From: Gammaproteobacteria bacterium
Lineage (GTDB): Bacteria; Pseudomonadota; Gammaproteobacteria; GCA-001735895
Reading direction: 5' to 3'
Length of the DNA: 64,000 bases
NCBI GenBank assembly: GCA_029862005.1
Contig: JAOTYD010000002.1
Location: 186,001-250,000 of the forward strand
Part shown: positions 1 to 64,000 of the stretch, piece after piece
How the letters are laid out: each line of letters opens with the position of its first letter
How positions within the stretch are numbered: the first letter of the stretch is position 1
Position numbers and translations under genes: made by a program
The notes under the pieces: generated by a model
What the model was told of the DNA's origin: nothing
Database searches by the model: none
The model's input: only the letters and a program-made list of their open reading frames with translations

Positions 1-2
1 GG

Positions 3-683
3 GGTAATTTTTTCCTTGAAGGCGTGCGCGCAGACGAACCCTACAGCCTGTCGATCAACCTGGCGCCGGAGTATTCCATCTACCGGGACCCCGACTTCAG
101 CGTCGGCCTCAACCCTGAGCAAGTCAACATCGTGCTGGAATCGCTCAGGTTCGTCGATATTGATGGCATGATACTGAACCGGGATTCGTCACCGGTAGCT
201 GATTTCGAAATATATGTCAGCAATGTCACCACCGGGGTTCATTCACGTAAAATAGTTAGTGACTCTTCGGGATTTTTTTCGCTAAGGCACTTCCCACTGG
301 GAGAAGTCAGTCTTGCAACCCGCGGTTCAGACATTTATGAAATTAACGGCCTGGTTCTGACCGACAGCGAGTATCGCAATCTGGAATTGATTATCGACAA
401 GGGCGAGCGCTTCCTTACGGGCTGGATCAAGGATGAAAATGGCCTGGTCCCCCAGCGCGCGCTGGTCACACTGGATCAAACCTTTTTTGAGGGGCCCGTC
501 AGGTATCATCAATACCGATCCCGGGCTACCGGTACCGGTGGTAAATTTTCATTCCGCAACCTGGGTAAGGGCGAATATCGTATAACGGTTTATGCACCGG
601 GTTACCAGAAGAGGGAAGTAATGCACCGCCTCGTTAATCAGTCGGATGAAGTCGAGGTGACACTACAACAACTCGAAAACTGA
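3..683 (+). CDS. Carboxypeptidase regulatory-like domain protein, 5'-partial
   Basis: The reading frame is open from the left edge (first full codon at base 3), so the true start lies outside the window; a GTG at 24 is unlikely to be the real start. The visible C-terminal ~226 residues contain two beta-sandwich modules of the carboxypeptidase-regulatory-like (CarboxypepD_reg/transthyretin-like) type. The pattern seen is a 'G-x-(I/V)-x-D-x-x-G' opening, a 'G-x-F-x-F/L' strand and a 'G-x-Y/V-x-(V/L)' closing strand, at roughly residues 55-105 and 130-205. Such modules are usually found in secreted or envelope proteins, where they act as adhesion or spacer domains. No catalytic motif is visible in this part. 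The function of the full protein cannot be told from the fragment. Confidence 0.75.
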   Translation, partial: GNFFLEGVRADEPYSLSINLAPEYSIYRDPDFSVGLNPEQVNIVLESLRFVDIDGMILNRDSSPVADFEIYVSNVTTGVHSRKIVSDSSGFFSLRHFPLGEVSLATRGSDIYEINGLVLTDSEYRNLELIIDKGERFLTGWIKDENGLVPQRALVTLDQTFFEGPVRYHQYRSRATGTGGKFSFRNLGKGEYRITVYAPGYQKREVMHRLVNQSDEVEVTLQQLEN

Positions 684-866
684 AACTTTACCCACGCGTC
701 TTATCCCGAGATCAGGATAAATCGACGCACTATTGGTGAAACAAATGTTATTATTCCCAGGCCAATGACCGCGACAGCTAGCGCAGCCCATTGGGGGAAA
801 TCTACACCCGGGTGAAGGTTACAGTCATATCAGAATAATATCGTTTAGCAACGACGAGGGGGAAGA

Positions 867-2213
867 ATGGACAAAACAGCAATTTATCTTGAGCGTTTCA
901 TGAACGGAGTAAAGAAACGCAATCCCGGCGAGTCGGAATTTCACCAGGCAGTATCCGAAGTCGCAAACACGATTTTCCCTTACATCGCAGACAAACCCAT
1001 TTATCATAAGATGCAGATCATGGAACGCATGGCGGAACCCGATCGGGTCATCATGTTCCGCGTGCCTTGGACCGATGACAAGGGCAATATCCGTAACCAG
1101 CGCGGTTACAGGGTGCAATTCAACAACTCGATCGGACCCTATAAGGGAGGCCTGCGCTTCCATCCCTCGGTTAACCTGAGCGTGCTCAAGTTTCTCGGCT
1201 ACGAACAGACTTTTAAAAACAGCCTTACCGGCCTGCCCATGGGGGGTGCCAAGGGTGGTTCCGATTTCAACCCCAAGGGCAAAACAGACAACGAGGTGAT
1301 GCGATTCTGTCAATCGTTTATGGTCGAACTGCATCGCCATATCGGCGAGGATACCGATGTACCGGCGGGTGATATCGGCGTTGGCGCCCGTGAAATCGGT
1401 TATCTGTTCGGCCAGTACAAGCGCATCGAAAATCGATTTGTTGGTGTACTCACGGGTAAAGGCATCGAGTTTGGCGGCAGCAAGATCCGCACCGAGGCAA
1501 CCGGCTACGGCGCCGTCTACTTCATGGAGAATATGCTGCACCGCGTCGGTGACAGCATCGAGGGCAAGACCGTGGCGGTTTCGGGTTCCGGAAATGTCGC
1601 CACTTATGCGGTTGAAAAGGTGAACCACCTCGGTGGCAAGGTGGTCACGCTGTCGGATTCTTCAGGTTTCGTCCATGACCCGGAAGGAATTGACGCCAAT
1701 AGGCTGGAATATGTCCTCGATCTTAAAAATGTGCGGCGCGGTCGGATCAAGGAATACGCCGACGAGTTCAACTCTGCTACCTTCCACGAGGGCAGGCCGT
1801 GGGTGGTTCCCTGTGATCTCGCTCTGCCCTGTGCGACCCAGAATGAAATTAACGAAGAGGAGGCCAAAACCCTGCTCAAGAACGGCTGTATCGGTGTTTC
1901 AGAAGGTGCCAATATGCCCACCGAACTCGCCGGCATCGATGCCTTCCAGCATGCCAAAATATTGTATGCGCCCAGCAAGGCGGCCAATGCCGGCGGTGTT
2001 GCGGTATCGGGCCTTGAGATGAGCCAGAACAGTAGCCGGGTATCCTGGAAAGAAGACGATCTCGATAATCTACTCAAGGAGACGATGCTCAACATCCACG
2101 AAAGTTGTGTCGAGTATGGCAACGAGGCAGGCCATGTAAATTATCTCGCCGGGGCAAACATTGCCGGTTTTGTCAAAGTCGCGGAGGCAATGCTCTCTTT
2201 TGGGCACACCTGA
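867..2213 (+). CDS. gdhA: NADP-specific glutamate dehydrogenase
   Basis: Catalyses the reversible reductive amination of 2-oxoglutarate with ammonia to glutamate, the low-affinity route of ammonium assimilation in the cytoplasm. The 448-residue length matches the hexameric short-form family. The glutamate/2-oxoglutarate binding region is visible (the 'GGLRFHPSVNLS' stretch and the 'GGAKGGSDFNPKGK' stretch with the catalytic lysine), followed by a Rossmann segment 'VAVSGSGNVA' for the cofactor. The ATG is preceded by a strong purine-rich Shine-Dalgarno (GAGGGGGAAG). It is monocistronic, with 183 bases of leader and a convergent rhomboid gene downstream. A long open frame on the opposite strand inside this gene is a codon-bias shadow. 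Confidence 0.97.
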   Translation: MDKTAIYLERFMNGVKKRNPGESEFHQAVSEVANTIFPYIADKPIYHKMQIMERMAEPDRVIMFRVPWTDDKGNIRNQRGYRVQFNNSIGPYKGGLRFHPSVNLSVLKFLGYEQTFKNSLTGLPMGGAKGGSDFNPKGKTDNEVMRFCQSFMVELHRHIGEDTDVPAGDIGVGAREIGYLFGQYKRIENRFVGVLTGKGIEFGGSKIRTEATGYGAVYFMENMLHRVGDSIEGKTVAVSGSGNVATYAVEKVNHLGGKVVTLSDSSGFVHDPEGIDANRLEYVLDLKNVRRGRIKEYADEFNSATFHEGRPWVVPCDLALPCATQNEINEEEAKTLLKNGCIGVSEGANMPTELAGIDAFQHAKILYAPSKAANAGGVAVSGLEMSQNSSRVSWKEDDLDNLLKETMLNIHESCVEYGNEAGHVNYLAGANIAGFVKVAEAMLSFGHT

Positions 2214-2271
2214 GGTCGGCGCGTTGTTATCGAAGTGCAAGGCGAGATTTTTAGCCGATAAAGCAGGGGCG

Positions 2272-3450
2272 CTACCTGGCCTTTTGTAGCAAGTGATTAA
2301 ACTGCTGCAGATTAACCAGCGCGCCATAGCGCTTGTCAGCGTCAACCAGCAGGTTTCTCGCAACTTCGGATTTACCAGTATCTAGCGCCATTTCTGCGTA
2401 AAACTCGACCCGGGAAATATCAGGCAGCATAAATTGTCTGCCCAGGCTCTGGCAGCGTTCGATAATATACAGTACGCGCCCGTAGCGTTGCTCCCGTTCC
2501 AGGATCTCTATCAGTAATCGCCCCACGCAACCAAGGGTCCGTGACGGTCCCCAGTCACATACCCGCTCGAATACTGGCTCGATTTCGGCAAAAGTAGTCT
2601 GTAAATCGTAGCGCGTTAAAAGTTCGATCACCGCCTCGCTATCTCGATGCGTTTTGACCATCTGATAGACATGCCCCATGAACCTGTCATGGTCACGCAC
2701 CCGTTCGCGCTCCGCAATCACTGGTGTAGTGGCTTTGTTATAGCGGTATGCCTCGGCTCGCGTTTTACCGTGACGTTGCTCGACATGCATGGCCTCGATT
2801 TCCTCGCCCAGTTCCGCCGCAGTCTCCTGCTTGCGCTGCTTCAGCCAGAGCAGGCCAAAAACGTAACCTGCAAAACCGCCTGCCACGTGAGCAACCAGGT
2901 TAATACCCCCGAAATCATCCGCGGTAAGCATCGTCCAGGCATCAATCCCGATGTATGCCACCGCCAGCATCCAGGCGGGCACGAAAATTGTTTTACCGAC
3001 TATAAACCAGAAAAAAACCCGAATCCGCGCATGCGGCATCAGGTAGGCTGCAAGTCCGATCATCCCCATAACCACACCTGAAAATCCCAGCGTGGGTACA
3101 GCTTCCAGACCCCCGACAACGGTCCACAACGAGTAACTTAAGCCGGTGACCAGGCTAACAAAGAGCATCAGGCCAACGTAACGCAGCGAGTTGCCAATCA
3201 GGATTTCGAGCGCTGGCGCAAACGCCATGAAAAATACCAGGTTACCGACCAGGTGCCAGAAACCCAGGTGCGCGAATGAAGCGCTGATCATCCTTAACGG
3301 ATTCCAGCTATCCGGATGATAGATCAGGATTTCAGTGATCGAAGTGCCAAGTTGCAGCGTATAAACCACCGCACATAGCGCGACCGCCGCATAACTAATG
3401 TATGGCGGCCGGCCAAGCGTCAACGCGGTGCTGTAAGGGAATATCAGCAT
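2272..3450 (-). CDS. Rhomboid family intramembrane serine protease with C-terminal cytosolic extension
   Basis: A membrane-embedded serine protease that would cleave transmembrane substrates. The N-terminal ~210 residues are a multi-span rhomboid core. Visible landmarks are the TM2 'WHLVGN' motif (His66, Asn70), the 'GFSG' motif with catalytic Ser124, and the partner His188 in 'LVAHVAGG'. The remaining ~180 residues are soluble, helical and rich in Arg/Glu, and look like degenerate TPR-type repeats; their role is unknown. The length (392) is long for a bacterial rhomboid because of this tail. It converges on gdhA with a short gap and is transcribed away from the cyclase gene. Substrate unknown. 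Confidence 0.92.
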   Translation of the reverse strand: MLIFPYSTALTLGRPPYISYAAVALCAVVYTLQLGTSITEILIYHPDSWNPLRMISASFAHLGFWHLVGNLVFFMAFAPALEILIGNSLRYVGLMLFVSLVTGLSYSLWTVVGGLEAVPTLGFSGVVMGMIGLAAYLMPHARIRVFFWFIVGKTIFVPAWMLAVAYIGIDAWTMLTADDFGGINLVAHVAGGFAGYVFGLLWLKQRKQETAAELGEEIEAMHVEQRHGKTRAEAYRYNKATTPVIAERERVRDHDRFMGHVYQMVKTHRDSEAVIELLTRYDLQTTFAEIEPVFERVCDWGPSRTLGCVGRLLIEILEREQRYGRVLYIIERCQSLGRQFMLPDISRVEFYAEMALDTGKSEVARNLLVDADKRYGALVNLQQFNHLLQKAR

Positions 3451-3548
3451 AGCCTATTCTAAACCGGACCAAACACCGGAAACAGCTTGAATATTATTGA
3501 GTGACCTGATGCCAGGACTATCGGAGCTAACCCAGTAAGAGGCACAAG

Positions 3549-5330
3549 ATGCTGATTTCCAGATCCTATCAATTTGATTTCGACCATCCGCTAGACAAGC
3601 TCTGGTCCGTGGTGTCAGATACGCCCCGTTGGGGTGAAGCTTCCGGTTTCCCCAGGTACTAGGTACGCGAACAGCTGCAGGATGACGGCAGGGTCCAGGT
3701 TTTCGGTACCATCGGAATTGCAGGAATGACAATTACCTGGGAGGAACCGCCGGTCAACTGGATCGACGAGCGCTGGTTCGAACAACAGCGTCATTTTATC
3801 AAGGGTCCCATGATCAGCATGACCACGGTCACCAACCTCGAAGACCGGGGGACGAGCAGCGCGCTCGACCTCGAGTTGATTTTTGAAACCCGCAATCTTG
3901 TCGGCAGCTTCCTGGCGAAGCGCCTGCTGGCCGCGTTCGAAGATAAGGTACGAGCCTTGCTCGCCAATGCCTATCAGCTTATCCGGGCCGAAAGACCCGA
4001 GCTGTTTGTTTCTGCTTACGAACCCGAACCGTCGTCGGTTGATCGCGCCTTGAAACTGGCTGAAAAAATCGAGGCTTCGCCGTACGGCCACGGATTGGCG
4101 TCAAAACTGGTCGAACACATCAACCAGAGCCAGGAAGTCGATCTCTGGACGATGCGGCCGATTGCAATAGCGCGCCGCTGGAGCATAAATACCCGTGACG
4201 CGATTGAACTGTTTTTGCAGTCGGTCAGCGACGGTATGCTGGAGTCACGCTGGGATGTGTTGTGTCCGCGTTGCCGGGTCTCGAAATCGGCAACATCAAA
4301 CCTCGGCGAATTGCCGCGTGGCGTACATTGTGATGCCTGTAATATCGACTTCCAGTCGGACTTTGCCAGTAATGTGGAACTGAGTTTCAGCCCGAGCCCG
4401 TCGATTCGTTCGGTGGAATATGGGCATTATTGCCGCTCCGGTCCCGGCGTTACCCCACATATCAAGGGCCAATTCACATTGCCGTCTGGCTCAAGCCGCA
4501 GCCTGCCGTTGTCACTGCAGCCGGGAGACTATCGCGTCCGGACGCTCGAGGCGGGGGACGAACTTGGACTGACCTGGGAGCAGGGACCTTTCCCCGAGAT
4601 TCATGTCCAGGATAGTTCGGTGAAGATAGCCGGGGACTCACCGCAAGGTGAAATCAGGATGGTCAACAACGGCGAGGTGCACAGAACCATCGTCATCGAA
4701 GAACAGAGCTGGCTGAGCGACGTGCTGACCGCCGAACGTGCTACCACGATGCAGGCGTTTCGCGACCTCTTCTCCGACCAGGTATTGAGGCCCGGGGATG
4801 AAGTCGGTATTCGAAATATCGTTTTTGCATTTACCGACCTGGTCGGTTCGTCGGCGCTATTCTCACGCCTGGGCGATGCCGAGGCATATCATGTGGTGCG
4901 GGAACATTTTTCAGAACTCGGTGAAATCGTGCGCAGCAACTTGGGGAATATCGTAAAAACGGCCGGCGACGGCATCCACGCTGCATTTCTGACGCCCGAC
5001 GATGCGCTGCGCGCGTCGATCGAGATGCAGCGGGCAATGCCCGCATTCAATCAGCGCTTCGACACCGACGATATCTCCATCCGCATTGGCCTGCATCACG
5101 GCAGCAGTATCTCGGTGACGCTGAACGATCGTCTCGATTATTATGGCGAAGCAGTCAACCTGGCTGCACGGCTCGAGGGTCTGGGCGCTGCTGGTGATAT
5201 CACCATGTCCAGGAAGTTTGCCAGTGATCCGGGGGTTAGTGCTATGCTCGCCGACTACGAGTCGCGTGAACGCGAAGAAATGCTGAAAGGATTCGCCGAA
5301 CCGGTTGGAATCGTGCTAATAAGACCCTGA
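3549..5330 (+). pseudogene. Class III adenylate/guanylate cyclase (SRPBCC-DUF5939-cyclase) with in-frame amber codon
   Basis: Reading from the ATG at 3549 gives an SRPBCC-like N-terminus that continues in the same frame through a TAG at 3660-3662 (codon 38) into a 534-residue open frame starting at ATG 3726. Both sides of the stop look like one domain, so the intact protein would be 593 residues. After the SRPBCC part comes a region with paired cysteines (CPRC...CDAC, a zinc-ribbon pattern) of the DUF5939 type. The C-terminal class III cyclase domain shows both metal-binding aspartates ('FTDLVGS' and 'TAGDG') and the 'NLAARLE' motif. A product starting at 3726 would lack the first third of the SRPBCC fold but keep the whole cyclase domain. 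The stop could be a nonsense mutation, a base-call error or, less likely, read-through. Confidence 0.8.
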
Positions 5331-5338
5331 GTCATCTG

Positions 5339-5614
5339 ATGAAAGCAGCCACCGTGAACTGGTCGCTATATATAATCGAAGCCAGCGATAAATCGCTCTA
5401 TACCGGGATCGCCACCGACGTCGAGCGCCGTTTTGACGAACACCTCAATTGCCTTAAAGGCGCCAAGTATTTTAACGGACGCAGTCCGGTCAGGGTGGTT
5501 TATCGCGAAGACGGCCATACCCGCAGCAGCGCGAGCCGACGCGAAGCTGAAATTAAAAAACTATCGCGACAGGAAAAGGAACTTTTGATTGCCGCCGAAC
5601 CAACACTCCGGTAA
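5339..5614 (+). CDS. GIY-YIG nuclease superfamily protein (UPF0213/YhbQ-like)
   Basis: A 91-residue stand-alone GIY-YIG domain. The N-terminal 'LYIIE...LYTGIA' corresponds to the GIY/YIG strand pair, followed by the conserved 'DVERRFDEH' helix with Arg and His, and a C-terminal Lys/Glu-rich helix. Members of this small family are thought to act as DNA endonucleases or DNA-damage-associated proteins, but few have been tested. The ATG starts eight bases after the cyclase stop, so the two genes are probably co-transcribed. Confidence 0.88.
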   Translation: MKAATVNWSLYIIEASDKSLYTGIATDVERRFDEHLNCLKGAKYFNGRSPVRVVYREDGHTRSSASRREAEIKKLSRQEKELLIAAEPTLR

Positions 5615-5616
5615 GG

Positions 5617-6118
5617 CTAGATGCCGACAATTATGAACTGTCCGGTACCCGGAACGTAGAGAATATATTTTAACGGGATCGTGTCCGGTTTGTAAAAATA
5701 CAGGCAGAGGCCACCGTTCCCCCAGTATTCCCAGTCGGACGCGGTGGTGGCGCTTGGGACCGTTCCCAGTGGATTCATCGGTTCCGAACTCGTCATCTGG
5801 ACACCTGCCAAAGGTTCAGGCAGTCGGCGTTGGTGTAAGGGCTGCCCGGCCAGCCCTGGGCGTTGACCGGGATGGTTACACCGGAACGAACTTCGACCGT
5901 GGTTGGATCGGCGTCGCGCTCGATCTTGTAGTTAAAGAAAGTGGTTCTGGTAATCCGTTGAAATTCGATTATGCCCGCCGAGCCATCTCGGTGTGTGCAT
6001 CTTCGGACAAGTCCTCGAATTTGCCCAGGGCGACGACACCGAGGATCCCGAGGATCACGATGACCGTGACCAGCTCGATGAGAGTAATTCCCTTAGATTT
6101 GGCTTGTAACCTGTTCAT
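5617..6118 (-). pseudogene. Type IV pilin/pseudopilin-like gene with two frameshifts
   Basis: From the ATG at 6118 the frame encodes a classic prepilin N-terminus: a short basic leader, the prepilin-peptidase site 'SKG|ITLIEL' with Glu at +5, and a hydrophobic helix 'VIVILGILGVVALGKF'. Translation stops after about 49 codons at a TAA. Shifting frame at that point restores a pilin-like globular segment ('QGWPGSPYTNADC'). This runs into a TGA near 5807, where a second shift restores the C-terminal segment with 'YWGNGGLCLYFY' ending at 5617. Both breaks are explained by one missing base each. The intact protein would be about 167 residues, resembling MSHA-type minor pilins. No pilus assembly genes are nearby. 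Confidence 0.8.
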
Positions 6119-6244
6119 AATCCTCGGATTTTAGTTTACAAATCCACTTATATTTGCACCTGGGTCACATAATTTGATTATCAACACATGAACTAATTAC
6201 CAAAAATTAAGCAATCTAGTGCCGAAATTCGTGATAATACGGCC

Positions 6245-6874
6245 ATGTACGATCTGTTAAACGAATTTGAAATCGATAATTTACCCCTGCCCGACGCCGA
6301 TCTGCTGTTATGGCGGCAGGTGGATTTCGGTCGATCTTACGAATCGTTGCTGCAGGAATTGATCGATACCACCGACTGGCGCCAGGAACAAATCACCGTC
6401 TACGGCAAGCCTTACCTGCAGCCCCGCCTGAGCGCCTGGCACGGTGATTTATCCTACAGCTATTCCGGCATCAGGCTCGAACCCGAACCGTGGACCCCGA
6501 CCCTGCTTGATATCAAGACACGCGTGGAGGCGCTAACCGACCAGGCATTCAACAGTGTGCTACTCAATTATTATCGTGATCAAAACGACAGCATGGGGAT
6601 GCACAGCGACGATGAACGCGAACTGGGTCGACGGCCGGCCATCGCCTCGCTCAGTCTCGGTGAACAACGCAACTTTTTGCTGAAACATAAATCACGCAAG
6701 GATTTGAAAACCGTCAAGCTGACCTTAGCTGCGGGTAGCCTGCTACTGATGCAGGGAAACACCCAGCAACACTGGCGGCACGGAATCAACAAGGAAAGAA
6801 AGCCCTGTGGTCCGCGCCTGAACCTGACCTTCAGAGCAATCATCTCCTCCAACCGGGGGCGGCGAGATAAATGA
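6245..6874 (+). CDS. alkB: AlkB-like alpha-ketoglutarate-dependent dioxygenase
   Basis: A 2-oxoglutarate/Fe(II) dioxygenase expected to remove alkyl lesions such as 1-methyladenine and 3-methylcytosine from nucleic acids by oxidative demethylation. The iron triad is visible as His120-Ser-Asp122 ('MHSDD') and His179 ('WRHGINK'), and the 2-oxoglutarate-binding 'RLNLTFR' motif is at the C-terminus. The 209-residue length and the 'NSVLLNYYRDQNDSMGMHSD' stretch resemble the ALKBH2/3-like branch. There is no clear Shine-Dalgarno before the ATG. The next gene overlaps its stop by 4 bases, so the two are translationally coupled. Confidence 0.93.
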   Translation: MYDLLNEFEIDNLPLPDADLLLWRQVDFGRSYESLLQELIDTTDWRQEQITVYGKPYLQPRLSAWHGDLSYSYSGIRLEPEPWTPTLLDIKTRVEALTDQAFNSVLLNYYRDQNDSMGMHSDDERELGRRPAIASLSLGEQRNFLLKHKSRKDLKTVKLTLAAGSLLLMQGNTQQHWRHGINKERKPCGPRLNLTFRAIISSNRGRRDK

Positions 6875-7227
6875 CCGAGATCGAGGCAATAGAGCTCTCC
6901 AGGGCGTACGTTGCGCTTTCCAATGCACACCGGGTCGAGTTGATATTGCCCTTGTTTTCGGATGCAGCGGTTTATACCTCCTCTGCGCTGGGCGAGTTCG
7001 CCGGACCGAGTGCGATCGGGAAAATGATGCAGGAATTTTTTAACATTTACCCGGACGCATTCTGGCTCGCAGAAAATTTCCGTTGTGACTCAAACCGCGT
7101 GACATTCGATTTCAGCCTGCAGGCAAACGCCGCGATATCAGGCGAACACCTGCAGCGACAGGGAATAGAACGCATCGAGTTCGATGACCAGGGATTGATC
7201 AGTAAACTGGAGGTTAAAGCATCCTAG
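6871..7227 (+). CDS. NTF2-like/SnoaL-like domain protein
   Basis: A 118-residue alpha+beta cone-fold protein of the NTF2/SnoaL type. It has an N-terminal helix with 'AYVALSNAHRVELILPLFSDAA', a central 'GPSAIGKMMQEFF' helix and a curved beta-sheet ending in 'RIEFDDQGLISKLEV'. Members may be small enzymes, binding modules or subunits; the residues here do not single out a reaction. Its ATG overlaps the stop of alkB (ATGA), indicating a two-gene operon. Confidence 0.8.
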   Translation: MTEIEAIELSRAYVALSNAHRVELILPLFSDAAVYTSSALGEFAGPSAIGKMMQEFFNIYPDAFWLAENFRCDSNRVTFDFSLQANAAISGEHLQRQGIERIEFDDQGLISKLEVKAS

Positions 7228-7228
7228 A

Positions 7229-7780
7229 TCAGGGCTGGTTGCGATTGACGAAACCGCTGCCGATCGCTGAGAAAGGTAACTCAAGCTCGAGTTCTGGCAC
7301 CTGTTGTGCAACCCATGCAGTGAAGGTGTTGCTGTTCGGCCCCGGGAAGGCACGGTAAGTCTTTTTCCACGGGTATAGCCGGGCCGCCGCGTCGACCGCG
7401 TCGATCAGCGATTCGGCCTGTTCTCCCCGGTGTGCCTTGAGCAGCCGCGGCCTGGCGCCGTACCAGTGCCGGTCGGGGATATCGCGGTGAATACCCATGA
7501 CCCCTCGCCCGCTGTATCCGCGCCAGCCGACCACGTCATAGAGGGTATAAAAGTCTTCGTCCTTGCGCTTGGCCGCAATCCAGGTATGAATCGCGAACCA
7601 GCCTCGCCAGCCCCAGGCATCAGCACCATAGACGTGCAAAACCGCCTCGCTGGTGACAGCGGGATCCGGCGCAATCCCCGCTGACTCACGGCTGGCGGTA
7701 CGCCAGTCACCCTGCCCGGAGACGCTCATTAAAATACCGCCCAACAGGACAACAACCAGGAGTGGCTTGACGAAACGCAT
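7229..7780 (-). CDS. DUF3750 family exported protein
   Basis: A 183-residue protein with an N-terminal signal/anchor helix (Met-Arg-Phe-Val-Lys followed by a hydrophobic stretch to about residue 22). The rest is a conserved module with 'HTWIA', 'DVVGWRGYSG', 'DRHWYGARP' and 'GPNSNTFTAWVAQQVPEL', which I recognise as DUF3750. The 'PGPNSNTF' segment with an Asn/Thr pair and upstream His recalls the permuted papain-like (NlpC/P60-related) fold, so a peptidase or amidase role is possible but unproven. It converges with the NTF2-like gene with a one-base gap. Confidence 0.85.
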   Translation of the reverse strand: MRFVKPLLVVVLLGGILMSVSGQGDWRTASRESAGIAPDPAVTSEAVLHVYGADAWGWRGWFAIHTWIAAKRKDEDFYTLYDVVGWRGYSGRGVMGIHRDIPDRHWYGARPRLLKAHRGEQAESLIDAVDAAARLYPWKKTYRAFPGPNSNTFTAWVAQQVPELELELPFSAIGSGFVNRNQP

Positions 7781-7874
7781 GGTGACTCAAGATTTGAAAA
7801 CACAAAAGCTTATTTTAATTGAATTTTCGGCGCGAAGCACGGCAACCGATCGCATCATCCTCTGGACCTGAAAG

Positions 7875-8492
7875 CTACCGGGCAGCCAGCAGCTTTGCCA
7901 CCATTGCCCTGGTCTTATCGACAGTCTTTTGCGGTAACTGCTGGTGCTTGTCCTTACTGATCATCCCGGTAAACAATGTCCCTACCGGCTTCGCGCCGAT
8001 GGTTTGTGCGGCCATTCGGAGCTGCTTGCTGGAACCGAATAGCCACCGCCCCATCAACGCGGGTGCGGCGCTGGATGAAATCAACATCGCTCTCTTGTGC
8101 ACCGCCCCGGCTTTTCGAAATTTGGGGAAGGGCTTATCCCACGGCCAGTAGGCATAGGCCACCAGGCGCTCCATGAAGCGTTTGAATATTGCCGTTACCG
8201 AGCCGAAGTTGGTAGGCGCTGCCAGGATGAATCCCTGCGCAGCCTCGATTTTATCGATCAGGTCATGCATACCGTCATCGAGCACACATTTCCCCGGCGC
8301 AGCACCGGGTTGCTGGGTACATTCACGGCAATTCAGGCAAAACTCTATCGGGTATTCGCGCAGGTTAACAATCTCGGTTTGTGCACCCGACTCGTGCAAG
8401 GCCGCGATCGCTACCGCAACCGCCTGGTCGGTAATGCCATCGTCGCGATAGGAACCATTAATCACCAGAATTTTGTTAGCCGTCGTCATCAT
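7875..8492 (-). CDS. NADPH-dependent FMN reductase/iron-sulfur flavoprotein-like
   Basis: A flavodoxin-fold oxidoreductase. The N-terminal 'ILVINGSYRDDG' is the FMN phosphate-binding loop. A cluster 'CLNCRECTQQPGAAPGKC' follows near residue 75, as in the iron-sulfur flavoprotein branch, then 'ILAAPTNFGSVTAIFKRFMER'. A GAGG Shine-Dalgarno sits just before tandem ATG codons at 8492 and 8489; the frame stays open upstream to 8543 but lacks a ribosome site there. It likely transfers electrons from NAD(P)H to quinone-like or unknown acceptors. Divergently transcribed from the acyl-CoA ligase gene. Confidence 0.87.
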   Translation of the reverse strand: MMTTANKILVINGSYRDDGITDQAVAVAIAALHESGAQTEIVNLREYPIEFCLNCRECTQQPGAAPGKCVLDDGMHDLIDKIEAAQGFILAAPTNFGSVTAIFKRFMERLVAYAYWPWDKPFPKFRKAGAVHKRAMLISSSAAPALMGRWLFGSSKQLRMAAQTIGAKPVGTLFTGMISKDKHQQLPQKTVDKTRAMVAKLLAAR

Positions 8493-8575
8493 CAACCTCG
8501 TTGAAGAATTTAAGCTCGTGGCAATGACCTCGTATTGATACAAATCAAAAGCGCTGGATTTGGTCGTGAAATGCC

Positions 8576-10153
8576 GTGCGGAGTCGCATAGAATCAGTGC
8601 TTAAACGAGGGGCTAACCACTTGCCGATCACTCTTGAAAGGCTAATCGAGCATCATGCGCGTTATCGCGCTGATCACCTGGCGGTAATATTTGCCGACCA
8701 GCGGCTGAGCTGGTCAGCTTTCAACGGGCGCGTCAATCAGCTGGCCAACGCATTGCAGGAACGGGACATTGGCAAGGATGACAAGGTGGCAACCGCGCTA
8801 CCCAACAGCATGGAATTGTTGGTTATTTACTGGGCCACGATCTCCGTCGGTGCGGTCCTGGTACCGCTGAGTCCGTTGCTAAACGCGGGCGGCTTAGTCA
8901 ACCTGCTCAATAATGCCGACGTCGAGCTGCTATTTTTAACGCCTGAGTTGATGGACAAAATCGAATCTCGGCTTGACGCAATCGAACACATCCCCACAGA
9001 AAATTACATTCGGGTCAGCGCCAGAGAAGCCGAAAATACGGACTATCCCGCTTTCATAGCTGGCCATTCCGACAATCCGCCCGCCTACCCGGAAATGCGG
9101 CAGGATGACCTGTTCAATATTGTCTACAGCAGCGGTACGACCGGCTTACCCAAGGGGATCATGCACAGTCACCTGGTGCGCTCACATTACGGCAGCCACT
9201 TCGCGGCATCGTTTCGCATGACACCCGAAAGCGTGGTACTGCATACCGGTTCAATTGTTTTCAACGGTGCTTTTGTCACGCTGATGCCCTGCTTTTTTCT
9301 CGGCGCACGCTATATCCTGCACCCGCATTTTGACGTCGAGGCGATGATCGAAACCGTGCACCGCGAGCAGGTCACCCACATCATGATGGTACCGGCACAA
9401 ATCATCGCGCTGTTGCAGAGTCCAAATTTCAGCGCACAAACCATGCAGTCGCTGGAAATGCTGCTAACCATCGGCGCACCATTACAGCAAAATTACAAGC
9501 AGGCGGTGAACGCGTTGATACCCGGTCGTTTTTACGAACTCTACGGGCTGACCGAGGGTTTCGTTACGATCCTGGACCGCAACGATTTCAACCAGCAATC
9601 GGGCTCGGTCGGATGTCCGCCACCGGGTTACGATATTCGTATCGTCGGTAACGACGGCCAGGATCTGGGTCCCGGCAAAATCGGCGAAATCGTCGGCCGC
9701 GGCCCGGCGCTGTCGTCGGGTTATTACAAACAACCGCAACTGACCCGCGAAACCTTCCGCGATGGCTGGTTATATAGTGGCGATCTCGGTTACCTCGACG
9801 AAAATGGATTTCTGTACCTCGCGGGCAGAAAAAAGGAATTGATCATTTCCGGTGGTGTTAACGTCTACCCACAGGACATCGAGGAAATCGCCAGCGCCCA
9901 CGAACAGGTTCTGGAAGTCGCGGTTTTCGGCATCGAATCCGAAAAATGGGGCGAAACCCCGATTGCCGCGGTCGTATTGCAGGCAGATGCTAAACTCGAC
10001 GCGGATGCCTTGCGGGAATGGATCAACAGCCGGGTCGAAGCGCGTTTCCAGAAAGTCTCGGATGTGCTGGTTGTTGACCAGATGCCGCGTAACGTCGCCG
10101 GCAAAACCCTTAAAAACGAACTCAGGGACCACTATCTTGAAAATCGAAAATAA
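8576..10153 (+). CDS. Class I adenylate-forming acyl-CoA synthetase (AMP-binding)
   Basis: Activates a carboxylic acid to the acyl-adenylate and then to the CoA thioester. Visible motifs are the phosphate-binding loop 'YSSGTTGLPKG', the adenine-binding 'YELYGLTEGF', the hinge region 'YSGDLGYLDENGFLYLAGRKKE' and the C-terminal lysine in 'GKTLKNEL'. The substrate is not fixed by the sequence; medium-chain or aromatic acids are both possible. The frame opens at GTG 8576, but a GAGGGG ribosome site lies 9 bases before a TTG at 8621, which would shorten the protein by 15 residues and fits the family's usual N-terminus. The gene is followed by an overlapping dehydrogenase gene. Confidence 0.93.
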   Translation: MRSRIESVLKRGANHLPITLERLIEHHARYRADHLAVIFADQRLSWSAFNGRVNQLANALQERDIGKDDKVATALPNSMELLVIYWATISVGAVLVPLSPLLNAGGLVNLLNNADVELLFLTPELMDKIESRLDAIEHIPTENYIRVSAREAENTDYPAFIAGHSDNPPAYPEMRQDDLFNIVYSSGTTGLPKGIMHSHLVRSHYGSHFAASFRMTPESVVLHTGSIVFNGAFVTLMPCFFLGARYILHPHFDVEAMIETVHREQVTHIMMVPAQIIALLQSPNFSAQTMQSLEMLLTIGAPLQQNYKQAVNALIPGRFYELYGLTEGFVTILDRNDFNQQSGSVGCPPPGYDIRIVGNDGQDLGPGKIGEIVGRGPALSSGYYKQPQLTRETFRDGWLYSGDLGYLDENGFLYLAGRKKELIISGGVNVYPQDIEEIASAHEQVLEVAVFGIESEKWGETPIAAVVLQADAKLDADALREWINSRVEARFQKVSDVLVVDQMPRNVAGKTLKNELRDHYLENRK

Positions 10154-10901
10154 TACCTTTGTTATCACCGGGGCCGCACAGGGACTCGGTGAATCGATCA
10201 GTATCACACTCGCCAGACAGGGCGCAAAACTCGCCCTGCTCGATGTTAACGCCGAGCGTCTCGATGAGACGCTCGTTGCGTGCAAGCGTGAAGGTACCGC
10301 CGACAGTTACGCGTTTACCTGCGATGTTGCAGACGAGACCAGCGTGCGGCGTTGTTTTGCTTCGATCGAGGAACACCTCGGGCCGATCACCGGCCTCGTC
10401 AATAATGCCGGCATCCTGCGCGACGGCATGCTGATCAAGGTCAAGGATGGCGAGATCGTCGAACGCCTGTCACTGGAGCAGTGGCAGCAGGTCATCGATA
10501 TCAATCTGACCGGCGTGTTCCTGTGCGGTCGCGAAGCCGCGACCAGCATGATCCGCAATGAAAAAGGCGGCGTCATCATCAATATTTCCAGCATTAGCCG
10601 GGCCGGCAATATCGGGCAATCGAACTACGCCGCCGCCAAGGCCGGCGTAGCTGCACTTACCACCACCTGGGCGCGAGAACTGGCGCGCTATAAAATTCGC
10701 AGCGCGGCAATCGCACCGGGCGTATTCGAAACCGAGATGGTAGCCTCGTTGAAACCGGAAGCACATGAACGCATCACCAGCGCGGTGCCACTGAATCGCA
10801 CCGGCAGCGTCGAGGAACTCGCGCACGCGGTCCAGTTCATCATAGAAAACGATTACTTCAGTGGTCGCATCGTCGAACTCGACGGTGGTCTGCGATTGTA
10901 A
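10137..10901 (+). CDS. Short-chain dehydrogenase/reductase (FabG-like)
   Basis: An NAD(P)-dependent oxidoreductase with a Rossmann fold. The cofactor motif 'TGAAQGLGES' is at residues ~11-20, 'NNAG' follows, the catalytic Ser is in 'NISSIS', and the Tyr-x3-Lys is in 'NYAAAKAG'. The 254-residue length is typical. I place the start at TTG 10137, inside the end of the ligase gene, because 'LKIENNTFVITG' gives the normal short N-terminus and an AGGGA site precedes it by 8 bases; no ATG is available. The 17-base overlap with the acyl-CoA ligase suggests coupled translation and a common acyl-CoA or 3-oxoacyl pathway (inference). Confidence 0.9.
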   Translation: MKIENNTFVITGAAQGLGESISITLARQGAKLALLDVNAERLDETLVACKREGTADSYAFTCDVADETSVRRCFASIEEHLGPITGLVNNAGILRDGMLIKVKDGEIVERLSLEQWQQVIDINLTGVFLCGREAATSMIRNEKGGVIINISSISRAGNIGQSNYAAAKAGVAALTTTWARELARYKIRSAAIAPGVFETEMVASLKPEAHERITSAVPLNRTGSVEELAHAVQFIIENDYFSGRIVELDGGLRL

Positions 10902-10908
10902 AGCCGCG

Positions 10909-11730
10909 CTATATTCCGGGCCCGGGCAACCGCGCGGGATTTAACTCGATTCGCCATAATTGCCTGACGACAAAAATCGCGGCATAGAAAAAGCCCAGTG
11001 GAAACAGGATCGACTTGAGCAGGTAAATTGCAACCAGGTTGATAAAATTTTCGATGCCACGGCTAATCCTGCGATTAAGCTCACTCAGGCTCAGGCTTTG
11101 CCAGAAAGCAATCGTGGACTCCCTGATACTATCGGTGTCGAATTCTCTATCGGAATCGATTTTGACGATGTTTGATTCAAAGTTCCTGATCTCGGTGTCG
11201 TTGACCTGGCGCTGCTGATCGATAAACAGGTAGTCAACACCGCTGTTAAGCGCCACGGCCATGCCCAGTGCAAAGCGAACAAAGACCACCACCAGGAATA
11301 ATTTGAAAAAAAGGTTCTGTGCCCGTGGTGGTCCGTAGAACAGTAATAACAATGTCGACAGACCCAGCACGGCAACCAGGTAAAGGAACAATTCGTGCGA
11401 GGCGAGCAGCAGCAATACCTTCTGGGCCGCCAACGAAGCCAGAACCCAGGTCATGACCGTCGAAAAGCGCTCGATCATGTCGTTTAGCGGATCGAGCAAT
11501 TCACCAATCGTTATCGACCCCGATACCACACCGATACCCGCCTCGACGCCGCTGCTCTGAATCATCGATACCAGTGCATTGATACCCCGCGCGGTAGCGT
11601 AGGTTATCGCCGCATTGGTGATGGACTCAGTGGTGTAATCATCAACATAGTCATCGAGTACCCTTGTGCTCGATAGTGCTACCAGTAAAACAATGAATAT
11701 CGAGATCAGCGTTTTACTGTTAAACCTCAT
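10909..11730 (-). CDS. Unrecognised multi-span membrane protein
   Basis: I do not recognise the family. The 273-residue protein has an N-terminal hydrophobic segment (residues ~8-22) and a long acidic/polar periplasmic-type stretch. Two or three central membrane helices follow (around '[20 protein letters not shown]', '[20 protein letters not shown]' and '[22 protein letters not shown]'). A second polar loop rich in Asp/Asn comes next, then one or two C-terminal helices around '[20 protein letters not shown]'. Its start codon overlaps the end of phhB by 11 bases, so they share a transcript, although no functional link with pterin recycling is obvious. Confidence 0.75.
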
Positions 11731-12061
11731 AGACCTCGTCCGTGCGCGCCGCCATGATCAGGTCATTTTTATGTAAACCCCTGATCTTGTGGCTCCACCA
11801 GGTCACGGTAACCTTGCCCCACTCGGTTAATATTGCGGGGTGGTGATCCTCAGCTTCGGCAATTTCTCCGACACGGTTGGTGAAGGCGATCGCCTGCTCG
11901 AAATTCCTGAACTCGAACTCGCGCGCGAGCTGCATAATGCCATCGACCACAACGACGCTCCAGTCGGGAATATTAGGCATCAATGCCTTGAGTTCTTCAT
12001 CGCTGACTTTGGGTGCATCCGCACGACAGGCTTCGCAGCTCTGCTTACTTAAATCAAACAT
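11720..12061 (-). CDS. phhB: 4a-hydroxytetrahydrobiopterin dehydratase
   Basis: Pterin-4a-carbinolamine dehydratase, which regenerates dihydropterin after phenylalanine hydroxylase or related pterin-dependent reactions. The 113-residue protein shows the family signature with the active-site histidines '[20 protein letters not shown]' and the C-terminal '[15 protein letters not shown]'. An AAGGAGG ribosome site lies a few bases before the ATG. No phenylalanine hydroxylase gene is in the window, so its pterin partner must be elsewhere. The downstream membrane protein gene overlaps its end. Confidence 0.95.
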
Positions 12062-12260
12062 TCGGTATTCCTCCTTTCATGATTTTCTCGACTACGGTCT
12101 GGTCGCAATACAAATTCTGAAATCCGACCAATGGCATCCAAACTCTCAGAACGTCTGCACTGGATCCCATCGCACTATATGGCGTATTGTAACGAATCGT
12201 AAATTGAAGGCCTAATACGATGGCAATGCCATCCAGAACTGGATACCGTGCAGGCGCGTC

Positions 12261-13469
12261 TCAATCCTCGTTTGCAGATTCAGGCAGGCTCAGCTGCAAC
12301 AGTACGTAAGCCACCAGGGCCGACAGAATCGAGCCCACCAGGATACCGAGTCGATCCCCGCTAAAATAGTCACCGCTGCCATGTTCAAACGCCAGGCCTG
12401 CGATAAAAAGGCTCATGGTAAAACCGATACCACAGGCAAAGGCGACACCGAGAATTTGCATCCAGCTGATATTACTCGGCAATTGAACCAGGCGCAGCAC
12501 GACTGCAAGCCCGACGAAACCCAGAATGCCGAGGGGTTTACCGAGGAGCAAGCCCAGAATCACGCCCAGCGTAACCGGGTGTGCCAGGTCGGCCATCGAC
12601 ATGCCGGCGAGCGATAATCCCGCATTGGCAAATGCAAAGATCGGCAAGATGGCAAACGCCACCGGGCCATGCAAATCGTGTTCAAGTTTGCACAATGGTG
12701 ATTGCCCCTGTCGATCGCGCATGGGTACGCAAAAAGCAATCAGCACCCCGGCCAATGTTGCATGAACGCCTGATTTCAATACCGCAATCCAGAGCACGAT
12801 GCCGAGCAGTATATAACTCGAGGTCCGGGTCACGCCCAAACGGTTCATGGTGATGCCGATAGCCAGCGCCACAATGGCCACCAGCAATGATGATAATGCC
12901 AGGTCACCAGAATAAAATAACGCGATAATGACAATGGCCGCGAGGTCGTCGAAAATCGCCAGCGTCAGCAGGAAAACCTTGAGTGCGATTGGCACGCGGC
13001 TACCAAAGACGCCGAGTAATGCCAGCGCAAACGCAATATCGGTAGCGACCGGAATTGCCCACCCGTCGAGCGCAACCGAATCGCCCCAATTCATCCAGGC
13101 GTAGATCACGGCAGGCACAATCATACCGCCGAGTGCACCCATGCCCGGCAGGATGATCTGCGAGAACGATGACAGTTCCCCTTCCATGATCTCGCGCTTG
13201 ATCTCGAGCCCGATCAGGAAGAAGAATACGGCCATTAAACCATCGTTAATCCACAGCAACAGCGGCTTGTTAATCGACAGCGCGCCAACCTGCACCGCCA
13301 CCGTGGTATCCAGAAGCTCGCTATAGAAAACGGCTAGCGGGGAATTGGCGACGATCAGCGCGACAACGGCCGCGATCAACAGCAGGATACCGCCGGCCGA
13401 TTCCAGCTTCATAAAGTCGCGGACGGTATTCACGATCGGCGAGGTCGCATTATCTACGGTAATATTCAT
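12261..13469 (-). CDS. nhaA: Na+/H+ antiporter NhaA
   Basis: Inner-membrane antiporter exporting Na+ in exchange for H+, used in salt and alkaline-pH homeostasis. The 402-residue, ~12-helix protein carries the paired aspartates 'IFDDLAAIVIIALFYS' of the ion-binding site, the 'WINDGLMAVFFFLIGLEIKRE' segment and 'PVATDIAFALALLGVFGSR'. The N-terminal 'FMKLESAGGILLLIAAVVAL' is typical. The gene is followed by a 199-base spacer with no recognisable gene before phhB. NhaA fits a marine or saline habitat. Confidence 0.97.
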   Translation of the reverse strand: MNITVDNATSPIVNTVRDFMKLESAGGILLLIAAVVALIVANSPLAVFYSELLDTTVAVQVGALSINKPLLLWINDGLMAVFFFLIGLEIKREIMEGELSSFSQIILPGMGALGGMIVPAVIYAWMNWGDSVALDGWAIPVATDIAFALALLGVFGSRVPIALKVFLLTLAIFDDLAAIVIIALFYSGDLALSSLLVAIVALAIGITMNRLGVTRTSSYILLGIVLWIAVLKSGVHATLAGVLIAFCVPMRDRQGQSPLCKLEHDLHGPVAFAILPIFAFANAGLSLAGMSMADLAHPVTLGVILGLLLGKPLGILGFVGLAVVLRLVQLPSNISWMQILGVAFACGIGFTMSLFIAGLAFEHGSGDYFSGDRLGILVGSILSALVAYVLLQLSLPESANED

Positions 13470-13614
13470 GTAGGCGGTGACAGATGGTTTAACGATTGGG
13501 CCTTAAATGGGGATATCCCCGGCTCTTTAAAGCCAGTCCAATGTTCCTTCGGGTCATTCAGCTTGTCTCGCAAGGATCGTATCATCATGACCGCCAATCA
13601 AAAGAGGAGAGATT

Positions 13615-13942
13615 ATGAGCGCTTACCTGATTGCCAATGTCAAAGTGAACGACGATTCCTGGATTCCCTAGTATGCACAATAAAGTACACGATATCGTGC
13701 ACAAACACGGCGGAAAATACCTTTCACGCAGCGGTAATATTACCCCGATCGAAGGCGAACTGCCGGACGTCACGGTAATCGCTCTGGTCGAGTTTCCCAC
13801 GGTAGATGCGGCCAAGGCCTTTGTTAACGATCCGGACTACGCACCTTTTGCCAAGGCCCGGCAGGAGGGTACCGACAGCAACTTTTACATGATCGACGAT
13901 ACCGACCTCGCTCAAGGAGTGCCTTACCACCCGCCGGGCTAG
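13615..13942 (+). pseudogene. DUF1330 family protein gene with nonsense codon and frameshift
   Basis: An AGGAGAG ribosome site precedes the ATG at 13615. Translation begins 'MSAYLIANVKVNDDSWIP', typical of DUF1330, then meets TAG where the family usually has Glu, and five codons on meets a TAA caused by one extra base. From 13673 the next frame supplies the rest of the domain without interruption ('VHDIVHKHGGKYLSRSG', 'ALVEFPTVDAAKAFVNDPDY'). The intact product would be about 108 residues. Two lesions within 20 bases argue for genuine decay, unless the stretch is poorly sequenced. An internal ATG at 13673 could still yield a truncated 89-residue product. Confidence 0.85.
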
Positions 13943-13965
13943 GCACTGCTCAGTTAGCTATCGAC

Positions 13966-14295
13966 TCAGGCCTCTACGACCTTGGCACCAGGTGCACTTC
14001 TTTGTACTGAGCGGATGCCATTGTCCCGTCCGGATGAACTGGTATAGGATTGGCTGGTACCAATAACCTGCTTGTTTGCAGCTTTCAAATTGAACATGAA
14101 CTTATTGCTGCCACTTTCTTTTTTCTCGAAATTAGCGGCACTGGCGGCATTTTTACGCACCGATTCAATACCGTTCGCGCAGCCGCGTTTTGCACTGTAA
14201 CCCTGACTCGTGAGGATAATTTCGCCGTTACCCGCCTTGAGTCGAAAGCGGTGTTTACCGCCTCTATCTTTATAGATTTCAAATTTCCCAGCCAT
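13966..14295 (-). CDS. DUF1508 (YegP-like) domain protein
   Basis: A 109-residue protein of two tandem DUF1508 repeats. Each has the pattern 'F(E/M)(I/F)-(Y/N)-x-K' then 'RFRLKAGNGEIILTSQGY', then 'GIESVRKNA'; the second copy reads 'FMFNLKAANKQVIGTSQSY' and 'GIRSVQRSA'. The start is set at the ATG preceded by AAGGAG with 6 bases of spacing; the frame opens further upstream without a ribosome site. The biochemical role of the family is unknown, and members often appear in stress regulons. It converges on the broken DUF1330 gene. Confidence 0.9.
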   Translation of the reverse strand: MAGKFEIYKDRGGKHRFRLKAGNGEIILTSQGYSAKRGCANGIESVRKNAASAANFEKKESGSNKFMFNLKAANKQVIGTSQSYTSSSGRDNGIRSVQRSAPGAKVVEA

Positions 14296-14437
14296 GTCGT
14301 CTCCTTCAGTTTTTTTGGTTAAGGTTGGAAATGATATAGTCGCCAATTGAAACTGTCGCTGTCAAGCGATATAGCCCTTCACAACCCGGCGCAAACGACG
14401 TACATTTCGGGTAACAATTTAAGCAAAGGTTACCGGT

Positions 14438-15358
14438 ATGCGTTGGCGTGGTCGACGGCAAAGCAGCAATATCCAGGATAAACGCGCAATGCGTGCTCCG
14501 CGAATGGCGCGCTTCGGCGCAGGTGGCGGCGGTCTCGTGCGTCTGCTACCACTCGTATTTCGGGTTCTGGGCTTCAAGGGAACGCTGATTGCACTCGCAG
14601 TACTGGTTGGATACGCTTATTTCACCGGTAACCTGCAGCAATTCCTGGGTGGTGGCGGATTTGAAGGCAGTCAAACCGGTGCTCCCGATCAACCGGTAAC
14701 ACAAAGCGCCACAGAGAAAGAGCTGGTCGAGTTTGTATCAACCGTACTTGCCGATACCGAGGACAGCTGGAATGGATTGTTCAAACAGGCCGGGGGGAAT
14801 TACCAGGAACCCAAGCTGGTCCTGTTTCGCGACGCGGTATCGACTGCCTGTGGTATCGGTTCGGCTCAGGTTGGCCCTTTCTATTGCCCGGGCGATCGCA
14901 AGGTCTATATCGACCTTAGCTTTTTTGATGAACTTAGAAGCCGGCTCGGAGCCCCTGGAGATTTTGCGCAAGCCTACGTCATTGCGCACGAAATCGGCCA
15001 TCATGTGCAGACCCTGATGGGTATTTCACAAAAAGTGCAACGGGCCAGACAATCGCTGAGCAAGGTCGAGGCGAATCGCATGTCGGTCAAACAGGAACTG
15101 CAGGCTGATTGTTTCGCGGGAATCTGGGCCCATGACGCCCGGCGTTCGCGACAAATCCTGGAATCGGGGGACATTGAGGAAGGACTCGCCGCGGCCAGTG
15201 CAATTGGTGACGATCGCCTGCAAAAGCAGGCGCGGGGTTATGTAACGCCCGATTCGTTTACCCATGGCAGCTCAAAGCAACGCGTGACCTGGTTCAGGAA
15301 GGGTCTGTCAGAAGGCACGCTGGCGGCATGCGATACGTTTGCCGCAGGTAAGCTATAG
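14438..15358 (+). CDS. Neutral zinc metallopeptidase (YpfJ-like), membrane-anchored
   Basis: A 306-residue single-pass membrane protein of the putative neutral zinc metallopeptidase family (YpfJ). An Arg-rich cytoplasmic N-terminus is followed by a hydrophobic helix around residues 35-65, a linker, and a periplasmic domain carrying 'VIAHEIGHHVQ' with HExxH at residues 184-188. The conserved 'ELQADCFAGIWAH' motif supplies the third ligand region. 'GPFYCPGDRKVYID' is also typical. Substrate unknown. The gene stands alone between DUF1508 and DUF1989. Confidence 0.92.
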   Translation: MRWRGRRQSSNIQDKRAMRAPRMARFGAGGGGLVRLLPLVFRVLGFKGTLIALAVLVGYAYFTGNLQQFLGGGGFEGSQTGAPDQPVTQSATEKELVEFVSTVLADTEDSWNGLFKQAGGNYQEPKLVLFRDAVSTACGIGSAQVGPFYCPGDRKVYIDLSFFDELRSRLGAPGDFAQAYVIAHEIGHHVQTLMGISQKVQRARQSLSKVEANRMSVKQELQADCFAGIWAHDARRSRQILESGDIEEGLAAASAIGDDRLQKQARGYVTPDSFTHGSSKQRVTWFRKGLSEGTLAACDTFAAGKL

Positions 15359-15382
15359 AAGTCAGTAAAATTTCGCTCGCGG

Positions 15383-16243
15383 CTAGAGCCCGTGGGTGCC
15401 CGAATAAGCGCTGCGTTCGGGTGATGTCCAACCCTGCAGCGACTCCGCAACCGGTTCATAAATTTCCACCTTGAGCGGGTAACAGGCTGTGCTGTCATCG
15501 GAATGACTGCTGCCGCAGTCGCCGCCGGGACAGGTGGACAACGCGCCAAGTAAATCGATCTCGGCAAAGAACTCGATAAAATCGCCCGGGCGCACCGGGC
15601 TTGCCTTCATGAAATACTGGTGCGTATCACGCGTGAACCCGGTGCACATGAAAACATTCATGACGTCATGCACATGCAACTCGGCTTCGCCAGGCGGCAG
15701 GTTTCTCTCAGCAACAAGCGCCCGCGTCAGGTTTGAGTGACAACAATGGTGGTAATCGACGCCCTTGAGCATGTAGTTGGTATAGGGGTCGCAACGTGTA
15801 CCGATCACGTCATGCACCCCGCCACCGTCTTCATCCCAACCGTACCAGTCAAGCGTATCCCAGGTGATCGTCGCCATCGGGCGTAACCCTGGCAAGGTGC
15901 TCCACAGGCGATCGCCGGTACTGACGTGGGTAGCGTGCAGTTGCCGGGTTTTACCACTGAAGAAACGCTCGGAGAGATCATGGGCATTCCACAGATTGAG
16001 ATCACCCACCTGCGGACCCTCGATACTGATGATGCGGAAAAAGGAACCGGCCGGTACCTCGAAGCATGCGCCATCTCGTGGTGGTACCGTGATCTCGGCA
16101 ACCTTTTTAATCGTTGTACGCGCCTGTTGGTAAAGCACCAGGTTTGAATCGGGCAACTGGTCAACCTGGTAACAGACCAGGGGTTTTGCGGCACGACGCT
16201 CTGCCACATCTGTCGGGGGTTCATGGGGCGTAATTTGAGTCAT
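15383..16243 (-). CDS. DUF1989 / urea carboxylase-associated family protein
   Basis: A 286-residue protein of the DUF1989 family, whose members often sit near urea carboxylase or urea amidolyase genes, although none is present here. Visible features are 'GSFFRIISIEGPQVGDLNLWNAHD', 'LPGLRPMATITWDT', 'GTRCDPYTNYMLKG' with adjacent 'HHCCHSNLTRAL', and 'CTGFTRDTHQYFMKASP'. The His/Cys cluster suggests a metal site. The fold is thought to be cupin-like, with an unclear reaction. It is a single gene convergent with the zinc peptidase. Confidence 0.88.
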   Translation of the reverse strand: MTQITPHEPPTDVAERRAAKPLVCYQVDQLPDSNLVLYQQARTTIKKVAEITVPPRDGACFEVPAGSFFRIISIEGPQVGDLNLWNAHDLSERFFSGKTRQLHATHVSTGDRLWSTLPGLRPMATITWDTLDWYGWDEDGGGVHDVIGTRCDPYTNYMLKGVDYHHCCHSNLTRALVAERNLPPGEAELHVHDVMNVFMCTGFTRDTHQYFMKASPVRPGDFIEFFAEIDLLGALSTCPGGDCGSSHSDDSTACYPLKVEIYEPVAESLQGWTSPERSAYSGTHGL

Positions 16244-16320
16244 TTTACTGCCTTGGGTAAATTCGAAGCAGTGTCCAGTTTACTGCAACCCGATTAGCCG
16301 GTCTCCCGCTAAAGGCCGGG

Positions 16321-18177
16321 TCAATCCTGCAACACACCATTTGTAACGCCGTTGGCCTGCGCAAGCGCGCACTGCGCCGGGGTCAGTTCCAGGCTTTCGG
16401 GACGCGTGCGTCCCTGCATCAGGTTGGCAACGCCCTCGACGTGCTCACCGTTGTTGGCAATGACGTGGTAAAGCTCGTGCGCAAGCGCGATCCCGGCGTC
16501 ATCGACCCCGAGCATCAGCCACACACTCGGGGCCAGCCAGGGACGCATGCGCGTATTACCAGGACCGAAAGCCTCGCCATCAAATGCTGCCTGCATGCGG
16601 GTATCGCGCGCAAACACGACCGTAACGCGTTCACCGTCGACGGCTTCCAGCAGCGTGCGCGCGCTGCCGGTCGACAAATCACGCAGGTAGTCTTCTGCCT
16701 CGACAGCATAAATCGATACTTCGCCTGCAACGATGGCGCACTGCGCAAGGATTTCATATGCCTGCCGCACGGCCTGCCCTACCCGTTGTTGCACCCAGCG
16801 CGAATCGAGCACCACCACATCAAGCGCCAGGCCAAAGCCCGTCTCCGCCCGGGGCAGGTTGAGATCCGGGAGCGGTTGCTTAAGCACCGCTGCACCGGCG
16901 AGCGGGTCGGCGATATAACCGGTACTAACCCAATCGCGCGCACCCGGGCTGCTGTTGCCATAGCGGTTACGGAGTTCACGCTTGATATCGGTTGCATTCC
17001 ATTGCGGGTGGGTCGCCTTGAGTCGGGCGGCCAGCGCGGTCACACGCGCTACGGCATAGCTCGACCCGGAGACGCGTGTCTCGCTACCGGAGTAGTCAAG
17101 TGCCGCCAGTCGTTCCGCCGGTACCAGGTAGTCGACCGAAATCCGGCCCCAGTTGGTGCGTTCAGCGGGCTGCACGAAATCATCCGCGGATGTCACCACG
17201 ACCAGGTTATCCAGGTCGAGCGCGGCCGGGTAAACCGGGCGCTCGTCGATATCGCGCCCGTCGTTACCCGCCGAAACGATAAACAACATCTCTGGATGGT
17301 CGCGTGCAGCACGCTCGAAACTACCCCAGTCTGCGAGCCGGTTGCTGCCGAGCGGCATACCGAGGACGAAGACCTGGTTTTCCACGGCGTGCTCCACCAG
17401 TGCCTGCATGCGCGACATGTCGGGCCTCGGATAGCGATACGGCACCAGTTCGACAGCCGGTGCTTCGCGTAGCAGCAGCGACGCGGTGCGGGTACCATGG
17501 CGCTGCAGGAAGAACCCGGAATTAACCGGGTGCGCATCGTAGGGCAGATCATCCATGTCCCAGAAATCGTAACCAACCAGTTGCCCGTCAGCGTCCCTGG
17601 CGAGACGCTGATTGATTTCCGGTAATCGATAATTAACGCCTGAATCGACCATGCCGACCCGTACTGGTGTCGCATTACCCGGGTGTTTTAAAGGCTTGCC
17701 CGGTTTGCGCTCAAGCAGTTGCAGCGGTGGATTCAACCAGTCCGGTTCGCCCCTGGGTTCAAGCGCCACATCCAGCGTATCGATATTAATCGCCTGGCCG
17801 TGTTCGTTATAGTTTATCCTGCGCGCGACCTGCAAATCGCAATCAGCATCCAGGGACAACAGCACCAGCGGATCACCAAACTCGCCAAACAGCGAACTGA
17901 CAAAACGTTGCTGACCTGCACGTACAATAACATCGAGTTCTACCCGGGCATTGTCATCGACCTCGAATCGATAGCGCGTGCCCACCGTCGTTTCACGAAA
18001 CCTGATCTCGGACTCTACGACAGCGCCATTTGCAAATCCCGGCGCGGGCCCAGCGGTACCATCCCAGTCCTGGCAGGTTGCAGTCGCAAACTCGAGCAGG
18101 TTACCGGATTGCCACCCACTTGCTGCCACAGTGGCAAAAACCAGCAACAAGCCGACAGGAATGCGATGGAACTTCAT
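16321..18177 (-). CDS. Exported S8 subtilase with C-terminal HExxH metalloprotease-like domain
   Basis: A 618-residue protein starting with a signal peptide (basic start, hydrophobic core to about residue 20). After a ~150-residue N-terminal beta-rich region comes a subtilisin-type peptidase with Asp178 ('GMVDSGVNY'), His227 ('RHGTRTAS') and Ser373 ('SGSSYAVA'). The ~180-residue C-terminal part is unrelated and contains 'ALAHELYHVIANNGEHVE' with HExxH at 567-571, a further His at 579 and 'NLM' ending at 587. This recalls a zinc-protease site with a Met-turn, with two extra residues compared with the metzincin spacing. Whether both centres are active is not known. The leader implies secretion or a periplasmic location. 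Confidence 0.88.
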   Translation of the reverse strand: MKFHRIPVGLLLVFATVAASGWQSGNLLEFATATCQDWDGTAGPAPGFANGAVVESEIRFRETTVGTRYRFEVDDNARVELDVIVRAGQQRFVSSLFGEFGDPLVLLSLDADCDLQVARRINYNEHGQAINIDTLDVALEPRGEPDWLNPPLQLLERKPGKPLKHPGNATPVRVGMVDSGVNYRLPEINQRLARDADGQLVGYDFWDMDDLPYDAHPVNSGFFLQRHGTRTASLLLREAPAVELVPYRYPRPDMSRMQALVEHAVENQVFVLGMPLGSNRLADWGSFERAARDHPEMLFIVSAGNDGRDIDERPVYPAALDLDNLVVVTSADDFVQPAERTNWGRISVDYLVPAERLAALDYSGSETRVSGSSYAVARVTALAARLKATHPQWNATDIKRELRNRYGNSSPGARDWVSTGYIADPLAGAAVLKQPLPDLNLPRAETGFGLALDVVVLDSRWVQQRVGQAVRQAYEILAQCAIVAGEVSIYAVEAEDYLRDLSTGSARTLLEAVDGERVTVVFARDTRMQAAFDGEAFGPGNTRMRPWLAPSVWLMLGVDDAGIALAHELYHVIANNGEHVEGVANLMQGRTRPESLELTPAQCALAQANGVTNGVLQD

Positions 18178-18245
18178 TGATACATTTTGCGCGAGTAACG
18201 CTTAACTAGTCCAATCAAAACTTGCATGCGGTAGAATCCCGACCC

Positions 18246-18836
18246 ATGATCGCCTTCTGCCTCGCCGTACTGCTATTGCTGGTCACGCCCGGACCGGGGG
18301 TTTTATCGACCGCCGGCGTCGGCGCCGCATTTGGATTTAACGCTGGCCTGCGCTACGTCACCGGCCTTTTTATCGGCACCAACCTGGTGGCGCTGATCGT
18401 GGTCTCGGGGCTTGCAGCCATTATCCTGGCTACACCCTGGGCGCGGAACACGCTACTGGTCGCATCGGCGATTTACCTGCTGTATCTTGCCGCACGCATC
18501 GCTTTTGCCGGCAAAAAAATAGCGTTCATTCACGCGGATGAAAAACCGGGGCTTGGTGCCGGCCTGCTGCTGCAGTTAATCAATCCCAAAGCCTACGCCG
18601 TGAACATGACCTGGTTCACCGGCTTCGTACTGTATCCGGGTTCGCTGCTCACCGAAACGCTGGTCAAGTTCCTGGTAATCAACCTGATCTGGGTACCGAT
18701 TCACCTGGTCTGGCTCGCCGCCGGCAATATCGTGAACCAGCTGGACCTCAGCCCACAGACTCATTTCCGTATCAATTGCGCGATGGCGATCGCAATGGTG
18801 ATTGTCGTCGGGCTTGCAATAATATCGTTGGTTTAG
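18246..18836 (+). CDS. LysE family amino-acid/metabolite exporter
   Basis: A 196-residue inner-membrane protein with five to six helices, of the LysE/RhtB export family. The start is placed at ATG 18246 because the N-terminus then reads 'MIAFCLAVLLLLVTPGPGV', the conserved family opening; the frame extends upstream without a ribosome site. Other family marks are 'GFNAGLRYVTG' and the mid-protein 'LQLINPKAYAVNMTWFTGF'. The exported compound cannot be predicted. It is divergently placed with respect to the subtilase. Confidence 0.93.
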   Translation: MIAFCLAVLLLLVTPGPGVLSTAGVGAAFGFNAGLRYVTGLFIGTNLVALIVVSGLAAIILATPWARNTLLVASAIYLLYLAARIAFAGKKIAFIHADEKPGLGAGLLLQLINPKAYAVNMTWFTGFVLYPGSLLTETLVKFLVINLIWVPIHLVWLAAGNIVNQLDLSPQTHFRINCAMAIAMVIVVGLAIISLV

Positions 18837-18890
18837 CCTTTACACTTCTACTGGATCAACCAGGTCAATAAAACATTTGACTTCAAGCTG

Positions 18891-19307
18891 CTATTGATCA
18901 GGAACTTTGCCACGCAGTTGCTTTGTCCTGCCGCGCTGAGTTTTGCTGTCCAGGCGTTTTCGTTGTGAGCTTTTTGATGGCTTGGTTGGCTTTCTCGCCT
19001 TTTGCACCACGGCTACCGCTTTAACCAGATCCTGCAGTCGCTCAAGTGCGGCCCGACGATTTTTCTCCTGGGTCCGGAATTGCTGCGCCTTGATAATCAC
19101 GACGCCGTCCTTGCTGATTCGTCGATCGCGCAGGCCCATTAATCTTTTCTTGTAAAAATCGGGTAACGATGACGCACGGATATCGAAGCGCAGATGAATC
19201 GCCGACGAGACCTTATTGACGTTCTGCCCGCCGGCCCCCTGTGCGCGGATCGCCGACAGTTCGATTTCATCGTCGGGGATCGAAACGTTGCGTGAGATTT
19301 GCAGCAC
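18891..19307 (-). CDS. arfB: Alternative ribosome-rescue factor ArfB (peptidyl-tRNA hydrolase)
   Basis: Hydrolyses peptidyl-tRNA on ribosomes stalled at the end of truncated mRNAs, as a backup to trans-translation. The 138-residue protein has the catalytic GGQ at residues 26-28 ('RAQGAGGQNVNKVSSA') and the basic, disordered C-terminal tail (Lys/Arg-rich, about residues 100-138) that enters the mRNA channel. Both parts and the length match the ArfB/YaeJ family rather than full release factors. It follows the glycogen operon on the same strand but is separated from it by 124 bases with a hairpin. Confidence 0.95.
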   Translation of the reverse strand: MLQISRNVSIPDDEIELSAIRAQGAGGQNVNKVSSAIHLRFDIRASSLPDFYKKRLMGLRDRRISKDGVVIIKAQQFRTQEKNRRAALERLQDLVKAVAVVQKARKPTKPSKSSQRKRLDSKTQRGRTKQLRGKVPDQ

Positions 19308-19388
19308 GGGCGTAATAGAGTCGGCAAACTGGAGGGCTTCAGGCTACCCGATCAAATCCGAAACCGCAAAACCAGATGCGCTAACGAT

Positions 19389-19418
19389 ATTCCGGGTTTC
19401 GCCGCACCTGCCCGGAAT
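19389..19418 (-). terminator. Inverted repeat downstream of malQ
   Basis: A perfect 8-base inverted repeat (ATTCCGGG / CCCGGAAT) with a 14-base loop lies 14 bases beyond the malQ stop and before arfB. No T-run follows on the minus strand, so it is not a textbook intrinsic terminator. It may be a 3'-end stabilising hairpin or a Rho-associated terminator of the glycogen operon. Confidence 0.4.
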
Positions 19419-19431
19419 GACGGAAATGTTC

Positions 19432-21639
19432 TCAGGCATTGCGATCGGAGTTGATGACGTGCGCAAATCCCTCGAGGTCGAGCCGGTCTGGCCAGTCTTC
19501 CAGGTTAAGCGATAACTTGCGGCGCCAGTTGGGATACTCATCGATGGTGCCGGGCACGTTGACCTGGTTTGCTTCGGACAACAGGTCTTCGAGTTGAACC
19601 ATTAACAACATTGACTGCGATCGTGCGAGATAGCGCTGTATCGATTGGGCCAGTTCGTCGTTAAAGTCCTCAGCACCATGATATTGACTTGTCGCTTCAT
19701 CAGCGACCAGGCTTTCCCGTCGCAGCGCCGCCAGGATTTGATCGCGGTCCTGCTGACGGATTTGCCGCTGTTGGTTTCGGAAATCGCCAGACGGATATAA
19801 ATCGAGTTGATCGCGTAAATCCAGATCGGATCCCTGCCAGAAGCCGCGCAGCGTTGGTAGGTCGTGCGAGCCCGAGGTACAAAGCGCATCGCGTGGATAG
19901 TCTGCCGGCGGCCTGATGGTTCCACGCTGCCAGTCTTTTTCGAAATAAAGCACTCGATAGGAAAATATTTTATTGATTTCAAGCGCATGACGAACATCGT
20001 CCGGAACGGTCCCCAGGTCTTCGCCGATGATAAGACAGTGATTACGCAGGCTTTCGAGCGCAAGAATTCCGAGCAAGTCCGAAAACGGGTAAGAAACATA
20101 GGTGCCCTCGTGGGGCGAGCATTCCGGTGGCACCCAGAACAAGCGCATCAATCCCATGATATGGTCGATCCGGAGCGCACCGGCATGACGCATGTTGGCG
20201 CGCAAGGTATGAATAAACGACCGGTAAGCCTGATCGCCAAGCGCTTTGGGCTGCGGTGGTGGTAGATCCCAGTTTTGTCCCTTCAGATTAAAATCGTCGG
20301 GGGGCGCACCAACACCCATACCCGGCGCATAACTCGGCTGATGCGCCCAACTCTGTGCCGAAGATTTTTCAATGCCGACCGCAAGGTCACGGTAAATGCC
20401 GATGCACATACCCAGTGCCTTACATTTTTCATGGACCGCAGCCAGCTGCAGCTCAGCGTTCCACTGCAGGTACTGGTGAAACTCGATTTTATCGCCACGC
20501 TCAGCAGCCCATACGGCTACCGTCTCTGAGCCCGGATCTCGGAAGGCTTCGGGCCATTTCTGCCACCTGTCGATATCGGCATTTTGCTGCAGAAAAAATG
20601 CCTGCAAAGCTTCGAATAGGGCGAACTTGTAGAGCTCGGTTCCCCCGTCCTGCTGAAATTGACCGAAGGCTTTAAACCGTTCCGAGTCGGAATCCCGGCC
20701 CTGTTGTTTGAACGCGTGGTAGAGCGATTCCAAGACATTTAGTTTGGCGGCCCATACCTTGCCATAATCGATCAACTCGAGTTCGCGTAATTCTTGCAGG
20801 ATGGCCTGGAATTCCCCGGTTGCTACGCGCTGTCGTGTTTCAATATCATGTTTAAACTCATCGACGACCTCGATATCCAGGTAAACAGGATTGAGGAAGT
20901 CACGACTTGACGGACTATAAGGGCTTGCTTTTTCAGGGAGCTGCGAGAACAACGTGTGCAGCGGGTTCAGACCGAGCACGTTGACCCCGAGCGGGGCAAG
21001 CATCTCGATGAGTGAATGCAGGTCGGTAAAATCGCCAATACCCCAATTGCGCTTTGATCGCAGTGAAAATAGCTGGACACCAACACCCCATATTTTTTTA
21101 CCCTCAACCAGTTCGGGTGGTCGATAGCAGGTGTCGGGCGCGACAATGAGAGTGGAATGCGCGCGCCGACCGCCAGCCGTCTCGATGTTTAGCTGGTGAT
21201 AACCCAGGTTGTCGAACTCCGGAAGGGTCACTTCGAAACGCATCAATCGAGCCCCATCAAATACCGTTTCACCGACACTATCCTGTTGGTTAAGCACCCA
21301 GTTGCCGTGGACGCGTCGACCCGATTCCTCGCACAATTCCCAGCCGATGGGCGATGCTGCCTCAATTTCGTTAAGGATCAGGGTCAAGCGGCTGGGCGCA
21401 ACGCTCTGTCGGTGAACCAACACTGCCGCGGTAACGTGCCGCCATTGTCGGGATTCGATTTCGCGAAGATTACGTTCAATATCGTCATCGTTGTCTAACG
21501 GCAAGTGCATTGCCTCGAGCAGGGTTTTTTTTACGCCGACGCCGGGCGCATGAAGCTGGCCACGAATATCGCGGTAATCGAGTGCGATACCGCTGGCGAC
21601 GCAAAGCGCATCGAGTCCTTCGTAGTCGGTAATCGACAT
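19432..21639 (-). CDS. malQ: 4-alpha-glucanotransferase (amylomaltase)
   Basis: Transfers maltosyl and longer glucan segments between maltodextrins, recycling short oligosaccharides left after debranching and phosphorolysis. The 735-residue protein is of the longer proteobacterial type with an N-terminal extension. GH77 landmarks are 'SLRSKRNWGIGDF', 'EKASPYSPSSRDFLNP', 'ALRIDHIMGLMRLFWVP' with the nucleophile Asp, 'IIGEDLGTVPDDVR' with the acid/base Glu, and 'CTSGSHDLPTLRGFW'. It is the last gene of the glycogen operon, 94 bases after glgX. Confidence 0.97.
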   Translation of the reverse strand: MSITDYEGLDALCVASGIALDYRDIRGQLHAPGVGVKKTLLEAMHLPLDNDDDIERNLREIESRQWRHVTAAVLVHRQSVAPSRLTLILNEIEAASPIGWELCEESGRRVHGNWVLNQQDSVGETVFDGARLMRFEVTLPEFDNLGYHQLNIETAGGRRAHSTLIVAPDTCYRPPELVEGKKIWGVGVQLFSLRSKRNWGIGDFTDLHSLIEMLAPLGVNVLGLNPLHTLFSQLPEKASPYSPSSRDFLNPVYLDIEVVDEFKHDIETRQRVATGEFQAILQELRELELIDYGKVWAAKLNVLESLYHAFKQQGRDSDSERFKAFGQFQQDGGTELYKFALFEALQAFFLQQNADIDRWQKWPEAFRDPGSETVAVWAAERGDKIEFHQYLQWNAELQLAAVHEKCKALGMCIGIYRDLAVGIEKSSAQSWAHQPSYAPGMGVGAPPDDFNLKGQNWDLPPPQPKALGDQAYRSFIHTLRANMRHAGALRIDHIMGLMRLFWVPPECSPHEGTYVSYPFSDLLGILALESLRNHCLIIGEDLGTVPDDVRHALEINKIFSYRVLYFEKDWQRGTIRPPADYPRDALCTSGSHDLPTLRGFWQGSDLDLRDQLDLYPSGDFRNQQRQIRQQDRDQILAALRRESLVADEATSQYHGAEDFNDELAQSIQRYLARSQSMLLMVQLEDLLSEANQVNVPGTIDEYPNWRRKLSLNLEDWPDRLDLEGFAHVINSDRNA

Positions 21640-21733
21640 CGAAAATTTAACCTGTTTTCATGGCGGGTAAATTTTTACTGCAACTGGATTTTGAAGTTTT
21701 CATGTTAATTAGCCAGTCATGCGCCTGGGGCAA

Positions 21734-23827
21734 TCACATTCGTAATTCGAACAACTGTACCGAACGCTGCTCGATCTCCACGGTTTCATTACCGTTGATC
21801 GGTGCTTCTGAACCTGCAGTGGTGAATATGCGGTGCCAGTGAAACTCGCTCTTTGGCAAGACAAATTCGACCGGTGTCGGATCGGCATTTAAAACGATGA
21901 GCAGCGCGGCTTCGGTCTCGCCGTCAAAGCGCGGATCTCTCGCGGGCAAGACTTCTGCCGCTAACAACATGGCGAGGAAGTTATGTTGGGTATCGTGCCA
22001 GTCGGAATCCTGCATGGTTTCACCGTCGGCACGTAACCACTGTATGTCGCTGAAACCACTGGGCTCGAACTGTTCCTCGCCATGCACGAAGCGGTCGCGG
22101 TGCAGCATTGGGTAATTTAACCGAAGACTGATCAGGCTGCGCACAAAATCGAGCAATTCTGATTCGTGCTCAAGCGCGGACCAGTCCAGCCAGGTAATCT
22201 CGTTATCCTGGCAATAAGCGTTATTGTTGCCCTGCTGGCTGCGCCCGAGTTCATCCCCGGCGAGCAGCATCGGGGTTCCCTGTGCGAGAAACAAAGTCGC
22301 CAGCAGGTTGCGGCGCTGGCGCTGGCGCAGCTGATTAATCTCCACATCGCCACTCGGACCTTCGACGCCATAGTTGTTACTAAAGTTGGCGTTATGCCCA
22401 TCCTCATTGTTCTCGCCGTTGGCTTCGTTGTGACGTTCGTTATAGCTAACCAGGTCCGTGAGCGTGAATCCATCGTGGGTGGTGATCAGGTTAATGCTGG
22501 CCGAGGGCCTGCGACCATTGTGCTCGAACAGATCGCTCGAACCGTGCAGGCTGCGCGCCAGTTCAGGTAAAACGCCGGAGTCGCCGTGCCAGTAGCGACG
22601 CACGCAATCGCGAAAGCGGTCATTCCATTCCGACCAGCCAGGCGGAAAACCACCCAGTTGATAGCCCCCCGGTCCGATATCCCAGGGCTCGGCGATGAGC
22701 TTCACCTGCGAAAGCACCGCATCCGAATGAATGGCCTTGAAAAATTCGCTATAGCCATCAAAGCCTTGCGGCCCCCTGCCGAGACTGACCGCGAGATCGA
22801 AACGAAATCCGTCGACATGCATATCGATTACCCAGTGGCGAAGGCTATCGATAACCATCTGCAATACCCGCGGATGGTTAACGTTGAGCGTGTTGCCACA
22901 ACCGCTATCGTTAATGTAGGCCCGCTTATCATCGTCCAGCAGACGATAGTAACTGGCATTGTCGATTCCGCGAAAGCAAAGCGTCGGGCCCGACTGGTCG
23001 CCTTCGGCCGTATGGTTGTAGACGACATCGAGAATGACTTCGATATTGGCTTCATGCAGACGCCGGACCATGGCCTTGAACTCGTTGCGATCCCCGTTTG
23101 ACAGGTATCGTGTTTCGGCGGCGAAGAAACCGATGCTGTTATATCCCCAGTAATTCGTAAGCTCTTTTTTGACCAGGAAGTGGTCGTCGACAAAAGCGTG
23201 TATCGGCTGCAGTTCCAGCGCGGTAACGCCGAGTGACTTCAGGTAGGCAATGACGCTATCCGATGCCAGCCCTGCAAAACTGCCGCGTTGGTTTTCGTCT
23301 ACTTCCGGGTTCAGCATCGTAAAACCGCGTACGTGGGTTTCGTAGATTACCGTTTGCGGCCAGGGTATCCGGGGCGGGCGATCATGGTGCCAGTCGAAAA
23401 CTTCATTGACGACGACCGATTTCGGCACAAACCGGGCGCTGTCGCTGTCGTTAAAACTCAGGTCCTGTTCTTCGTCATCCAGTTCGAATCCATATACGGC
23501 ATCATCCCACTGCAGTTTACCGCTCAGCTGCCTGGCGTAGGGATCGATCAATACCTTGTTTGGATTGAAACGGTGACCGCTCTGCGGGTCATAGGGTCCG
23601 TAGACGCGATAGCCATATACCGTACCGGGCCCGCAGCCGGTTAAATAGGCATGCCAGACCTCGCCGCTGTGTTCGAGTTCGAAGCGCTCGGTTTCGGTGT
23701 CGGTTTCGGCATCGAACAGGCACAGCTCGACTTTTTCCGCGTTAGCCGAGAACAGCGCGAAGTTCACCCCGTGGCCATCCCAGTCGGCACCGAGCGGTTG
23801 TGGTGTTCCACGCAACTTGCGGATCAT
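21734..23827 (-). CDS. glgX: Glycogen debranching enzyme
   Basis: Hydrolyses alpha-1,6 branches of phosphorylase-limit glycogen, releasing maltotetraose-type stubs. The 697-residue GH13 protein has an N-terminal CBM48 beta-sandwich ('PLGADWDGHGVNFALFSANAEKVE' region). The catalytic barrel shows 'VILDVVYNHTAEGD', 'DGFRFDLAVSLGRG' (nucleophile Asp), 'LIAEPWD' (acid/base Glu) and 'LITTHDGFTLTDLVSY'. It is two bases from the end of glgP, so translational coupling is likely. Length and motif order fit GlgX/isoamylase. Confidence 0.97.
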   Translation of the reverse strand: MIRKLRGTPQPLGADWDGHGVNFALFSANAEKVELCLFDAETDTETERFELEHSGEVWHAYLTGCGPGTVYGYRVYGPYDPQSGHRFNPNKVLIDPYARQLSGKLQWDDAVYGFELDDEEQDLSFNDSDSARFVPKSVVVNEVFDWHHDRPPRIPWPQTVIYETHVRGFTMLNPEVDENQRGSFAGLASDSVIAYLKSLGVTALELQPIHAFVDDHFLVKKELTNYWGYNSIGFFAAETRYLSNGDRNEFKAMVRRLHEANIEVILDVVYNHTAEGDQSGPTLCFRGIDNASYYRLLDDDKRAYINDSGCGNTLNVNHPRVLQMVIDSLRHWVIDMHVDGFRFDLAVSLGRGPQGFDGYSEFFKAIHSDAVLSQVKLIAEPWDIGPGGYQLGGFPPGWSEWNDRFRDCVRRYWHGDSGVLPELARSLHGSSDLFEHNGRRPSASINLITTHDGFTLTDLVSYNERHNEANGENNEDGHNANFSNNYGVEGPSGDVEINQLRQRQRRNLLATLFLAQGTPMLLAGDELGRSQQGNNNAYCQDNEITWLDWSALEHESELLDFVRSLISLRLNYPMLHRDRFVHGEEQFEPSGFSDIQWLRADGETMQDSDWHDTQHNFLAMLLAAEVLPARDPRFDGETEAALLIVLNADPTPVEFVLPKSEFHWHRIFTTAGSEAPINGNETVEIEQRSVQLFELRM

Positions 23828-23829
23828 GG

Positions 23830-26325
23830 TCAGTGACCGGGTTCCTTGACGGCTGATACCGGCTCGAGTCGCCAGATGTCTTCGTTGTATTCGCGGATGG
23901 TACGATCGGATGAGAAACGCCCGCTGGCCGCGGTATTGAGAATACTCATTTCGGTCCAGCGCTCCTTGTCCACGAAGGTGCTCGCAACCTGCCGCTGAGC
24001 AGCGACGAAACTGCTAAAGTCGGCGGCCGTCATCCACGCATCCTGTGGGCTCAAAATACTGTCTATGATCGGATTGAAAATACCCGGTTCCGTAAGGTTG
24101 AAGTGACCACTCTGCAGCACCTTCATAACCTCGCCCAAGTCATCGTCCGCGGCGACAATCGCTTTCGGATCATACTGCTTACGCGTTTTTGCAACCTCTT
24201 CGGCGTTCATACCGCAGAGGAAAAAATTATCGGCGCCCACGGCTTCACGGATCTCGATATTAGCACCGTCCAGCGTGCCGATGGTGAGCGCACCGTTGAT
24301 CATGAATTTCATGTTGCCGGTACCAGAGGCTTCTTTGCCAGCAGTCGAGATTTGCACAGACAGGTCGCAACCCGGGCAAAGCGTTTCCATGGTGCTGACA
24401 TTATAGTTGGGCAAAAATACCAGGCGTAACAGTCCCCGGGTTCGGGGATCAGCGTTAATCACCTCGGCGACATTATTGATCAACTTGATAATGAGCTTGG
24501 CCATGAAATAACCGGGGGCGGCTTTACCGCCGATCAGCACACAGCGCGGGGTCCAGTCGCCAGTATCGCCGTGATGAATCCTTTGTAACAGGTGAATCAC
24601 GTGCAGTACGTTGAGCAGCTGACGTTTGTATTCGTGAATGCGCTTCACCTGCACATCGAAAATCGCATCGGGATAGAGGTCAATGCCGCAGCCCTCTTTA
24701 ACCAGTTCAGCCACCTTCATCTTGTTGGCCTGCTTGACCGAACGCCAGGATTCGCGGAAAGCGGCATCGCTGGCTAAAGGAGCCAGGTTTCCGAGATGGT
24801 CGAGGTCGGTGATCCAGCCTTCTCCAATACTTGCCGTAATCAGCTTTGAGAGATCGGGATTGCAGGCCTTGAGCCAACGCCGCTGGGTAACGCCGTTGGT
24901 CTTATTATTGAGCCGGGTTGGCCAGAGTTCGTGAAAATCGCTGAACAGGCCCTGCTTCAACAGTTTCGAGTGCAATTCAGCAACGCCGTTCACCGAGTAA
25001 CTGCCGACAATGGCGAGATGGGCCATACGCACGATTGGCTCGGGACCCTCGGTGATGATCGCCATGCGCTCACGGTAGCTTAAGTCCCTGGGCCAACGGG
25101 CCTCGATTTCAGCGATGAAACGGCTGTTAATTTCACGCACGATTTCCATGACCCGCGGCACCACCTGCTCGAACAGGCTAACCGGCCAGCACTCGAGCGC
25201 TTCCGGCAGCAGCGTGTGGTTGGTATAGGCCATGCAATTACTGGTAATGTTCCAGGCCGCTTCCCACTCGAGGCCATGGACGTCGATCAGCAGGCGCATG
25301 AGCTCGGCCACGGCAATGCTTGGGTGCGTGTCATTTAACTGGAAGCAGTGCTTGTCGGCAAACTGTTCAAAATTCTCACCGTGACGATTTACCCATTGCC
25401 TGAACACGTCCTTGAGGCTCGCCGAGGCTAGAAAATACTGTTGTCGCAGGCGCAGCTCCTTGCCACTTTCACTGGCATCGTTCGGGTATAACACCATGGT
25501 AATGTTTTCAGCCGCGGTCCTTGCGGCAACCGCTTCGGTGTAGCTGCCGGCATTGAACTCGCCCAGGTTGAATTCGTCGGTAGCGATGGCTGACCAGAGC
25601 CTCAGCGTGTTAACCGTTCCATTCTGGTAACCCGGCACCGGGATATCGAACGGAATCGCCAGCACGTCGTGGGTATCGACCCAGCGCGTGTGGCCGCGCC
25701 CATCCTCGTCGATATAACGTTCGACGCGCCCGCCAAACTGCACCGGCTGTTCGTACTCGGGACGCTCGATTTCCCAGGGGTGGCCGCCGCGTAACCAGGA
25801 ATCCGGTTCCTCGACCTGGTGTCCATCTGTTATTTTCTGGCGAAACATGCCGTACTGGTAGCGGATGCCGTAGCCGATAACCGGCAGACCCAGGGTTGCA
25901 CAACTATCGAGAAAACAGGCAGCAAGTCGCCCGAGGCCGCCGTTACCGAGCCCGGCATCGTGTTCGAGCTCGACAATCTCTTCTTCATCGAGGCCAAGCT
26001 GGTCGAGTGCCGCGCTGAACTCATCGCCGAGATCCAGGTTCAAAGCCGCGTTGCGCAGGCTGCGACCAAGCAGGTATTCCATCGACAGGTAACTGACCCG
26101 ACGGCTGTCATGATGTTCGTAACCGTGACGGGTATTGTTAACGCCCACCATGAGACGATCGCGCAGCGTCATCGCCAGCGCGATGTACTCGTAATGCGGC
26201 GTACTCTGGTAATGATTACGTCCCAGGGTGTGACTGAAATAACGTCGAAAATCTTTCACCAGACTTTCGCTATCATAACCCGGTGGCGTGAGTACTGTGG
26301 TTTCAGTTTTGTTGTGCTTGCTCAT
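23830..26325 (-). CDS. glgP: Glycogen/alpha-glucan phosphorylase
   Basis: Pyridoxal-phosphate enzyme releasing glucose-1-phosphate from non-reducing ends of glycogen. The 831-residue length is typical. The PLP lysine is Lys673 in 'GTGNMKFMINGAL'. Other landmarks are 'LSMEYLLGRSLRNAALNL' near the N-terminus, 'AACFLDSCATLGLPVIGYGIRY', 'QLNDTHPSIAVAELMRLL' and 'RIHEYKRQLLNVLHVI'. It sits between glgB (29-base gap) and glgX (2-base gap), placing breakdown in the same transcript as synthesis. Confidence 0.98.
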   Translation of the reverse strand: MSKHNKTETTVLTPPGYDSESLVKDFRRYFSHTLGRNHYQSTPHYEYIALAMTLRDRLMVGVNNTRHGYEHHDSRRVSYLSMEYLLGRSLRNAALNLDLGDEFSAALDQLGLDEEEIVELEHDAGLGNGGLGRLAACFLDSCATLGLPVIGYGIRYQYGMFRQKITDGHQVEEPDSWLRGGHPWEIERPEYEQPVQFGGRVERYIDEDGRGHTRWVDTHDVLAIPFDIPVPGYQNGTVNTLRLWSAIATDEFNLGEFNAGSYTEAVAARTAAENITMVLYPNDASESGKELRLRQQYFLASASLKDVFRQWVNRHGENFEQFADKHCFQLNDTHPSIAVAELMRLLIDVHGLEWEAAWNITSNCMAYTNHTLLPEALECWPVSLFEQVVPRVMEIVREINSRFIAEIEARWPRDLSYRERMAIITEGPEPIVRMAHLAIVGSYSVNGVAELHSKLLKQGLFSDFHELWPTRLNNKTNGVTQRRWLKACNPDLSKLITASIGEGWITDLDHLGNLAPLASDAAFRESWRSVKQANKMKVAELVKEGCGIDLYPDAIFDVQVKRIHEYKRQLLNVLHVIHLLQRIHHGDTGDWTPRCVLIGGKAAPGYFMAKLIIKLINNVAEVINADPRTRGLLRLVFLPNYNVSTMETLCPGCDLSVQISTAGKEASGTGNMKFMINGALTIGTLDGANIEIREAVGADNFFLCGMNAEEVAKTRKQYDPKAIVAADDDLGEVMKVLQSGHFNLTEPGIFNPIIDSILSPQDAWMTAADFSSFVAAQRQVASTFVDKERWTEMSILNTAASGRFSSDRTIREYNEDIWRLEPVSAVKEPGH

Positions 26326-26354
26326 GTTACTGGTATTCGATCTGGAAATTTCTG

Positions 26355-28523
26355 TTACTCAAGTGTCAGGATTAAAGTCGCTAAAGGCGGCAAGGTCAAA
26401 CTCAAGGAATGGTCGCGTCCATGCACGGCAATCACTTCGGAGCTGACCTCACCGAGGTTGCCGACGCCGCTGCCACCGTAGACGCTGGCGTCGCTGTTGA
26501 TTCGCTCCCGGTAGCGGCCCGCCACCGGCACACCGATACGATAACTGCTGCGGATCACCGGCGTCATGTTGCACACCGCAACCACCAGGTCGGCAGGATT
26601 CGAGCCGCGGCGTAAAAACGCAATCACGCCCTGCACGTTATCGCTACAGTCGATCCATTCGAAGCCCTCGGCACTGAAGTCTTTCTGGTAGAGCGCAGCG
26701 GTATCGCGATAAAAATGGTTCAAGTCTTGCACCAGGCGCTGGATACCGGCGTGCTCGGGTTGATCGAGCAAATGCCAGTCGAGCGAAATATCATGATTCC
26801 ATTCGCGCTTCTGCGCGAATTCACCACCCATGAAAAGCAATTTCTTGCCCGGATGCGTGTACATGAATGCGTAGTAAAGCCGAAGATTTGAAAATGCCTG
26901 CCATTCGTCCCCGGGCATACGTGCGATCAAGGAACCCTTGCCGTGCACCACTTCGTCGTGAGAAAGCGGCAGGATAAAGTTTTCGCTGAACGCGTACAGC
27001 AGCCCGAATGTCAGCTTGTCGTGGTGGTAGCGTCGATGCACCGGGTCCTCGCCGAAGTAGCCCAGGCTATCGTGCATCCAGCCCATGTTCCACTTGTAAC
27101 TGAAACCGAGTCCACCCGCGTAAACCGGATGCGAGACGCCCGGCCAGGCAGTCGATTCTTCCGCCATGGTGACCGCGCCGCTGGCATGCACCTGTTCATT
27201 CATCAGGCGTAAAAATGCTACTGCCTCCAGGTTTTCATTGCCGCCGTATTGATTCGGTATCCATTCACCCCGTGCGCGCGAGTAGTCGAGGTAGAGCATC
27301 GACGCGACGGCATCGACCCGCAACGCATCGATGTGGTATTCCTCGACCCAGAACAGGGCGTTGGCGATCAGGTAGTTGACAACCTCGGGGCGGCCGAAAT
27401 TAAAAATCAGCGTACCCCAATCAGGATGTGCCCCCTGGCGCGGGTCGGCATGTTCGTAGAGATGCGTTCCGTCGAACTGGCCGAGGCCGAAGTCGTCGCG
27501 CGGAAAATGCGCCGGGACCCAGTCCATGATCACGCCAATGCCCTGTTGATGACAGCTATCAACGAAAAACTTGAAATCTTCCGGGTTACCGAAACGGGAG
27601 GTCGGTGCAAACAATCCGACGGGCTGGTAGCCCCAGGAACCTTCGAAGGGGTGTTCGCTCACCGGCAACAGTTCGATATGGGTATAACCCATGTCCCTGG
27701 CATAAGGCACGAGGCTTGAGGCGAGTTCACGGTAGCTCAATACCTGGTTGCCGTCAGCCTGCCTGCGCCAGGAGCCGAGATGAACCTCGTAAATCGACAT
27801 GGGCTGATCGAGCGTGCTGCTATTACGCCGGTTGCCGATCCAGTCAGCATCCTGCCAATGGTAGTCATCGTCGTACACGATCGACGCGTTACCCGGTGCC
27901 TGTTCCATTTGGCGCGCGAAAGGATCTGCCTTCAGCGGTAATCGCTTTCCGTCGGCGTCGAGTATCTCGTACTTGTAGTAATCACCGGGACAAAGACTCG
28001 GGATAAAGATATCCCAGACACCACCCGTAGGGTGGCGCCGCATCGGGTGGCGACGACCGTCCCAGCCGTTGAACAGGCCGATCACGCTGACGCGACTTGC
28101 AGCAGGCGCCCACACCGCGAAATGCACACCCTTGACGCCGTCGATTTCAATAACGTGGGCACCGAGTTTGTCCACGAGGTTTCGCAGTTTCCCTTCCCGC
28201 ATCAAGTGGCGGTCGAGATCACCAAACGGTGACGCGAAACGGTAGGGATCTTCGATGACGTAACTGTGATCGTTTTCAAACAGGCGTAGCCGATAGGAAG
28301 CAATCGGCAAAGGCAGACGCGCTTCGAACAGGCCATCGCCATGCACCCGCTGCATCTTCACCAGCACTTCGTCGTTGGCATCGACGAGCTCCATCGCCCG
28401 GACCTGTGGTTGCCAGCTGCGCACCGTCCAGTTTTTTCTGGCGCCATGCGGGCCCAGAATTTTAAACGGGTCACCGTGCCGGCCTTGCGCAATGGATTCG
28501 TAATTGGATTCCAGGGTTGCCAT
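26355..28523 (-). CDS. glgB: 1,4-alpha-glucan branching enzyme
   Basis: Creates alpha-1,6 branches by transferring glucan segments. The 722-residue GH13 protein has the N-terminal N1/CBM48 modules ('[12 protein letters not shown]', '[22 protein letters not shown]'). The barrel shows '[22 protein letters not shown]', '[13 protein letters not shown]', '[18 protein letters not shown]' (nucleophile), '[12 protein letters not shown]' (acid/base) and '[14 protein letters not shown]'. The N-terminus is the long type found in gammaproteobacteria. It is 12 bases downstream of glgA. Confidence 0.98.
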
Positions 28524-28535
28524 GAGTCTGGTAGT

Positions 28536-30094
28536 TTATTTTTTCTGGTAAAGATGTTTCAAATAGGCATCGATGCTGTCGGCCCACTCGAATCTCGCGG
28601 CGGCGGCGGCCTTGCGCATGGACTGCCACCTGCCGGATTTTTTCTTAAACTGGGCAAGTGCACGCTGCACGGTCTTGACCAGCGCGTCGGCCTGTTCGGT
28701 CGGAGTTTCGCCGGTAAAGGCAAAACCAGTACTGTTATCTTTAACCGTATCGCGCAACCCGCCAACATGATGCACCAGGCAGGGCTGGCCTGCGCGCAGG
28801 GCCAGCATCTGGCTGATACCACAGGGTTCAAAAGAACTCGGCATGAAAAACAGGTCACCCTGCCCGTAGAGGGCTTCGGCAAGCTCGTCAGAGTACCCGC
28901 GCAGGAAGATGAAATTGCGGTGGGTTGCCATGGTCGCGTTTAAAAACTGCTCGCACTCGGGGTCACCCGAGCCAATCATCAGCAGCATACCTTCGTCGTC
29001 CAGTGCCTCGAGCGCCAGGTGCAACGCGGGTTGACCCGAAGTGGCTGGCTCGCGCATCAGGCCGACCTTCTGTTCGGTAATCCGACCAACGCTGGTGAGT
29101 AACATTGTCGGGCGTTTATCGGTGAGCCGCTCGAGCGAGTGATGTGCGATAAAATGCGTACTGGCCAGCTCCGTATTGAGACTCGCCCACTGCAGGATCA
29201 ATTCGCGCATGCGCTGCAGTAAGGATGGCCAGTCGGGCAATGCCGGTGCAACCGCTGCCGGGTATTCGCAACCGTTGAGGATTCCGAACAGGCGCTTGTC
29301 ATCGCTGGCCTTGCGCAGATCCAGTTCGAGACCCTCGCCACCGTGGCGCCCATGGTCGGGATCCTCCGGCCGCAGGATTTCCTCGGCATAACTCGGCGAT
29401 ACCGTGTGTACCACATCGGCGAGACGGATTGCGCTGGCCATGGGATTAACGCAGTCCGACCAGCGCGGGTCGGCCAGTTGACTGCGCTCGTAAACCAGGT
29501 CCGGGTACCACTCCTCGAGCGACGAGTCATCATTGGCAAAGGGTCGAACGCCCTGCACCGCAAGGTTATGGATGCTGTACACGCAGCGCAACTTCTGCAG
29601 TGCGCGATGACCAGTGTCATAACGCCGTAGAATAGCCAGGAAGGCCGTGTGCCAGTCGTTCAGGTGCAGCACGTCGAGATCGGCGAAAACTTTTTGTTCT
29701 ACGGCTTCGGCAACGGCCAGGCAAAACAGCGCAAACTTGCCGGCATCGGTTTTAAAAGGTTGCCCGGGTGGATCGTCGCAATAGATTTTACCGACACCAC
29801 AACTGCTGAATAAGGGATGCTCAACGACGTAATGCTGAACCTTGTCGGTGCCAATCCCGTCCAGTCGGTATAGTTTCAGCTTTTCGGTAGCGCCGCCAAA
29901 ATTCACCTTGAGGGTTTGCAAGGGCTTCGCAGCTGCCAGGTTGCCGAACACGCCATAAGCCGGGGTGACGACCGAAACCGGACATTTGCGGCGCGCCAGT
30001 GCCGTTGGAATGTCATGCACGACATCACCAATACCGCCAACCTTGCCACCCGGTAAAGCGCCGTTTTCGGCCGCGACCATGAGAATGTGCGTCA

Positions 30095-30095
<1 letters not shown>
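28536..30095 (-). CDS. glgA: Glycogen synthase (ADP-glucose)
   Basis: GT5 glycosyltransferase elongating alpha-1,4-glucan from ADP-glucose. The N-terminal substrate loop 'GGKVGGIGDVVHD' (Lys18) takes the place of the usual K-x-G-G-L, and 'LNDWHTAFLAI' and 'VHTVSPSYAEEI' are conserved. The C-terminal domain has 'GRITEQKVGLM' and 'MPSSFEPCGISQMLALRAG', with the conserved Glu. At 519 residues it is slightly longer than the E. coli enzyme. Its ATG coincides with the end of pgm (1-base overlap). Confidence 0.96.
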
Positions 30096-31750
<1,655 letters not shown>

Positions 31751-33025
31751 CTACCTTCTTGCGTGGGTCGGCTGATTCAACATATCGGGCGTTACCAGGA
31801 CAATGCCTTTTTCGGTGACCCGAAAACCGCGCTGTTTATCCTGTTCAGGGTCTTCGCCAATCACCATGTCGGGCTCAATCGTACAACCTCGATCGATGAT
31901 GGCCTTGTTGATGCGGACGTTACGGCCGATTTCGACATCGGGCATAATAACGCTATCGTGTATTTCGCCGAAGGAATGAATCCTGACGTTGGAGAACAGC
32001 AACGAGTTCTTGACCAGTGAACCCGAAATCACGCAACCACCCGAAACCATCGAGTCGATTGCCACGCCGCGACGGTCTTCCCGGTCAAATACGAACTTGG
32101 CCGGCGGCAGCTGCACCTGGTGCGTCAGGATCGGCCAACTGGAATCGTAAAGGTTCAGCTCGGGTGTCACGTTAACGAGCTCCATGTTGGCTTCCCAGAA
32201 AGCATCCAGCGTGCCGACATCCCGCCAGTAGGTGCGTTCTCCGGTGTCCATGTCGCGAAACGGGTACGCGAATACCTGATACTTTTCGATAATCGACGGG
32301 ATAATGTCTTTGCCGAAATCGTGTCCGGATTTTGAGTCGTCGGCATCCTTGATCAATTGCTCGTACAGGAACTCGGTGTTGAACAGGTAGTTTCCCATCG
32401 ACGCCAGGCAGAGTCCCGGCTGCCCGGGCATCGGCGCTGGATTGGCCGGTTTTTCATTGAACTCGATGATACGACCGGATTCGTTGACGGTCATGACGCC
32501 AAAGGCGTCGGCTGCTTCCTCGAGTGGCACTTCGAGACAGGCGATCGTCATATCAGCCCTGGTTTTCGCATGCGTGGCGATCAGGTCGCCATAGTCCATT
32601 TTGTAAATATGATCACCCGATAAAATCAGCACGTATTCAGGTTGGTGCGTACGCATGATATCGAGGTTTTGATAGACCGCGTCGGCGGTGCCCAGGTACC
32701 ACTCGCCGCCGGCACGCTGCGAAGCGGGGAGTATTTCCACGAATTCGTCCAGCTCGCTATCGAATCGGCTCCAGCCGCGAACCAGGTGCCTGATCAGGGA
32801 ATGGGCCTTGTACTGCGTCAACACACCTATCCGGCGAATACCCGAGTTGATGCAGTTCGACAGCGGGAAATCGATAATGCGGAACTTGCCGCCAAAGGGG
32901 ACCGCGGGCTTGGCGCGCCAGTCGGTCAGTTCGTAGAGTCGGGAGCCGCGGCCCCCGGCAAGCACCAGCGCGAGCGTCTGGCGGGTGAGGCGACTGACAA
33001 AGCGTGTATGGTTCTGAGTTTTCAT
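31751..33025 (-). CDS. glgC: Glucose-1-phosphate adenylyltransferase (ADP-glucose pyrophosphorylase)
   Basis: Makes ADP-glucose from ATP and glucose-1-phosphate, the committed and normally allosterically controlled step. The N-terminal '[17 protein letters not shown]' is the nucleotide loop. '[24 protein letters not shown]', '[12 protein letters not shown]', '[13 protein letters not shown]' and '[15 protein letters not shown]' follow, with a left-handed beta-helix at the C-terminus. I choose ATG 33025 (424 residues, close to the family length); the frame extends to a TTG at 33091, adding 22 unlike residues. It is the first gene of the operon, so its leader probably holds the promoter. Confidence 0.95.
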
Positions 33026-33239
33026 ATGGTTACAGGCAGGACTCTGAATACGGTACCGGTCGCACCTCAGTTCGGCCTTTAAATCGGCCAATGGTACTAG
33101 GTTGAAGCGAAAAAGATACCTCCGGCCTTGGATCGATCTCGATAAACGTTTGATATTACAGACAATACGCCGATCTGCTAGACGACCGAAATCTTGATTA
33201 ACGATCTAACCTGGTAATCACCGAGGACCCTGTTTGCAC

Positions 33240-33578
33240 TCAAATTGTGCAAGCGCGAAGCGCTGAAATTTTCTCTCTGCAAGCGACTATTGACGCAATT
33301 GTGCCCTGAGCACTGTAAGTCGAGGAGGCGGTATCGCCACCACGGCCGGTCCAATTGGTACGAAAGAATTCGCCACAAGCCCGGTCGGTACACTCGTAGG
33401 TATGCGCGCCGAAATAATCCCTTTGTGCCTGCAGCAGGTTGGCGGGCAGGCGTTCCGAACGGTAACCATCGAAATAACTCAGCGTGGATGTTTCGACGGC
33501 TTCACGCATCAGTAAATAGCCCTGTGCGTAAGACACGATTTTCGAAGCCAGCAACGCTTGTCGAATATCATCGATAAA
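33240..33578 (-). pseudogene. gnd: Remnant of decarboxylating 6-phosphogluconate dehydrogenase
   Basis: The reading frame contains two pieces of 6PGDH joined directly. '[20 protein letters not shown]' matches the start of the all-helical domain, and '[20 protein letters not shown]' followed by 'YFGAHTYE' and 'TNWTGRGG' matches the extreme C-terminus of the intact enzyme. The whole NADP-binding domain and most of the helical domain between the pieces are missing. The last ~20 residues before the stop do not look like the family. No start codon is in a sensible place. The remnant sits between the glycogen operon and arsC and suggests loss of an oxidative pentose-phosphate gene copy from this locus. 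Confidence 0.82.
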
Positions 33579-33595
33579 AGTTGAATATCGGTAAT

Positions 33596-34003
33596 TCAGA
33601 CCTGCCGGCTTAAGGTCTTGATCTCCTCGATCAGTCGGATTACGTTGTCCTTGATCGTATTACGAACCTCACCAAATCCGACCTCGTCCATATGTTTTGG
33701 GTCCGGTATCAGCCAGTCCTGTCTATTTTTCGCCCGCACAAAGGGGCATTCGTCACCACAACCCATGGTAATAACATATTCGAACTCTACTTGTGGAATG
33801 TCATCCAACGATTTTGATTCGTGGGCCATCAAGTCATATCCAATATCATGCATGGCGCTTATGGCTTTTTCATTTACAAAACCTGAGGGGCGTGAACCAC
33901 TTGAGTATGAGTCGATTACGCCTGTCCCATAAATTTTTGCGAATGCTTCTGCCATCTGACTGCGACAGGAATTTTCAATGCAAACGAACAGGACTTTTTT
34001 CAT
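33596..34003 (-). CDS. arsC: Arsenate reductase, low-molecular-weight phosphatase type (ArsC)
   Basis: Reduces arsenate to arsenite using a thiol relay (thioredoxin-type family). The 135-residue protein starts '[20 protein letters not shown]', with the C-x5-R phosphate-binding loop, and has the later '[11 protein letters not shown]' cysteine pair and 'WLIPDPKH' with the general-acid Asp. The resolving cysteines in 'GCGDEC' fit arsenate reductase rather than a protein tyrosine phosphatase. The start at 34003 is preferred over 34012 because a purine-rich GGGGAT lies upstream at better spacing. No ars efflux gene or ArsR is nearby. Confidence 0.9.
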
Positions 34004-34145
34004 TAGCGACATCCCCGTGCTTTATTTGAAGAGCAAACAATACTCCATCACAAATCATATGATAATGACTGGTGTCAAAATACAAGGTTTACGGCTTGCG
34101 ATTAATAATGCTACTTTCGGCGTTTGATCAGCTGCCGGGTACTAC

Positions 34146-34763
34146 ATGTTTTACAAAACCAGCGAACCTCATGATCTACCGCATAATCCTTTTAAGAGTT
34201 GCGTGGCGCCGCGACCCATTGCCTGGGTGAGTTCAATCCATCCCGATGGGACGGTAAATCTCGCGCCCTTTAGTTTTTTTAACGCGATCGCGAGTGATCC
34301 ACCCATGGTGATGATTTCCTTTAATGGCTATCACGAGCATGGTGGCGAAAAAGACACCCTCTATAACATTAAATCGAGCGGTGAATTCGTCGTCAACATG
34401 GTGCCGCTGGCGCTCAAGGACGTAATGAATATCACCACCGCACCGGTGGCGCACGAGGTCGATGAACTGGCGCTTGCCGGGTTAACCACCGAGGACTCGG
34501 TGCTGGTGAAATCACCCCGCGTTAAGGAGGCTCCCATTCACCTGGAATGCACTTTGCACCAGGAAATCAAGCTCCCCTGCACGCTCGAGAACAGTATCAA
34601 TACCATGATCATCGGTAACGTAATTGGAGTTCATATCGAAGACGAAGTGCTCACCGACGGCATGGTCGACCTGTCAAAGATCCAGCCCCTTGCGCGTTTG
34701 GGTTACCTGCAATACAGCGCAGTCGAAGATCCGTTCGAAATGGTACGTCCGCAAGACGAGTAA
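34146..34763 (+). CDS. Flavin reductase-like (FMN-binding split barrel) protein
   Basis: A 205-residue split-barrel flavoprotein of the flavin reductase/DIM6-NTAB type. The motif 'KSCVAPRPIAWVSSI' opens the FMN site, followed by 'NLAPFSFFNAIASDPPMVMIS' and the 'DTLYNIKSSGEFVVNMV' strand-helix. It probably reduces FMN with NAD(P)H or serves as the reductase part of a two-component monooxygenase; no oxygenase partner is adjacent. It is convergent with the VOC gene with a 2-base gap. Confidence 0.9.
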   Translation: MFYKTSEPHDLPHNPFKSCVAPRPIAWVSSIHPDGTVNLAPFSFFNAIASDPPMVMISFNGYHEHGGEKDTLYNIKSSGEFVVNMVPLALKDVMNITTAPVAHEVDELALAGLTTEDSVLVKSPRVKEAPIHLECTLHQEIKLPCTLENSINTMIIGNVIGVHIEDEVLTDGMVDLSKIQPLARLGYLQYSAVEDPFEMVRPQDE

Positions 34764-34765
34764 CA

Positions 34766-35419
34766 TCAGCCGTTGTCTTCGACAGACAGCGACTCCAGAA
34801 ATCCCGACGGCAGGTTGGAAGCAAAACTGGCGAGTCCGTTTTTAAGGAAATGTTCGCGCATCGGTTGACCATTCCCGGTCAAGGCCCGCATTTCCGATTC
34901 GGGAGTCGATTTCTCGACGGACGGCCAATGGCCCGGCTGCAGCCCGGAACCTTCCGCGGCGATATCCAGCGGATCGTCCTCACTGATGGCGGGGGCCTGC
35001 TCCAGGTCCATGAACTGCCAGGTCGCCTCCAGCGGTATATTATTGTGCGGGTCATAAAAATAAATCGACCAGAACAAACCGTGATCGACCGCACCCTCGA
35101 CCTCGATTCCGGCGGCCTCGACGCGATCCTTGAGGGCAAATAAATCCTCCCTCGACTCCACGGCGAACGACACGTGATCAAATCCCAGTGGCAGGCTGGT
35201 GCGATCGCCGGGAAATTTTCGATTCATGACTGTCGCCCCATCATATTCGAAAAACGCAACATGGGTTTCCCCGTCGGCAAGCTGGAAGAAGTAATGCCGG
35301 TAACCATCGTGGCCAATCCCGGCGCTTAGTTTCAAACCCAGCAGATCCCGATAAAAACGAATGGTGGTCACCATGTCGTCAGTGATGAAAGCAAGATGGT
35401 TGATGCCCTGAAGACTCAT
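34766..35419 (-). CDS. VOC family (glyoxalase/bleomycin resistance/dioxygenase) protein
   Basis: A 217-residue vicinal-oxygen-chelate metalloprotein. The first beta-alpha-beta-beta-beta module has 'INHLAFITDDMVTTIRFYRD' with the metal His, and the second has 'GFDHVSFAVESREDLFALKD' with a second His and 'SIYFYDPHNNIPLEATW' with the conserved Glu. The ~60-residue C-terminal extension is polar and unique. Possible activities include glyoxalase-like isomerisation or extradiol cleavage; substrate unknown. A perfect palindrome lies about 120 bases upstream of its start. Confidence 0.9.
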   Translation of the reverse strand: MSLQGINHLAFITDDMVTTIRFYRDLLGLKLSAGIGHDGYRHYFFQLADGETHVAFFEYDGATVMNRKFPGDRTSLPLGFDHVSFAVESREDLFALKDRVEAAGIEVEGAVDHGLFWSIYFYDPHNNIPLEATWQFMDLEQAPAISEDDPLDIAAEGSGLQPGHWPSVEKSTPESEMRALTGNGQPMREHFLKNGLASFASNLPSGFLESLSVEDNG

Positions 35420-35539
35420 AGCGATGCCTCGTTTTTTCGATCTGAAATGCCTGTTGAGAGACTCCTGATTGAAAAGGCTATCACAAGTTTTATTGACAGG
35501 CTTGCGTATTTAGCTCCCGCTATACGCAGGCCGGCGCGC

Positions 35540-35557
35540 GGTCACAGGAATGTGACC
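35540..35557. promoter_or_regulatory. Perfect palindrome, candidate operator upstream of the VOC gene
   Basis: The half-sites GGTCACA and TGTGACC are separated by 4 bases and match perfectly. The element lies in the 245-base gap between the VOC gene and the HHH-repeat gene, about 120 bases upstream of the VOC start. The TCACA/TGTGA half-sites point outward, so it is not the usual CRP arrangement. A dimeric repressor site is possible. Confidence 0.4.
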
Positions 35558-35590
35558 TTCATGATAGTGATATTTACAGCCGGGATCGAA

Positions 35591-35616
35591 CCAGGGCTAA
35601 CAATATAATAGCCTGG
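35591..35616 (-). terminator. Hairpin downstream of the HHH-repeat gene
   Basis: An imperfect inverted repeat (CCAGGGCTA / TAGCCTGG, one bulged base, 9-base A/T-rich loop) lies about 50 bases beyond the stop of the minus-strand HHH-repeat gene. No T-run follows, so termination is only a guess. Confidence 0.3.
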
Positions 35617-35664
35617 GGTCCTCGAACCTGAGTTACTTTAAAACTGACTAGCTCAGATGCTCGA

Positions 35665-36369
35665 TTATTTTTTGCGCCTTTGAGTTGTTTTCTTCTTTGA
35701 CGAACTTTTCTTCGCTGGCTTCTTTTTCGGCGATCTCTTCTTTGCCGAACTCTTCTTTGCCGGCTTCTTTTTCAGCGGTCTCTTCTTTGGTGACTTCTTC
35801 TTCGACAGCTTCTGTTTCTTGAGCCTCTCCTTACGTAATTTCTCCTTGCGTTGTTTCTCCTTGCGCAGCTTCTCTTTGCGTTGTTTCTCTTTGCGTTGTT
35901 TCTCCTTGCGCAGCTTCTGTTTGCGTTGTTTCTCCTTACGCAGCTTCTCTTTGCGTTGTTTCTCCTTGCGCAGCTTCTGTTTGCGTTGTTTCTCCTTACG
36001 CAGCTTCTCTTTGCGTTGTTTCTCCTTGCGCAGCTTCTCCCTGCGTTGTTTCTCCTTGCGCAGCTTCTCTTTGCGTTGTTTTTCGCTCGTTTTCTTGGTT
36101 GATTTATTGACTGCGGCTTGCCTATGTTTTTGTAGGCCCCGGTTTACTGCGGTACTGGTGGCCCTGGTTCTGCCCGCACGAGAAGCAGAAACAATTCTCT
36201 TCGCCGCTGCAATCACTTTGGCGGACCGCACCTTGCCGAATCCCGGCACCTGGGCCAGTTTATCAACCGCGGCGCCTGCGATTCCCTCGGCTGTTTTGAA
36301 ACCATGCTTGATCAGAATTTTTCCGGTACTTGGACCGATGCCCTGTATATCAGTGATTGCTGTTGTCAT
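35665..36369 (-). CDS. Helix-hairpin-helix protein with long Lys/Arg-rich repeat tail (histone-H1-like)
   Basis: A 234-residue very basic protein, probably DNA- or RNA-binding. Residues ~1-60 form a tandem helix-hairpin-helix domain ('DIQGIGPSTGKILIKHGFKT' and 'LAQVPGFGKVRSAKVIAAA'), the sequence-independent DNA-binding fold. From about residue 95 the chain is a charged 10-residue repeat of the form K-E-K-(Q/L)-R that should form a single long helix. It ends in SPKK/AKKSS-type motifs like those of histone H1 C-terminal tails and AlgP-type proteins. The start at 36369 has a GGGGGAG ribosome site; the frame opens to 36429 without one. A nucleoid or polynucleotide-bridging role is inferred. Confidence 0.85.
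   Translation of the reverse strand: MTTAITDIQGIGPSTGKILIKHGFKTAEGIAGAAVDKLAQVPGFGKVRSAKVIAAAKRIVSASRAGRTRATSTAVNRGLQKHRQAAVNKSTKKTSEKQRKEKLRKEKQRREKLRKEKQRKEKLRKEKQRKQKLRKEKQRKEKLRKEKQRKQKLRKEKQRKEKQRKEKLRKEKQRKEKLRKERLKKQKLSKKKSPKKRPLKKKPAKKSSAKKRSPKKKPAKKSSSKKKTTQRRKK
35838..36090. repeat. 30-bp coding tandem repeat with a perfect 60-bp duplication
   Basis: Within the HHH-repeat gene a 30-base unit (10 codons, plus-strand form beginning cagcttct) repeats about eight times. Bases 35911-35970 and 35971-36030 are identical over 60 bases, a higher-order unit made of two slightly different 30-mers. The tract is therefore liable to length change by slippage or recombination, altering the charged tail in 10- or 20-residue steps. 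Confidence 0.9.
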
Positions 36370-36859
36370 TTTTTCTCCCCCTCGGAATAGGTGCCGATAA
36401 TTTTTAATCATCTTCAGGCTGTTTTGCAATTGACTAGTTGACCTGCATCAATACAAGAACAGGTTAAATCGGGAACAGGCATTGCTTCGATTGGCCGAAA
36501 AATGAGCAAATCACCCTCCCTGATAGACTGCTGCGATCAGGCAGCCACGGAGCTTGCCTGGTCGCGAACACTGTCCTTGTTCGGTAAATATTTTTCCTGA
36601 TACTCATGATATTCCCAAATTAACGGGACCAAACTGGTAAATCGAAATCGGCGGTTACTGTGCCACAGATCCCGCTGGAATCGGTCCCGGACAGGTGACG
36701 TGATTCCCGTCCCGCATACCCGATATTAACTATCCGGTTTCGATTGTTTCGGCTATCGATAAGTCGATTGGTATCGATCGAAATAATTCGTCGCTATCGG
36801 CAAATATTATCTCAAGACAATGCCTATACTCCCCCGGTATCGTCACAGGGAATTGCGCC
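36370..36859. other. 490-base intergenic region upstream of the MFS gene
   Basis: This lies between the divergent HHH-repeat and MFS genes, so promoters for both should be here. I see no recognisable gene or RNA. A 32-codon frame at 36502-36600 begins with ATG but has no ribosome site or known family. The part next to the MFS start is A/T-rich with several ATCGAT-type short palindromes around 36755-36780. Confidence 0.5.
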
Positions 36860-38104
36860 ATGTTCTTTCACCGAGGTACCCTCAGCCAAAATCCAAGCCA
36901 AGTACCCGGCGTTAGGGCGTTTGCAATCCTGTCAGGCATAGAAAGCGTATCCAGGGGTATACTGATCTCGGTTTTCCCGGTTTCGATGTATCGGATTTTC
37001 GAAGACGCTCAGCGGGTTTCGGAAGTCTATTTTATGATCGGCGTGCTATCGATGCTGGTGACTCTGCTTGTTCCTTGGGTAAGTCACTCGATACCGCGGC
37101 GCTGGCTATATACGCTTGCCGTTATCACCTTTATTGCCGCCGCGCTGCTTTGTGCCTGGTCGAGCACCTGGGTGTTCGCGGTAGGGTTGGCCCTGTTCAC
37201 CCTGTCCGGTGTCGTGATTTTTGTATGCTTTAACGCTTACATCATGGATTACGTCAACCGCGTAAAGCTCGGCGAATGCCAGGCCTTGCAGCTATTTTAC
37301 AGCGGTGCCGCGTGGACTATAGGGCCTTTTCTTGGCATCTGGTTGATGACGCAGTGGAAACCCGCGCCATTTATTCTGTCGGCGATCGCAGCCTGCCTGC
37401 TACTCGCTGTTTTCTGGTATTACCGACTTGGAAATGGCAAGGCGATTCATCGCGGTGCGGGCGTGCCACCGAATCCATTTGCCTACCTGTACCGGTTTCT
37501 GCGTCAACCCCGCCTGGTCTCCGGCTGGACGTTTGCGGTAATGAAGTCAAGCGGCTGGTGGGTATACATACTTTACCTGCCAATCTACGCGGTCGAAAAC
37601 GGCCATAGCGAACAACTCGGCGGCGCTTTGTTGTCATTATCAAACGCTTTCCTGTTCTTGACCCCGTTGATCATAAAAACCATGCGAGGCCGGGTTCGAC
37701 TGGCGATTATAATCGGTTTCCTGTGCAGCGGCACGCTGTTCCTCCTGGCCTCGACCGGGCTTTCAGGATCATCCGCCACAATTGCACTGCTGGTACTGGC
37801 ATCGCTATTCATGATTCTGCTCGATGTGTGCGCCGGATTACCCTTCCTGATGGCGGTTCGTCCTTCGCAAAGAACCGAGATGTCGGCGGTTTACTCTACC
37901 TACCGTGACGTATCGGGCGTCATCACACCGGGGGCTGCGAGTCTGGTTTTGATGTTTGCGCCGCTCAAAGCGATATTCGGATTAACCGCGGCCGGTTTTT
38001 TTGGTTGCGCATTTATTGCCAGCAAGCTGCACCCCAGGCTTGGCATGCAGCGCTACAAGCCACTGGAAATCGAGCCCCTACCCGCGAAAGCCACCAGCGG
38101 ATAA
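36860..38104 (+). CDS. Major facilitator superfamily transporter
   Basis: A 414-residue, ~12-helix inner-membrane transporter. After a short polar N-terminus the first helix pair flanks the MFS loop region (around 'MIGVLSMLVTLLVPWVSHSIPRRWL'). A central cytoplasmic loop 'GNGKAIHRGAGVPPNPF' separates the two halves. The C-terminal half has 'VRPSQRTEMSAVYSTYRDVSG', typical of drug/metabolite MFS proteins. An AGGGAA site precedes the ATG by 8 bases. It is followed after 78 bases by a DMSP-lyase-like gene in the same direction, so uptake of DMSP or export of its product is a reasonable but untested guess. Confidence 0.88.
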   Translation: MFFHRGTLSQNPSQVPGVRAFAILSGIESVSRGILISVFPVSMYRIFEDAQRVSEVYFMIGVLSMLVTLLVPWVSHSIPRRWLYTLAVITFIAAALLCAWSSTWVFAVGLALFTLSGVVIFVCFNAYIMDYVNRVKLGECQALQLFYSGAAWTIGPFLGIWLMTQWKPAPFILSAIAACLLLAVFWYYRLGNGKAIHRGAGVPPNPFAYLYRFLRQPRLVSGWTFAVMKSSGWWVYILYLPIYAVENGHSEQLGGALLSLSNAFLFLTPLIIKTMRGRVRLAIIIGFLCSGTLFLLASTGLSGSSATIALLVLASLFMILLDVCAGLPFLMAVRPSQRTEMSAVYSTYRDVSGVITPGAASLVLMFAPLKAIFGLTAAGFFGCAFIASKLHPRLGMQRYKPLEIEPLPAKATSG

Positions 38105-38182
38105 GCACGTAAGTCGAAGCGCAACTGGCTTGATCTGATAGTATATTTGCAACCGATTGCCACCTGACCCACATCTCCGAAG

Positions 38183-38830
38183 ATGAATGCCTGGGAAAAC
38201 GAACTCGAAGAACTCAATGATCTGATCTGGCATACAATTGCAGCGCGCCAGGACATTGTAAACGGGCGCCAGATCGAGATACCGCAGCCGATCTCTACGG
38301 CACGGCAGGATTCTGAATCCCGCTTCAGCGACAATTTTCCAGTGCTGCAACACCTCGATCAGGCATTGTCATTGGTCACGAACTTTGATTTAGCCGAAAT
38401 TGCCGGGAGATTTTCACGCGTTATGGATAACCTGAGGTGGTCACAAAATCCAAACTACGACGATAACAACAGCAGCCGAAGTTTTCTCGACGGTTACGCC
38501 TATGTCGGCATCTCTGGTCCGGACGCACCGATCAGGTGCGCGGTACCCCGTGGCGGCCTGGTGCTGCTCGGTCCCGGTGTCGTCTATCCGAGCCATCACC
38601 ATGAACCGAAAGAAGTCTACCTGGTGCTGACCCCGGGCTCGCAGTGGTGTCTCGACGAAGGCGACTGGTTCGATGTCGCACCCGGTGACCTGGTCTTTCA
38701 CGACAGCTGGCAGATGCACGCGATGCGCACCCGCGACAAGCCATTACTTGCCTTCGCCGGCTGGCTGGATGCGGGCGACCGGCGCGACATCGGCTGGTCC
38801 GACAACAATGCAAGCACCAGTTGCGGCTAA
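38183..38830 (+). CDS. Cupin dimethylsulfoniopropionate lyase-like protein (DddQ/DMSP_lyase family)
   Basis: A 215-residue protein with a helical N-terminus and a C-terminal cupin. Motif 1 is 'GPGVVYPSHHHEPKEVYLVL', with His138-140, Glu144 and Tyr146; motif 2 is 'PGDLVFHDSWQMHAM', with His179. The order 'GPGxxYPxHHHxxxEVYxVL' and 'PGDxxxHxSxxxHAM' is that of the DddQ-type DMSP lyases, which cleave the algal osmolyte DMSP to acrylate and dimethyl sulfide at a divalent metal. Family assignment is by motif memory only. Related proteins exist whose DMSP activity has not been shown. The preceding MFS transporter would fit an import/catabolism pair. Confidence 0.78.
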   Translation: MNAWENELEELNDLIWHTIAARQDIVNGRQIEIPQPISTARQDSESRFSDNFPVLQHLDQALSLVTNFDLAEIAGRFSRVMDNLRWSQNPNYDDNNSSRSFLDGYAYVGISGPDAPIRCAVPRGGLVLLGPGVVYPSHHHEPKEVYLVLTPGSQWCLDEGDWFDVAPGDLVFHDSWQMHAMRTRDKPLLAFAGWLDAGDRRDIGWSDNNASTSCG

Positions 38831-38841
38831 GTCCCGACCGC

Positions 38842-39342
38842 CTATGCCCGCGAAATGGTTGCCAGGAAGCGCTCGAACAGGCGCTCAACCGTTTCGATTA
38901 CACCATTCAAGGCATGGTCGCCGCTAATCAGGTGCAACGTGCAATCAGAGTATCGCGCATACTCAATCGAGTGATCGGCGGGAATCACGTCGTCTGACCA
39001 ACCGTGTACGATTTCAATATGGGGCGATTTAGGCTCATGCTGTTGATGTTTGAAGCCGGGCATATAAAGCGCCGGCGCCATCAGGAATACCCCTTTTGCC
39101 GCAACCGTTTCGGATGCGACCAGCGCAACATAACCTCCCATGCTGGAACCGACCAGGACAAACTCGTCGACTTCCGGTTCCAGCGCAGCCAGCAGGCGTT
39201 CGACCCGAAGCTCCGGATCCACCAGGTCCGTGTAATCAATGCTGTCGACGCTGAATCCCTGCTGGCGCGCAATCTCCGCCAGGCGCTTGATTTTAAAACC
39301 CCAGGGACCGCTTTCCTTGCCGTGTGAAAAAACGACTTTCAA
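38842..39342 (-). CDS. Small alpha/beta hydrolase (YqiA/RBBP9-like)
   Basis: A 166-residue compact alpha/beta hydrolase. The nucleophile elbow is 'LVGSSMGGYVAL' (G-S-S-M-G), the acid lies in 'HGWSDDVIP' and the catalytic His is in 'SGDHALNG'. The N-terminal 'VVFSHGKESGPWGFKIKRL' carries the oxyanion HG pair. The small size without a lid fits the esterase YqiA or RBBP9-type group. It is convergent with the DMSP-lyase-like gene; its substrate is unknown, and no direct link to DMSP is shown. Confidence 0.88.
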   Translation of the reverse strand: MKVVFSHGKESGPWGFKIKRLAEIARQQGFSVDSIDYTDLVDPELRVERLLAALEPEVDEFVLVGSSMGGYVALVASETVAAKGVFLMAPALYMPGFKHQQHEPKSPHIEIVHGWSDDVIPADHSIEYARYSDCTLHLISGDHALNGVIETVERLFERFLATISRA

Positions 39343-39362
39343 TGATTGGATTCCTGATTAGA

Positions 39363-41558
39363 TCAGGCGTTTGACAGGCTTGAAAGCTCGCTGTTTTGAG
39401 AGCTTACCCGATCCAGGAAATTGTCGATTTTAATCGGTTCGCTGAACAGGAAACCCTGCATCAGGTGACAACCCAAACCCTCGAGATATTCCGACTGGTT
39501 GGTGTTTTCAACACCCTCGGCAATGGTTTTTATACCCAGACCCTGTGCCATGCCGATAATGGCTGCAACCAGCGCGGCTCCCTTGTTCGAACGCTCGATT
39601 TCCGAGATGAACGAGTAATCTATTTTGACCGTGCTAACCGGCAACTCGCGGAGGTAGTTGAGTGAAGAATAGCCGGTGCCAAAATCATCGATGGCAATCG
39701 AGATCCCCTTGTTAGCCAGGACCTGCAGCTTGTGGGTACAGGACTGGATATCGCTCATAAACATATTCTCGGTGATCTCGATTTCCAGCCGCTCGGGCTC
39801 GATGCCATAAACCTCGGTAAAGGAAACCAGCGTCTCCGGGAAGTCTTTTTGCCTGATATCGGTTGCCGACAGGTTGATGCTGACCTTGATCTGGCTTTCC
39901 AAAAAGGCCTGGTTACTGAACAAGTCCCGGGCAACTCGACGCAGTACCCAGTCACTCAGTTGCTCAATGATGCGGGATTCCTCGGCCTGCTCCATGAAAT
40001 AGCTCGGACGGCGCAGCCCGAGCTGGGGATGGTTCCATCTCAGTAGCGCTTCTACACCGACAATTTTCCTGGTTTCCACGTCCATCTGTGGTTGATAAAA
40101 AATCTCCAGTTCATCATTTTTCAATGCGTTTCGAAGCCCGCTTTCGATGGAAATTTTTTCGGCGGCAGCATGTTCGATCTTGTCGTTATAAAAGGTATAG
40201 CCATTCTTGCCGGTCGCCTTGACGTCGTACATCGCCATATCGGCATTTTTTATCAGCGTATTGATATCATTCGAATCATCCGGAAACACTGATATACCGA
40301 TGCTGATGTTGATATAGACTTCCTCGCCCTTCAAATAAAAGGGCTTTTGCAAACTGGCGATCAATTTTTGCGCCACCGTTTCAGCCTGCTCCCGCGTGGT
40401 CGGCTGAGGCAGCAACAACATGAATTCATCACCGCCCAGCCTGGCCAGGGTATCTCCGGTCCTGATTTCCCGCTTGAGACGGCCGGCCACCTCGACCAGG
40501 AGCTGATCGCCGACCACGTGACCGAAGCTGTCGTTAATCAATTTGAACCTGTCGAGATCAAGAAACATGATGATCAGTGTTTCACCGGTTCTTTCCGACT
40601 GGCGGATGGCAAGATCCAGGCGATCATGCAGCATAGCGCGGTTGGGTAACTTGGTGAGCAGATCGTGATAAGCCTGGAAGGTGATTAATTTTTCCGCCTT
40701 TTTCCGGCTGGTAATGTCACGTGCAACACCATAGGTGCCCTGGTAGGTGCTCAGTTTCTTCGGATCTTTCGCATCGACCGCGTAAATGCCCATGGAGTTG
40801 AGTTCGATGGGACGCGTCGTGACATCAAAGGGTTTTGAAGGATCCTGGGTGTTGCATTTCAGGCCCAGCTCTATCGTCCTGTTGCTGCGGCTGGCACGGC
40901 GGCGCTCATTAAACAGATATTCTGCCTTTAACCGATCTTCGTCGGCGATAAATTCACTGTAATGCTTGCCGAGCACCTCGGATTTTTCATAACCCAGTAA
41001 CTTGGTAATGCTGTGGTTGACGAAGCTGAATTCGCCGGCCAGGTTCAGCATGTAAATCAGATCCGGGGAATTGTCGACCATGTAACGATGTAGTCGCTCT
41101 GAATGCGCCAGGCGATTTTGAATCTGCGATTTTTCATCCTCGATTTTTAATTTTTCCAGAGCATTGCGAATTGAATGCTCGAGATCATCAAAACTGTAAG
41201 GCTTTTTGAAAATATCATAGGCGCCCAGACGTACTGCCTCGGTAACCTTGTTGATCGATGTCTCGCCACTCAACACGATGACCGTTGTTTTTATATTTTT
41301 ATCGCGGATGAAAGACAGCACCTGATCACCTGTTTTTTTAGGCATATTGAGATCGAGTATGATCAGGTTGAACTGGCGTTGTTGAATCAGTGAGATGGCT
41401 TCTTCACCATCCGCGGCCTCGGTGATATCGGACCATTTTCGCTTCAGCAGCGTCACCAGGCTTTCACGGGCCCTTTTTTCATCATCAACCACCAGGAAAG
41501 AGGTGGGTTTATTAAAACGTCTAGTTCTTTCTTCGAGGGTTATCAACAAATTGTCCAT
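39363..41558 (-). CDS. Response regulator with PAS, GGDEF and EAL domains (c-di-GMP turnover)
   Basis: A 731-residue cytoplasmic signalling protein. Residues ~20-135 form a receiver domain with acidic Asp25/Asp26, phospho-acceptor Asp69 ('IILDLNMP') and the 'FKKPYS' lysine. A coiled linker leads to a PAS domain (~150-270). The diguanylate cyclase domain has an intact GGDEF at 375-379. The phosphodiesterase domain has EAL at 503-505 and the loop 'IDDFGTGYSSLNYL'. Both catalytic centres look intact, so the output could be synthesis or breakdown of c-di-GMP. It starts 18 bases after the stop of an HDOD-histidine kinase, its probable partner. Confidence 0.94.
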   Translation of the reverse strand: MDNLLITLEERTRRFNKPTSFLVVDDEKRARESLVTLLKRKWSDITEAADGEEAISLIQQRQFNLIILDLNMPKKTGDQVLSFIRDKNIKTTVIVLSGETSINKVTEAVRLGAYDIFKKPYSFDDLEHSIRNALEKLKIEDEKSQIQNRLAHSERLHRYMVDNSPDLIYMLNLAGEFSFVNHSITKLLGYEKSEVLGKHYSEFIADEDRLKAEYLFNERRRASRSNRTIELGLKCNTQDPSKPFDVTTRPIELNSMGIYAVDAKDPKKLSTYQGTYGVARDITSRKKAEKLITFQAYHDLLTKLPNRAMLHDRLDLAIRQSERTGETLIIMFLDLDRFKLINDSFGHVVGDQLLVEVAGRLKREIRTGDTLARLGGDEFMLLLPQPTTREQAETVAQKLIASLQKPFYLKGEEVYINISIGISVFPDDSNDINTLIKNADMAMYDVKATGKNGYTFYNDKIEHAAAEKISIESGLRNALKNDELEIFYQPQMDVETRKIVGVEALLRWNHPQLGLRRPSYFMEQAEESRIIEQLSDWVLRRVARDLFSNQAFLESQIKVSINLSATDIRQKDFPETLVSFTEVYGIEPERLEIEITENMFMSDIQSCTHKLQVLANKGISIAIDDFGTGYSSLNYLRELPVSTVKIDYSFISEIERSNKGAALVAAIIGMAQGLGIKTIAEGVENTNQSEYLEGLGCHLMQGFLFSEPIKIDNFLDRVSSQNSELSSLSNA

Positions 41559-41575
41559 CAGGTCCGAATTACAGG

Positions 41576-43705
41576 TTACCTTTTAAATCGCAGGGGAATC
41601 AAAATTTCAAACGAGGATCCGCCAACTTCGTTTTCCATATATTTAATCTGACCATTATAACGCGCAACGATGTCGGCTGTCACAGAAAGACCGAGCCCCC
41701 TGATGGCACCGTCTTTGGCACTGGCCAGAGGTGCAAACAGCAGTTGCCGGGTGATTGGATCGACGCCCCTGCCGCGATCCGCGATGGAAAATTGAGCAAA
41801 GGTTGCCCCATCTATGTTCACGAAATGGCGGCTTGATACCACGATCTCGGCATCACGAGTCTGGGCCTCGATGGCGTTCTTGACCAGATTCAGAATAACC
41901 TGGCGTAACGCATCCCGGGTTATCTCGATTTCTGCGTCCGACTCATCCAGGGCCCACTTGATTTCAACCTCCTTGCCATTGCTGATCGATTTCACGTATA
42001 GCGGGACCGACATCTTCAGTTCTTCATTTAAAAGTACCGTTGCGGGTTCGGATTCCTTCTCGTCCCTGAAATTTAAAACGATATTGCCGATCCTTTGCAC
42101 CTCTTCCTTCAGAATCCTGATTTCTGCCTCGTTTTCGGAACCATCCGATTTCGAGTTCCCCTGGATAACATCGATATAGTTGGCGATGACACTCAGCGGG
42201 TTGCTTATCTCGTGAATCAGCTTGTCGACATCCTTATGCTCCTGCTCCTTTTTCACACTATCTTCGAACGCCCGCTGTTTCACTTCCTGATTATTCTTAA
42301 TCCAGATCTCGGCATTGATCTTCAGGTAATCGGAGATAAATTTGCCCAGGTTCTCGAGCGGTTTTTTCTGGTCTTTATCGGCACCTATAACAACCGCACC
42401 GATGACCTGGTCGCCATGGCCCAGAGGTAGACTGAACGCAATTTCATGATTCAGCCTACGGATGATCTGTCGATCGGATATGGGCGATATTTCGTCGCGA
42501 GCTTTTTCAGGTTCGATCCAGATGTTACATTTTTCAGTATAACTCCTGATGATCTGGCTCTTGCTGTTTTCAATCGAAAACTTGCTGACTGCGCGAACCT
42601 GGTTGACCTCGTAAAGCCCCAGGTACCCGGGATTTTTGGAATCGGGAAACAACATCGCCACGTCGGAAATGGAAAATAACAACTGCATCTCGCGCGCAAT
42701 TTTAAGTAGCAGGTTCTTCGGTGTATTGATATTGGTCGAATCAATTTCCTCGGAGGTAATAACCTTGACTAACGATGCGTCCCTGATCCTGCGCGCAAGC
42801 TTGATCGTTTCTCTCTCGATGTCCTGCGAAACATTCACCTGGGTGAGGCTTCCTGACTTGGGATGGGGAATATCAAACGAAGCGGCCACCTGAGCCATCT
42901 TGTCCTGCACGTGGAGATAAATCAGCTTCAATTCTTTTTCATCGACGAGACCCGACTGCCACTTGCTGTCGGGTCGGCCATAACGACTCAGGTGCCGGGC
43001 CATCTCGCTGGCCTCGGACAGTATCTGGCACAGAACGTCACCGCCCTGCAGCTGCTCCTCCTCCTCGTGATGAAAACGAATAGCATCCGCAATCGCCGGG
43101 CTCAGGCTGGGCCACTGCTCGATCAGGCTGGCACCCAGGTCGGTATGACTGAGGCCGAATTTCTCGATTTCCCTGCGGATAACTTCAGCTTCGGTCGCCA
43201 GATTCATTATATCGACATATTGATCATGGAACTTGGCGTCAAACACGATCTGTCCAAAATGATGTAGCAAGCCCGCGAGGTAGGCGTCCTGGGGATAGTC
43301 GTAATCCAGCGAGTGGGCGAAGTCCTTCGATATGACGGCACAGTAGAGGGATTCAAGCCAGGTATTACAGACAAATTCTTTTTGCGTATTGATCAAGCCG
43401 GCAAACAATTGCTGCATCGAAGATGTCAGCATCATGGTTTTGACGAGCTCGTGGCCCAGTAACGCCACGGCATGACTCAGGTTATCGACCGGTTGTTTGA
43501 TCTCGAACGCAGCCGAGTTGACAGCCATGATCAATTTAGCGGTGAGCGCCGCGTCTGTGCCAATTAATTCGGCCAGCTCCTCGATCGAACTGTCAGGATC
43601 ATGACAGATATCAAGCAGCTTACTGAGAAGTTGGGGGGGACTGGGCAGCCGAACCAATTCTATTGATTCTATCGTCAATTTCGGCGAGCCTCCTAGATCA
43701 AGCAT
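41576..43705 (-). CDS. HDOD domain sensor histidine kinase
   Basis: A 709-residue cytoplasmic protein. The N-terminal ~260 residues are an HDOD domain ('LPSPPQLLSKLLDICHDPDS', 'DAYLAGLLHHFGQIVFD', 'LGASLIEQWPSLSPAIADAI'). The middle (~330-470) looks GAF-like. The kinase core follows with the phospho-acceptor His498 ('LIHEISNPLSV'), N-box 'NLVKNAIEA', G1 'DRGRGVD' and G2 'IRGLGLSV'. No transmembrane segment is present, so it senses an internal signal. It is transcribed with the REC-PAS-GGDEF-EAL gene immediately downstream, suggesting a phosphorelay controlling c-di-GMP. Confidence 0.92.
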   Translation of the reverse strand: MLDLGGSPKLTIESIELVRLPSPPQLLSKLLDICHDPDSSIEELAELIGTDAALTAKLIMAVNSAAFEIKQPVDNLSHAVALLGHELVKTMMLTSSMQQLFAGLINTQKEFVCNTWLESLYCAVISKDFAHSLDYDYPQDAYLAGLLHHFGQIVFDAKFHDQYVDIMNLATEAEVIRREIEKFGLSHTDLGASLIEQWPSLSPAIADAIRFHHEEEEQLQGGDVLCQILSEASEMARHLSRYGRPDSKWQSGLVDEKELKLIYLHVQDKMAQVAASFDIPHPKSGSLTQVNVSQDIERETIKLARRIRDASLVKVITSEEIDSTNINTPKNLLLKIAREMQLLFSISDVAMLFPDSKNPGYLGLYEVNQVRAVSKFSIENSKSQIIRSYTEKCNIWIEPEKARDEISPISDRQIIRRLNHEIAFSLPLGHGDQVIGAVVIGADKDQKKPLENLGKFISDYLKINAEIWIKNNQEVKQRAFEDSVKKEQEHKDVDKLIHEISNPLSVIANYIDVIQGNSKSDGSENEAEIRILKEEVQRIGNIVLNFRDEKESEPATVLLNEELKMSVPLYVKSISNGKEVEIKWALDESDAEIEITRDALRQVILNLVKNAIEAQTRDAEIVVSSRHFVNIDGATFAQFSIADRGRGVDPITRQLLFAPLASAKDGAIRGLGLSVTADIVARYNGQIKYMENEVGGSSFEILIPLRFKR

Positions 43706-44176
43706 TCGTTCTTCTTATTTATTTGTTCAGTACACTAAAGGGGGAAGCCGATAATATACTATATTTTAATCCCGATTCGACCTTTTACCGAGTATCCGCC
43801 AAATCAGCATCGAGGCGAAACAATCTCCTCCGATTAAAGGCGAAATTGGTCTAAACGGGACCATCCAGCGATCATGAAAACATGACTCAGATGTCAAAAA
43901 CATGGCACAGATCACATTAATTTCGATTTATCCTTCTTTTTGCCCGACTTGCATCGTTGGAATCTGCCCCTCGCTCGGACCGTGATCGAGCTGCCCAGAG
44001 ACCGGTTTACGGACTGACAGCTAACCCTTTTTCAATCCCCTTCCGGGTCCCTTTTCACCAGAATTGATAACTTGAATATACGGTAGTAACCTTATCGACT
44101 CGATCAATTCTATTTTTTCAATCAATACAATAATATGGGAATCCTGATCATTCCCATCCAGGCGAGGTCTTCGAAA
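43706..44176. other. 471-base divergent intergenic region
   Basis: This lies between the HDOD kinase gene (minus) and the plus-strand envelope cluster, so it should hold promoters for both. No gene or structured RNA is recognisable. An A/T-rich tract with several possible -10 elements lies at 43750-43775 and again at 44100-44135. A pair of direct repeats at 43877-43912 is listed separately. Confidence 0.5.
43877..43912. promoter_or_regulatory. Paired 16-base direct repeats, 20-base spacing
   Basis: Two copies of AAAACATGRCWCAGAT (14 of 16 positions identical) start 20 bases apart, about two helical turns, at 43877 and 43897. They lie about 265 bases before the first gene of the plus-strand cluster and about 170 bases before the kinase gene. 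Tandem spacing of this kind is usual for response-regulator or activator binding sites. Confidence 0.4.
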
Positions 44177-44725
44177 ATGCTCAAAAACGAATTTAATCTT
44201 GCCGCATTGCTCGCGATCGTAACCCTGCTGTTACCACAAACGATACTCGCATCCGGGTTAACCGTTGCGCAGGCAGACTCGACAGTCCAGGGCAGTGAGG
44301 AGGCCGATAACAAACCGAAACTGGTCGACCTCTGGCAACCGGGAGATACCGGTCAACGCATGAACATCCGCGGCAGGGTTACCAGTTTTGACGGTGCGCC
44401 GTTGGCCGGGATACCAATCTCGATCCGCCAGGCCAACGGCAATGGCGATTACACGCAGCGCTACAGTACGACCCTGCTCAGCGACGAAAAAGGACGCTAC
44501 CAGTTCGGATCGGTGGTGCCGGGTAATTATATCGGTGTCAGGCATGTCCACATCGGGGTCTACCACGACGGTTACCAGTACTACGATTCTCAAATACTTT
44601 TCAAAGGCGATCCAAACCTGGAAGGTTACACCGATGCGGACCAGGCGATATTTCTCGAGGAGTCTACCGTTAATGGCGAAACCATCCTCTTCGGACGCTT
44701 CGATATCGTGTTGGTACCGCGGTAA
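44177..44725 (+). CDS. Secreted intradiol dioxygenase-like protein
   Basis: A 182-residue exported protein with a signal peptide ('LAALLAIVTLLLPQTILASG'). The mature part matches the catalytic core of intradiol ring-cleavage dioxygenases: 'NIRGRVTSFDGAPLAGIPISI', a Tyr in 'GDYTQRY', 'GRYQFGSVVPGNY' with the second ligand Tyr, the 'RHVHIGV' His-x-His pair and 'SQILFKGDPNL'. All four Fe(III) ligands (2 Tyr, 2 His) and the active-site Arg seem to be present. Known intradiol enzymes are cytoplasmic, so export is unusual. The start at 44177 has a GAGG site; the frame opens at 44135. The DUF4159 gene follows after 58 bases. Confidence 0.8.
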   Translation: MLKNEFNLAALLAIVTLLLPQTILASGLTVAQADSTVQGSEEADNKPKLVDLWQPGDTGQRMNIRGRVTSFDGAPLAGIPISIRQANGNGDYTQRYSTTLLSDEKGRYQFGSVVPGNYIGVRHVHIGVYHDGYQYYDSQILFKGDPNLEGYTDADQAIFLEESTVNGETILFGRFDIVLVPR

Positions 44726-44783
44726 CAACCGCCATCTCCAGCCGACAAGCTGTCATCTGCCCCGACCATATTGGTAAATAATT

Positions 44784-45587
44784 ATGAAACATGGGATCGT
44801 TCTTTTTTTCACGCTGGCATTCTGGCAATTGCCGTCAATCTCGCTTGCCGAATCACATCAAGGCGACAGCGAATCAGAATCCGCAGCCAGGGCCTTACAG
44901 GAAGTTCCCGGTAATGCACACGAGTTTTATTTTACACGCGGCATCTACAGCGGTGAATTCGATGATTACGACGAAGGTGGTCGCTGGGCGATAGACTACC
45001 CGAAGGCCGACCACCAGTTCCTGGTGGCGCTCAAGCGCCTCAGCATTGTCGACGCCTACGGCTCGGACAATGCGATCGAGTTGACCGACCCGATGTTGCG
45101 TCGCTTTCCCTTTTTGTACGCGGTCGAGGTGGGATCGATGTCGTTGAGCGAGGCGGAGGTGCTGGCGCTGCGCAACTATCTGCTGGCCGGCGGGTTCCTG
45201 GTGATCGACGATTTCTGGGGCAGCTGGGCCTGGGACCAGCTCGTTGCGCAGATGCAGTTGGTATTCCCGGACCGCGCCATTGTCGACCTGCCACCGGAGC
45301 ATCCGGTCTTTAATGTCTTCTATAATATCGATCGCGTGATCCAGGTGCCGAACGTGCGCCAGGGATGGGGTGCACCACAAGGCGGCCCGACGCACGAATA
45401 TGACGGTATCGTCCCCCACGTACGCGGCATTTACGACGACGACGGCCGGCTGATGGTGTTGATCAACTGGAATACCGATCTCGGGGATGCGTGGGAATGG
45501 GCGGACAACGCGGATTACCCACTCAAGTTTTCGACCTATGCCTTTGAAATCGGGATCAATTTCGTGATCTACGCAATGACCCATTAG
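44784..45587 (+). CDS. DUF4159 domain protein, exported
   Basis: A 267-residue protein with a signal peptide (Lys-His then a hydrophobic core to about residue 22). DUF4159 features are 'EFYFTRGIYSG', 'WAIDYPKADHQFLVALKRLS', 'LRNYLLAGGFLVIDDFWGSW', the 'PPEHPVFNVFYNI' segment and 'HVRGIYDDDGRLMVLINWNTDLGD'. The fold resembles a glutamine-amidotransferase-like Rossmann domain without an obvious catalytic triad. In other bacteria DUF4159 genes sit beside MoxR, DUF58 and VWA genes, as here. Function unknown. Confidence 0.88.
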   Translation: MKHGIVLFFTLAFWQLPSISLAESHQGDSESESAARALQEVPGNAHEFYFTRGIYSGEFDDYDEGGRWAIDYPKADHQFLVALKRLSIVDAYGSDNAIELTDPMLRRFPFLYAVEVGSMSLSEAEVLALRNYLLAGGFLVIDDFWGSWAWDQLVAQMQLVFPDRAIVDLPPEHPVFNVFYNIDRVIQVPNVRQGWGAPQGGPTHEYDGIVPHVRGIYDDDGRLMVLINWNTDLGDAWEWADNADYPLKFSTYAFEIGINFVIYAMTH

Positions 45588-45613
45588 CAATACCCCGGGG
45601 AAGCTGCGCGGCC

Positions 45614-47878
45614 ATGTTCGAATTCCTGTTCAAGTACCCAGTGAAGTTTTTCGATCAGGGCTCGCTGATCCTGGCCCTGCCAGGGTGGCAGTTGGCGCTG
45701 ATGCCGGTCGGGATACTGGTACTTGCCTTCATCGTACTCGGTTATTTCAACCTGCGCGGTAGCACTGGTATCCGTCATCGGGTGGTAATCGCCCTGCTAC
45801 GCAGTCTTGCTATTTCGCTGGTTTTATTCAGCCTGTCGCGACCGCTACTCGAAGTGACATCACAACTGGAACAACCGGGCCTGATCGGGATTCTACTCGA
45901 TAATTCTGTCAGTATGCGAATCGAGGATTTCGCCGGCGCACCGCGCAGCCGGGTAATTCAGCAGCAGCTCGACGCTGACTCCGGTAGCCTGCTGCGTTCG
46001 TTGCAGCAGAGATTCGAAATCCGCCTGTTCCGGTTCGGCGAAGACACGCAAGCAATAACCGGGATCGGGGCCATGAATTACGATGACGGCGACAGTAACC
46101 TGGTTCGGGCACTCGAGGTCGTGCAACAAACACTGCAAGGCGAACCCCTCGCCGGACTGGTCGTAATCAGCGATGGTGCCGTTCGTTCGACGGCGCAACT
46201 CGACGCCCTGCTGTTGTCGCTGCGGGCGGCCCAGGTTCCGGTTTTCAGCATCGGCGTTGGCCAGCCCCGCTACCAGCGTGACATCGAGATCAGCCGGATC
46301 AGGTTACCGAGCCGTGTGCTGAAAGGCAGCCGGGTTATCGCCGATGTTGCCGTGACCCAGCAAGGCTATAACGGGGAATCGCTTGATCTCATCGTCGAGG
46401 ATGACGGCCGTATCCTGCAAAAACAAACCATAACGCTTGAACCGGGAACGCAGTCTTTCAGGATACCGCTGATCGCGGAAGATAGCGGTACGCGACGGCT
46501 GGAGTTTTATCTCGCGAACCTGGCAGATGAACAAATCGTCGCAAATAACAGTCAACAGGAAATGCTGTCGATCAACGACGATAAAATGCGAATCCTCTAC
46601 TTCGAGGGAGAACCACGATTCGAATTGAAGTTTGTACGACGCGCGGTCGAGGATGATCGCAACCTCGGCGTAACAGGCCTGGTTAGAACCGCGGATGCGA
46701 AGTTTTACCGGGTTGGAATCGAATCGCAGCAGGAGTTGCGCGATGGTTTCCCGGTTACGCGTAAAGAACTGTTTGCCTACGACGCACTGATCCTCGGCAG
46801 CGTGGAAATATCCCTGCTGAGCCGGGAACAGCAGGAAATGATCGTCGAGTTTGTCAGCGATCGCGGTGGTGGCCTGCTCATGCTCGGTGGCCGCCACGCG
46901 TTTTCCGAGGGCGGTTACCGGGATTCGCTGCTACGCGATATCTCGCCGGTGGTGATGGCCGAACAGGCACAACCCGAGTTCAGCCGCGAGGTCAAGGTCC
47001 AGCCGACCGCGGCCGCCCTGGTGCAACCCGCGTTATTGATTGCCGACGATAATGAGAAATCGATTGCACGCTGGCAAACCCTGCCCCCGCTCACCATTGT
47101 CAATCCGATTCAACAGGTTAAACCGGGGGCAACCTTGCTGCTGACCAGTGCGCCGCAGGCACAGCAAGATCAATTTGTTATCATGGCTTCTCAGCGCTAT
47201 GGTCGTGGTAAGGTAATCGCGTTTGCGGTACAGAATTCATGGAACTGGCAAATGCACCAGGATATCGAGCCTGAAGATCAGACTCACGAGATCCTATGGC
47301 GCCAGCTGCTACGTTGGCTGGTTGAAGACGTCCCGGCACAGGTTGGTCTCTCCCTGTCGAGCCAGAATATCCATTCTGGCGGAACCATCAGGCTGCGCAG
47401 CGAAGTGCTGGATTTCGGTGAAAAATCCGATGCTCCACGCCAGCTGCACGCAGTGCTAACGGCACCGACCGGACTGGAGCAGATAAAGCCCCTTACCCCA
47501 CACCCGTCCGAACCCGGTGTTTACGAGACTGAAATAGCAGCTAATGATCCCGGGGATTACCTGCTGCACATCGAGCTCGAACAGCCGGATAAGGTAATCC
47601 GCAGCAGCGAATCCCGCTTCACCGTGACGGACGAGGGCAGTGAATACTATCGTTCAGAAATGAACGAAAAACTGCTGCGTAAACTGGCGGTCGACACCGG
47701 TGGTGATTTTTTCAACGCCAACGAGGCCGACAAGCTGGCGGACGCACTGCAAGCGCATCAACGCGGGACAACCACGCTGGTTCGCCATGAACTGTGGGAT
47801 ATGCCATCAATATTCCTGTTGCTGATTTTGTTTTTATGCGCAGAGTGGGGATATCGACGCTGGTGCAACCTGGTATGA
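45614..47878 (+). CDS. VWA-type membrane protein with amidotransferase-like domain
   Basis: A 754-residue inner-membrane protein. Two N-terminal helices ('WQLALMPVGILVLAFIVLGYF' and 'VVIALLRSLAISLVLFSLSRP') precede a VWA-like domain with a MIDAS-type 'DNSVSM' and 'LVVISDGAV'. Beta-sandwich modules follow, then a class-I-glutamine-amidotransferase-like domain around 'LFAYDALILGSVEIS' and 'VSDRGGGLLMLGGRHAFSEGG'. A final helix 'SIFLLLILFLCAEWGY' anchors the C-terminus. The large central part should be periplasmic. Its stop overlaps the next gene's ATG, so the two are coupled. Confidence 0.85.
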   Translation: MFEFLFKYPVKFFDQGSLILALPGWQLALMPVGILVLAFIVLGYFNLRGSTGIRHRVVIALLRSLAISLVLFSLSRPLLEVTSQLEQPGLIGILLDNSVSMRIEDFAGAPRSRVIQQQLDADSGSLLRSLQQRFEIRLFRFGEDTQAITGIGAMNYDDGDSNLVRALEVVQQTLQGEPLAGLVVISDGAVRSTAQLDALLLSLRAAQVPVFSIGVGQPRYQRDIEISRIRLPSRVLKGSRVIADVAVTQQGYNGESLDLIVEDDGRILQKQTITLEPGTQSFRIPLIAEDSGTRRLEFYLANLADEQIVANNSQQEMLSINDDKMRILYFEGEPRFELKFVRRAVEDDRNLGVTGLVRTADAKFYRVGIESQQELRDGFPVTRKELFAYDALILGSVEISLLSREQQEMIVEFVSDRGGGLLMLGGRHAFSEGGYRDSLLRDISPVVMAEQAQPEFSREVKVQPTAAALVQPALLIADDNEKSIARWQTLPPLTIVNPIQQVKPGATLLLTSAPQAQQDQFVIMASQRYGRGKVIAFAVQNSWNWQMHQDIEPEDQTHEILWRQLLRWLVEDVPAQVGLSLSSQNIHSGGTIRLRSEVLDFGEKSDAPRQLHAVLTAPTGLEQIKPLTPHPSEPGVYETEIAANDPGDYLLHIELEQPDKVIRSSESRFTVTDEGSEYYRSEMNEKLLRKLAVDTGGDFFNANEADKLADALQAHQRGTTTLVRHELWDMPSIFLLLILFLCAEWGYRRWCNLV

Positions 47879-48846
47879 AAATCGGACTCGTGATCTGCCT
47901 GGTGTTGCTGACCGCGCCGGCGCAGGCACTGCAACACCATCTGCTGATAATCAGTGGCCTGGGTGGAACCGAAAACTATAAGCAACAGTTTTCGCGCGCA
48001 TCCTCGAGCCTGGTCGAGGCGGCACTCCGGGCTGGTATCGACACCGGCAATATCCTGCTGCTGACCGCCGATTCGCCAATCGAGACGCCGGTCAATCATC
48101 GGCGGGCTGACAAGGCAACGATCAAGGAGGCTTTGCTGGAAATCGGCGCCAGATCTAGTGCCGAAGACCGGATATTCGTGGTGCTGATCGGCCATGGAAA
48201 TCCGCGCGGCGAAAGCGCAGTATTCAACCTGCCCGGCCCCGACATATCGGCCGAAGAACTCGCCGAGGCAATGTCCGGGTTCGACGATCGCACGAGCGTT
48301 ATTGTCAACACGGCATCGGCAAGCGGCCCTTTTCTAAAACCGCTGAGCCGTGATAACCGTGTTGTCATTACCGCAACATCGAGCGGACGCGAGTACCACG
48401 CGGCGCTATTCGGTGAGTTATTTATCGCCGCCTTCACCACAATGAACGCGGACCGGGACAAGGATGAAAGAATTTCGATGCTGGAGGCTTTCGACTATGC
48501 GCGACGTGAAGTAAAGCGTAGTTTCGAAACTGAAAAACGCCTGCCGACCGAACATGCAATGTTGGACGACAATGGCGACGGCGCAGGTAGCCTCGATCCC
48601 GGTGAATTTAAAGCAGACGGTGCACTTGCAAATCGCACCTACCTGCAGCAACCCCCATCACAGGCGACGGGCGCCTCCAGTAAACTGATCGCGATGCTGA
48701 AGCGTAAACAGTTGATCGAGCAATCGATCAGCGAACTGAAATTGCAGCGTGACAATCTGACCCCGGAAAAGTACTACGCCGAACTTGAAATTTTACTGGT
48801 CGACCTGGCGCTGTTGAGCCGGGAAATCAGGGCACAGGGCGGATAA
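47875..48846 (+). CDS. Exported C13/caspase-like protein with Ser in place of the catalytic Cys
   Basis: A 323-residue protein with a signal peptide ending near Ala17-Gln-Ala. The caspase-hemoglobinase fold is suggested by 'HHLLIISGLGGTENYKQQF', the His dyad residue His107 in 'VVLIGHGNPRGE', and 'SVIVNTASASGPF'. The last lines up with the legumain-type A-C-x-S-G motif, but Ser148 stands where Cys is expected. Two EF-hand-like Asp/Gly loops ('DRDKDERISMLEAF' and 'DDNGDGAGSLDPGEF') follow, then a C-terminal coiled coil. It may be an inactive scaffold or a Ser-dependent enzyme. The start overlaps the preceding stop (ATGA), and a 31-residue longer frame upstream is rejected. Confidence 0.75.
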   Translation: MKIGLVICLVLLTAPAQALQHHLLIISGLGGTENYKQQFSRASSSLVEAALRAGIDTGNILLLTADSPIETPVNHRRADKATIKEALLEIGARSSAEDRIFVVLIGHGNPRGESAVFNLPGPDISAEELAEAMSGFDDRTSVIVNTASASGPFLKPLSRDNRVVITATSSGREYHAALFGELFIAAFTTMNADRDKDERISMLEAFDYARREVKRSFETEKRLPTEHAMLDDNGDGAGSLDPGEFKADGALANRTYLQQPPSQATGASSKLIAMLKRKQLIEQSISELKLQRDNLTPEKYYAELEILLVDLALLSREIRAQGG

Positions 48847-51390
48847 ATGAAATCCGGCCTGGCATTGCTGCTGATCTGCGTTCAACTTGCCGCGGTTGCC
48901 AGTGCCTCCCCGCTTGAAACGCTCCGGACCCTGCGCCTCGCCGGAAACTATCAACAGGCGCTTGACCTGGCGCGCGACGAACTCAGGTTAGACAATAACA
49001 ACGCGCGCCTGCTAAACGAGCTCGGAGAACTCGAGTACATCAGCGGTGACCTGGATGCAGCATTTGCGCATTTCCAGCAGGTCATCGACCTGGCAGATGT
49101 CGATTTGCTGATGGCAAAGTGGAATCTCGCCGAGATTCATCACCTACGGGGCGAGCATCAGCTGGCGGAGGGCTTCTATCACGAGATCCGTGAGGCTTTC
49201 CAGACGCAACCCGACCTGAACTCCCGCGATCTTTACGCCATCGCAAATGCCACGCGCATGCTTGGCAGGTCAGACCCACAGCTGTTCAAAGAGGCAGTAC
49301 AGTTATTCGACCAGGCGAGCCGTATGAATCCGTCCGAAGTCGATGCCGGAATCGAACTGGGTGAACTGTTGCTCGAGAAATATAACAACCAGGAAGCGCT
49401 CGAAGTTTTCAAAGAAGTACTGTCAAGGAACGACAAGCACCCACTGGCGCTGCTGGGACTGGCCAGGAGCCAGCACTTCGACTATTCCTCCGCGGCCATG
49501 CAGACCGCATTGCAGGTACTTGAGCTCAATCCAAACCTGGTTCCGGCCCGGGTGTTCATGTCGCGCCTGTACCTCGAGCTGGAACAGTATGAGGATGCAA
49601 AATTCGAGGTTCAACGGGCGCTCGAGGTAAATCCCGTGTCGCTCGAGGCCCTGGCCATGCTGGCGGTGGTGCATCACCTCGAGCGAAACACTGTCGGGTT
49701 CGTTGCGGCCGAACAGCGGGTGCTCGGACTCAATCCCCGGTATGCCGGGCTATATACTGCACTCGCCGACCTCGCGGCACGAAATCGACTCTACCGCGAG
49801 GCACAGGATTTTGCCGCCATCGCGGTAAAGCTTGATTCGCAATCGTGGCAGGGTTATGGACTGCTGGGTATGAACCAGCTGCGCCTGGGACTGATCTCCG
49901 AAGGCAGGGCCAATCTCGAGCGCTCGTTTAGCGGCGATCCCTATAACATCTGGATAAAAAATACGCTGCAGCTCGCTGACAGTTTTAACGACTATGTGCA
50001 AATCACCGAAGGCCAGTTCCAGGTTGTTTTGCATCGCAATGAAAATGCTCTACTCGGGGAATACATACATGAGCTGACGGCCAGCGCCTACCGGCATTTC
50101 AGTGCGCGCTATCGACACGAACCCGATAAATCCATCCGGGTAGAACTGTACCCGGACCATGCCGACTTCTCGGTGCGCTCGGTGGGTCTCGCCGGAGTCG
50201 GCCTGCTGGGGGTTTGCTTCGGACCGGTGGTGGCCATGGATTCCCCGGCCGCGCGCGAACGCAGCGCTTTCAACTGGGGTTCGACGTTGTGGCACGAACT
50301 TGCGCACGTCTTCCATCTGTCGATGACGGATAACCGCGTACCGCGCTGGTTTTCCGAAGGTCTCGCCGTCTACGAGGAACGCATCGCGCGACCTGGCTGG
50401 GGAGGAGATGTCACGCCGGAATTTCTACTCGCTTATCTCGAGGGCCGCCTGCTGCCGCTCAGTAAGCTGAACAATGGATTCGTGCGCCCGAGCTACCCGG
50501 AACAGGTCATTCATTCCTATTTCCAGGCTTCGCTGGTATTTGAATTCATCGAATCCCGCTGGGGCTTCGATGTCATCCGCGAAACACTGAATGCTTTTCG
50601 CGACAGTAAATCTCCCGATAACGAGCTACCTGCACGCCTGCAACTCGATGCAGCCGCGCTCGACGCCGCTTTCGATAAGTATCTGCGAGACAAGTACGCG
50701 ACTGCGTTACGGGCCTTGGGCAACCAGGTCGAGCCGGGGCAATCGATGCAGCCACCGATCGATCCCGACCAGGTAACCCAGGATACCGAGGTACCTGATC
50801 AGTATTTTGATCAGCTCAAACTCGGAAATTTAATGCTCGAGCAGGACAAACTGGACCTGGCCGAGTTGTTTCTCGACCGGGCACAGCAACTGTTCCCGGA
50901 ATACGCGGGTGCCGATAGCAGCTACTGGCTACTGGCGCAACTCTACCAGCGGCAGGGCAGGAACGAGCTGGCCGAACGACAACTGACCAGCATGACCGCG
51001 ATCAATGCAGAACACCTTGAAGCGCATCTGCAGCTTGCCGGGCTGCGCGCCCAATTCGGCGATCACAGCGGCGCGGCGGCGGCGCTCGAAGCCGCAATTT
51101 ATATTTATCCCTACGAGCTGGAGCTGCACCGGGCACTGGCAGGGCACCAGGCCAGCCTGGGAGATTGGGGCAAGGTTACGCGCGAACGGCGTGCCCTGTT
51201 GGCACTGGACCCGGTTGATAAGGCAGAAGCTTATTACCAGCTGGCCTACGCCTATGATCGCGCGGGCGATCGATCTTCTGCACGTGAACAGATATTATAT
51301 GCGCTTGAGATCGCGCCTAATTTCCACCCCGCGCAGGAATTATTGCTCTCGTTGCGGGGCCTGGTACCCGCCGCGACCGAGACTCAATAG
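48847..51390 (+). CDS. TPR protein with gluzincin (peptidase MA-like) domain
   Basis: An 847-residue exported protein. After a signal peptide the first ~390 residues are TPR repeats ('RLLNELGELEYISGDLDAAFAHF' type). The centre is a zinc protease domain with HExxH at 483-487 ('LWHELAHVFHLS') and the third ligand Glu504 in 'RWFSEGLAVYEE', the peptidase MA-like arrangement. A second TPR block fills residues ~650-840. All zinc ligands are present. It begins directly after the stop of the caspase-like gene, so the two probably act together; substrate unknown. Confidence 0.88.
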   Translation: MKSGLALLLICVQLAAVASASPLETLRTLRLAGNYQQALDLARDELRLDNNNARLLNELGELEYISGDLDAAFAHFQQVIDLADVDLLMAKWNLAEIHHLRGEHQLAEGFYHEIREAFQTQPDLNSRDLYAIANATRMLGRSDPQLFKEAVQLFDQASRMNPSEVDAGIELGELLLEKYNNQEALEVFKEVLSRNDKHPLALLGLARSQHFDYSSAAMQTALQVLELNPNLVPARVFMSRLYLELEQYEDAKFEVQRALEVNPVSLEALAMLAVVHHLERNTVGFVAAEQRVLGLNPRYAGLYTALADLAARNRLYREAQDFAAIAVKLDSQSWQGYGLLGMNQLRLGLISEGRANLERSFSGDPYNIWIKNTLQLADSFNDYVQITEGQFQVVLHRNENALLGEYIHELTASAYRHFSARYRHEPDKSIRVELYPDHADFSVRSVGLAGVGLLGVCFGPVVAMDSPAARERSAFNWGSTLWHELAHVFHLSMTDNRVPRWFSEGLAVYEERIARPGWGGDVTPEFLLAYLEGRLLPLSKLNNGFVRPSYPEQVIHSYFQASLVFEFIESRWGFDVIRETLNAFRDSKSPDNELPARLQLDAAALDAAFDKYLRDKYATALRALGNQVEPGQSMQPPIDPDQVTQDTEVPDQYFDQLKLGNLMLEQDKLDLAELFLDRAQQLFPEYAGADSSYWLLAQLYQRQGRNELAERQLTSMTAINAEHLEAHLQLAGLRAQFGDHSGAAAALEAAIYIYPYELELHRALAGHQASLGDWGKVTRERRALLALDPVDKAEAYYQLAYAYDRAGDRSSAREQILYALEIAPNFHPAQELLLSLRGLVPAATETQ

Positions 51391-51449
51391 ACGGTGTATC
51401 AAGACAGAACACCGCAGTCGGCAGTTGATTCTGCCAGGATATAACAGGC

Positions 51450-52493
51450 ATGAGAGACACGCCGATGGACATGCAAACTGAATCCCTGCAGGCTGCAGAT
51501 GATATCCAGCTCGCCGAGGACCTGAAAACCCGCTACCAGAAAACCCGCGAAGAGCTGGCAAAAATGATCGTCGGACAGGATAGCGTCGTCGAGCAGGTTT
51601 TACTCACCATCCTCGCGGGTGGCAACAGCCTCATCGTCGGCGTACCCGGCCTCGCCAAGACCCTGTTAATTCACACCATCGCACAGGTACTGGATCTCGG
51701 CTTTTCCCGTATCCAGTTCACCCCGGACCTGATGCCCTCGGATATCACCGGCACTGACCTGGTGCAGGAAAACCCGGAAACCGGAAAGCGCGAGCTCACT
51801 TTTCTGCCCGGACCGATATTCTCGAATATCGTGCTCGCCGATGAAATCAATCGCACCCCGCCCAAAACCCAGTCCGCACTGCTCGAGGCAATGCAGGAAC
51901 ACCAGGTCACGGTGCAGGGCAAGACCTACGATCTCGGCGAGCCGTTCTTCGTTTTCGCGACGCAGAATCCGATCGAGCTGGAAGGCACCTATCCCCTGCC
52001 GGAAGCGCAGCTCGATCGCTTCATGTTCGAGATTGTCATCGATTACCTGTCGGAACAGGAAGAACTTGACGTGGTACGCCAGACCACGTCGCTACGCGAT
52101 GTCAGTTTCAACTACGCGATGAACGGGGAGCAGATCCGCGAGTTTCAAAAACTGGTGCGCCGGGTGCCAGTGTCAGGGGCGATATCGCAGTATGCGTTGA
52201 GCCTGGTACGCAGCAGCCGGCCCGGATCACCGGGCGGACTCGACTTTGTTGACAACTGGGTTGCCTACGGCGCCAGTACCCGCGCTGCACAATACCTGGT
52301 ACTGGGCGCCAAGGCGCGCGCGCTGGTGGACGGACGCTACCATGTCGATTTCGACGATATCGTCAAGCTCGCCAAACCCGTGCTGCGGCATCGCGTGCTG
52401 CGTAACTTTCATGCAGAGTCGGAAAAGATCAGTGCTGATGAACTCATCGATCGACTGGTCGACGCGGTGCCGCTACCGAGTTCAGGCATGTAG
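51450..52493 (+). CDS. MoxR family AAA+ ATPase
   Basis: A 347-residue chaperone-type AAA+ ATPase. Walker A is 'GVPGLAKT', Walker B is 'VLADEINR', sensor and pore segments include 'FATQNPIELEGTYPLPEAQLDRFMF', and 'HVDFDDIVKLAKPVLRHRV' is in the C-terminal lid. MoxR proteins act with VWA proteins in metal insertion or complex assembly. Here a DUF58 gene follows after 11 bases and VWA genes lie on both sides. An ATG at 51465 is an alternative start. Confidence 0.96.
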   Translation: MRDTPMDMQTESLQAADDIQLAEDLKTRYQKTREELAKMIVGQDSVVEQVLLTILAGGNSLIVGVPGLAKTLLIHTIAQVLDLGFSRIQFTPDLMPSDITGTDLVQENPETGKRELTFLPGPIFSNIVLADEINRTPPKTQSALLEAMQEHQVTVQGKTYDLGEPFFVFATQNPIELEGTYPLPEAQLDRFMFEIVIDYLSEQEELDVVRQTTSLRDVSFNYAMNGEQIREFQKLVRRVPVSGAISQYALSLVRSSRPGSPGGLDFVDNWVAYGASTRAAQYLVLGAKARALVDGRYHVDFDDIVKLAKPVLRHRVLRNFHAESEKISADELIDRLVDAVPLPSSGM

Positions 52494-52504
52494 GTAATAG
52501 CGCG

Positions 52505-53428
52505 ATGCTGGAACCAAGGGAAGCTGGCGGCCAGGTACCCGGTCAACGATTTATCGACCCGGAGGTGCTGACTCGAATAGATAACCTTGAACTGGTGGCG
52601 CGCAACGTGGTGGATGGATTCATCAGCGGACTGCATCGATCGCCGCTGCTCGGCATGACGATGGATTTCGCCGAACACCGTGCCTACATGCCGGGTGACG
52701 ATGTACGGCGCATCGACTGGCGCCTGTACGCGCGCACCGATCGGCTGTACATCAAGCAATTCGAAGCCGATACCAACGCGAACCTGCACCTGGTGCTGGA
52801 TGTTTCCAGGTCCATGGATTACGGCAGCGGTGCGGTGACCAAGCTCGGCTATGCGAAATTTCTCGCTGCGAGTCTCGCCTACCTGTCCAGGCGTCAGCGC
52901 GACCGCATCGGCCTGGTTACCTTCGATAACGATATCGTCGATGTCATCCCGACATCGATCAGGCATTTCGAACGCGTGTTACATATGCTCGACCAGCTAA
53001 AGGTCGGCGGGGCCAGTGAATATCATCGGCCACTCGAAAAAATTGCCGAGCAGCTGCGGCGACGCAGCCTCGTGGTACTGATTTCGGACCTGTACGAAAC
53101 TCCGGAAAGGCTTTTGAAGGCAATAAACCAGCTGCATTACCGGGGTAACGACCTGATCGTGTTTCACCTGCTCGATCCGCTCGAACTGAGCCTCGATCTC
53201 GGTGCAGTCACCAGCGTCGAGGACCTGGAGTCGGGGGTTAATTTACCGATCGCGAGCGAGCAGTTTCGCGACAGCTATCGCCAGCTGGTCCAGGAACACC
53301 AGGCCGAGCTGGAAAGCCGGTTCGGCGCAAACCAGATCGACTACATATTTACCGACATATCGCAGCCCCTCGATAGCACGCTGTTTCGCTACCTGTCGGA
53401 TCGAGCGCGGCAGAACCGGGTGCGATGA
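52505..53428 (+). CDS. DUF58 domain protein (VWA-like, MoxR partner)
   Basis: A 307-residue cytoplasmic protein. The DUF58 signature 'EHRAYMPGDDVRRIDWRLYAR' is at residues ~58-78, followed by a VWA fold with 'LVLDVSRSMDYGSG' (MIDAS D-x-S-x-S) and 'LVVLISDLYETPERLL'. DUF58 proteins are usual partners of MoxR ATPases, and the gene order moxR-DUF58-BatA is conserved in many phyla. Its stop overlaps the next ATG by 4 bases. Confidence 0.95.
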   Translation: MLEPREAGGQVPGQRFIDPEVLTRIDNLELVARNVVDGFISGLHRSPLLGMTMDFAEHRAYMPGDDVRRIDWRLYARTDRLYIKQFEADTNANLHLVLDVSRSMDYGSGAVTKLGYAKFLAASLAYLSRRQRDRIGLVTFDNDIVDVIPTSIRHFERVLHMLDQLKVGGASEYHRPLEKIAEQLRRRSLVVLISDLYETPERLLKAINQLHYRGNDLIVFHLLDPLELSLDLGAVTSVEDLESGVNLPIASEQFRDSYRQLVQEHQAELESRFGANQIDYIFTDISQPLDSTLFRYLSDRARQNRVR

Positions 53429-55530
53429 TGGGACTGTCCTGGATCAACCCGCTCTACCTGGCCGGCACACTGTTACTGGCCCTGCCGATACTGATTCACC
53501 TGGTGCAACGCCACCGCGTTAACGGTATCAAGTTCCCGTCACTGATGTTTCTCGAGCGCATCCCGCTGCGTGAAAAACGTCGGCTCGAGATCAGAAACTG
53601 GCTGCTGTTACTGCTGCGCTGCCTGTTGCTGCTGCTCATCGTGCTGGCGTTTGCACGCCCGTTCCTGGTCGGCGAGACCGGACCGGTTGCGCTCGACCCG
53701 GAACGTACGGATAGTGTCATCGTAATCGATCGCTCCTACAGCATGCGCGTTGCCGATCACTGGCAGCAGGCGCAGCAAATGGCTTTGGACCTGGTCGACC
53801 GGAAACAGGCACAGGATAGAATCGCTGTCATCGTATTCGATGAAAACGCCGCCGTCGTCAGCGACCTTTCCAGCAACGCGGAAAACCTGCGCACGGTGAT
53901 CAGGCGCCAGGCGCCGGGTATGCGCGCTACCCGACTGCGCCTGGGCCTGGAACAGGCAGCGAGACTGCTGGACGCGAGTAATGCAAGCACCAGAAAGGTT
54001 TTACTGGTATCCGACTTCCAGGCGAGTGCGGTAAAGCCCGGTGAAATCCCGAAAATCAACCGGGATATCGAACTAAAAATGCTACCAGTCGATGTCGTGA
54101 GCGTGACGAATACGACGATTTCATCGCTTACCATCGGGCCGCCAACGCGCAACACTGTTGACGAATATTCGCTTAGGGTCGAGATCACGAACCATGCGAC
54201 AGACAGGCTGGACCAGCAACTTCGGCTAACGGTAAATGGGCGTCAACTCGCAACACGTGATTTGCACCTGGCACCCGGCAGTATGCTGAGCGAAACTTTT
54301 GACAACCTGGGTACCGGCGGTGACCTGGTGCGGGGCGTGGTCAGCCTCAATGACGATGACCTGTCAATCGATAACAACGCATTCTTCGTCTATTCCAGCA
54401 AACAACAGGTACCGGTATTAATCGTCGAAAGCGCGCAACCACGCCCCAACCAGTCGCTTTACCTCGAAAATGCGTTGCGGCTTTCGCGTAATCCCGTATT
54501 CAGCATCAAGCGCCTGCGCTGGCAGGAACTCAATCCGGAAGACCTCGCGACCTGGGCAGTCATTATCGTTAACGATGCATCGATCCCGGGAGGCAAGCTG
54601 GGCTCGGCATTGCAGGATTTTGTTGTGTCCGGGGGCGGTTTACTGGTTGCAACCGGGGAAAACCTCCAGGCTAACTGGCCGGCGGGCAACGACGGTTTCC
54701 TGCCGGGGACGCCGTTACGTCGGGTCGACTCGAAACCAGGCGAAGCACGAGATATTTCGGAAATCGTCAGCGATCATCCGCTCACCAACGATCCCTCGGT
54801 CCCGAAGGGTATCGACCTGTCGTCGGCACGGATCTTCAGCTACCGTAATTTTAAAACCAGCGCGAGCGACCGGGTGCTGGCACGCTATAGCGATGGTGCT
54901 CCGGCGCTGCTGGAAACAGCGCAACAGCAAGGCCGCGTGCTGGTTCTGACCAGCACGCTCGACACACACTGGAACGATCTTGCCCTGCAGCCGCCCTTCC
55001 TGCCTTTCCTGCACCAGGCCCTGCGCTACCTGGCAGACTTTGAATCCTACCCGCAGGGATTTGAAATCGGTAGCGTCATCGATGTCATGCACTATGCACG
55101 TGCATTTGCCGGCGGTGATGCAATCGTCGCTGCCGCTGATGACGCGGCCGTGGTTGTCGAAACGCCGTCGACCGGGGAAATCCGCCTGGATCGGCAATCA
55201 CCTTTGCTGGCTGTTACTGAACCCGGCTTCTACCAGGTCCACCGCGCAACCCCGGCGGACGCGGAAGTGGTGCTGGCGGCGAATATCAATCCGGTCGAAG
55301 CGAATCTCGAAATTCTTGACCCCGAACGTTTTGTAGAGGAAATTAGAGCCACGGTCGCACCGACACAGAGGGTCGGATTACTTACCCGGCGACAGGTCGC
55401 CGAGTACGAGCAATTTCAGCAGCTGTGGCACGCGTTTCTATCCGTGGTACTGGTATTGATGCTGGTCGAGGCATTTTCTGCGAACTGGATCGTGCAAAAC
55501 TGGTCTACCAACAAACGGACCGGAGCCTGA
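53425..55530 (+). CDS. BatA-type VWA membrane protein
   Basis: A 701-residue protein. The N-terminal 'INPLYLAGTLLLALPILIHL' helix plus 'FPSLMFL' and 'RNWLLLLLRCLLLLLIVLAFARPFL' form the aerotolerance-regulator N-terminal (BatA) module. A VWA domain with MIDAS 'IDRSYSMRV' follows, then beta domains and a glutamine-amidotransferase-like region around 'GSALQDFVVSGGGLLVATGE'. A C-terminal helix near residue 675 anchors it. It resembles the gene at 45614 in layout, so the cluster holds two paralogous VWA proteins. The previous gene overlaps by ATGA. Confidence 0.9.
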   Translation: MMGLSWINPLYLAGTLLLALPILIHLVQRHRVNGIKFPSLMFLERIPLREKRRLEIRNWLLLLLRCLLLLLIVLAFARPFLVGETGPVALDPERTDSVIVIDRSYSMRVADHWQQAQQMALDLVDRKQAQDRIAVIVFDENAAVVSDLSSNAENLRTVIRRQAPGMRATRLRLGLEQAARLLDASNASTRKVLLVSDFQASAVKPGEIPKINRDIELKMLPVDVVSVTNTTISSLTIGPPTRNTVDEYSLRVEITNHATDRLDQQLRLTVNGRQLATRDLHLAPGSMLSETFDNLGTGGDLVRGVVSLNDDDLSIDNNAFFVYSSKQQVPVLIVESAQPRPNQSLYLENALRLSRNPVFSIKRLRWQELNPEDLATWAVIIVNDASIPGGKLGSALQDFVVSGGGLLVATGENLQANWPAGNDGFLPGTPLRRVDSKPGEARDISEIVSDHPLTNDPSVPKGIDLSSARIFSYRNFKTSASDRVLARYSDGAPALLETAQQQGRVLVLTSTLDTHWNDLALQPPFLPFLHQALRYLADFESYPQGFEIGSVIDVMHYARAFAGGDAIVAAADDAAVVVETPSTGEIRLDRQSPLLAVTEPGFYQVHRATPADAEVVLAANINPVEANLEILDPERFVEEIRATVAPTQRVGLLTRRQVAEYEQFQQLWHAFLSVVLVLMLVEAFSANWIVQNWSTNKRTGA

Positions 55531-55540
55531 CAAACTCAAC

Positions 55541-58500
55541 ATGGACATGACAGGAATCAGCAACATCACGACCAAATTGGGCGACCTGTTGACACCGGCC
55601 TGGCAACGGGACAGCAACACTCGCCCCGGGTTATCCCAGGTAATCGAGCGCCTGCGGCGGCGCTGGCGATTGCGCCATTTACTCAACGGCCTGTTCACGA
55701 CCCTCGTGGTCATGATAGCGCTGATCGTAATCTCGGCATGGCTGTTAAACCAGTTGCATTTTGCGCAACCAGCGGTCTGGCTGTTACGTTTCACCCTGAT
55801 CTTTACCGTGGTTGGTCTGCTGTTTCAGTTTTGCGTCAGACCGCTGCGGCGCGATGTTAGCGAGTCCCGGGTTGCACTCTATTTGCAAGAGCACGAACCC
55901 AGCCTGAAGTCGATCATCCTGAGCGCAGTCGAGGCCGGGCAATCGGCGACACCGGATACCTCTCCCCAGCTCGCGTCTCGCCTCGTCGAACAGGCCATCG
56001 ACGCTTGCGAACACGTCGGATTCGGATACCCGGTCGAACAGAAAAAGCTGCGTCGGGCGACATCGAAACTGGGTCTCGCGCTGCTTGTTATTGTCGGCCT
56101 TGCCGCATCGCCGCCCGAGTTTCTGCGGCGTAGCGCCACGGCACTGTTAATACCCTGGACCACTGCTAGCCAGTATTCCCCGTATCGGATCGAACTGGCA
56201 CCGGGTAACATTGAAATTGCGCGCGGCGGCGATCAGCTCATCAGTGCCCGCATTCCCGGATTCGACGGATCCGACGTGTTACTGCTCACTTCCACCGACG
56301 GCGGGATTTCGTGGCAGCAGGCGACGATGACCGCGGGTAGCGACACCAGCCTTTACGAATCCTTTCTGTTTGACCTGGGCCAGGCTGTCGACTACTACGT
56401 AACCGGGGCGGGCCAGCAAAGCGGGACTTACCGCATCGACGTGGCCGACATACCGGCAATTTCAGAGATCAGCCTGCACTACCATTTTCCGCCCTACACG
56501 ATGCTGGAACCTGAAACCAGCCATGGGTCCGGTGACATTTCGGCACTGCGTGGTACACGCGTGGAAGTTTTGATAGAACCGACGATTGAAATTCCCGGCG
56601 GTGCGCTGCTGCTCGGTGATGGCCAGCGCATCGAGCTGGAAAATATCGAAAGCGGGAGTTGGATCGGTGAACTGACGGTGACACAGGACAGCAGCTACCG
56701 GGTTTCTTTGCAGCGCGCGAGTGGCATTCCCGTTGACGCCTCGGCCGATTTTCAAATTACGGCGCTGGATGACATGTATCCGGATGTTTCGATACTGAGC
56801 CCCGGCAGGGATACGAAAGTCAGCATGATCGAAGAACCCGTGATGAAGGTTCGGGCAACCGATGACCTTGGCATCGCCAAACTGGAACTGGTAGTGACGG
56901 TAAATGGTGCCGACGAGCAGCGTATCGCGTTAATGCCCTCCGGCAACCGAACGGGGGCCAGGCGTGAGCTCGACGCCGAACACGTTATTTACCTCGAAGA
57001 TTTAAACCTGGTCCCCGGGGATTTGATTTCCTATTACGTGCATGCGGAGGATCATTCACCAGCCGAGCTGGTCAAAACCGCAACCAGCGATATCTTCTTC
57101 TACCAGGTGCGCCCCTTCAGCATCGATTTCCGCAAGGCCGACCAGCAAGGTGGGGGCGGCGGTGGCGGTGCACAGGGCGGTCAGCAGCAGGGGCACCTCT
57201 CGGACCAGCAAAAACAGTTCGTCGTGGCGACCTTCAAGATGATTCGCGATCGCAACAGCTACGATGCGGAAACCTACCAGCAGAACCTGGAATTGCTCGC
57301 CACGGCACAATCACGTATTCGTGATCGCGTCGAGGCCATTATGCGTCGTCTCGCCAATCGTCCGCTGGTGCACCTGGATCAGAGATACCGCGTCATCATA
57401 ACCGAATTACCGCGCGCCGCAGAGGCAATGGTCGAGGTCGAGAAGCAGCTGCAGCAAATTGAAATTGAATCGGCCCTGTCGAGTGCCCAGGTCGCACTTC
57501 TGCATCTGCAGCGAGCGGACGCGGCATTTCGAGAAATTAATGTCGCGCTCGCCAATCGGGGTGGCGGTGGGGCTGGTAACACCGCCGGCTTCGAAGACCT
57601 GGCCGACCTGTTCAGGCTCGAAATGGATAAACTGCGCCACCAGTACGAGACCGTACAACGCGGACAACCACAATCCTCCGAACAGGTAATTGACGAAGCG
57701 CTCGAACGCCTGCGCGAGCTTGCACAGCGACAACAGCGGGAGATCGAGCGACAGCTGCGACGCCAGGAGCAATCGCTGGGCAACAACCCCAACGCAAAAC
57801 AGCTCGCCCTCGCCGAGGAACTGGAAGAGATGGCCCGACAGCTGGAAAGGCTGTCACGCACGCAACCCAATCCGCAACTGCAGCAATCGATAAACCAGAT
57901 GAAAGACGCGGCCAAAGCCATGCGTCGCGCCGCCGCCAGTGGCTCCAACGGGGGGACCAGCGCCGACCAGGCCAGGCAGGCGGCGCAGAACCTGCGCAAG
58001 GCCCAGCGCCTGCTCGATCAAAGCCGGGTACGGAAATTCAGCGATTCGATTGAAAGGACTTTACGGCGGGCAGAACTGGCAGAAAGAAAACAGGCGGCTA
58101 TCAAGCAGGACGTGATGCAACTGGACCAAAAATGGGGAGACCGGCAACAAAACCAGCTGGAACAGCTCGATAATCAAAAACAGGCATTGAGCGGGGAACT
58201 GGCGGAACTCGAGAGCGAACTCAGCAAACTGGTGGCCACGGCCCGCGAAGAACAGCCAAAGGCAAGCCAGCCATTGCGACAGGCGATCCGCGCCGGACGC
58301 GAGTATCGACTGAATGATCGTATCGGTCGCACCCGGGATATGGTGCAGCTCGGTAGAAAAGAACAGGCCATTGATAACGAAACCCGAATCCAGCAAGGGA
58401 TTACCAGCATGCGTGAACGGATCGAGTCTGCGCTGGCAAATATAGACCAGCAGGGAACGCGGGGTATGCAACTATCATTGGATCGCATGCGGGCCCTGGC

Positions 58501-58921
58501 GCAAGAGCTGCAATCGATTCAGAATCTGCGCAAGCAAGCCGCGCGGGGCGATGCGGCCGCAAACAGGGCGGACGCAAACGGGGGCGGCAGCGCGGGCTTA
58601 TGGCAGCAGTTCGAAAGCATCGTCGCCAGCGCTGACGACCTCGGTCAACGGCTCAACGAACTGGGTGTTGCGTCCGGCGAGATCGATCCCGTACTCGACA
58701 AGATCAGGGAATTGACGCAGCAACAGGATGACACCGATCTGGCCGCCACCTCCCGGCTCCACGAGCAGGCACTGTGGGCACTGATGGAGCTGGAGTTCAA
58801 GTTACGCATGCAATCGAGCAATCCCGAATATCCCGAGTTACTGGTCTCCGGGTCAACAGAATTGCCCGATGCCTACCAGTCAATGGTCGCCGACTATTAC
58901 CGCTCACTAAGCCAACCCTGA
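55541..58921 (+). CDS. Giant DUF4175-type membrane protein with coiled-coil C-terminus
   Basis: A 1126-residue protein. Two N-terminal helices (~45-70 and ~78-98) and a third near 175-192 are followed by a periplasmic region of Ig-like beta domains (~215-520). A Gly/Gln linker comes next, then ~500 residues of Gln/Arg/Glu-rich coiled coil (runs of 'LAQRQQREIERQLRRQEQ' type). Architecture and position after MoxR/DUF58/BatA match DUF4175 proteins. A scaffold or mechanosensing role across the periplasm is only a guess. No catalytic motif is seen. Confidence 0.85.
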   Translation: MDMTGISNITTKLGDLLTPAWQRDSNTRPGLSQVIERLRRRWRLRHLLNGLFTTLVVMIALIVISAWLLNQLHFAQPAVWLLRFTLIFTVVGLLFQFCVRPLRRDVSESRVALYLQEHEPSLKSIILSAVEAGQSATPDTSPQLASRLVEQAIDACEHVGFGYPVEQKKLRRATSKLGLALLVIVGLAASPPEFLRRSATALLIPWTTASQYSPYRIELAPGNIEIARGGDQLISARIPGFDGSDVLLLTSTDGGISWQQATMTAGSDTSLYESFLFDLGQAVDYYVTGAGQQSGTYRIDVADIPAISEISLHYHFPPYTMLEPETSHGSGDISALRGTRVEVLIEPTIEIPGGALLLGDGQRIELENIESGSWIGELTVTQDSSYRVSLQRASGIPVDASADFQITALDDMYPDVSILSPGRDTKVSMIEEPVMKVRATDDLGIAKLELVVTVNGADEQRIALMPSGNRTGARRELDAEHVIYLEDLNLVPGDLISYYVHAEDHSPAELVKTATSDIFFYQVRPFSIDFRKADQQGGGGGGGAQGGQQQGHLSDQQKQFVVATFKMIRDRNSYDAETYQQNLELLATAQSRIRDRVEAIMRRLANRPLVHLDQRYRVIITELPRAAEAMVEVEKQLQQIEIESALSSAQVALLHLQRADAAFREINVALANRGGGGAGNTAGFEDLADLFRLEMDKLRHQYETVQRGQPQSSEQVIDEALERLRELAQRQQREIERQLRRQEQSLGNNPNAKQLALAEELEEMARQLERLSRTQPNPQLQQSINQMKDAAKAMRRAAASGSNGGTSADQARQAAQNLRKAQRLLDQSRVRKFSDSIERTLRRAELAERKQAAIKQDVMQLDQKWGDRQQNQLEQLDNQKQALSGELAELESELSKLVATAREEQPKASQPLRQAIRAGREYRLNDRIGRTRDMVQLGRKEQAIDNETRIQQGITSMRERIESALANIDQQGTRGMQLSLDRMRALAQELQSIQNLRKQAARGDAAANRADANGGGSAGLWQQFESIVASADDLGQRLNELGVASGEIDPVLDKIRELTQQQDDTDLAATSRLHEQALWALMELEFKLRMQSSNPEYPELLVSGSTELPDAYQSMVADYYRSLSQP

Positions 58922-59053
58922 ACACAGGCCCCCGCTGATGGCGCGCGCCGCGTAATATCCCTTTGCAATCCCGATTTGGTGGATAATGATCCGTACTATT
59001 CGAGCTTATCGTATACTCTGAAAATCCCTGCCCCCGGTGAACCGCGCCAGCCC

Positions 59054-60502
59054 ATGTTTGACCTGCTGAAATTTGCCTGCAATATAGCCGATAAGGCTGG
59101 CTGCCAGTTTGCCGATGCGCGTTACCTCGAGATTCGCAAACAGCGTGTCGTGTCACGCGACCTTGCCCTGTCCAGCTGCAGCGACCGCGACGACCGCGGC
59201 TTCGGCGTGCGGGTGTTGTACCGCGGCGCCTGGGGATTTGCATCGTCACCGACCTACAGCGCAGACGAGATCGAAAAAGTGGTTGCGCTGGCAATACGCA
59301 TTGCCCGGGCCTCGGCCCTGGCGCTGCGCGAAGACGGGGTAAACTGGGCACCGGAACCGGCACTTTCCCTCGACTTTAAATCCAGCTGCAAATATAACCC
59401 GTTCACGGTCACACTCGAAGACAAGGCTGACTTGCTGATCTCGGCGAACGAGATCATGCTGAAAAATAAAACCGTCAAACGTGCACAGGGCTTCCTGTCG
59501 TTCAAGCAGGTAAAACGCTGGTATGCGAACACCGAGGGGGCCGAGTTGTACAGCGACGTAACGTCCTCGGAGTCTGCGATCTGGGCCATTGCCGTTGGCA
59601 ATGAAGATTTCCAGGAGCGCAACTGGAAGGCGCCGGCCACTAACCAGGGATTCGAATGTTATCAAAAGGAAGAATTCGTCAAGCAGGCCGAGCGCGTCGC
59701 CGCCGAGGCCGAGGAAAAACTCTCGGCACGGCTCTCACCCGAGGGTGAGTTCGATATTATTACCGATTCGGAAAACCTGTCGCTGACGATTCACGAATCG
59801 GTAGGCCATGCTACAGAACTCGATCGCGTCATGGGTTACGAGGTATCGATGGCGGGCTCGTCATTCGTGACCCGCGACAAGCAGCGCGAATTTCAATACG
59901 GCAGTGACCAGGTAACGCTGATGGCCGACAACACACTTGAAAACGGCCTCGCCACCCAGGGTTTTGACGATGACGGCGTACCCGGTCAACGCTGGGAAAT
60001 TGTCAGGGATGGGATTTTTCAGACCTACAGCAGTGGACGTGAATTTGCACATTACATCGGTGAGGAACGCAGCCGGGGATCCTGCCGCGCCGACCACTGG
60101 TCGAGCATTCCGATCGTGCGCATACCTAACCTGTTCCTGATGCCGGGCAAGACCCCGCTCAGTCCCGAAGAACTCATGGCCGACGTCGGGCACGGAATTT
60201 ACTTCGAGGGGATGGACAGTTTTTCCATCGACCAGTGGCGCCTCAATTTCCAGTTTGGCGGTAACGCGGTTTGGGAGATCAAAAACGGCAGGAAAGCCGG
60301 TATGCTCAAGGCCGCACTCTACCAGAGCCGGACCCCAACCTTCTGGAACGCCTGCGACGCCACCTGCGACGAAAATTACTGGCAGTCGCACGGGATCACC
60401 AATTGTGGCAAGGGCGACCCGATGCAGGTTGCGCAGATGACGCACGGTGCGGCGCCCACCCGCTTCAGAAACATCCGCATTTGTCGTGGGCGAGATTCAT
60501 GA
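59054..60502 (+). CDS. tldD: TldD family metallopeptidase
   Basis: The catalytic subunit of a TldD/TldE heterodimer that degrades unfolded peptides and is needed for maturation of some peptide natural products. The HExxxH zinc motif is 'HESVGHATELDR' (His247, Glu248, His252), with the third ligand Cys expected in the C-terminal half. I prefer the ATG at 59054 ('MFDLLKFACNIADKAG'); a GTG-initiated frame at 58976 adds 26 unlike residues. It begins 132 bases after the DUF4175 gene, and pmbA overlaps its stop. Confidence 0.93.
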   Translation: MFDLLKFACNIADKAGCQFADARYLEIRKQRVVSRDLALSSCSDRDDRGFGVRVLYRGAWGFASSPTYSADEIEKVVALAIRIARASALALREDGVNWAPEPALSLDFKSSCKYNPFTVTLEDKADLLISANEIMLKNKTVKRAQGFLSFKQVKRWYANTEGAELYSDVTSSESAIWAIAVGNEDFQERNWKAPATNQGFECYQKEEFVKQAERVAAEAEEKLSARLSPEGEFDIITDSENLSLTIHESVGHATELDRVMGYEVSMAGSSFVTRDKQREFQYGSDQVTLMADNTLENGLATQGFDDDGVPGQRWEIVRDGIFQTYSSGREFAHYIGEERSRGSCRADHWSSIPIVRIPNLFLMPGKTPLSPEELMADVGHGIYFEGMDSFSIDQWRLNFQFGGNAVWEIKNGRKAGMLKAALYQSRTPTFWNACDATCDENYWQSHGITNCGKGDPMQVAQMTHGAAPTRFRNIRICRGRDS

Positions 60503-61785
60503 ATCGCCAGCAGGCACAGGATTTGATCGAGAGCATTCTCGAAATTCCGCGCGAAGGCGAACTGCAGGTGCTGCTCAACGGGGTGCATCGCCTGGGCACG
60601 CGCTTCAACGACTGCGCCATATCGCAAAACGTGCTCAGGCAACAAACCACGCTGACCTTGAGCGCCCGCCTGGAGCAGAAGAAGACGTCGCTCAGCATCA
60701 ACACTCTGGATGACCAGGCATTGATCAAGCGTAGCATCGAGCAGGCATTTGCCTTCTGCCGGCACATGCCCGATGACGAGGAAGTCATGCCGGCGCCAGG
60801 CGAGGTACTCGAAAGTCATGAATATGCCTACAGTACCGAGTCCGAGGCCATCGAAATTGAAACCGTCGGTGCCTGGGCAGCCGAAGCCTGCCGGGCCGGG
60901 GCCGCGGCCGATATCGACCTGGCCGGTCTGCTTGCGCATGGGAAAACGTTTAGTGCCTACGGTGACAGCGCCGGGGGCTTTGCATACGAAGGCAGCCATC
61001 GCAGTGATTACCACGTCACCGCTACCGGTAACAACGGCAGCGGCTGGGCCGAGCATCAGGGCGTGACTATCGGTCAGGACAACGTTATGACGGCAACCCG
61101 CAGTGCCATCGAAAAGTGCGCCCGCGCGCAGCATCCCGAGGTATTCGAGCCCAGGCCGGTAACGGTTATTCTCGAACCCCAGGCCGTGGGCGACCTGATG
61201 GCGATGGCGTTCTGGTATGGCTTCGATCAACGCGCCAGGGACGAGGGTCGTTCGGCATTTTCCGACTACGATGCAACGCTCGGACACCAATCGTTTTACT
61301 CGGACCCGGCCGACCCAGTGTTTCCGACCGTTTCATTCTCAAGTGGCGGCCAGGCCCTGGTTAGAACGGTGTGGCTAGAAAGTGGCAAACTGCAGCAGTT
61401 GCTCACCAGCCGTTACTGGGCCAGTAAAAACAACCTTGCGGTCAAGCCCGCACCCAATAACCTCGTGCTAACCGGTGACGGTACGCCACTGGAGGAACTC
61501 GTTCGCAGCACTGACGACGGCATCCTGGTGACGCGTTTCTGGTATATACGCCCGACCGACGCCAGAACACTGGGCTTCACCGGCATGACCCGCGATGGCA
61601 CCTATCGTATCGAGAATGGCGAGGTCACGCATCCGGTGGTAGATATGCGCTGGAACGAATCGGTACTGAAGGTGCTTGATCATGTTGTCGCCAGTGGCAA
61701 GCCGGTGGCCACCGGCGAATTTATGGCCATGGCCATGCCGGCATTGAAAATCGAGGACTTCCACTTTACGTCACTGTCTAATTAA
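60499..61785 (+). CDS. pmbA: PmbA/TldE family protein (TldD partner)
   Basis: A 428-residue member of the TldD/PmbA fold that lacks the HExxxH motif, as is normal for the TldE partner. Visible family segments are 'SESEAIEIETVGAWAAEACR'-type helices, 'QSFYSDPADPVFPTVSFSSGG', and the C-terminal 'GDGTPLEELVRSTDDGILV' and 'DGTYRIENGEVTHPVVDMRW'. The ATG overlaps the TldD stop (ATGA), so the two subunits are translated together. The frame continues upstream into tldD but has no start there. Confidence 0.93.
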   Translation: MNRQQAQDLIESILEIPREGELQVLLNGVHRLGTRFNDCAISQNVLRQQTTLTLSARLEQKKTSLSINTLDDQALIKRSIEQAFAFCRHMPDDEEVMPAPGEVLESHEYAYSTESEAIEIETVGAWAAEACRAGAAADIDLAGLLAHGKTFSAYGDSAGGFAYEGSHRSDYHVTATGNNGSGWAEHQGVTIGQDNVMTATRSAIEKCARAQHPEVFEPRPVTVILEPQAVGDLMAMAFWYGFDQRARDEGRSAFSDYDATLGHQSFYSDPADPVFPTVSFSSGGQALVRTVWLESGKLQQLLTSRYWASKNNLAVKPAPNNLVLTGDGTPLEELVRSTDDGILVTRFWYIRPTDARTLGFTGMTRDGTYRIENGEVTHPVVDMRWNESVLKVLDHVVASGKPVATGEFMAMAMPALKIEDFHFTSLSN

Positions 61786-61809
61786 CAGTGCAGCCCCACC
61801 CGCAACAAC

Positions 61810-62271
61810 CTACTGCAACGAAATCACCCCGGTCCGGTTGACGTTAATCATCGGGTAAAAAGTTCCGACATCGATCTCCGCGTTGAACTCGAAGTCAACC
61901 GGTTCGTCCGGACTGGTGAGCAGTCGGGAAAGCACCCGTAAACCACCAAACAAATCGGCAGTGGCGCTGAGCTTGACGTCCGCCTCTCCGTAGGGTGCTA
62001 TTTCAGGCAGATCGCTGGCGACGCCCTCGATTATCCGGTTTCCGACCAGGTCGATCGTGTATGACAGTCCGACAATATCCAGTGATTTGCGGTTCGGATT
62101 GGTCACGCGTAACAGGATATCGAATTCCGGCGCAGCGCCATTCAATATTCTGGGTGTCACCGAAAGCACCGAGACACCCGGTTCCTTGAAATCGGACGGC
62201 AACGTGGCACAACCGCCGATAAATAACAAAATAACCAGTTGTGCGACGAGTAATCGACCTGCCTGTATCAT
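61810..62271 (-). CDS. LEA14-like lipoprotein (water-stress/hypersensitive-response domain)
   Basis: A 153-residue lipoprotein with a lipobox 'LFIGGC' near residue 20 and a LEA type 2 (WHy) beta-sandwich: 'VLSVTPRILNGAAPEFDILLRV', 'NPNRKSLDIVGLSYTIDLVG' and a closing 'FYPMINVNRTG'. Such proteins are linked to desiccation or osmotic tolerance, by a mechanism not settled. The ATG at 62271 has a GAGG site 5 bases upstream; an ATG at 62283 has none. It converges on pmbA with a 24-base gap. Confidence 0.88.
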   Translation of the reverse strand: MIQAGRLLVAQLVILLFIGGCATLPSDFKEPGVSVLSVTPRILNGAAPEFDILLRVTNPNRKSLDIVGLSYTIDLVGNRIIEGVASDLPEIAPYGEADVKLSATADLFGGLRVLSRLLTSPDEPVDFEFNAEIDVGTFYPMINVNRTGVISLQ

Positions 62272-62356
62272 CAAAACCTCCATCCGGAGTGCTGTCCGGG
62301 TATTTCGTCACTATTATCCCGGCACAAATTCTTTTGTGGTACTATTTTTTCCACTG

Positions 62357-62372
62357 CCTGCCATCTGGCAGG
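62357..62372. promoter_or_regulatory. Perfect palindrome in the leader of the solute-binding gene
   Basis: CCTGCCA and TGGCAGG flank 2 bases, a perfect 7-base dyad, 50 bases before the GTG start. The short loop and flanking A/T-rich tract suit a dimeric repressor site or a short hairpin; no T-run makes it a terminator. A duplicated 'AACCATCGA' at 62392 and 62404 lies just downstream. Confidence 0.35.
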
Positions 62373-62422
62373 TTGCTGGATAAAATAAAATAACCATCGA
62401 TACAACCATCGAGGAGGCTGTT

Positions 62423-64000
62423 GTGTTCAAATTAAGACAAATACTTACAAGTATTGCCGTGCTGGTCGCGTTTGGTATGGGCCCATCCCATGCGGCGACG
62501 CCGGATAATACTTTTGTTATGGCGAAGGACATTGCCGATATCATCACCATGGATCCGGCCGAAGTGTTCGAACTCACCACCGGCGAGATCATCGCCAACG
62601 TTTATGATCGAATCATGATGTTCGAACCGGAAGACCTGCAAAGCCTGGTCGGCGGTGTGGCCGAGAGCTGGGAGGTTAGCAACAAGGGCAGCACCATCAC
62701 TTTCAAGATTCGCCCCGGACTGAAGTTCCATTCCGGCAACCCGGTGCGGGCCGAGGATGTCGCGTGGTCGCTGCAACGGGTCGTCAAGCTTAACAAGACC
62801 CCTGCTTTTATCATCACCCAGTTCGGCTGGACTGCGGAAAACATCGATGAGCTAGTCAAGGCGACCGATGACAGCCACGTAAGGATTACCATTTCCGAGG
62901 AATTTTCCCCCGGACTGGTGCTCAATGCCATGTCTGCCGGTGTTGCGTCCGTGGTCGACAAGGAACTGGTTATGAGTCACGAGAAGGATGGTGACCTGGG
63001 ATACGACTGGCTCAAATCCAACAGTGCTGGTTCCGGCGCCTTCAGCATCAAGACCTGGAAGGCCAACGAGATCGTCACACTCGAAGCGAATCCGAACTAC
63101 CGCCACGGCGCGCCGGGAATGAAGCGCGTCATCCTGCGCCACGTTGCGGAGCCCTCTTCGCAACGGCTGCTGCTGGAAAAAGGCGATATCGACATGGCGC
63201 GTAACCTGACCCCGGACCAGGTCAAAGGTGTGATGGACAATTCCGACATTTCGATTGATGGTCACCCCAAGGGCACCCTCGTTTACATGGCCGCCAATGC
63301 GGGTCACCCGATCCTGGGTAAAGACGAGGTCGTGCAGGCGATACGCCACCTGGTTGACTACGAAAGCATGGCCAATTCGTTCCTGGCGGGACAGTTTGTC
63401 GTGCACCAGGCATTCTGGCCGGGTGGTCTTTGGGGGGCCCTCGAAGATACCCCGTACAAGCAGGATGTGGCCAAGGCAAAATCACTGCTGCAGGCGGCTG
63501 GCCATGGTGACGGTTTCGAGCTGACTATTCATACCCTGACCAATTCTCCGTTTCCGGAGATTGCCCAGGCACTGCAGGCGAACCTGGCGCAGGGCGGCAT
63601 CAAGGTCAACATCGTAACCCTTGAAGGAAAGACCCTGTGGCCGAAATACCGCGCCCGTGAGCATGATATTATTCTCGCGCGCTGGTCACCGGATTATGTC
63701 GATCCGCACTCGAATGCAGATGCTTTTGCGCACAATCCGGATAATCGCCTGGAGGCGAAACTCACCGGGGTACTCGCCTGGCGTAACGCGTGGGCGGATG
63801 ATGCAAGTAACATGCTGGCCGTCAAGGCTCGTAACGAACTCGACCTGGGCAAGCGCAGGGAGCAGTATCTAGAGCTGCAGGCCATGCTGCAAAAGAAAGG
63901 ACCGTTCGTGATCATGTTCCAGCAGAACGAGCAGGTGGCACGCCGTGAAAACCTGCGCGGATTTGTTTCGGGTTCAAACTTTGATCTCGTGTTCTACCGT
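62423..64000 (+). CDS. Family 5 extracellular solute-binding protein (peptide ABC transporter), 3'-partial
   Basis: The frame runs from a GTG at 62423, with a strong GAGGAGG site, to the right edge without a stop (526 codons). A signal peptide (Lys-Leu-Arg, hydrophobic core, cleavage near 'SHAA') leads into a typical SBP_bac_5 protein: 'MAKDIADIITMDPAEVFELT', 'VAESWEVSNKGSTITFKIRP', 'DVAWSLQRVV', and 'RWSPDYVDPHSNADAFAHNP' near the end. It delivers peptides or related cationic substrates to an ABC permease that should lie just beyond the window. Confidence 0.93.
   Translation, partial: MFKLRQILTSIAVLVAFGMGPSHAATPDNTFVMAKDIADIITMDPAEVFELTTGEIIANVYDRIMMFEPEDLQSLVGGVAESWEVSNKGSTITFKIRPGLKFHSGNPVRAEDVAWSLQRVVKLNKTPAFIITQFGWTAENIDELVKATDDSHVRITISEEFSPGLVLNAMSAGVASVVDKELVMSHEKDGDLGYDWLKSNSAGSGAFSIKTWKANEIVTLEANPNYRHGAPGMKRVILRHVAEPSSQRLLLEKGDIDMARNLTPDQVKGVMDNSDISIDGHPKGTLVYMAANAGHPILGKDEVVQAIRHLVDYESMANSFLAGQFVVHQAFWPGGLWGALEDTPYKQDVAKAKSLLQAAGHGDGFELTIHTLTNSPFPEIAQALQANLAQGGIKVNIVTLEGKTLWPKYRAREHDIILARWSPDYVDPHSNADAFAHNPDNRLEAKLTGVLAWRNAWADDASNMLAVKARNELDLGKRREQYLELQAMLQKKGPFVIMFQQNEQVARRENLRGFVSGSNFDLVFYR

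Follow-up and report, generated by a model that had tools for sequence, protein, structure and literature searches.

The adamalysin/reprolysin proteases of family M12B (snake venom metalloproteinases and the ADAM/ADAMTS proteins) and the fragilysins use the canonical HExxHxxGxxH spacing. Metzincins are defined by the motif HEXXHXXGXXH/D, in which a strictly conserved glycine stands three residues ahead of the third ligand (PMC3427221). An exception on record is mirolysin, a member of the M43 pappalysins, which has Asp231 at the canonical glycine position (PMC6949598), and in leishmanolysin (M8) 62 residues are inserted after the HExxH helix and before the third histidine (PMC4580569). Moreover, a protein with the metzincin fold and a full set of active-site residues may have no measurable activity, as reported for archaemetzincins (PMC3427221). 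In the open-access literature, which does not cover all journals, we found no report of a metzincin fused to an S8 subtilase.

The DNA analysed here (the window) is a stretch of 64,000 nucleotides from a gammaproteobacterial genome, and it contains a complete gene in which a subtilase domain is joined to a metzincin-like domain. The features of the gene are as follows.

16321–18177, minus strand: complete S8–metzincin-like fusion gene, 618 aa, stop codon included (ORF with ATG start)
18115–18177, minus strand: probable signal peptide, residues 1 to about 21, MKFHRIPVGLLLVFATVAASG (sequence features, by eye)
17698–18108, minus strand: all-beta N-terminal domain, residues 24–160 (full-length model, alignment)
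16891–17688, minus strand: S8 subtilase domain, residues 164–429 (PF00082, fold match)
17644–17646, minus strand: catalytic Asp178 of S8 (invariant, 53/53)
17497–17499, minus strand: catalytic His227 of S8 (invariant, 53/53)
17263–17265, minus strand: oxyanion-hole Asn305 of S8 (invariant, 53/53)
17059–17061, minus strand: catalytic Ser373 of S8 (invariant, 53/53)
16840–16890, minus strand: linker of variable length, residues about 430–446 (linker alignment)
16324–16839, minus strand: metzincin-like C-terminal domain, residues about 447–618 (model, Foldseek, structural alignment)
16738–16740, minus strand: C480, proposed disulfide partner of C603 (kept in 73/73 rows with a residue there)
16465–16479, minus strand: HELYH, residues 567–571, predicted active-site helix (sequence, model, alignment)
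16441–16443, minus strand: H579, proposed third zinc ligand (invariant in 74/74, not forced by the scan pattern)
16417–16425, minus strand: NLM, residues 585–587, proposed Met-turn (invariant in 74/74)
16369–16371, minus strand: C603, proposed disulfide partner of C480 (kept in 74/74)

The full-length protein is modelled with high confidence (pLDDT 92.5, pTM 0.90). Its N-terminus has a basic n-region, a hydrophobic core and small residues, with low pLDDT at residues 1–20, and we infer export to the periplasm or beyond. The all-beta domain that follows has no significant match in Pfam or PDB profile searches and carries two conserved cysteines, C35 and C113. The mature part of 44 of the 53 fused proteins contains exactly four cysteines, corresponding to C35, C113, C480 and C603, and two disulfides are predicted, C35–C113 in the N-terminal domain and C480–C603 in the C-terminal domain; the latter is proposed because both of its cysteines persist in members of the family that lack the subtilase. 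All three domains are under purifying selection, with dN/dS values of 0.06–0.26 across the N-terminal, S8 and C-terminal segments (Nei-Gojobori, close relatives).

An earlier note, made from the DNA letters, described a complete Asp/His/Ser subtilase, and this description holds. Residues 172–405 match PF00082 (E 3.7e-14, above the Pfam cut-off), and the S8 part of the full-length model (164–429) aligns with subtilases at Z 27–31, including PvSUB1 (Z 30.6) and deseasin MCP-01 (Z 30.0), with which it has the fold in common as well as the triad and the oxyanion asparagine. D178, H227, N305 and S373 are identical across all 53 aligned fused relatives, and the domain is thus a member of family S8 by profile, triad, oxyanion Asn and subtilisin fold. 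The protein differs from known S8 subtilases in that no recognised S8 propeptide family is among its Pfam matches, and in having a different all-beta N-terminal domain, itself without a Pfam match, and the metzincin-like domain at its C-terminus. A search with PADLOC gave one weak subtilase match (E 0.0036), and a defence role is not inferred.

The same note recognised a separate C-terminal domain with HELYH, a histidine eight residues further on and an NLM motif, and proposed both a structure prediction and a profile search against metzincin families. In the structure prediction the C-terminal domain (pLDDT 93.1, pTM 0.91) has the metzincin catalytic-domain fold by both Foldseek and VIA-align. 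The best 50 Foldseek matches in the PDB are all metzincins, among them adamalysins and fragilysin, and the top match is a snake venom metalloproteinase (1iag, E 5.3e-7, prob 1.00). The C-terminal part of the window protein matches nothing above cut-off in Pfam or NCBIfam, the 74-sequence set assembled from its relatives has no recognised metzincin family among its Pfam matches and, in NCBIfam, one weak fragilysin match below cut-off (E 0.031), and the PDB sequence-profile matches are to metzincins but weak. A profile–profile comparison with eight bacterial metzincins, in which HExxH aligns on HExxH, gave a probability of 91.6 (E 8.4e-7), and a second with 18 others, mostly larger reprolysins, was weak (probability 14.7).

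Three groups of known metzincins are the closest to this domain. The M43 pappalysins (ulilysin, mirolysin and PAPP-A) have the top structural alignment scores (Z 14.9–13.1, 2.6–3.3 Å, about 165 residues), with ulilysin at Z 14.9 (rmsd 2.6 Å, 164 residues aligned), mirolysin at 14.5 and PAPP-A at 13.4, but identity is 12–19%, the domain has no Pfam M43 match, its third histidine comes two residues later, and no cysteine-switch prosegment is seen. Family M12B and fragilysin provide the best Foldseek E-values and the sole PDB sequence-profile matches, none of them significant; the adamalysins score about 13–14 in VIA-align. Since VIA-align rows within 1 Z are tied, no single metzincin family is preferred. 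Leishmanolysin is a precedent for an insertion ahead of the third histidine, although its insertion is far larger and comes after the conserved glycine, whereas here two residues are added and the canonical glycine is missing.

The motif is strongly conserved. H579 lies eight residues past H571 and M587 eight residues past H579, as verified in the codons of the DNA, and HELYH sits within a predicted helix (561–574). The spacing HExxH-x7-H-x5-NLM fits all 74 aligned C-terminal domains, and H567, E568, H571, G577, H579, N541 and W553 are identical in all of them, as are N585, L586, M587, Q602 and C603. Because the scan pattern [AG]LAHELxH[VLM][LI] forced the LAHELxH segment, only positions outside it are independent evidence of conservation, and these include G577, H579 and NLM; in motif-independent searches the strong, complete matches were all motif-intact. 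Homologues without the histidines, named in the earlier note as grounds for abandoning the idea, did not appear, since the relatives retain all of them (H567, H571 and H579 in 74/74). Short motifs do arise by chance in single proteins, but conservation at fixed spacing in 74 of 74 sequences, together with the metzincin fold, refutes a chance arrangement of HELYH, histidine and NLM, to which we attach practically no probability.

The unusual histidine spacing that had been remarked upon is real when set against described metzincins. The strict consensus HExxHxxGxxH/D (PMC3427221) does not describe these proteins, whose spacing is two residues longer in 74/74, and for this reason the domain is not placed in a named metzincin family. 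The position of the canonical glycine is occupied by A, S, T, M, L or V in all 74, and a different glycine stands two residues before the third histidine. A control set was drawn from Reprolysin_4 and M43 searches within the same class (31 loci, 25 sequences listed); the longer spacing is present in none of the 25 HExxHxxGxxH/D metzincins, and none of the 31 loci has an S8 match by profile or motif test. The C-terminal domain belongs to a family that is conserved in proteobacteria and so far absent from the standard domain databases.

Predicted fold, motif and conservation together suggest that H567, H571 and H579 cluster around a metal. It is likely, in our judgement, that the gene encodes an exported protein made up of a beta domain at the N-terminus, a working subtilisin-type serine protease and, at the C-terminus, a zinc endopeptidase of metzincin fold, and the second of its two active sites is best read as a new metzincin variant. 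In this second site H567, H571 and H579 would coordinate the zinc, E568 would serve as general base, and M587 would lie in a Met-turn below the metal; the loop from H571 to the third ligand would exceed that of canonical metzincins by two residues and would lack the canonical glycine. The domain would thus not only share the metzincin fold but also work like a metzincin. Acting together, the two sites would cleave proteins or peptides that have been exported, and the serine site may in addition cut its own chain, trimming it or setting parts of it free; we infer this whole part of the scheme, from zinc binding and catalysis to the substrates and any crosstalk of the two sites.

The identity of the third ligand deserves comment, because H579 lies two residues past the canonical position and D525 and N541 are also highly conserved, so that an acidic residue, for example, could bind the zinc with H579 in a structural role. 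We regard this as very unlikely: H579 is invariant whereas D525 is replaced by G or N in 6 of 74 domains, and the proteins retrieved by the fold search are metzincins, in which this loop carries the third ligand. If H579 does bind zinc, metzincins are not strictly tied to the spacing by which textbooks define them, and annotation by motif overlooks an entire proteobacterial family.

The arrangement of the domains also raises the question of whether the protein is a zymogen in which the serine domain cuts the linker and thereby releases or activates the metzincin, the parts acting separately after processing. The linker does vary in length and sequence between two well-folded domains, and stand-alone relatives show that the metzincin is able to exist by itself, but the linker has no conserved cleavage site, no cysteine-switch residue is seen upstream of the C-terminal domain, and a pTM of 0.90 for the full-length model points to domains held in place, not loosely joined. 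Processing of this type seems unlikely to us but is to be taken seriously as a rival. With two putative activities retained in one polypeptide, the fusion would be a conserved, naturally occurring case of a serine protease and a metalloprotease in a single chain, and the claim of such a combination is supported by the S8 match, the predicted metzincin fold and the retained histidines.

The combination is unusual among proteases, as had been supposed, but it is not unique to the window genome, because it is conserved in 57 of 73 labelled rows of a tree of the C-terminal domains. In the genus of the window a close match is present in 17 of the 31 genomes searched, some of them as contig-end fragments, and the five other genomes of its family have no close match. 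Of 321 genomes in a class-wide sample, seven match the C-terminal domain convincingly, with the match in a long ORF in five of them and in a stand-alone ORF in two, and in a class sample of equal size the N-terminal and S8 query finds strong matches (E < 1e-70) only in the five long-form genomes. A scan of genome contigs identified 75 loci in Gamma- and Betaproteobacteria and in one alphaproteobacterial (Rhodobacteraceae) MAG, with taxa as given in record titles. A profile search of a phylum-wide sample of 398 genomes matched only the window's own genome, and searches for plasmid, phage and viral-contig relatives yielded none. Four loci (L035–L038) with E about 0.005 are without the motif and were set aside as chance matches.

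The tree comprises 74 C-terminal domains, of which 57 are fused, 16 are stand-alone and one (L094), which ends at a contig edge, is unlabelled. On the tree, the fused or stand-alone label has to change twice. A single group (support 99/97) holds 15 of the 16 stand-alone rows, and the remaining one, L018, sits on a long branch. The tree is unrooted and gives no order for fusion and single domain. The C-terminal domain thus also exists independently of S8, and the stand-alone members are secreted-type, mostly betaproteobacterial proteins with N-termini that by eye resemble signal peptides; in one of them (L099) there is almost nothing between this N-terminal segment and the domain. No separate S8 gene adjoins the stand-alone metzincins in the stretches examined, and the two stand-alone genomes of the class-wide sample (G049 and G122) have no match to the N-terminal and S8 parts at E ≤ 1e-12.

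These proteins bear on the possibility that the C-terminal domain has retained the fold of a metzincin, and perhaps its zinc, but cuts no protein and instead serves the serine protease as a module for binding or regulation. Its motif departs from the metzincin consensus, and archaemetzincins with a full motif had no detectable protease activity in tests (PMC3427221). However, the domain occurs alone in secreted proteins, with no S8 relative at threshold in the two such genomes checked, and the catalytic Glu, the proposed ligands and the Met are conserved in 74/74 (the HExxH part being imposed by the scan), which would not be needed for a purely structural role. We consider a non-cutting role rather unlikely and retain the zinc endopeptidase as the preferred reading. 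More tentatively, the subtilase could act in one chain with a metzincin of a new family whose zinc motif is relaxed to HExxH-x7-H, its serine site governing the metal site; several lineages of Gammaproteobacteria would have kept the two as a unit, and Betaproteobacteria the metzincin alone.

Several individual loci depart from the general pattern. Fused Granulosicoccus proteins (L030/L067, L056, L060 and L062) lack the N-terminal profile in ORFs long enough to judge, and may truly be without this domain; the ORFs of L014/L047 and L016/L050 end at a contig edge, and their N-terminal domain may simply lie off the contig. In L101 the fusion appears to be split into two overlapping ORFs (700–1620 and 1490–2569, plus strand), with the N-terminal and S8 parts in the preceding ORF, probably as a result of a frameshift in the MAG. 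One MAG contig with a stand-alone domain (L097) has a record titled Bordetella parapertussis, a name that may be misassigned.

The recurring neighbouring genes differ between lineages, and none is conserved in a way that would explain the function. In the window's genus the recurring neighbour is a carboxylase-associated-like gene, which in the window (15383–16243, minus strand) adjoins the fusion, recurs in nine related loci, and presumably encodes a DUF1989/urea carboxylase-associated protein. A RidA-like gene (named by eye) recurs at L077, L079, L080, L090, L101, L103, L106, L108 and L114; it is located just upstream of the fusion in several marine lineages, and in L103 about 13 bases separate its end from the fusion ORF. 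Recurring neighbours in Granulosicoccus include an MGMT-like gene and others, also named by eye. The window also contains, about 1 kb past the fusion's 3' end, a gene (14438–15358, plus strand) for another predicted zinc metallopeptidase, which has the motif HEIGHH and is similar to the YpfJ type. Two nearby Reprolysin_4 metzincin matches (L135 and L153) are also present in the window's own genome, at G000:C7:132751–133359 and 135338–135964.

Follow-up and report, generated by a model that had tools for sequence, protein, structure and literature searches.

A legumain-fold protein lacking the catalytic cysteine, probably a pseudo-peptidase component of a MoxR AAA+/VWA operon

The window, that is the whole stretch of 64,000 nucleotides of gammaproteobacterial DNA analysed here, carries a gene cluster in the order DUF4159, VWA/GATase-like membrane protein, C13-like protein, TPR-gluzincin, MoxR, DUF58, BatA-type VWA and DUF4175-like protein (Table 1; the neighbour counts given there are over 100 loci, and contig ends were scored as absence, which lowers the figures). 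The MoxR AAA+ ATPase, DUF58 and BatA-type VWA genes run in one direction and their order is conserved, and we therefore regard the cluster as a MoxR/VWA operon. For such systems, RavA-ViaA and the Bat operon are the names that serve for comparison. The operon resembles the MoxR AAA+/VWA systems (RavA-ViaA, NorQ-NorD, Bat operons) in uniting MoxR, DUF58 and a BatA-type VWA protein, but it adds to them DUF4159, the VWA/GATase-like protein, a C13-like protein without cysteine and the TPR-gluzincin. The involvement of a MoxR/VWA pair in metal insertion is reported within a jointly cited group of papers (PMC6426788, PMC6657590, PMC4357240, PMC5756287, PMC13036017), and DUF4159 was named in no paper of the literature that we searched.

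Table 1. Coordinates of the genes of the cluster and of the features within the C13-like gene
Feature	Position	Strand	Basis
DUF4159 exported protein, upstream	44784..45587	+	PF13709 2e-43; 88/100 loci
Membrane protein with VWA and GATase-like domains	45614..47878	+	PF07090 9.5e-8; VWA 1.7e-4, below its cut-off; 99/100 loci
Cys-less legumain-like (C13-like) exported protein, 323 aa	47875..48846	+	Open frame, PF01650, AlphaFold2 model, legumain fold match
Signal-peptide-like N-terminus, residues 1-19	47875..47931	+	Hydrophobic segment; model confidence low there; cleavage presumed
His107 codon cat, equivalent of legumain catalytic His	48193..48195	+	182/182 family members; aligned to legumain DHG
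Ser148 codon tcg, equivalent of legumain catalytic Cys	48316..48318	+	Aligned to ACYSG (Cys-type C13) and EACESG (legumain)
EF-hand-like loop D193-E204, between predicted helices 179-189 and 202-219	48451..48486	+	Ligand pattern; model; Ca2+ binding putative
Second Ca2+-type loop, residues 231-239 (DDNGDGAGS)	48565..48591	+	Also in some Cys-type C13 homologues
C-terminal helical hairpin, helices 269-290 and 297-320	48679..48834	+	Model; absent from aligned Cys-type C13 segments
TPR and gluzincin (Peptidase_MA_2) exported protein	48847..51390	+	PF13485 1.3e-8; HELAH at residues 483-487; 82/100 loci
MoxR AAA+ ATPase	51450..52493	+	PF07726 3.2e-61; 77/100 loci
DUF58 (VWA-like) protein	52505..53428	+	PF01882 2.9e-47; 74/100 loci
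BatA-type membrane VWA protein	53425..55530	+	PF07584 1.1e-18; 73/100 loci
DUF4175-like membrane/coiled protein	55541..58921	+	PF13779 1.2e-8; 66/100 loci

The C13-like gene is open from its ATG to its TAA, and NCBIfam assigns no family to its product. An initial annotation, made from the sequence of the window, had proposed that this gene overlaps its neighbours. We observed that this is true on the upstream side, where four bases are shared (ATGA, 47875-47878), but not on the downstream side, where the two genes simply abut (TAA at 48844-48846, ATG at 48847). The same annotation considered that the gene is not decaying, and we came to the same view: besides the open frame, 183 distinct homologues share the loss of the cysteine and the synteny, which refutes a decayed gene or a sequencing error. 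Nothing was found in favour of such an accident, and we practically dismiss it. The protein had also been described as exported; it begins with a hydrophobic segment that looks like a signal peptide, and by export it would be located in the periplasm.

By Pfam, the protein matches Peptidase_C13 (PF01650) with an E-value of 1.6e-9 and 38.1 bits for a cut-off of 22.8; the scan gave nothing else of weight and no C14 match at E-values up to 1. When 72 family members were scanned, PF01650 matched 38 of them at E ≤ 0.001. The AlphaFold2 model, obtained with the 72-row family alignment as input, has a mean pLDDT of 91.8 and a pTM of 0.86, and Foldseek placed legumains and plant asparaginyl endopeptidases at the head of its matches. 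With VIA-align 2, in a comparison that took in model residues 18-261 and left the C-terminal helical hairpin (269-320) outside, the model matched legumain 4nol_A with Z 23.0 (205 residues aligned, rmsd 2.3) and metacaspase-4 with Z 21.5 (210 residues, rmsd 2.8). Since the Pfam match lies above its cut-off and the fold comparison is headed by legumain, the relationship to C13 is beyond chance, in agreement with the caspase/legumain fold that had been proposed.

A search of the PDB with the single sequence returned only a CRP-family regulator, which looked like a chance match, and profiles were used instead. With a profile combining the family and the Cys-type bacterial C13 proteins, the HG columns fall on DHG in legumain and the ACYSG columns on EACESG (E 1.8e-12). 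Residues 106-108 read GHG and residues 145-151 read NTASASG, so that, as the annotation had noted with correct numbering, the His motif is kept while A-S-A-S-G stands in place of A-C-x-S-G. Judged by these alignments, Ser148 occupies the position of the catalytic Cys of legumain and His107 that of its His, inside a common fold. So far as fold and alignment can tell, neither of the two results that would have refuted the annotation was obtained. The protein thus has the C13 profile, the legumain-type caspase fold and the His of the HG motif. The catalytic Cys that defines the peptidases is absent, and for this reason we class it as a C13 homologue of non-peptidase type rather than as a C13 cysteine peptidase.

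The family to which we refer comprises 183 distinct rows from Gammaproteobacteria, Gemmatimonadota and Acidobacteriota, each scoring above 150 bits, whereas the best outsider reaches 65.6 bits; one locus (L100), which lies at the same place as another (L170), was omitted from this count. In the genus of the window, the C13-like gene was present in 15 of the 31 genomes, with Ser at position 148 in all 15 rows. A scan of public genomes relied on motif patterns, among them one with Ser in it, and the best 80 of 486 relatives were kept. Together with the loci of the genus, and with some rows fetched twice, this gave 96 rows, with His in 96, Ser in 90, Thr in 5, Ala in 1 and Cys in none; two loci (L017, L019) yielded no row and two others (L016, L018) had been put aside as Cys-type. 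The profile searches of Pseudomonadota, Gemmatimonadota and Acidobacteriota do not demand Ser, the profile itself being built from family members. Matches were obtained in 77 of 150 genomes of Gemmatimonadota, one of them a partial match without the site, and, at E ≤ 1e-5, in about a quarter of the genomes of Acidobacteriota (38/149), two of which (G575, G588) gave only weak matches of Cys type. Among Pseudomonadota there was a match in 28 of 299 genomes, namely that of the window, which is a family member, and 27 weaker ones; this search returned 20 loci, and the 19 others than the window's own read Cys. In a tblastn search of plasmids we found a single record, from Gemmatirosa kalamazoonensis, in which the gene is split across two frames.

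Sites 107 and 148 could be read in 182 of the 183 rows. His107 was present in all of them. Position 148 is occupied by Ser in 158, Thr in 16, Ala in 3 and Asp, Pro, Glu, Gly or Asn in one row each; Cys was found in none (0/182). By contrast, 25 of 26 distant C13-like rows outside the family carry Cys, the 26th being a gene fragment without the site. The loss of Cys is a trait of a whole family across three phyla and no local mutation. A quick tree, calculated with columns 146-151 excluded, took in 181 tips from the family and 20 rows of Cys type; on it the family forms one clade with an SH-aLRT support of 96.

A possible explanation is that Ser148, or Thr, forms with His107 the dyad of an active, Ca2+-dependent Ser/Thr hydrolase of caspase/legumain fold; the members in which position 148 is Ala, Asp, Pro, Glu, Gly or Asn would then have lost their activity secondarily. 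The initial annotation had offered a Ser nucleophile as one of two options. In agreement with it, His is invariant, Ser or Thr is found in 174 of the 182 members, which is a real constraint on the position, the GHG and A-S-x-S-G frame is retained, and both motifs are intact in the modelled fold. However, the conservation of a strict nucleophile should roughly equal that of its His, and an exchange of Ser for Thr is unusual for an internal nucleophile. Ser is not strictly conserved alongside His, since 16 rows have Thr and eight have neither. On the tree, at least 14 changes fall on position 148 inside the family; counted in this way it ranks 49th among 313 positions, and by entropy 56th. The hydroxyl was lost about seven times and Ser and Thr were exchanged about six times. 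Over the same 181 tips we counted no change at His107, Asp123, Thr168, Asp193, Glu204 and Glu226, and all eight members without Ser or Thr retain H107, D123, R162, T168, D193, E204, E226 and D232.

In addition, clan CD is described as consisting of cysteine peptidases (PMC4357240), and TbMCA4, a natural Cys-to-Ser homologue, is reported to be inactive (PMC6657590). We consequently judge a Ser/Thr hydrolase to be rather unlikely, and its more complete version, a clan CD hydrolase whose Cys nucleophile was swapped for Ser/Thr and which would act under Ca2+ control inside a MoxR AAA+ machine, with a few members secondarily inactivated, slightly more so. Ser150, present in 179 of 182 family rows, was also considered as an alternative nucleophile and set aside. 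Cys-type homologues have an equivalent Ser after their Cys (ACYSG), and Ser150 is thus more likely structural.

The invariance of His107, Asp123 and Thr168 could also reflect another chemistry, or the binding of a ligand or metal, for which Ser148 would be only a hydrogen-bond partner. A position 148 that is mostly, but not strictly, hydroxylated fits this explanation, to which we nevertheless give only an outside chance, as no enzyme of such chemistry appeared among the fold matches listed, where folds only were compared. The observation that the hydroxyl at 148 was lost about seven times, while His107, Asp123, Thr168 and the key EF-hand residues never changed, rather argues for a pseudo-peptidase, the other option of the annotation, than for a serine protease.

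The family differs from legumain and from the C13 proteins in general (PF01650, including bacterial Cys-type members), with which it has in common the fold, the His-Gly motif and the A-x-x-S-G frame, not only by the lack of the catalytic Cys in all 182 rows. It is fixed in a MoxR/VWA operon and it possesses in addition an EF-hand-like loop and a C-terminal helical hairpin. EF-hand-like loops had been noticed previously and were found again here. The first follows the pattern D193-x-D195-x-D197-x3-S201-x2-E204 between two helices, and of 183 rows, 182 have compatible residues at its ligand positions 1, 3, 5, 9 and 12 and one has a gap; the second contains a D-x-N-x-D-G motif at residues 231-236. 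A similar EF-hand-like loop was observed at the same place in three homologues with a C13/caspase-like domain (L198, L254 and L255) that, unlike the family, keep the Cys (ACFSG, QCYGG and PCFSG, respectively). The loop therefore probably predates the loss of the Cys.

The annotation had suggested that the protein regulates the adjacent gluzincin, and a role as inhibitor or chaperone dedicated to the TPR-gluzincin would account for the presence of the latter near the C13-like gene in 136 of 161 judged loci and for its HExxH motif, kept in most rows. The gluzincin gene is also absent beside five of the seven judged members without Ser or Thr, versus 20 of the 153 with Ser or Thr. This link between residue 148 and the gluzincin gene, strong by count, was lost after correction for relatedness: it comes from few lineages, and the three independent pairs on the tree did not give a significant sign test for hydroxyl loss versus gluzincin absence. 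Moreover, the C13-like gene occurs without the gluzincin gene in 25 of the 161 loci, and the VWA/GATase-like gene is the more constant neighbour (99/100 loci). Regulation of the gluzincin is thus not specifically supported, and such a dedicated partnership appears improbable to us. We also looked for fusions of the C13-like domain with neighbouring proteins and found none.

The VWA/GATase-like gene is in fact the most constant neighbour of all, and it is the nearest recognised upstream gene in 171 of the 183 distinct rows. The 31 genomes of the genus divide into 15 that have both this gene and the C13-like gene and 16 that have neither; beyond the genus, the VWA/GATase-like gene was present in 0 of 26. 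Its product has three transmembrane segments; a positively charged loop joins the first to the second, and a well-modelled, beta-rich body lies between the second and the third (model pLDDT 87.1). This layout suggests that the body is probably periplasmic, on the same side as the C13-like protein would be.

Taken together, we consider it probable that the C13-like protein is a conserved pseudo-peptidase of legumain fold, from a monophyletic family, and that it is a regular part of a MoxR-AAA+/VWA envelope operon. Because the loss of Cys is common to a large family in three phyla and the gene cluster is conserved, its role is most likely that of a binding part rather than of a protease. After export to the periplasm, the protein would be folded or stabilised by Ca2+, and peptide cleavage would have been given up. 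The old active-site cleft and the C-terminal helical hairpin may then bind a peptide segment or a partner, for which the ectodomain of the membrane VWA/GATase-like protein, at about residues 76-726, is the likeliest candidate. In a remodelling complex driven by MoxR, the C13-like protein could thus be a subunit for structure or recognition. Against a pseudo-peptidase count the retention of Ser or Thr across three phyla and a His that is never lost, a pattern that a family with a Ser/Thr nucleophile would also show if a few members were inactive; many pseudo-peptidases lose the His too, for example the orthocaspases with Tyr-Ser (PMC6426788).

Proteins with the caspase fold are familiar chiefly as cysteine proteases. 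Inactive relatives of this fold are nonetheless described among orthocaspases and metacaspases (PMC6426788 and PMC6657590, respectively). The pseudo-orthocaspases of cyanobacteria and other bacteria, as presented in PMC6426788, have a caspase-like fold with a replaced catalytic dyad, are presumed to be inactive and are maintained in evolution, as would be the case here. They are, however, of the C14-type p20, often with Tyr-Ser, whereas the present family is C13-like, keeps the His and has Ser or Thr. With C13 as its only weighty Pfam match and a His-Ser dyad, our protein does not belong to them. In Trypanosoma brucei metacaspase 4 (TbMCA4), a Ser likewise replaces the Cys of clan CD, and PMC6657590 reports an inactive pseudopeptidase that is still functional. 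TbMCA4 is a eukaryotic metacaspase outside operons and the family studied here is an operon component. No paper on this family was found among the literature matches listed, which were part of all matches.

What we describe is a whole C13-like clade that is without cysteine and yet in strict synteny, in which the role of a non-cutting protease fold becomes testable within a defined operon, and which provides a handle on an uncharacterised MoxR/VWA system. If the Ser/Thr hydrolase were true instead, it would mean a Ser/Thr peptidase of caspase/legumain fold within a MoxR AAA+ machine.

Variations of the gene order were also observed. At four loci (L233, L236, L249 and L251, representing two genes seen twice), a TPR-gluzincin match precedes the C13-like gene and no VWA match was seen. 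Some Acidobacteriota possess a second, rearranged operon that ends in the C13-like gene; residue 148 is there Ala, Glu or Gly (L238, L239, L242 and L252), and one copy of this rearranged operon (L237) has Ser at this position.

We examined the membrane protein encoded directly upstream of the C13-like gene, the VWA/GATase-like protein. Among 107 homologues, no conserved Cys was found in the GATase-like part, and the sole Cys-rich column of the protein, 73, lies inside a transmembrane helix. Since its GATase-like part is devoid of a conserved Cys, this protein is possibly another dead enzyme fold encoded, alongside the C13-like protein, by one and the same operon.

A second, rearranged operon was observed in four Acidobacteriota loci (L238, L239, L242 and L252), with the gene order MoxR, DUF58, BatA, DUF4175, VWA/GATase-like and, last, C13-like. 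In the C13-like proteins of these loci, the equivalent of Ser148 is Ala, Glu or Gly, and Gly151 is altered.

Other genes of the window and the upstream neighbour
Product	Position	Match
MFS transporter	36860-38101	
DMSP lyase	38183-38827	PF16867, 4.8e-36
Exported protein, intradiol-dioxygenase-like / carboxypeptidase-regulatory-like	44135-44722	
VWA/GATase-like protein	45614-47878 (+)	
TldD/PmbA-type metallopeptidase	58976-60499	

The intradiol-dioxygenase-like gene accompanies the operon in a minority of the loci compared (13/100), all titled gammaproteobacterial. The TldD/PmbA-type gene is located after the operon end; a TldD match was detected in none of the 100 loci compared, most of which stop short of the corresponding place. 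Elsewhere in the window, the adjoining MFS transporter and DMSP lyase genes are likely a pair for DMSP uptake and cleavage.
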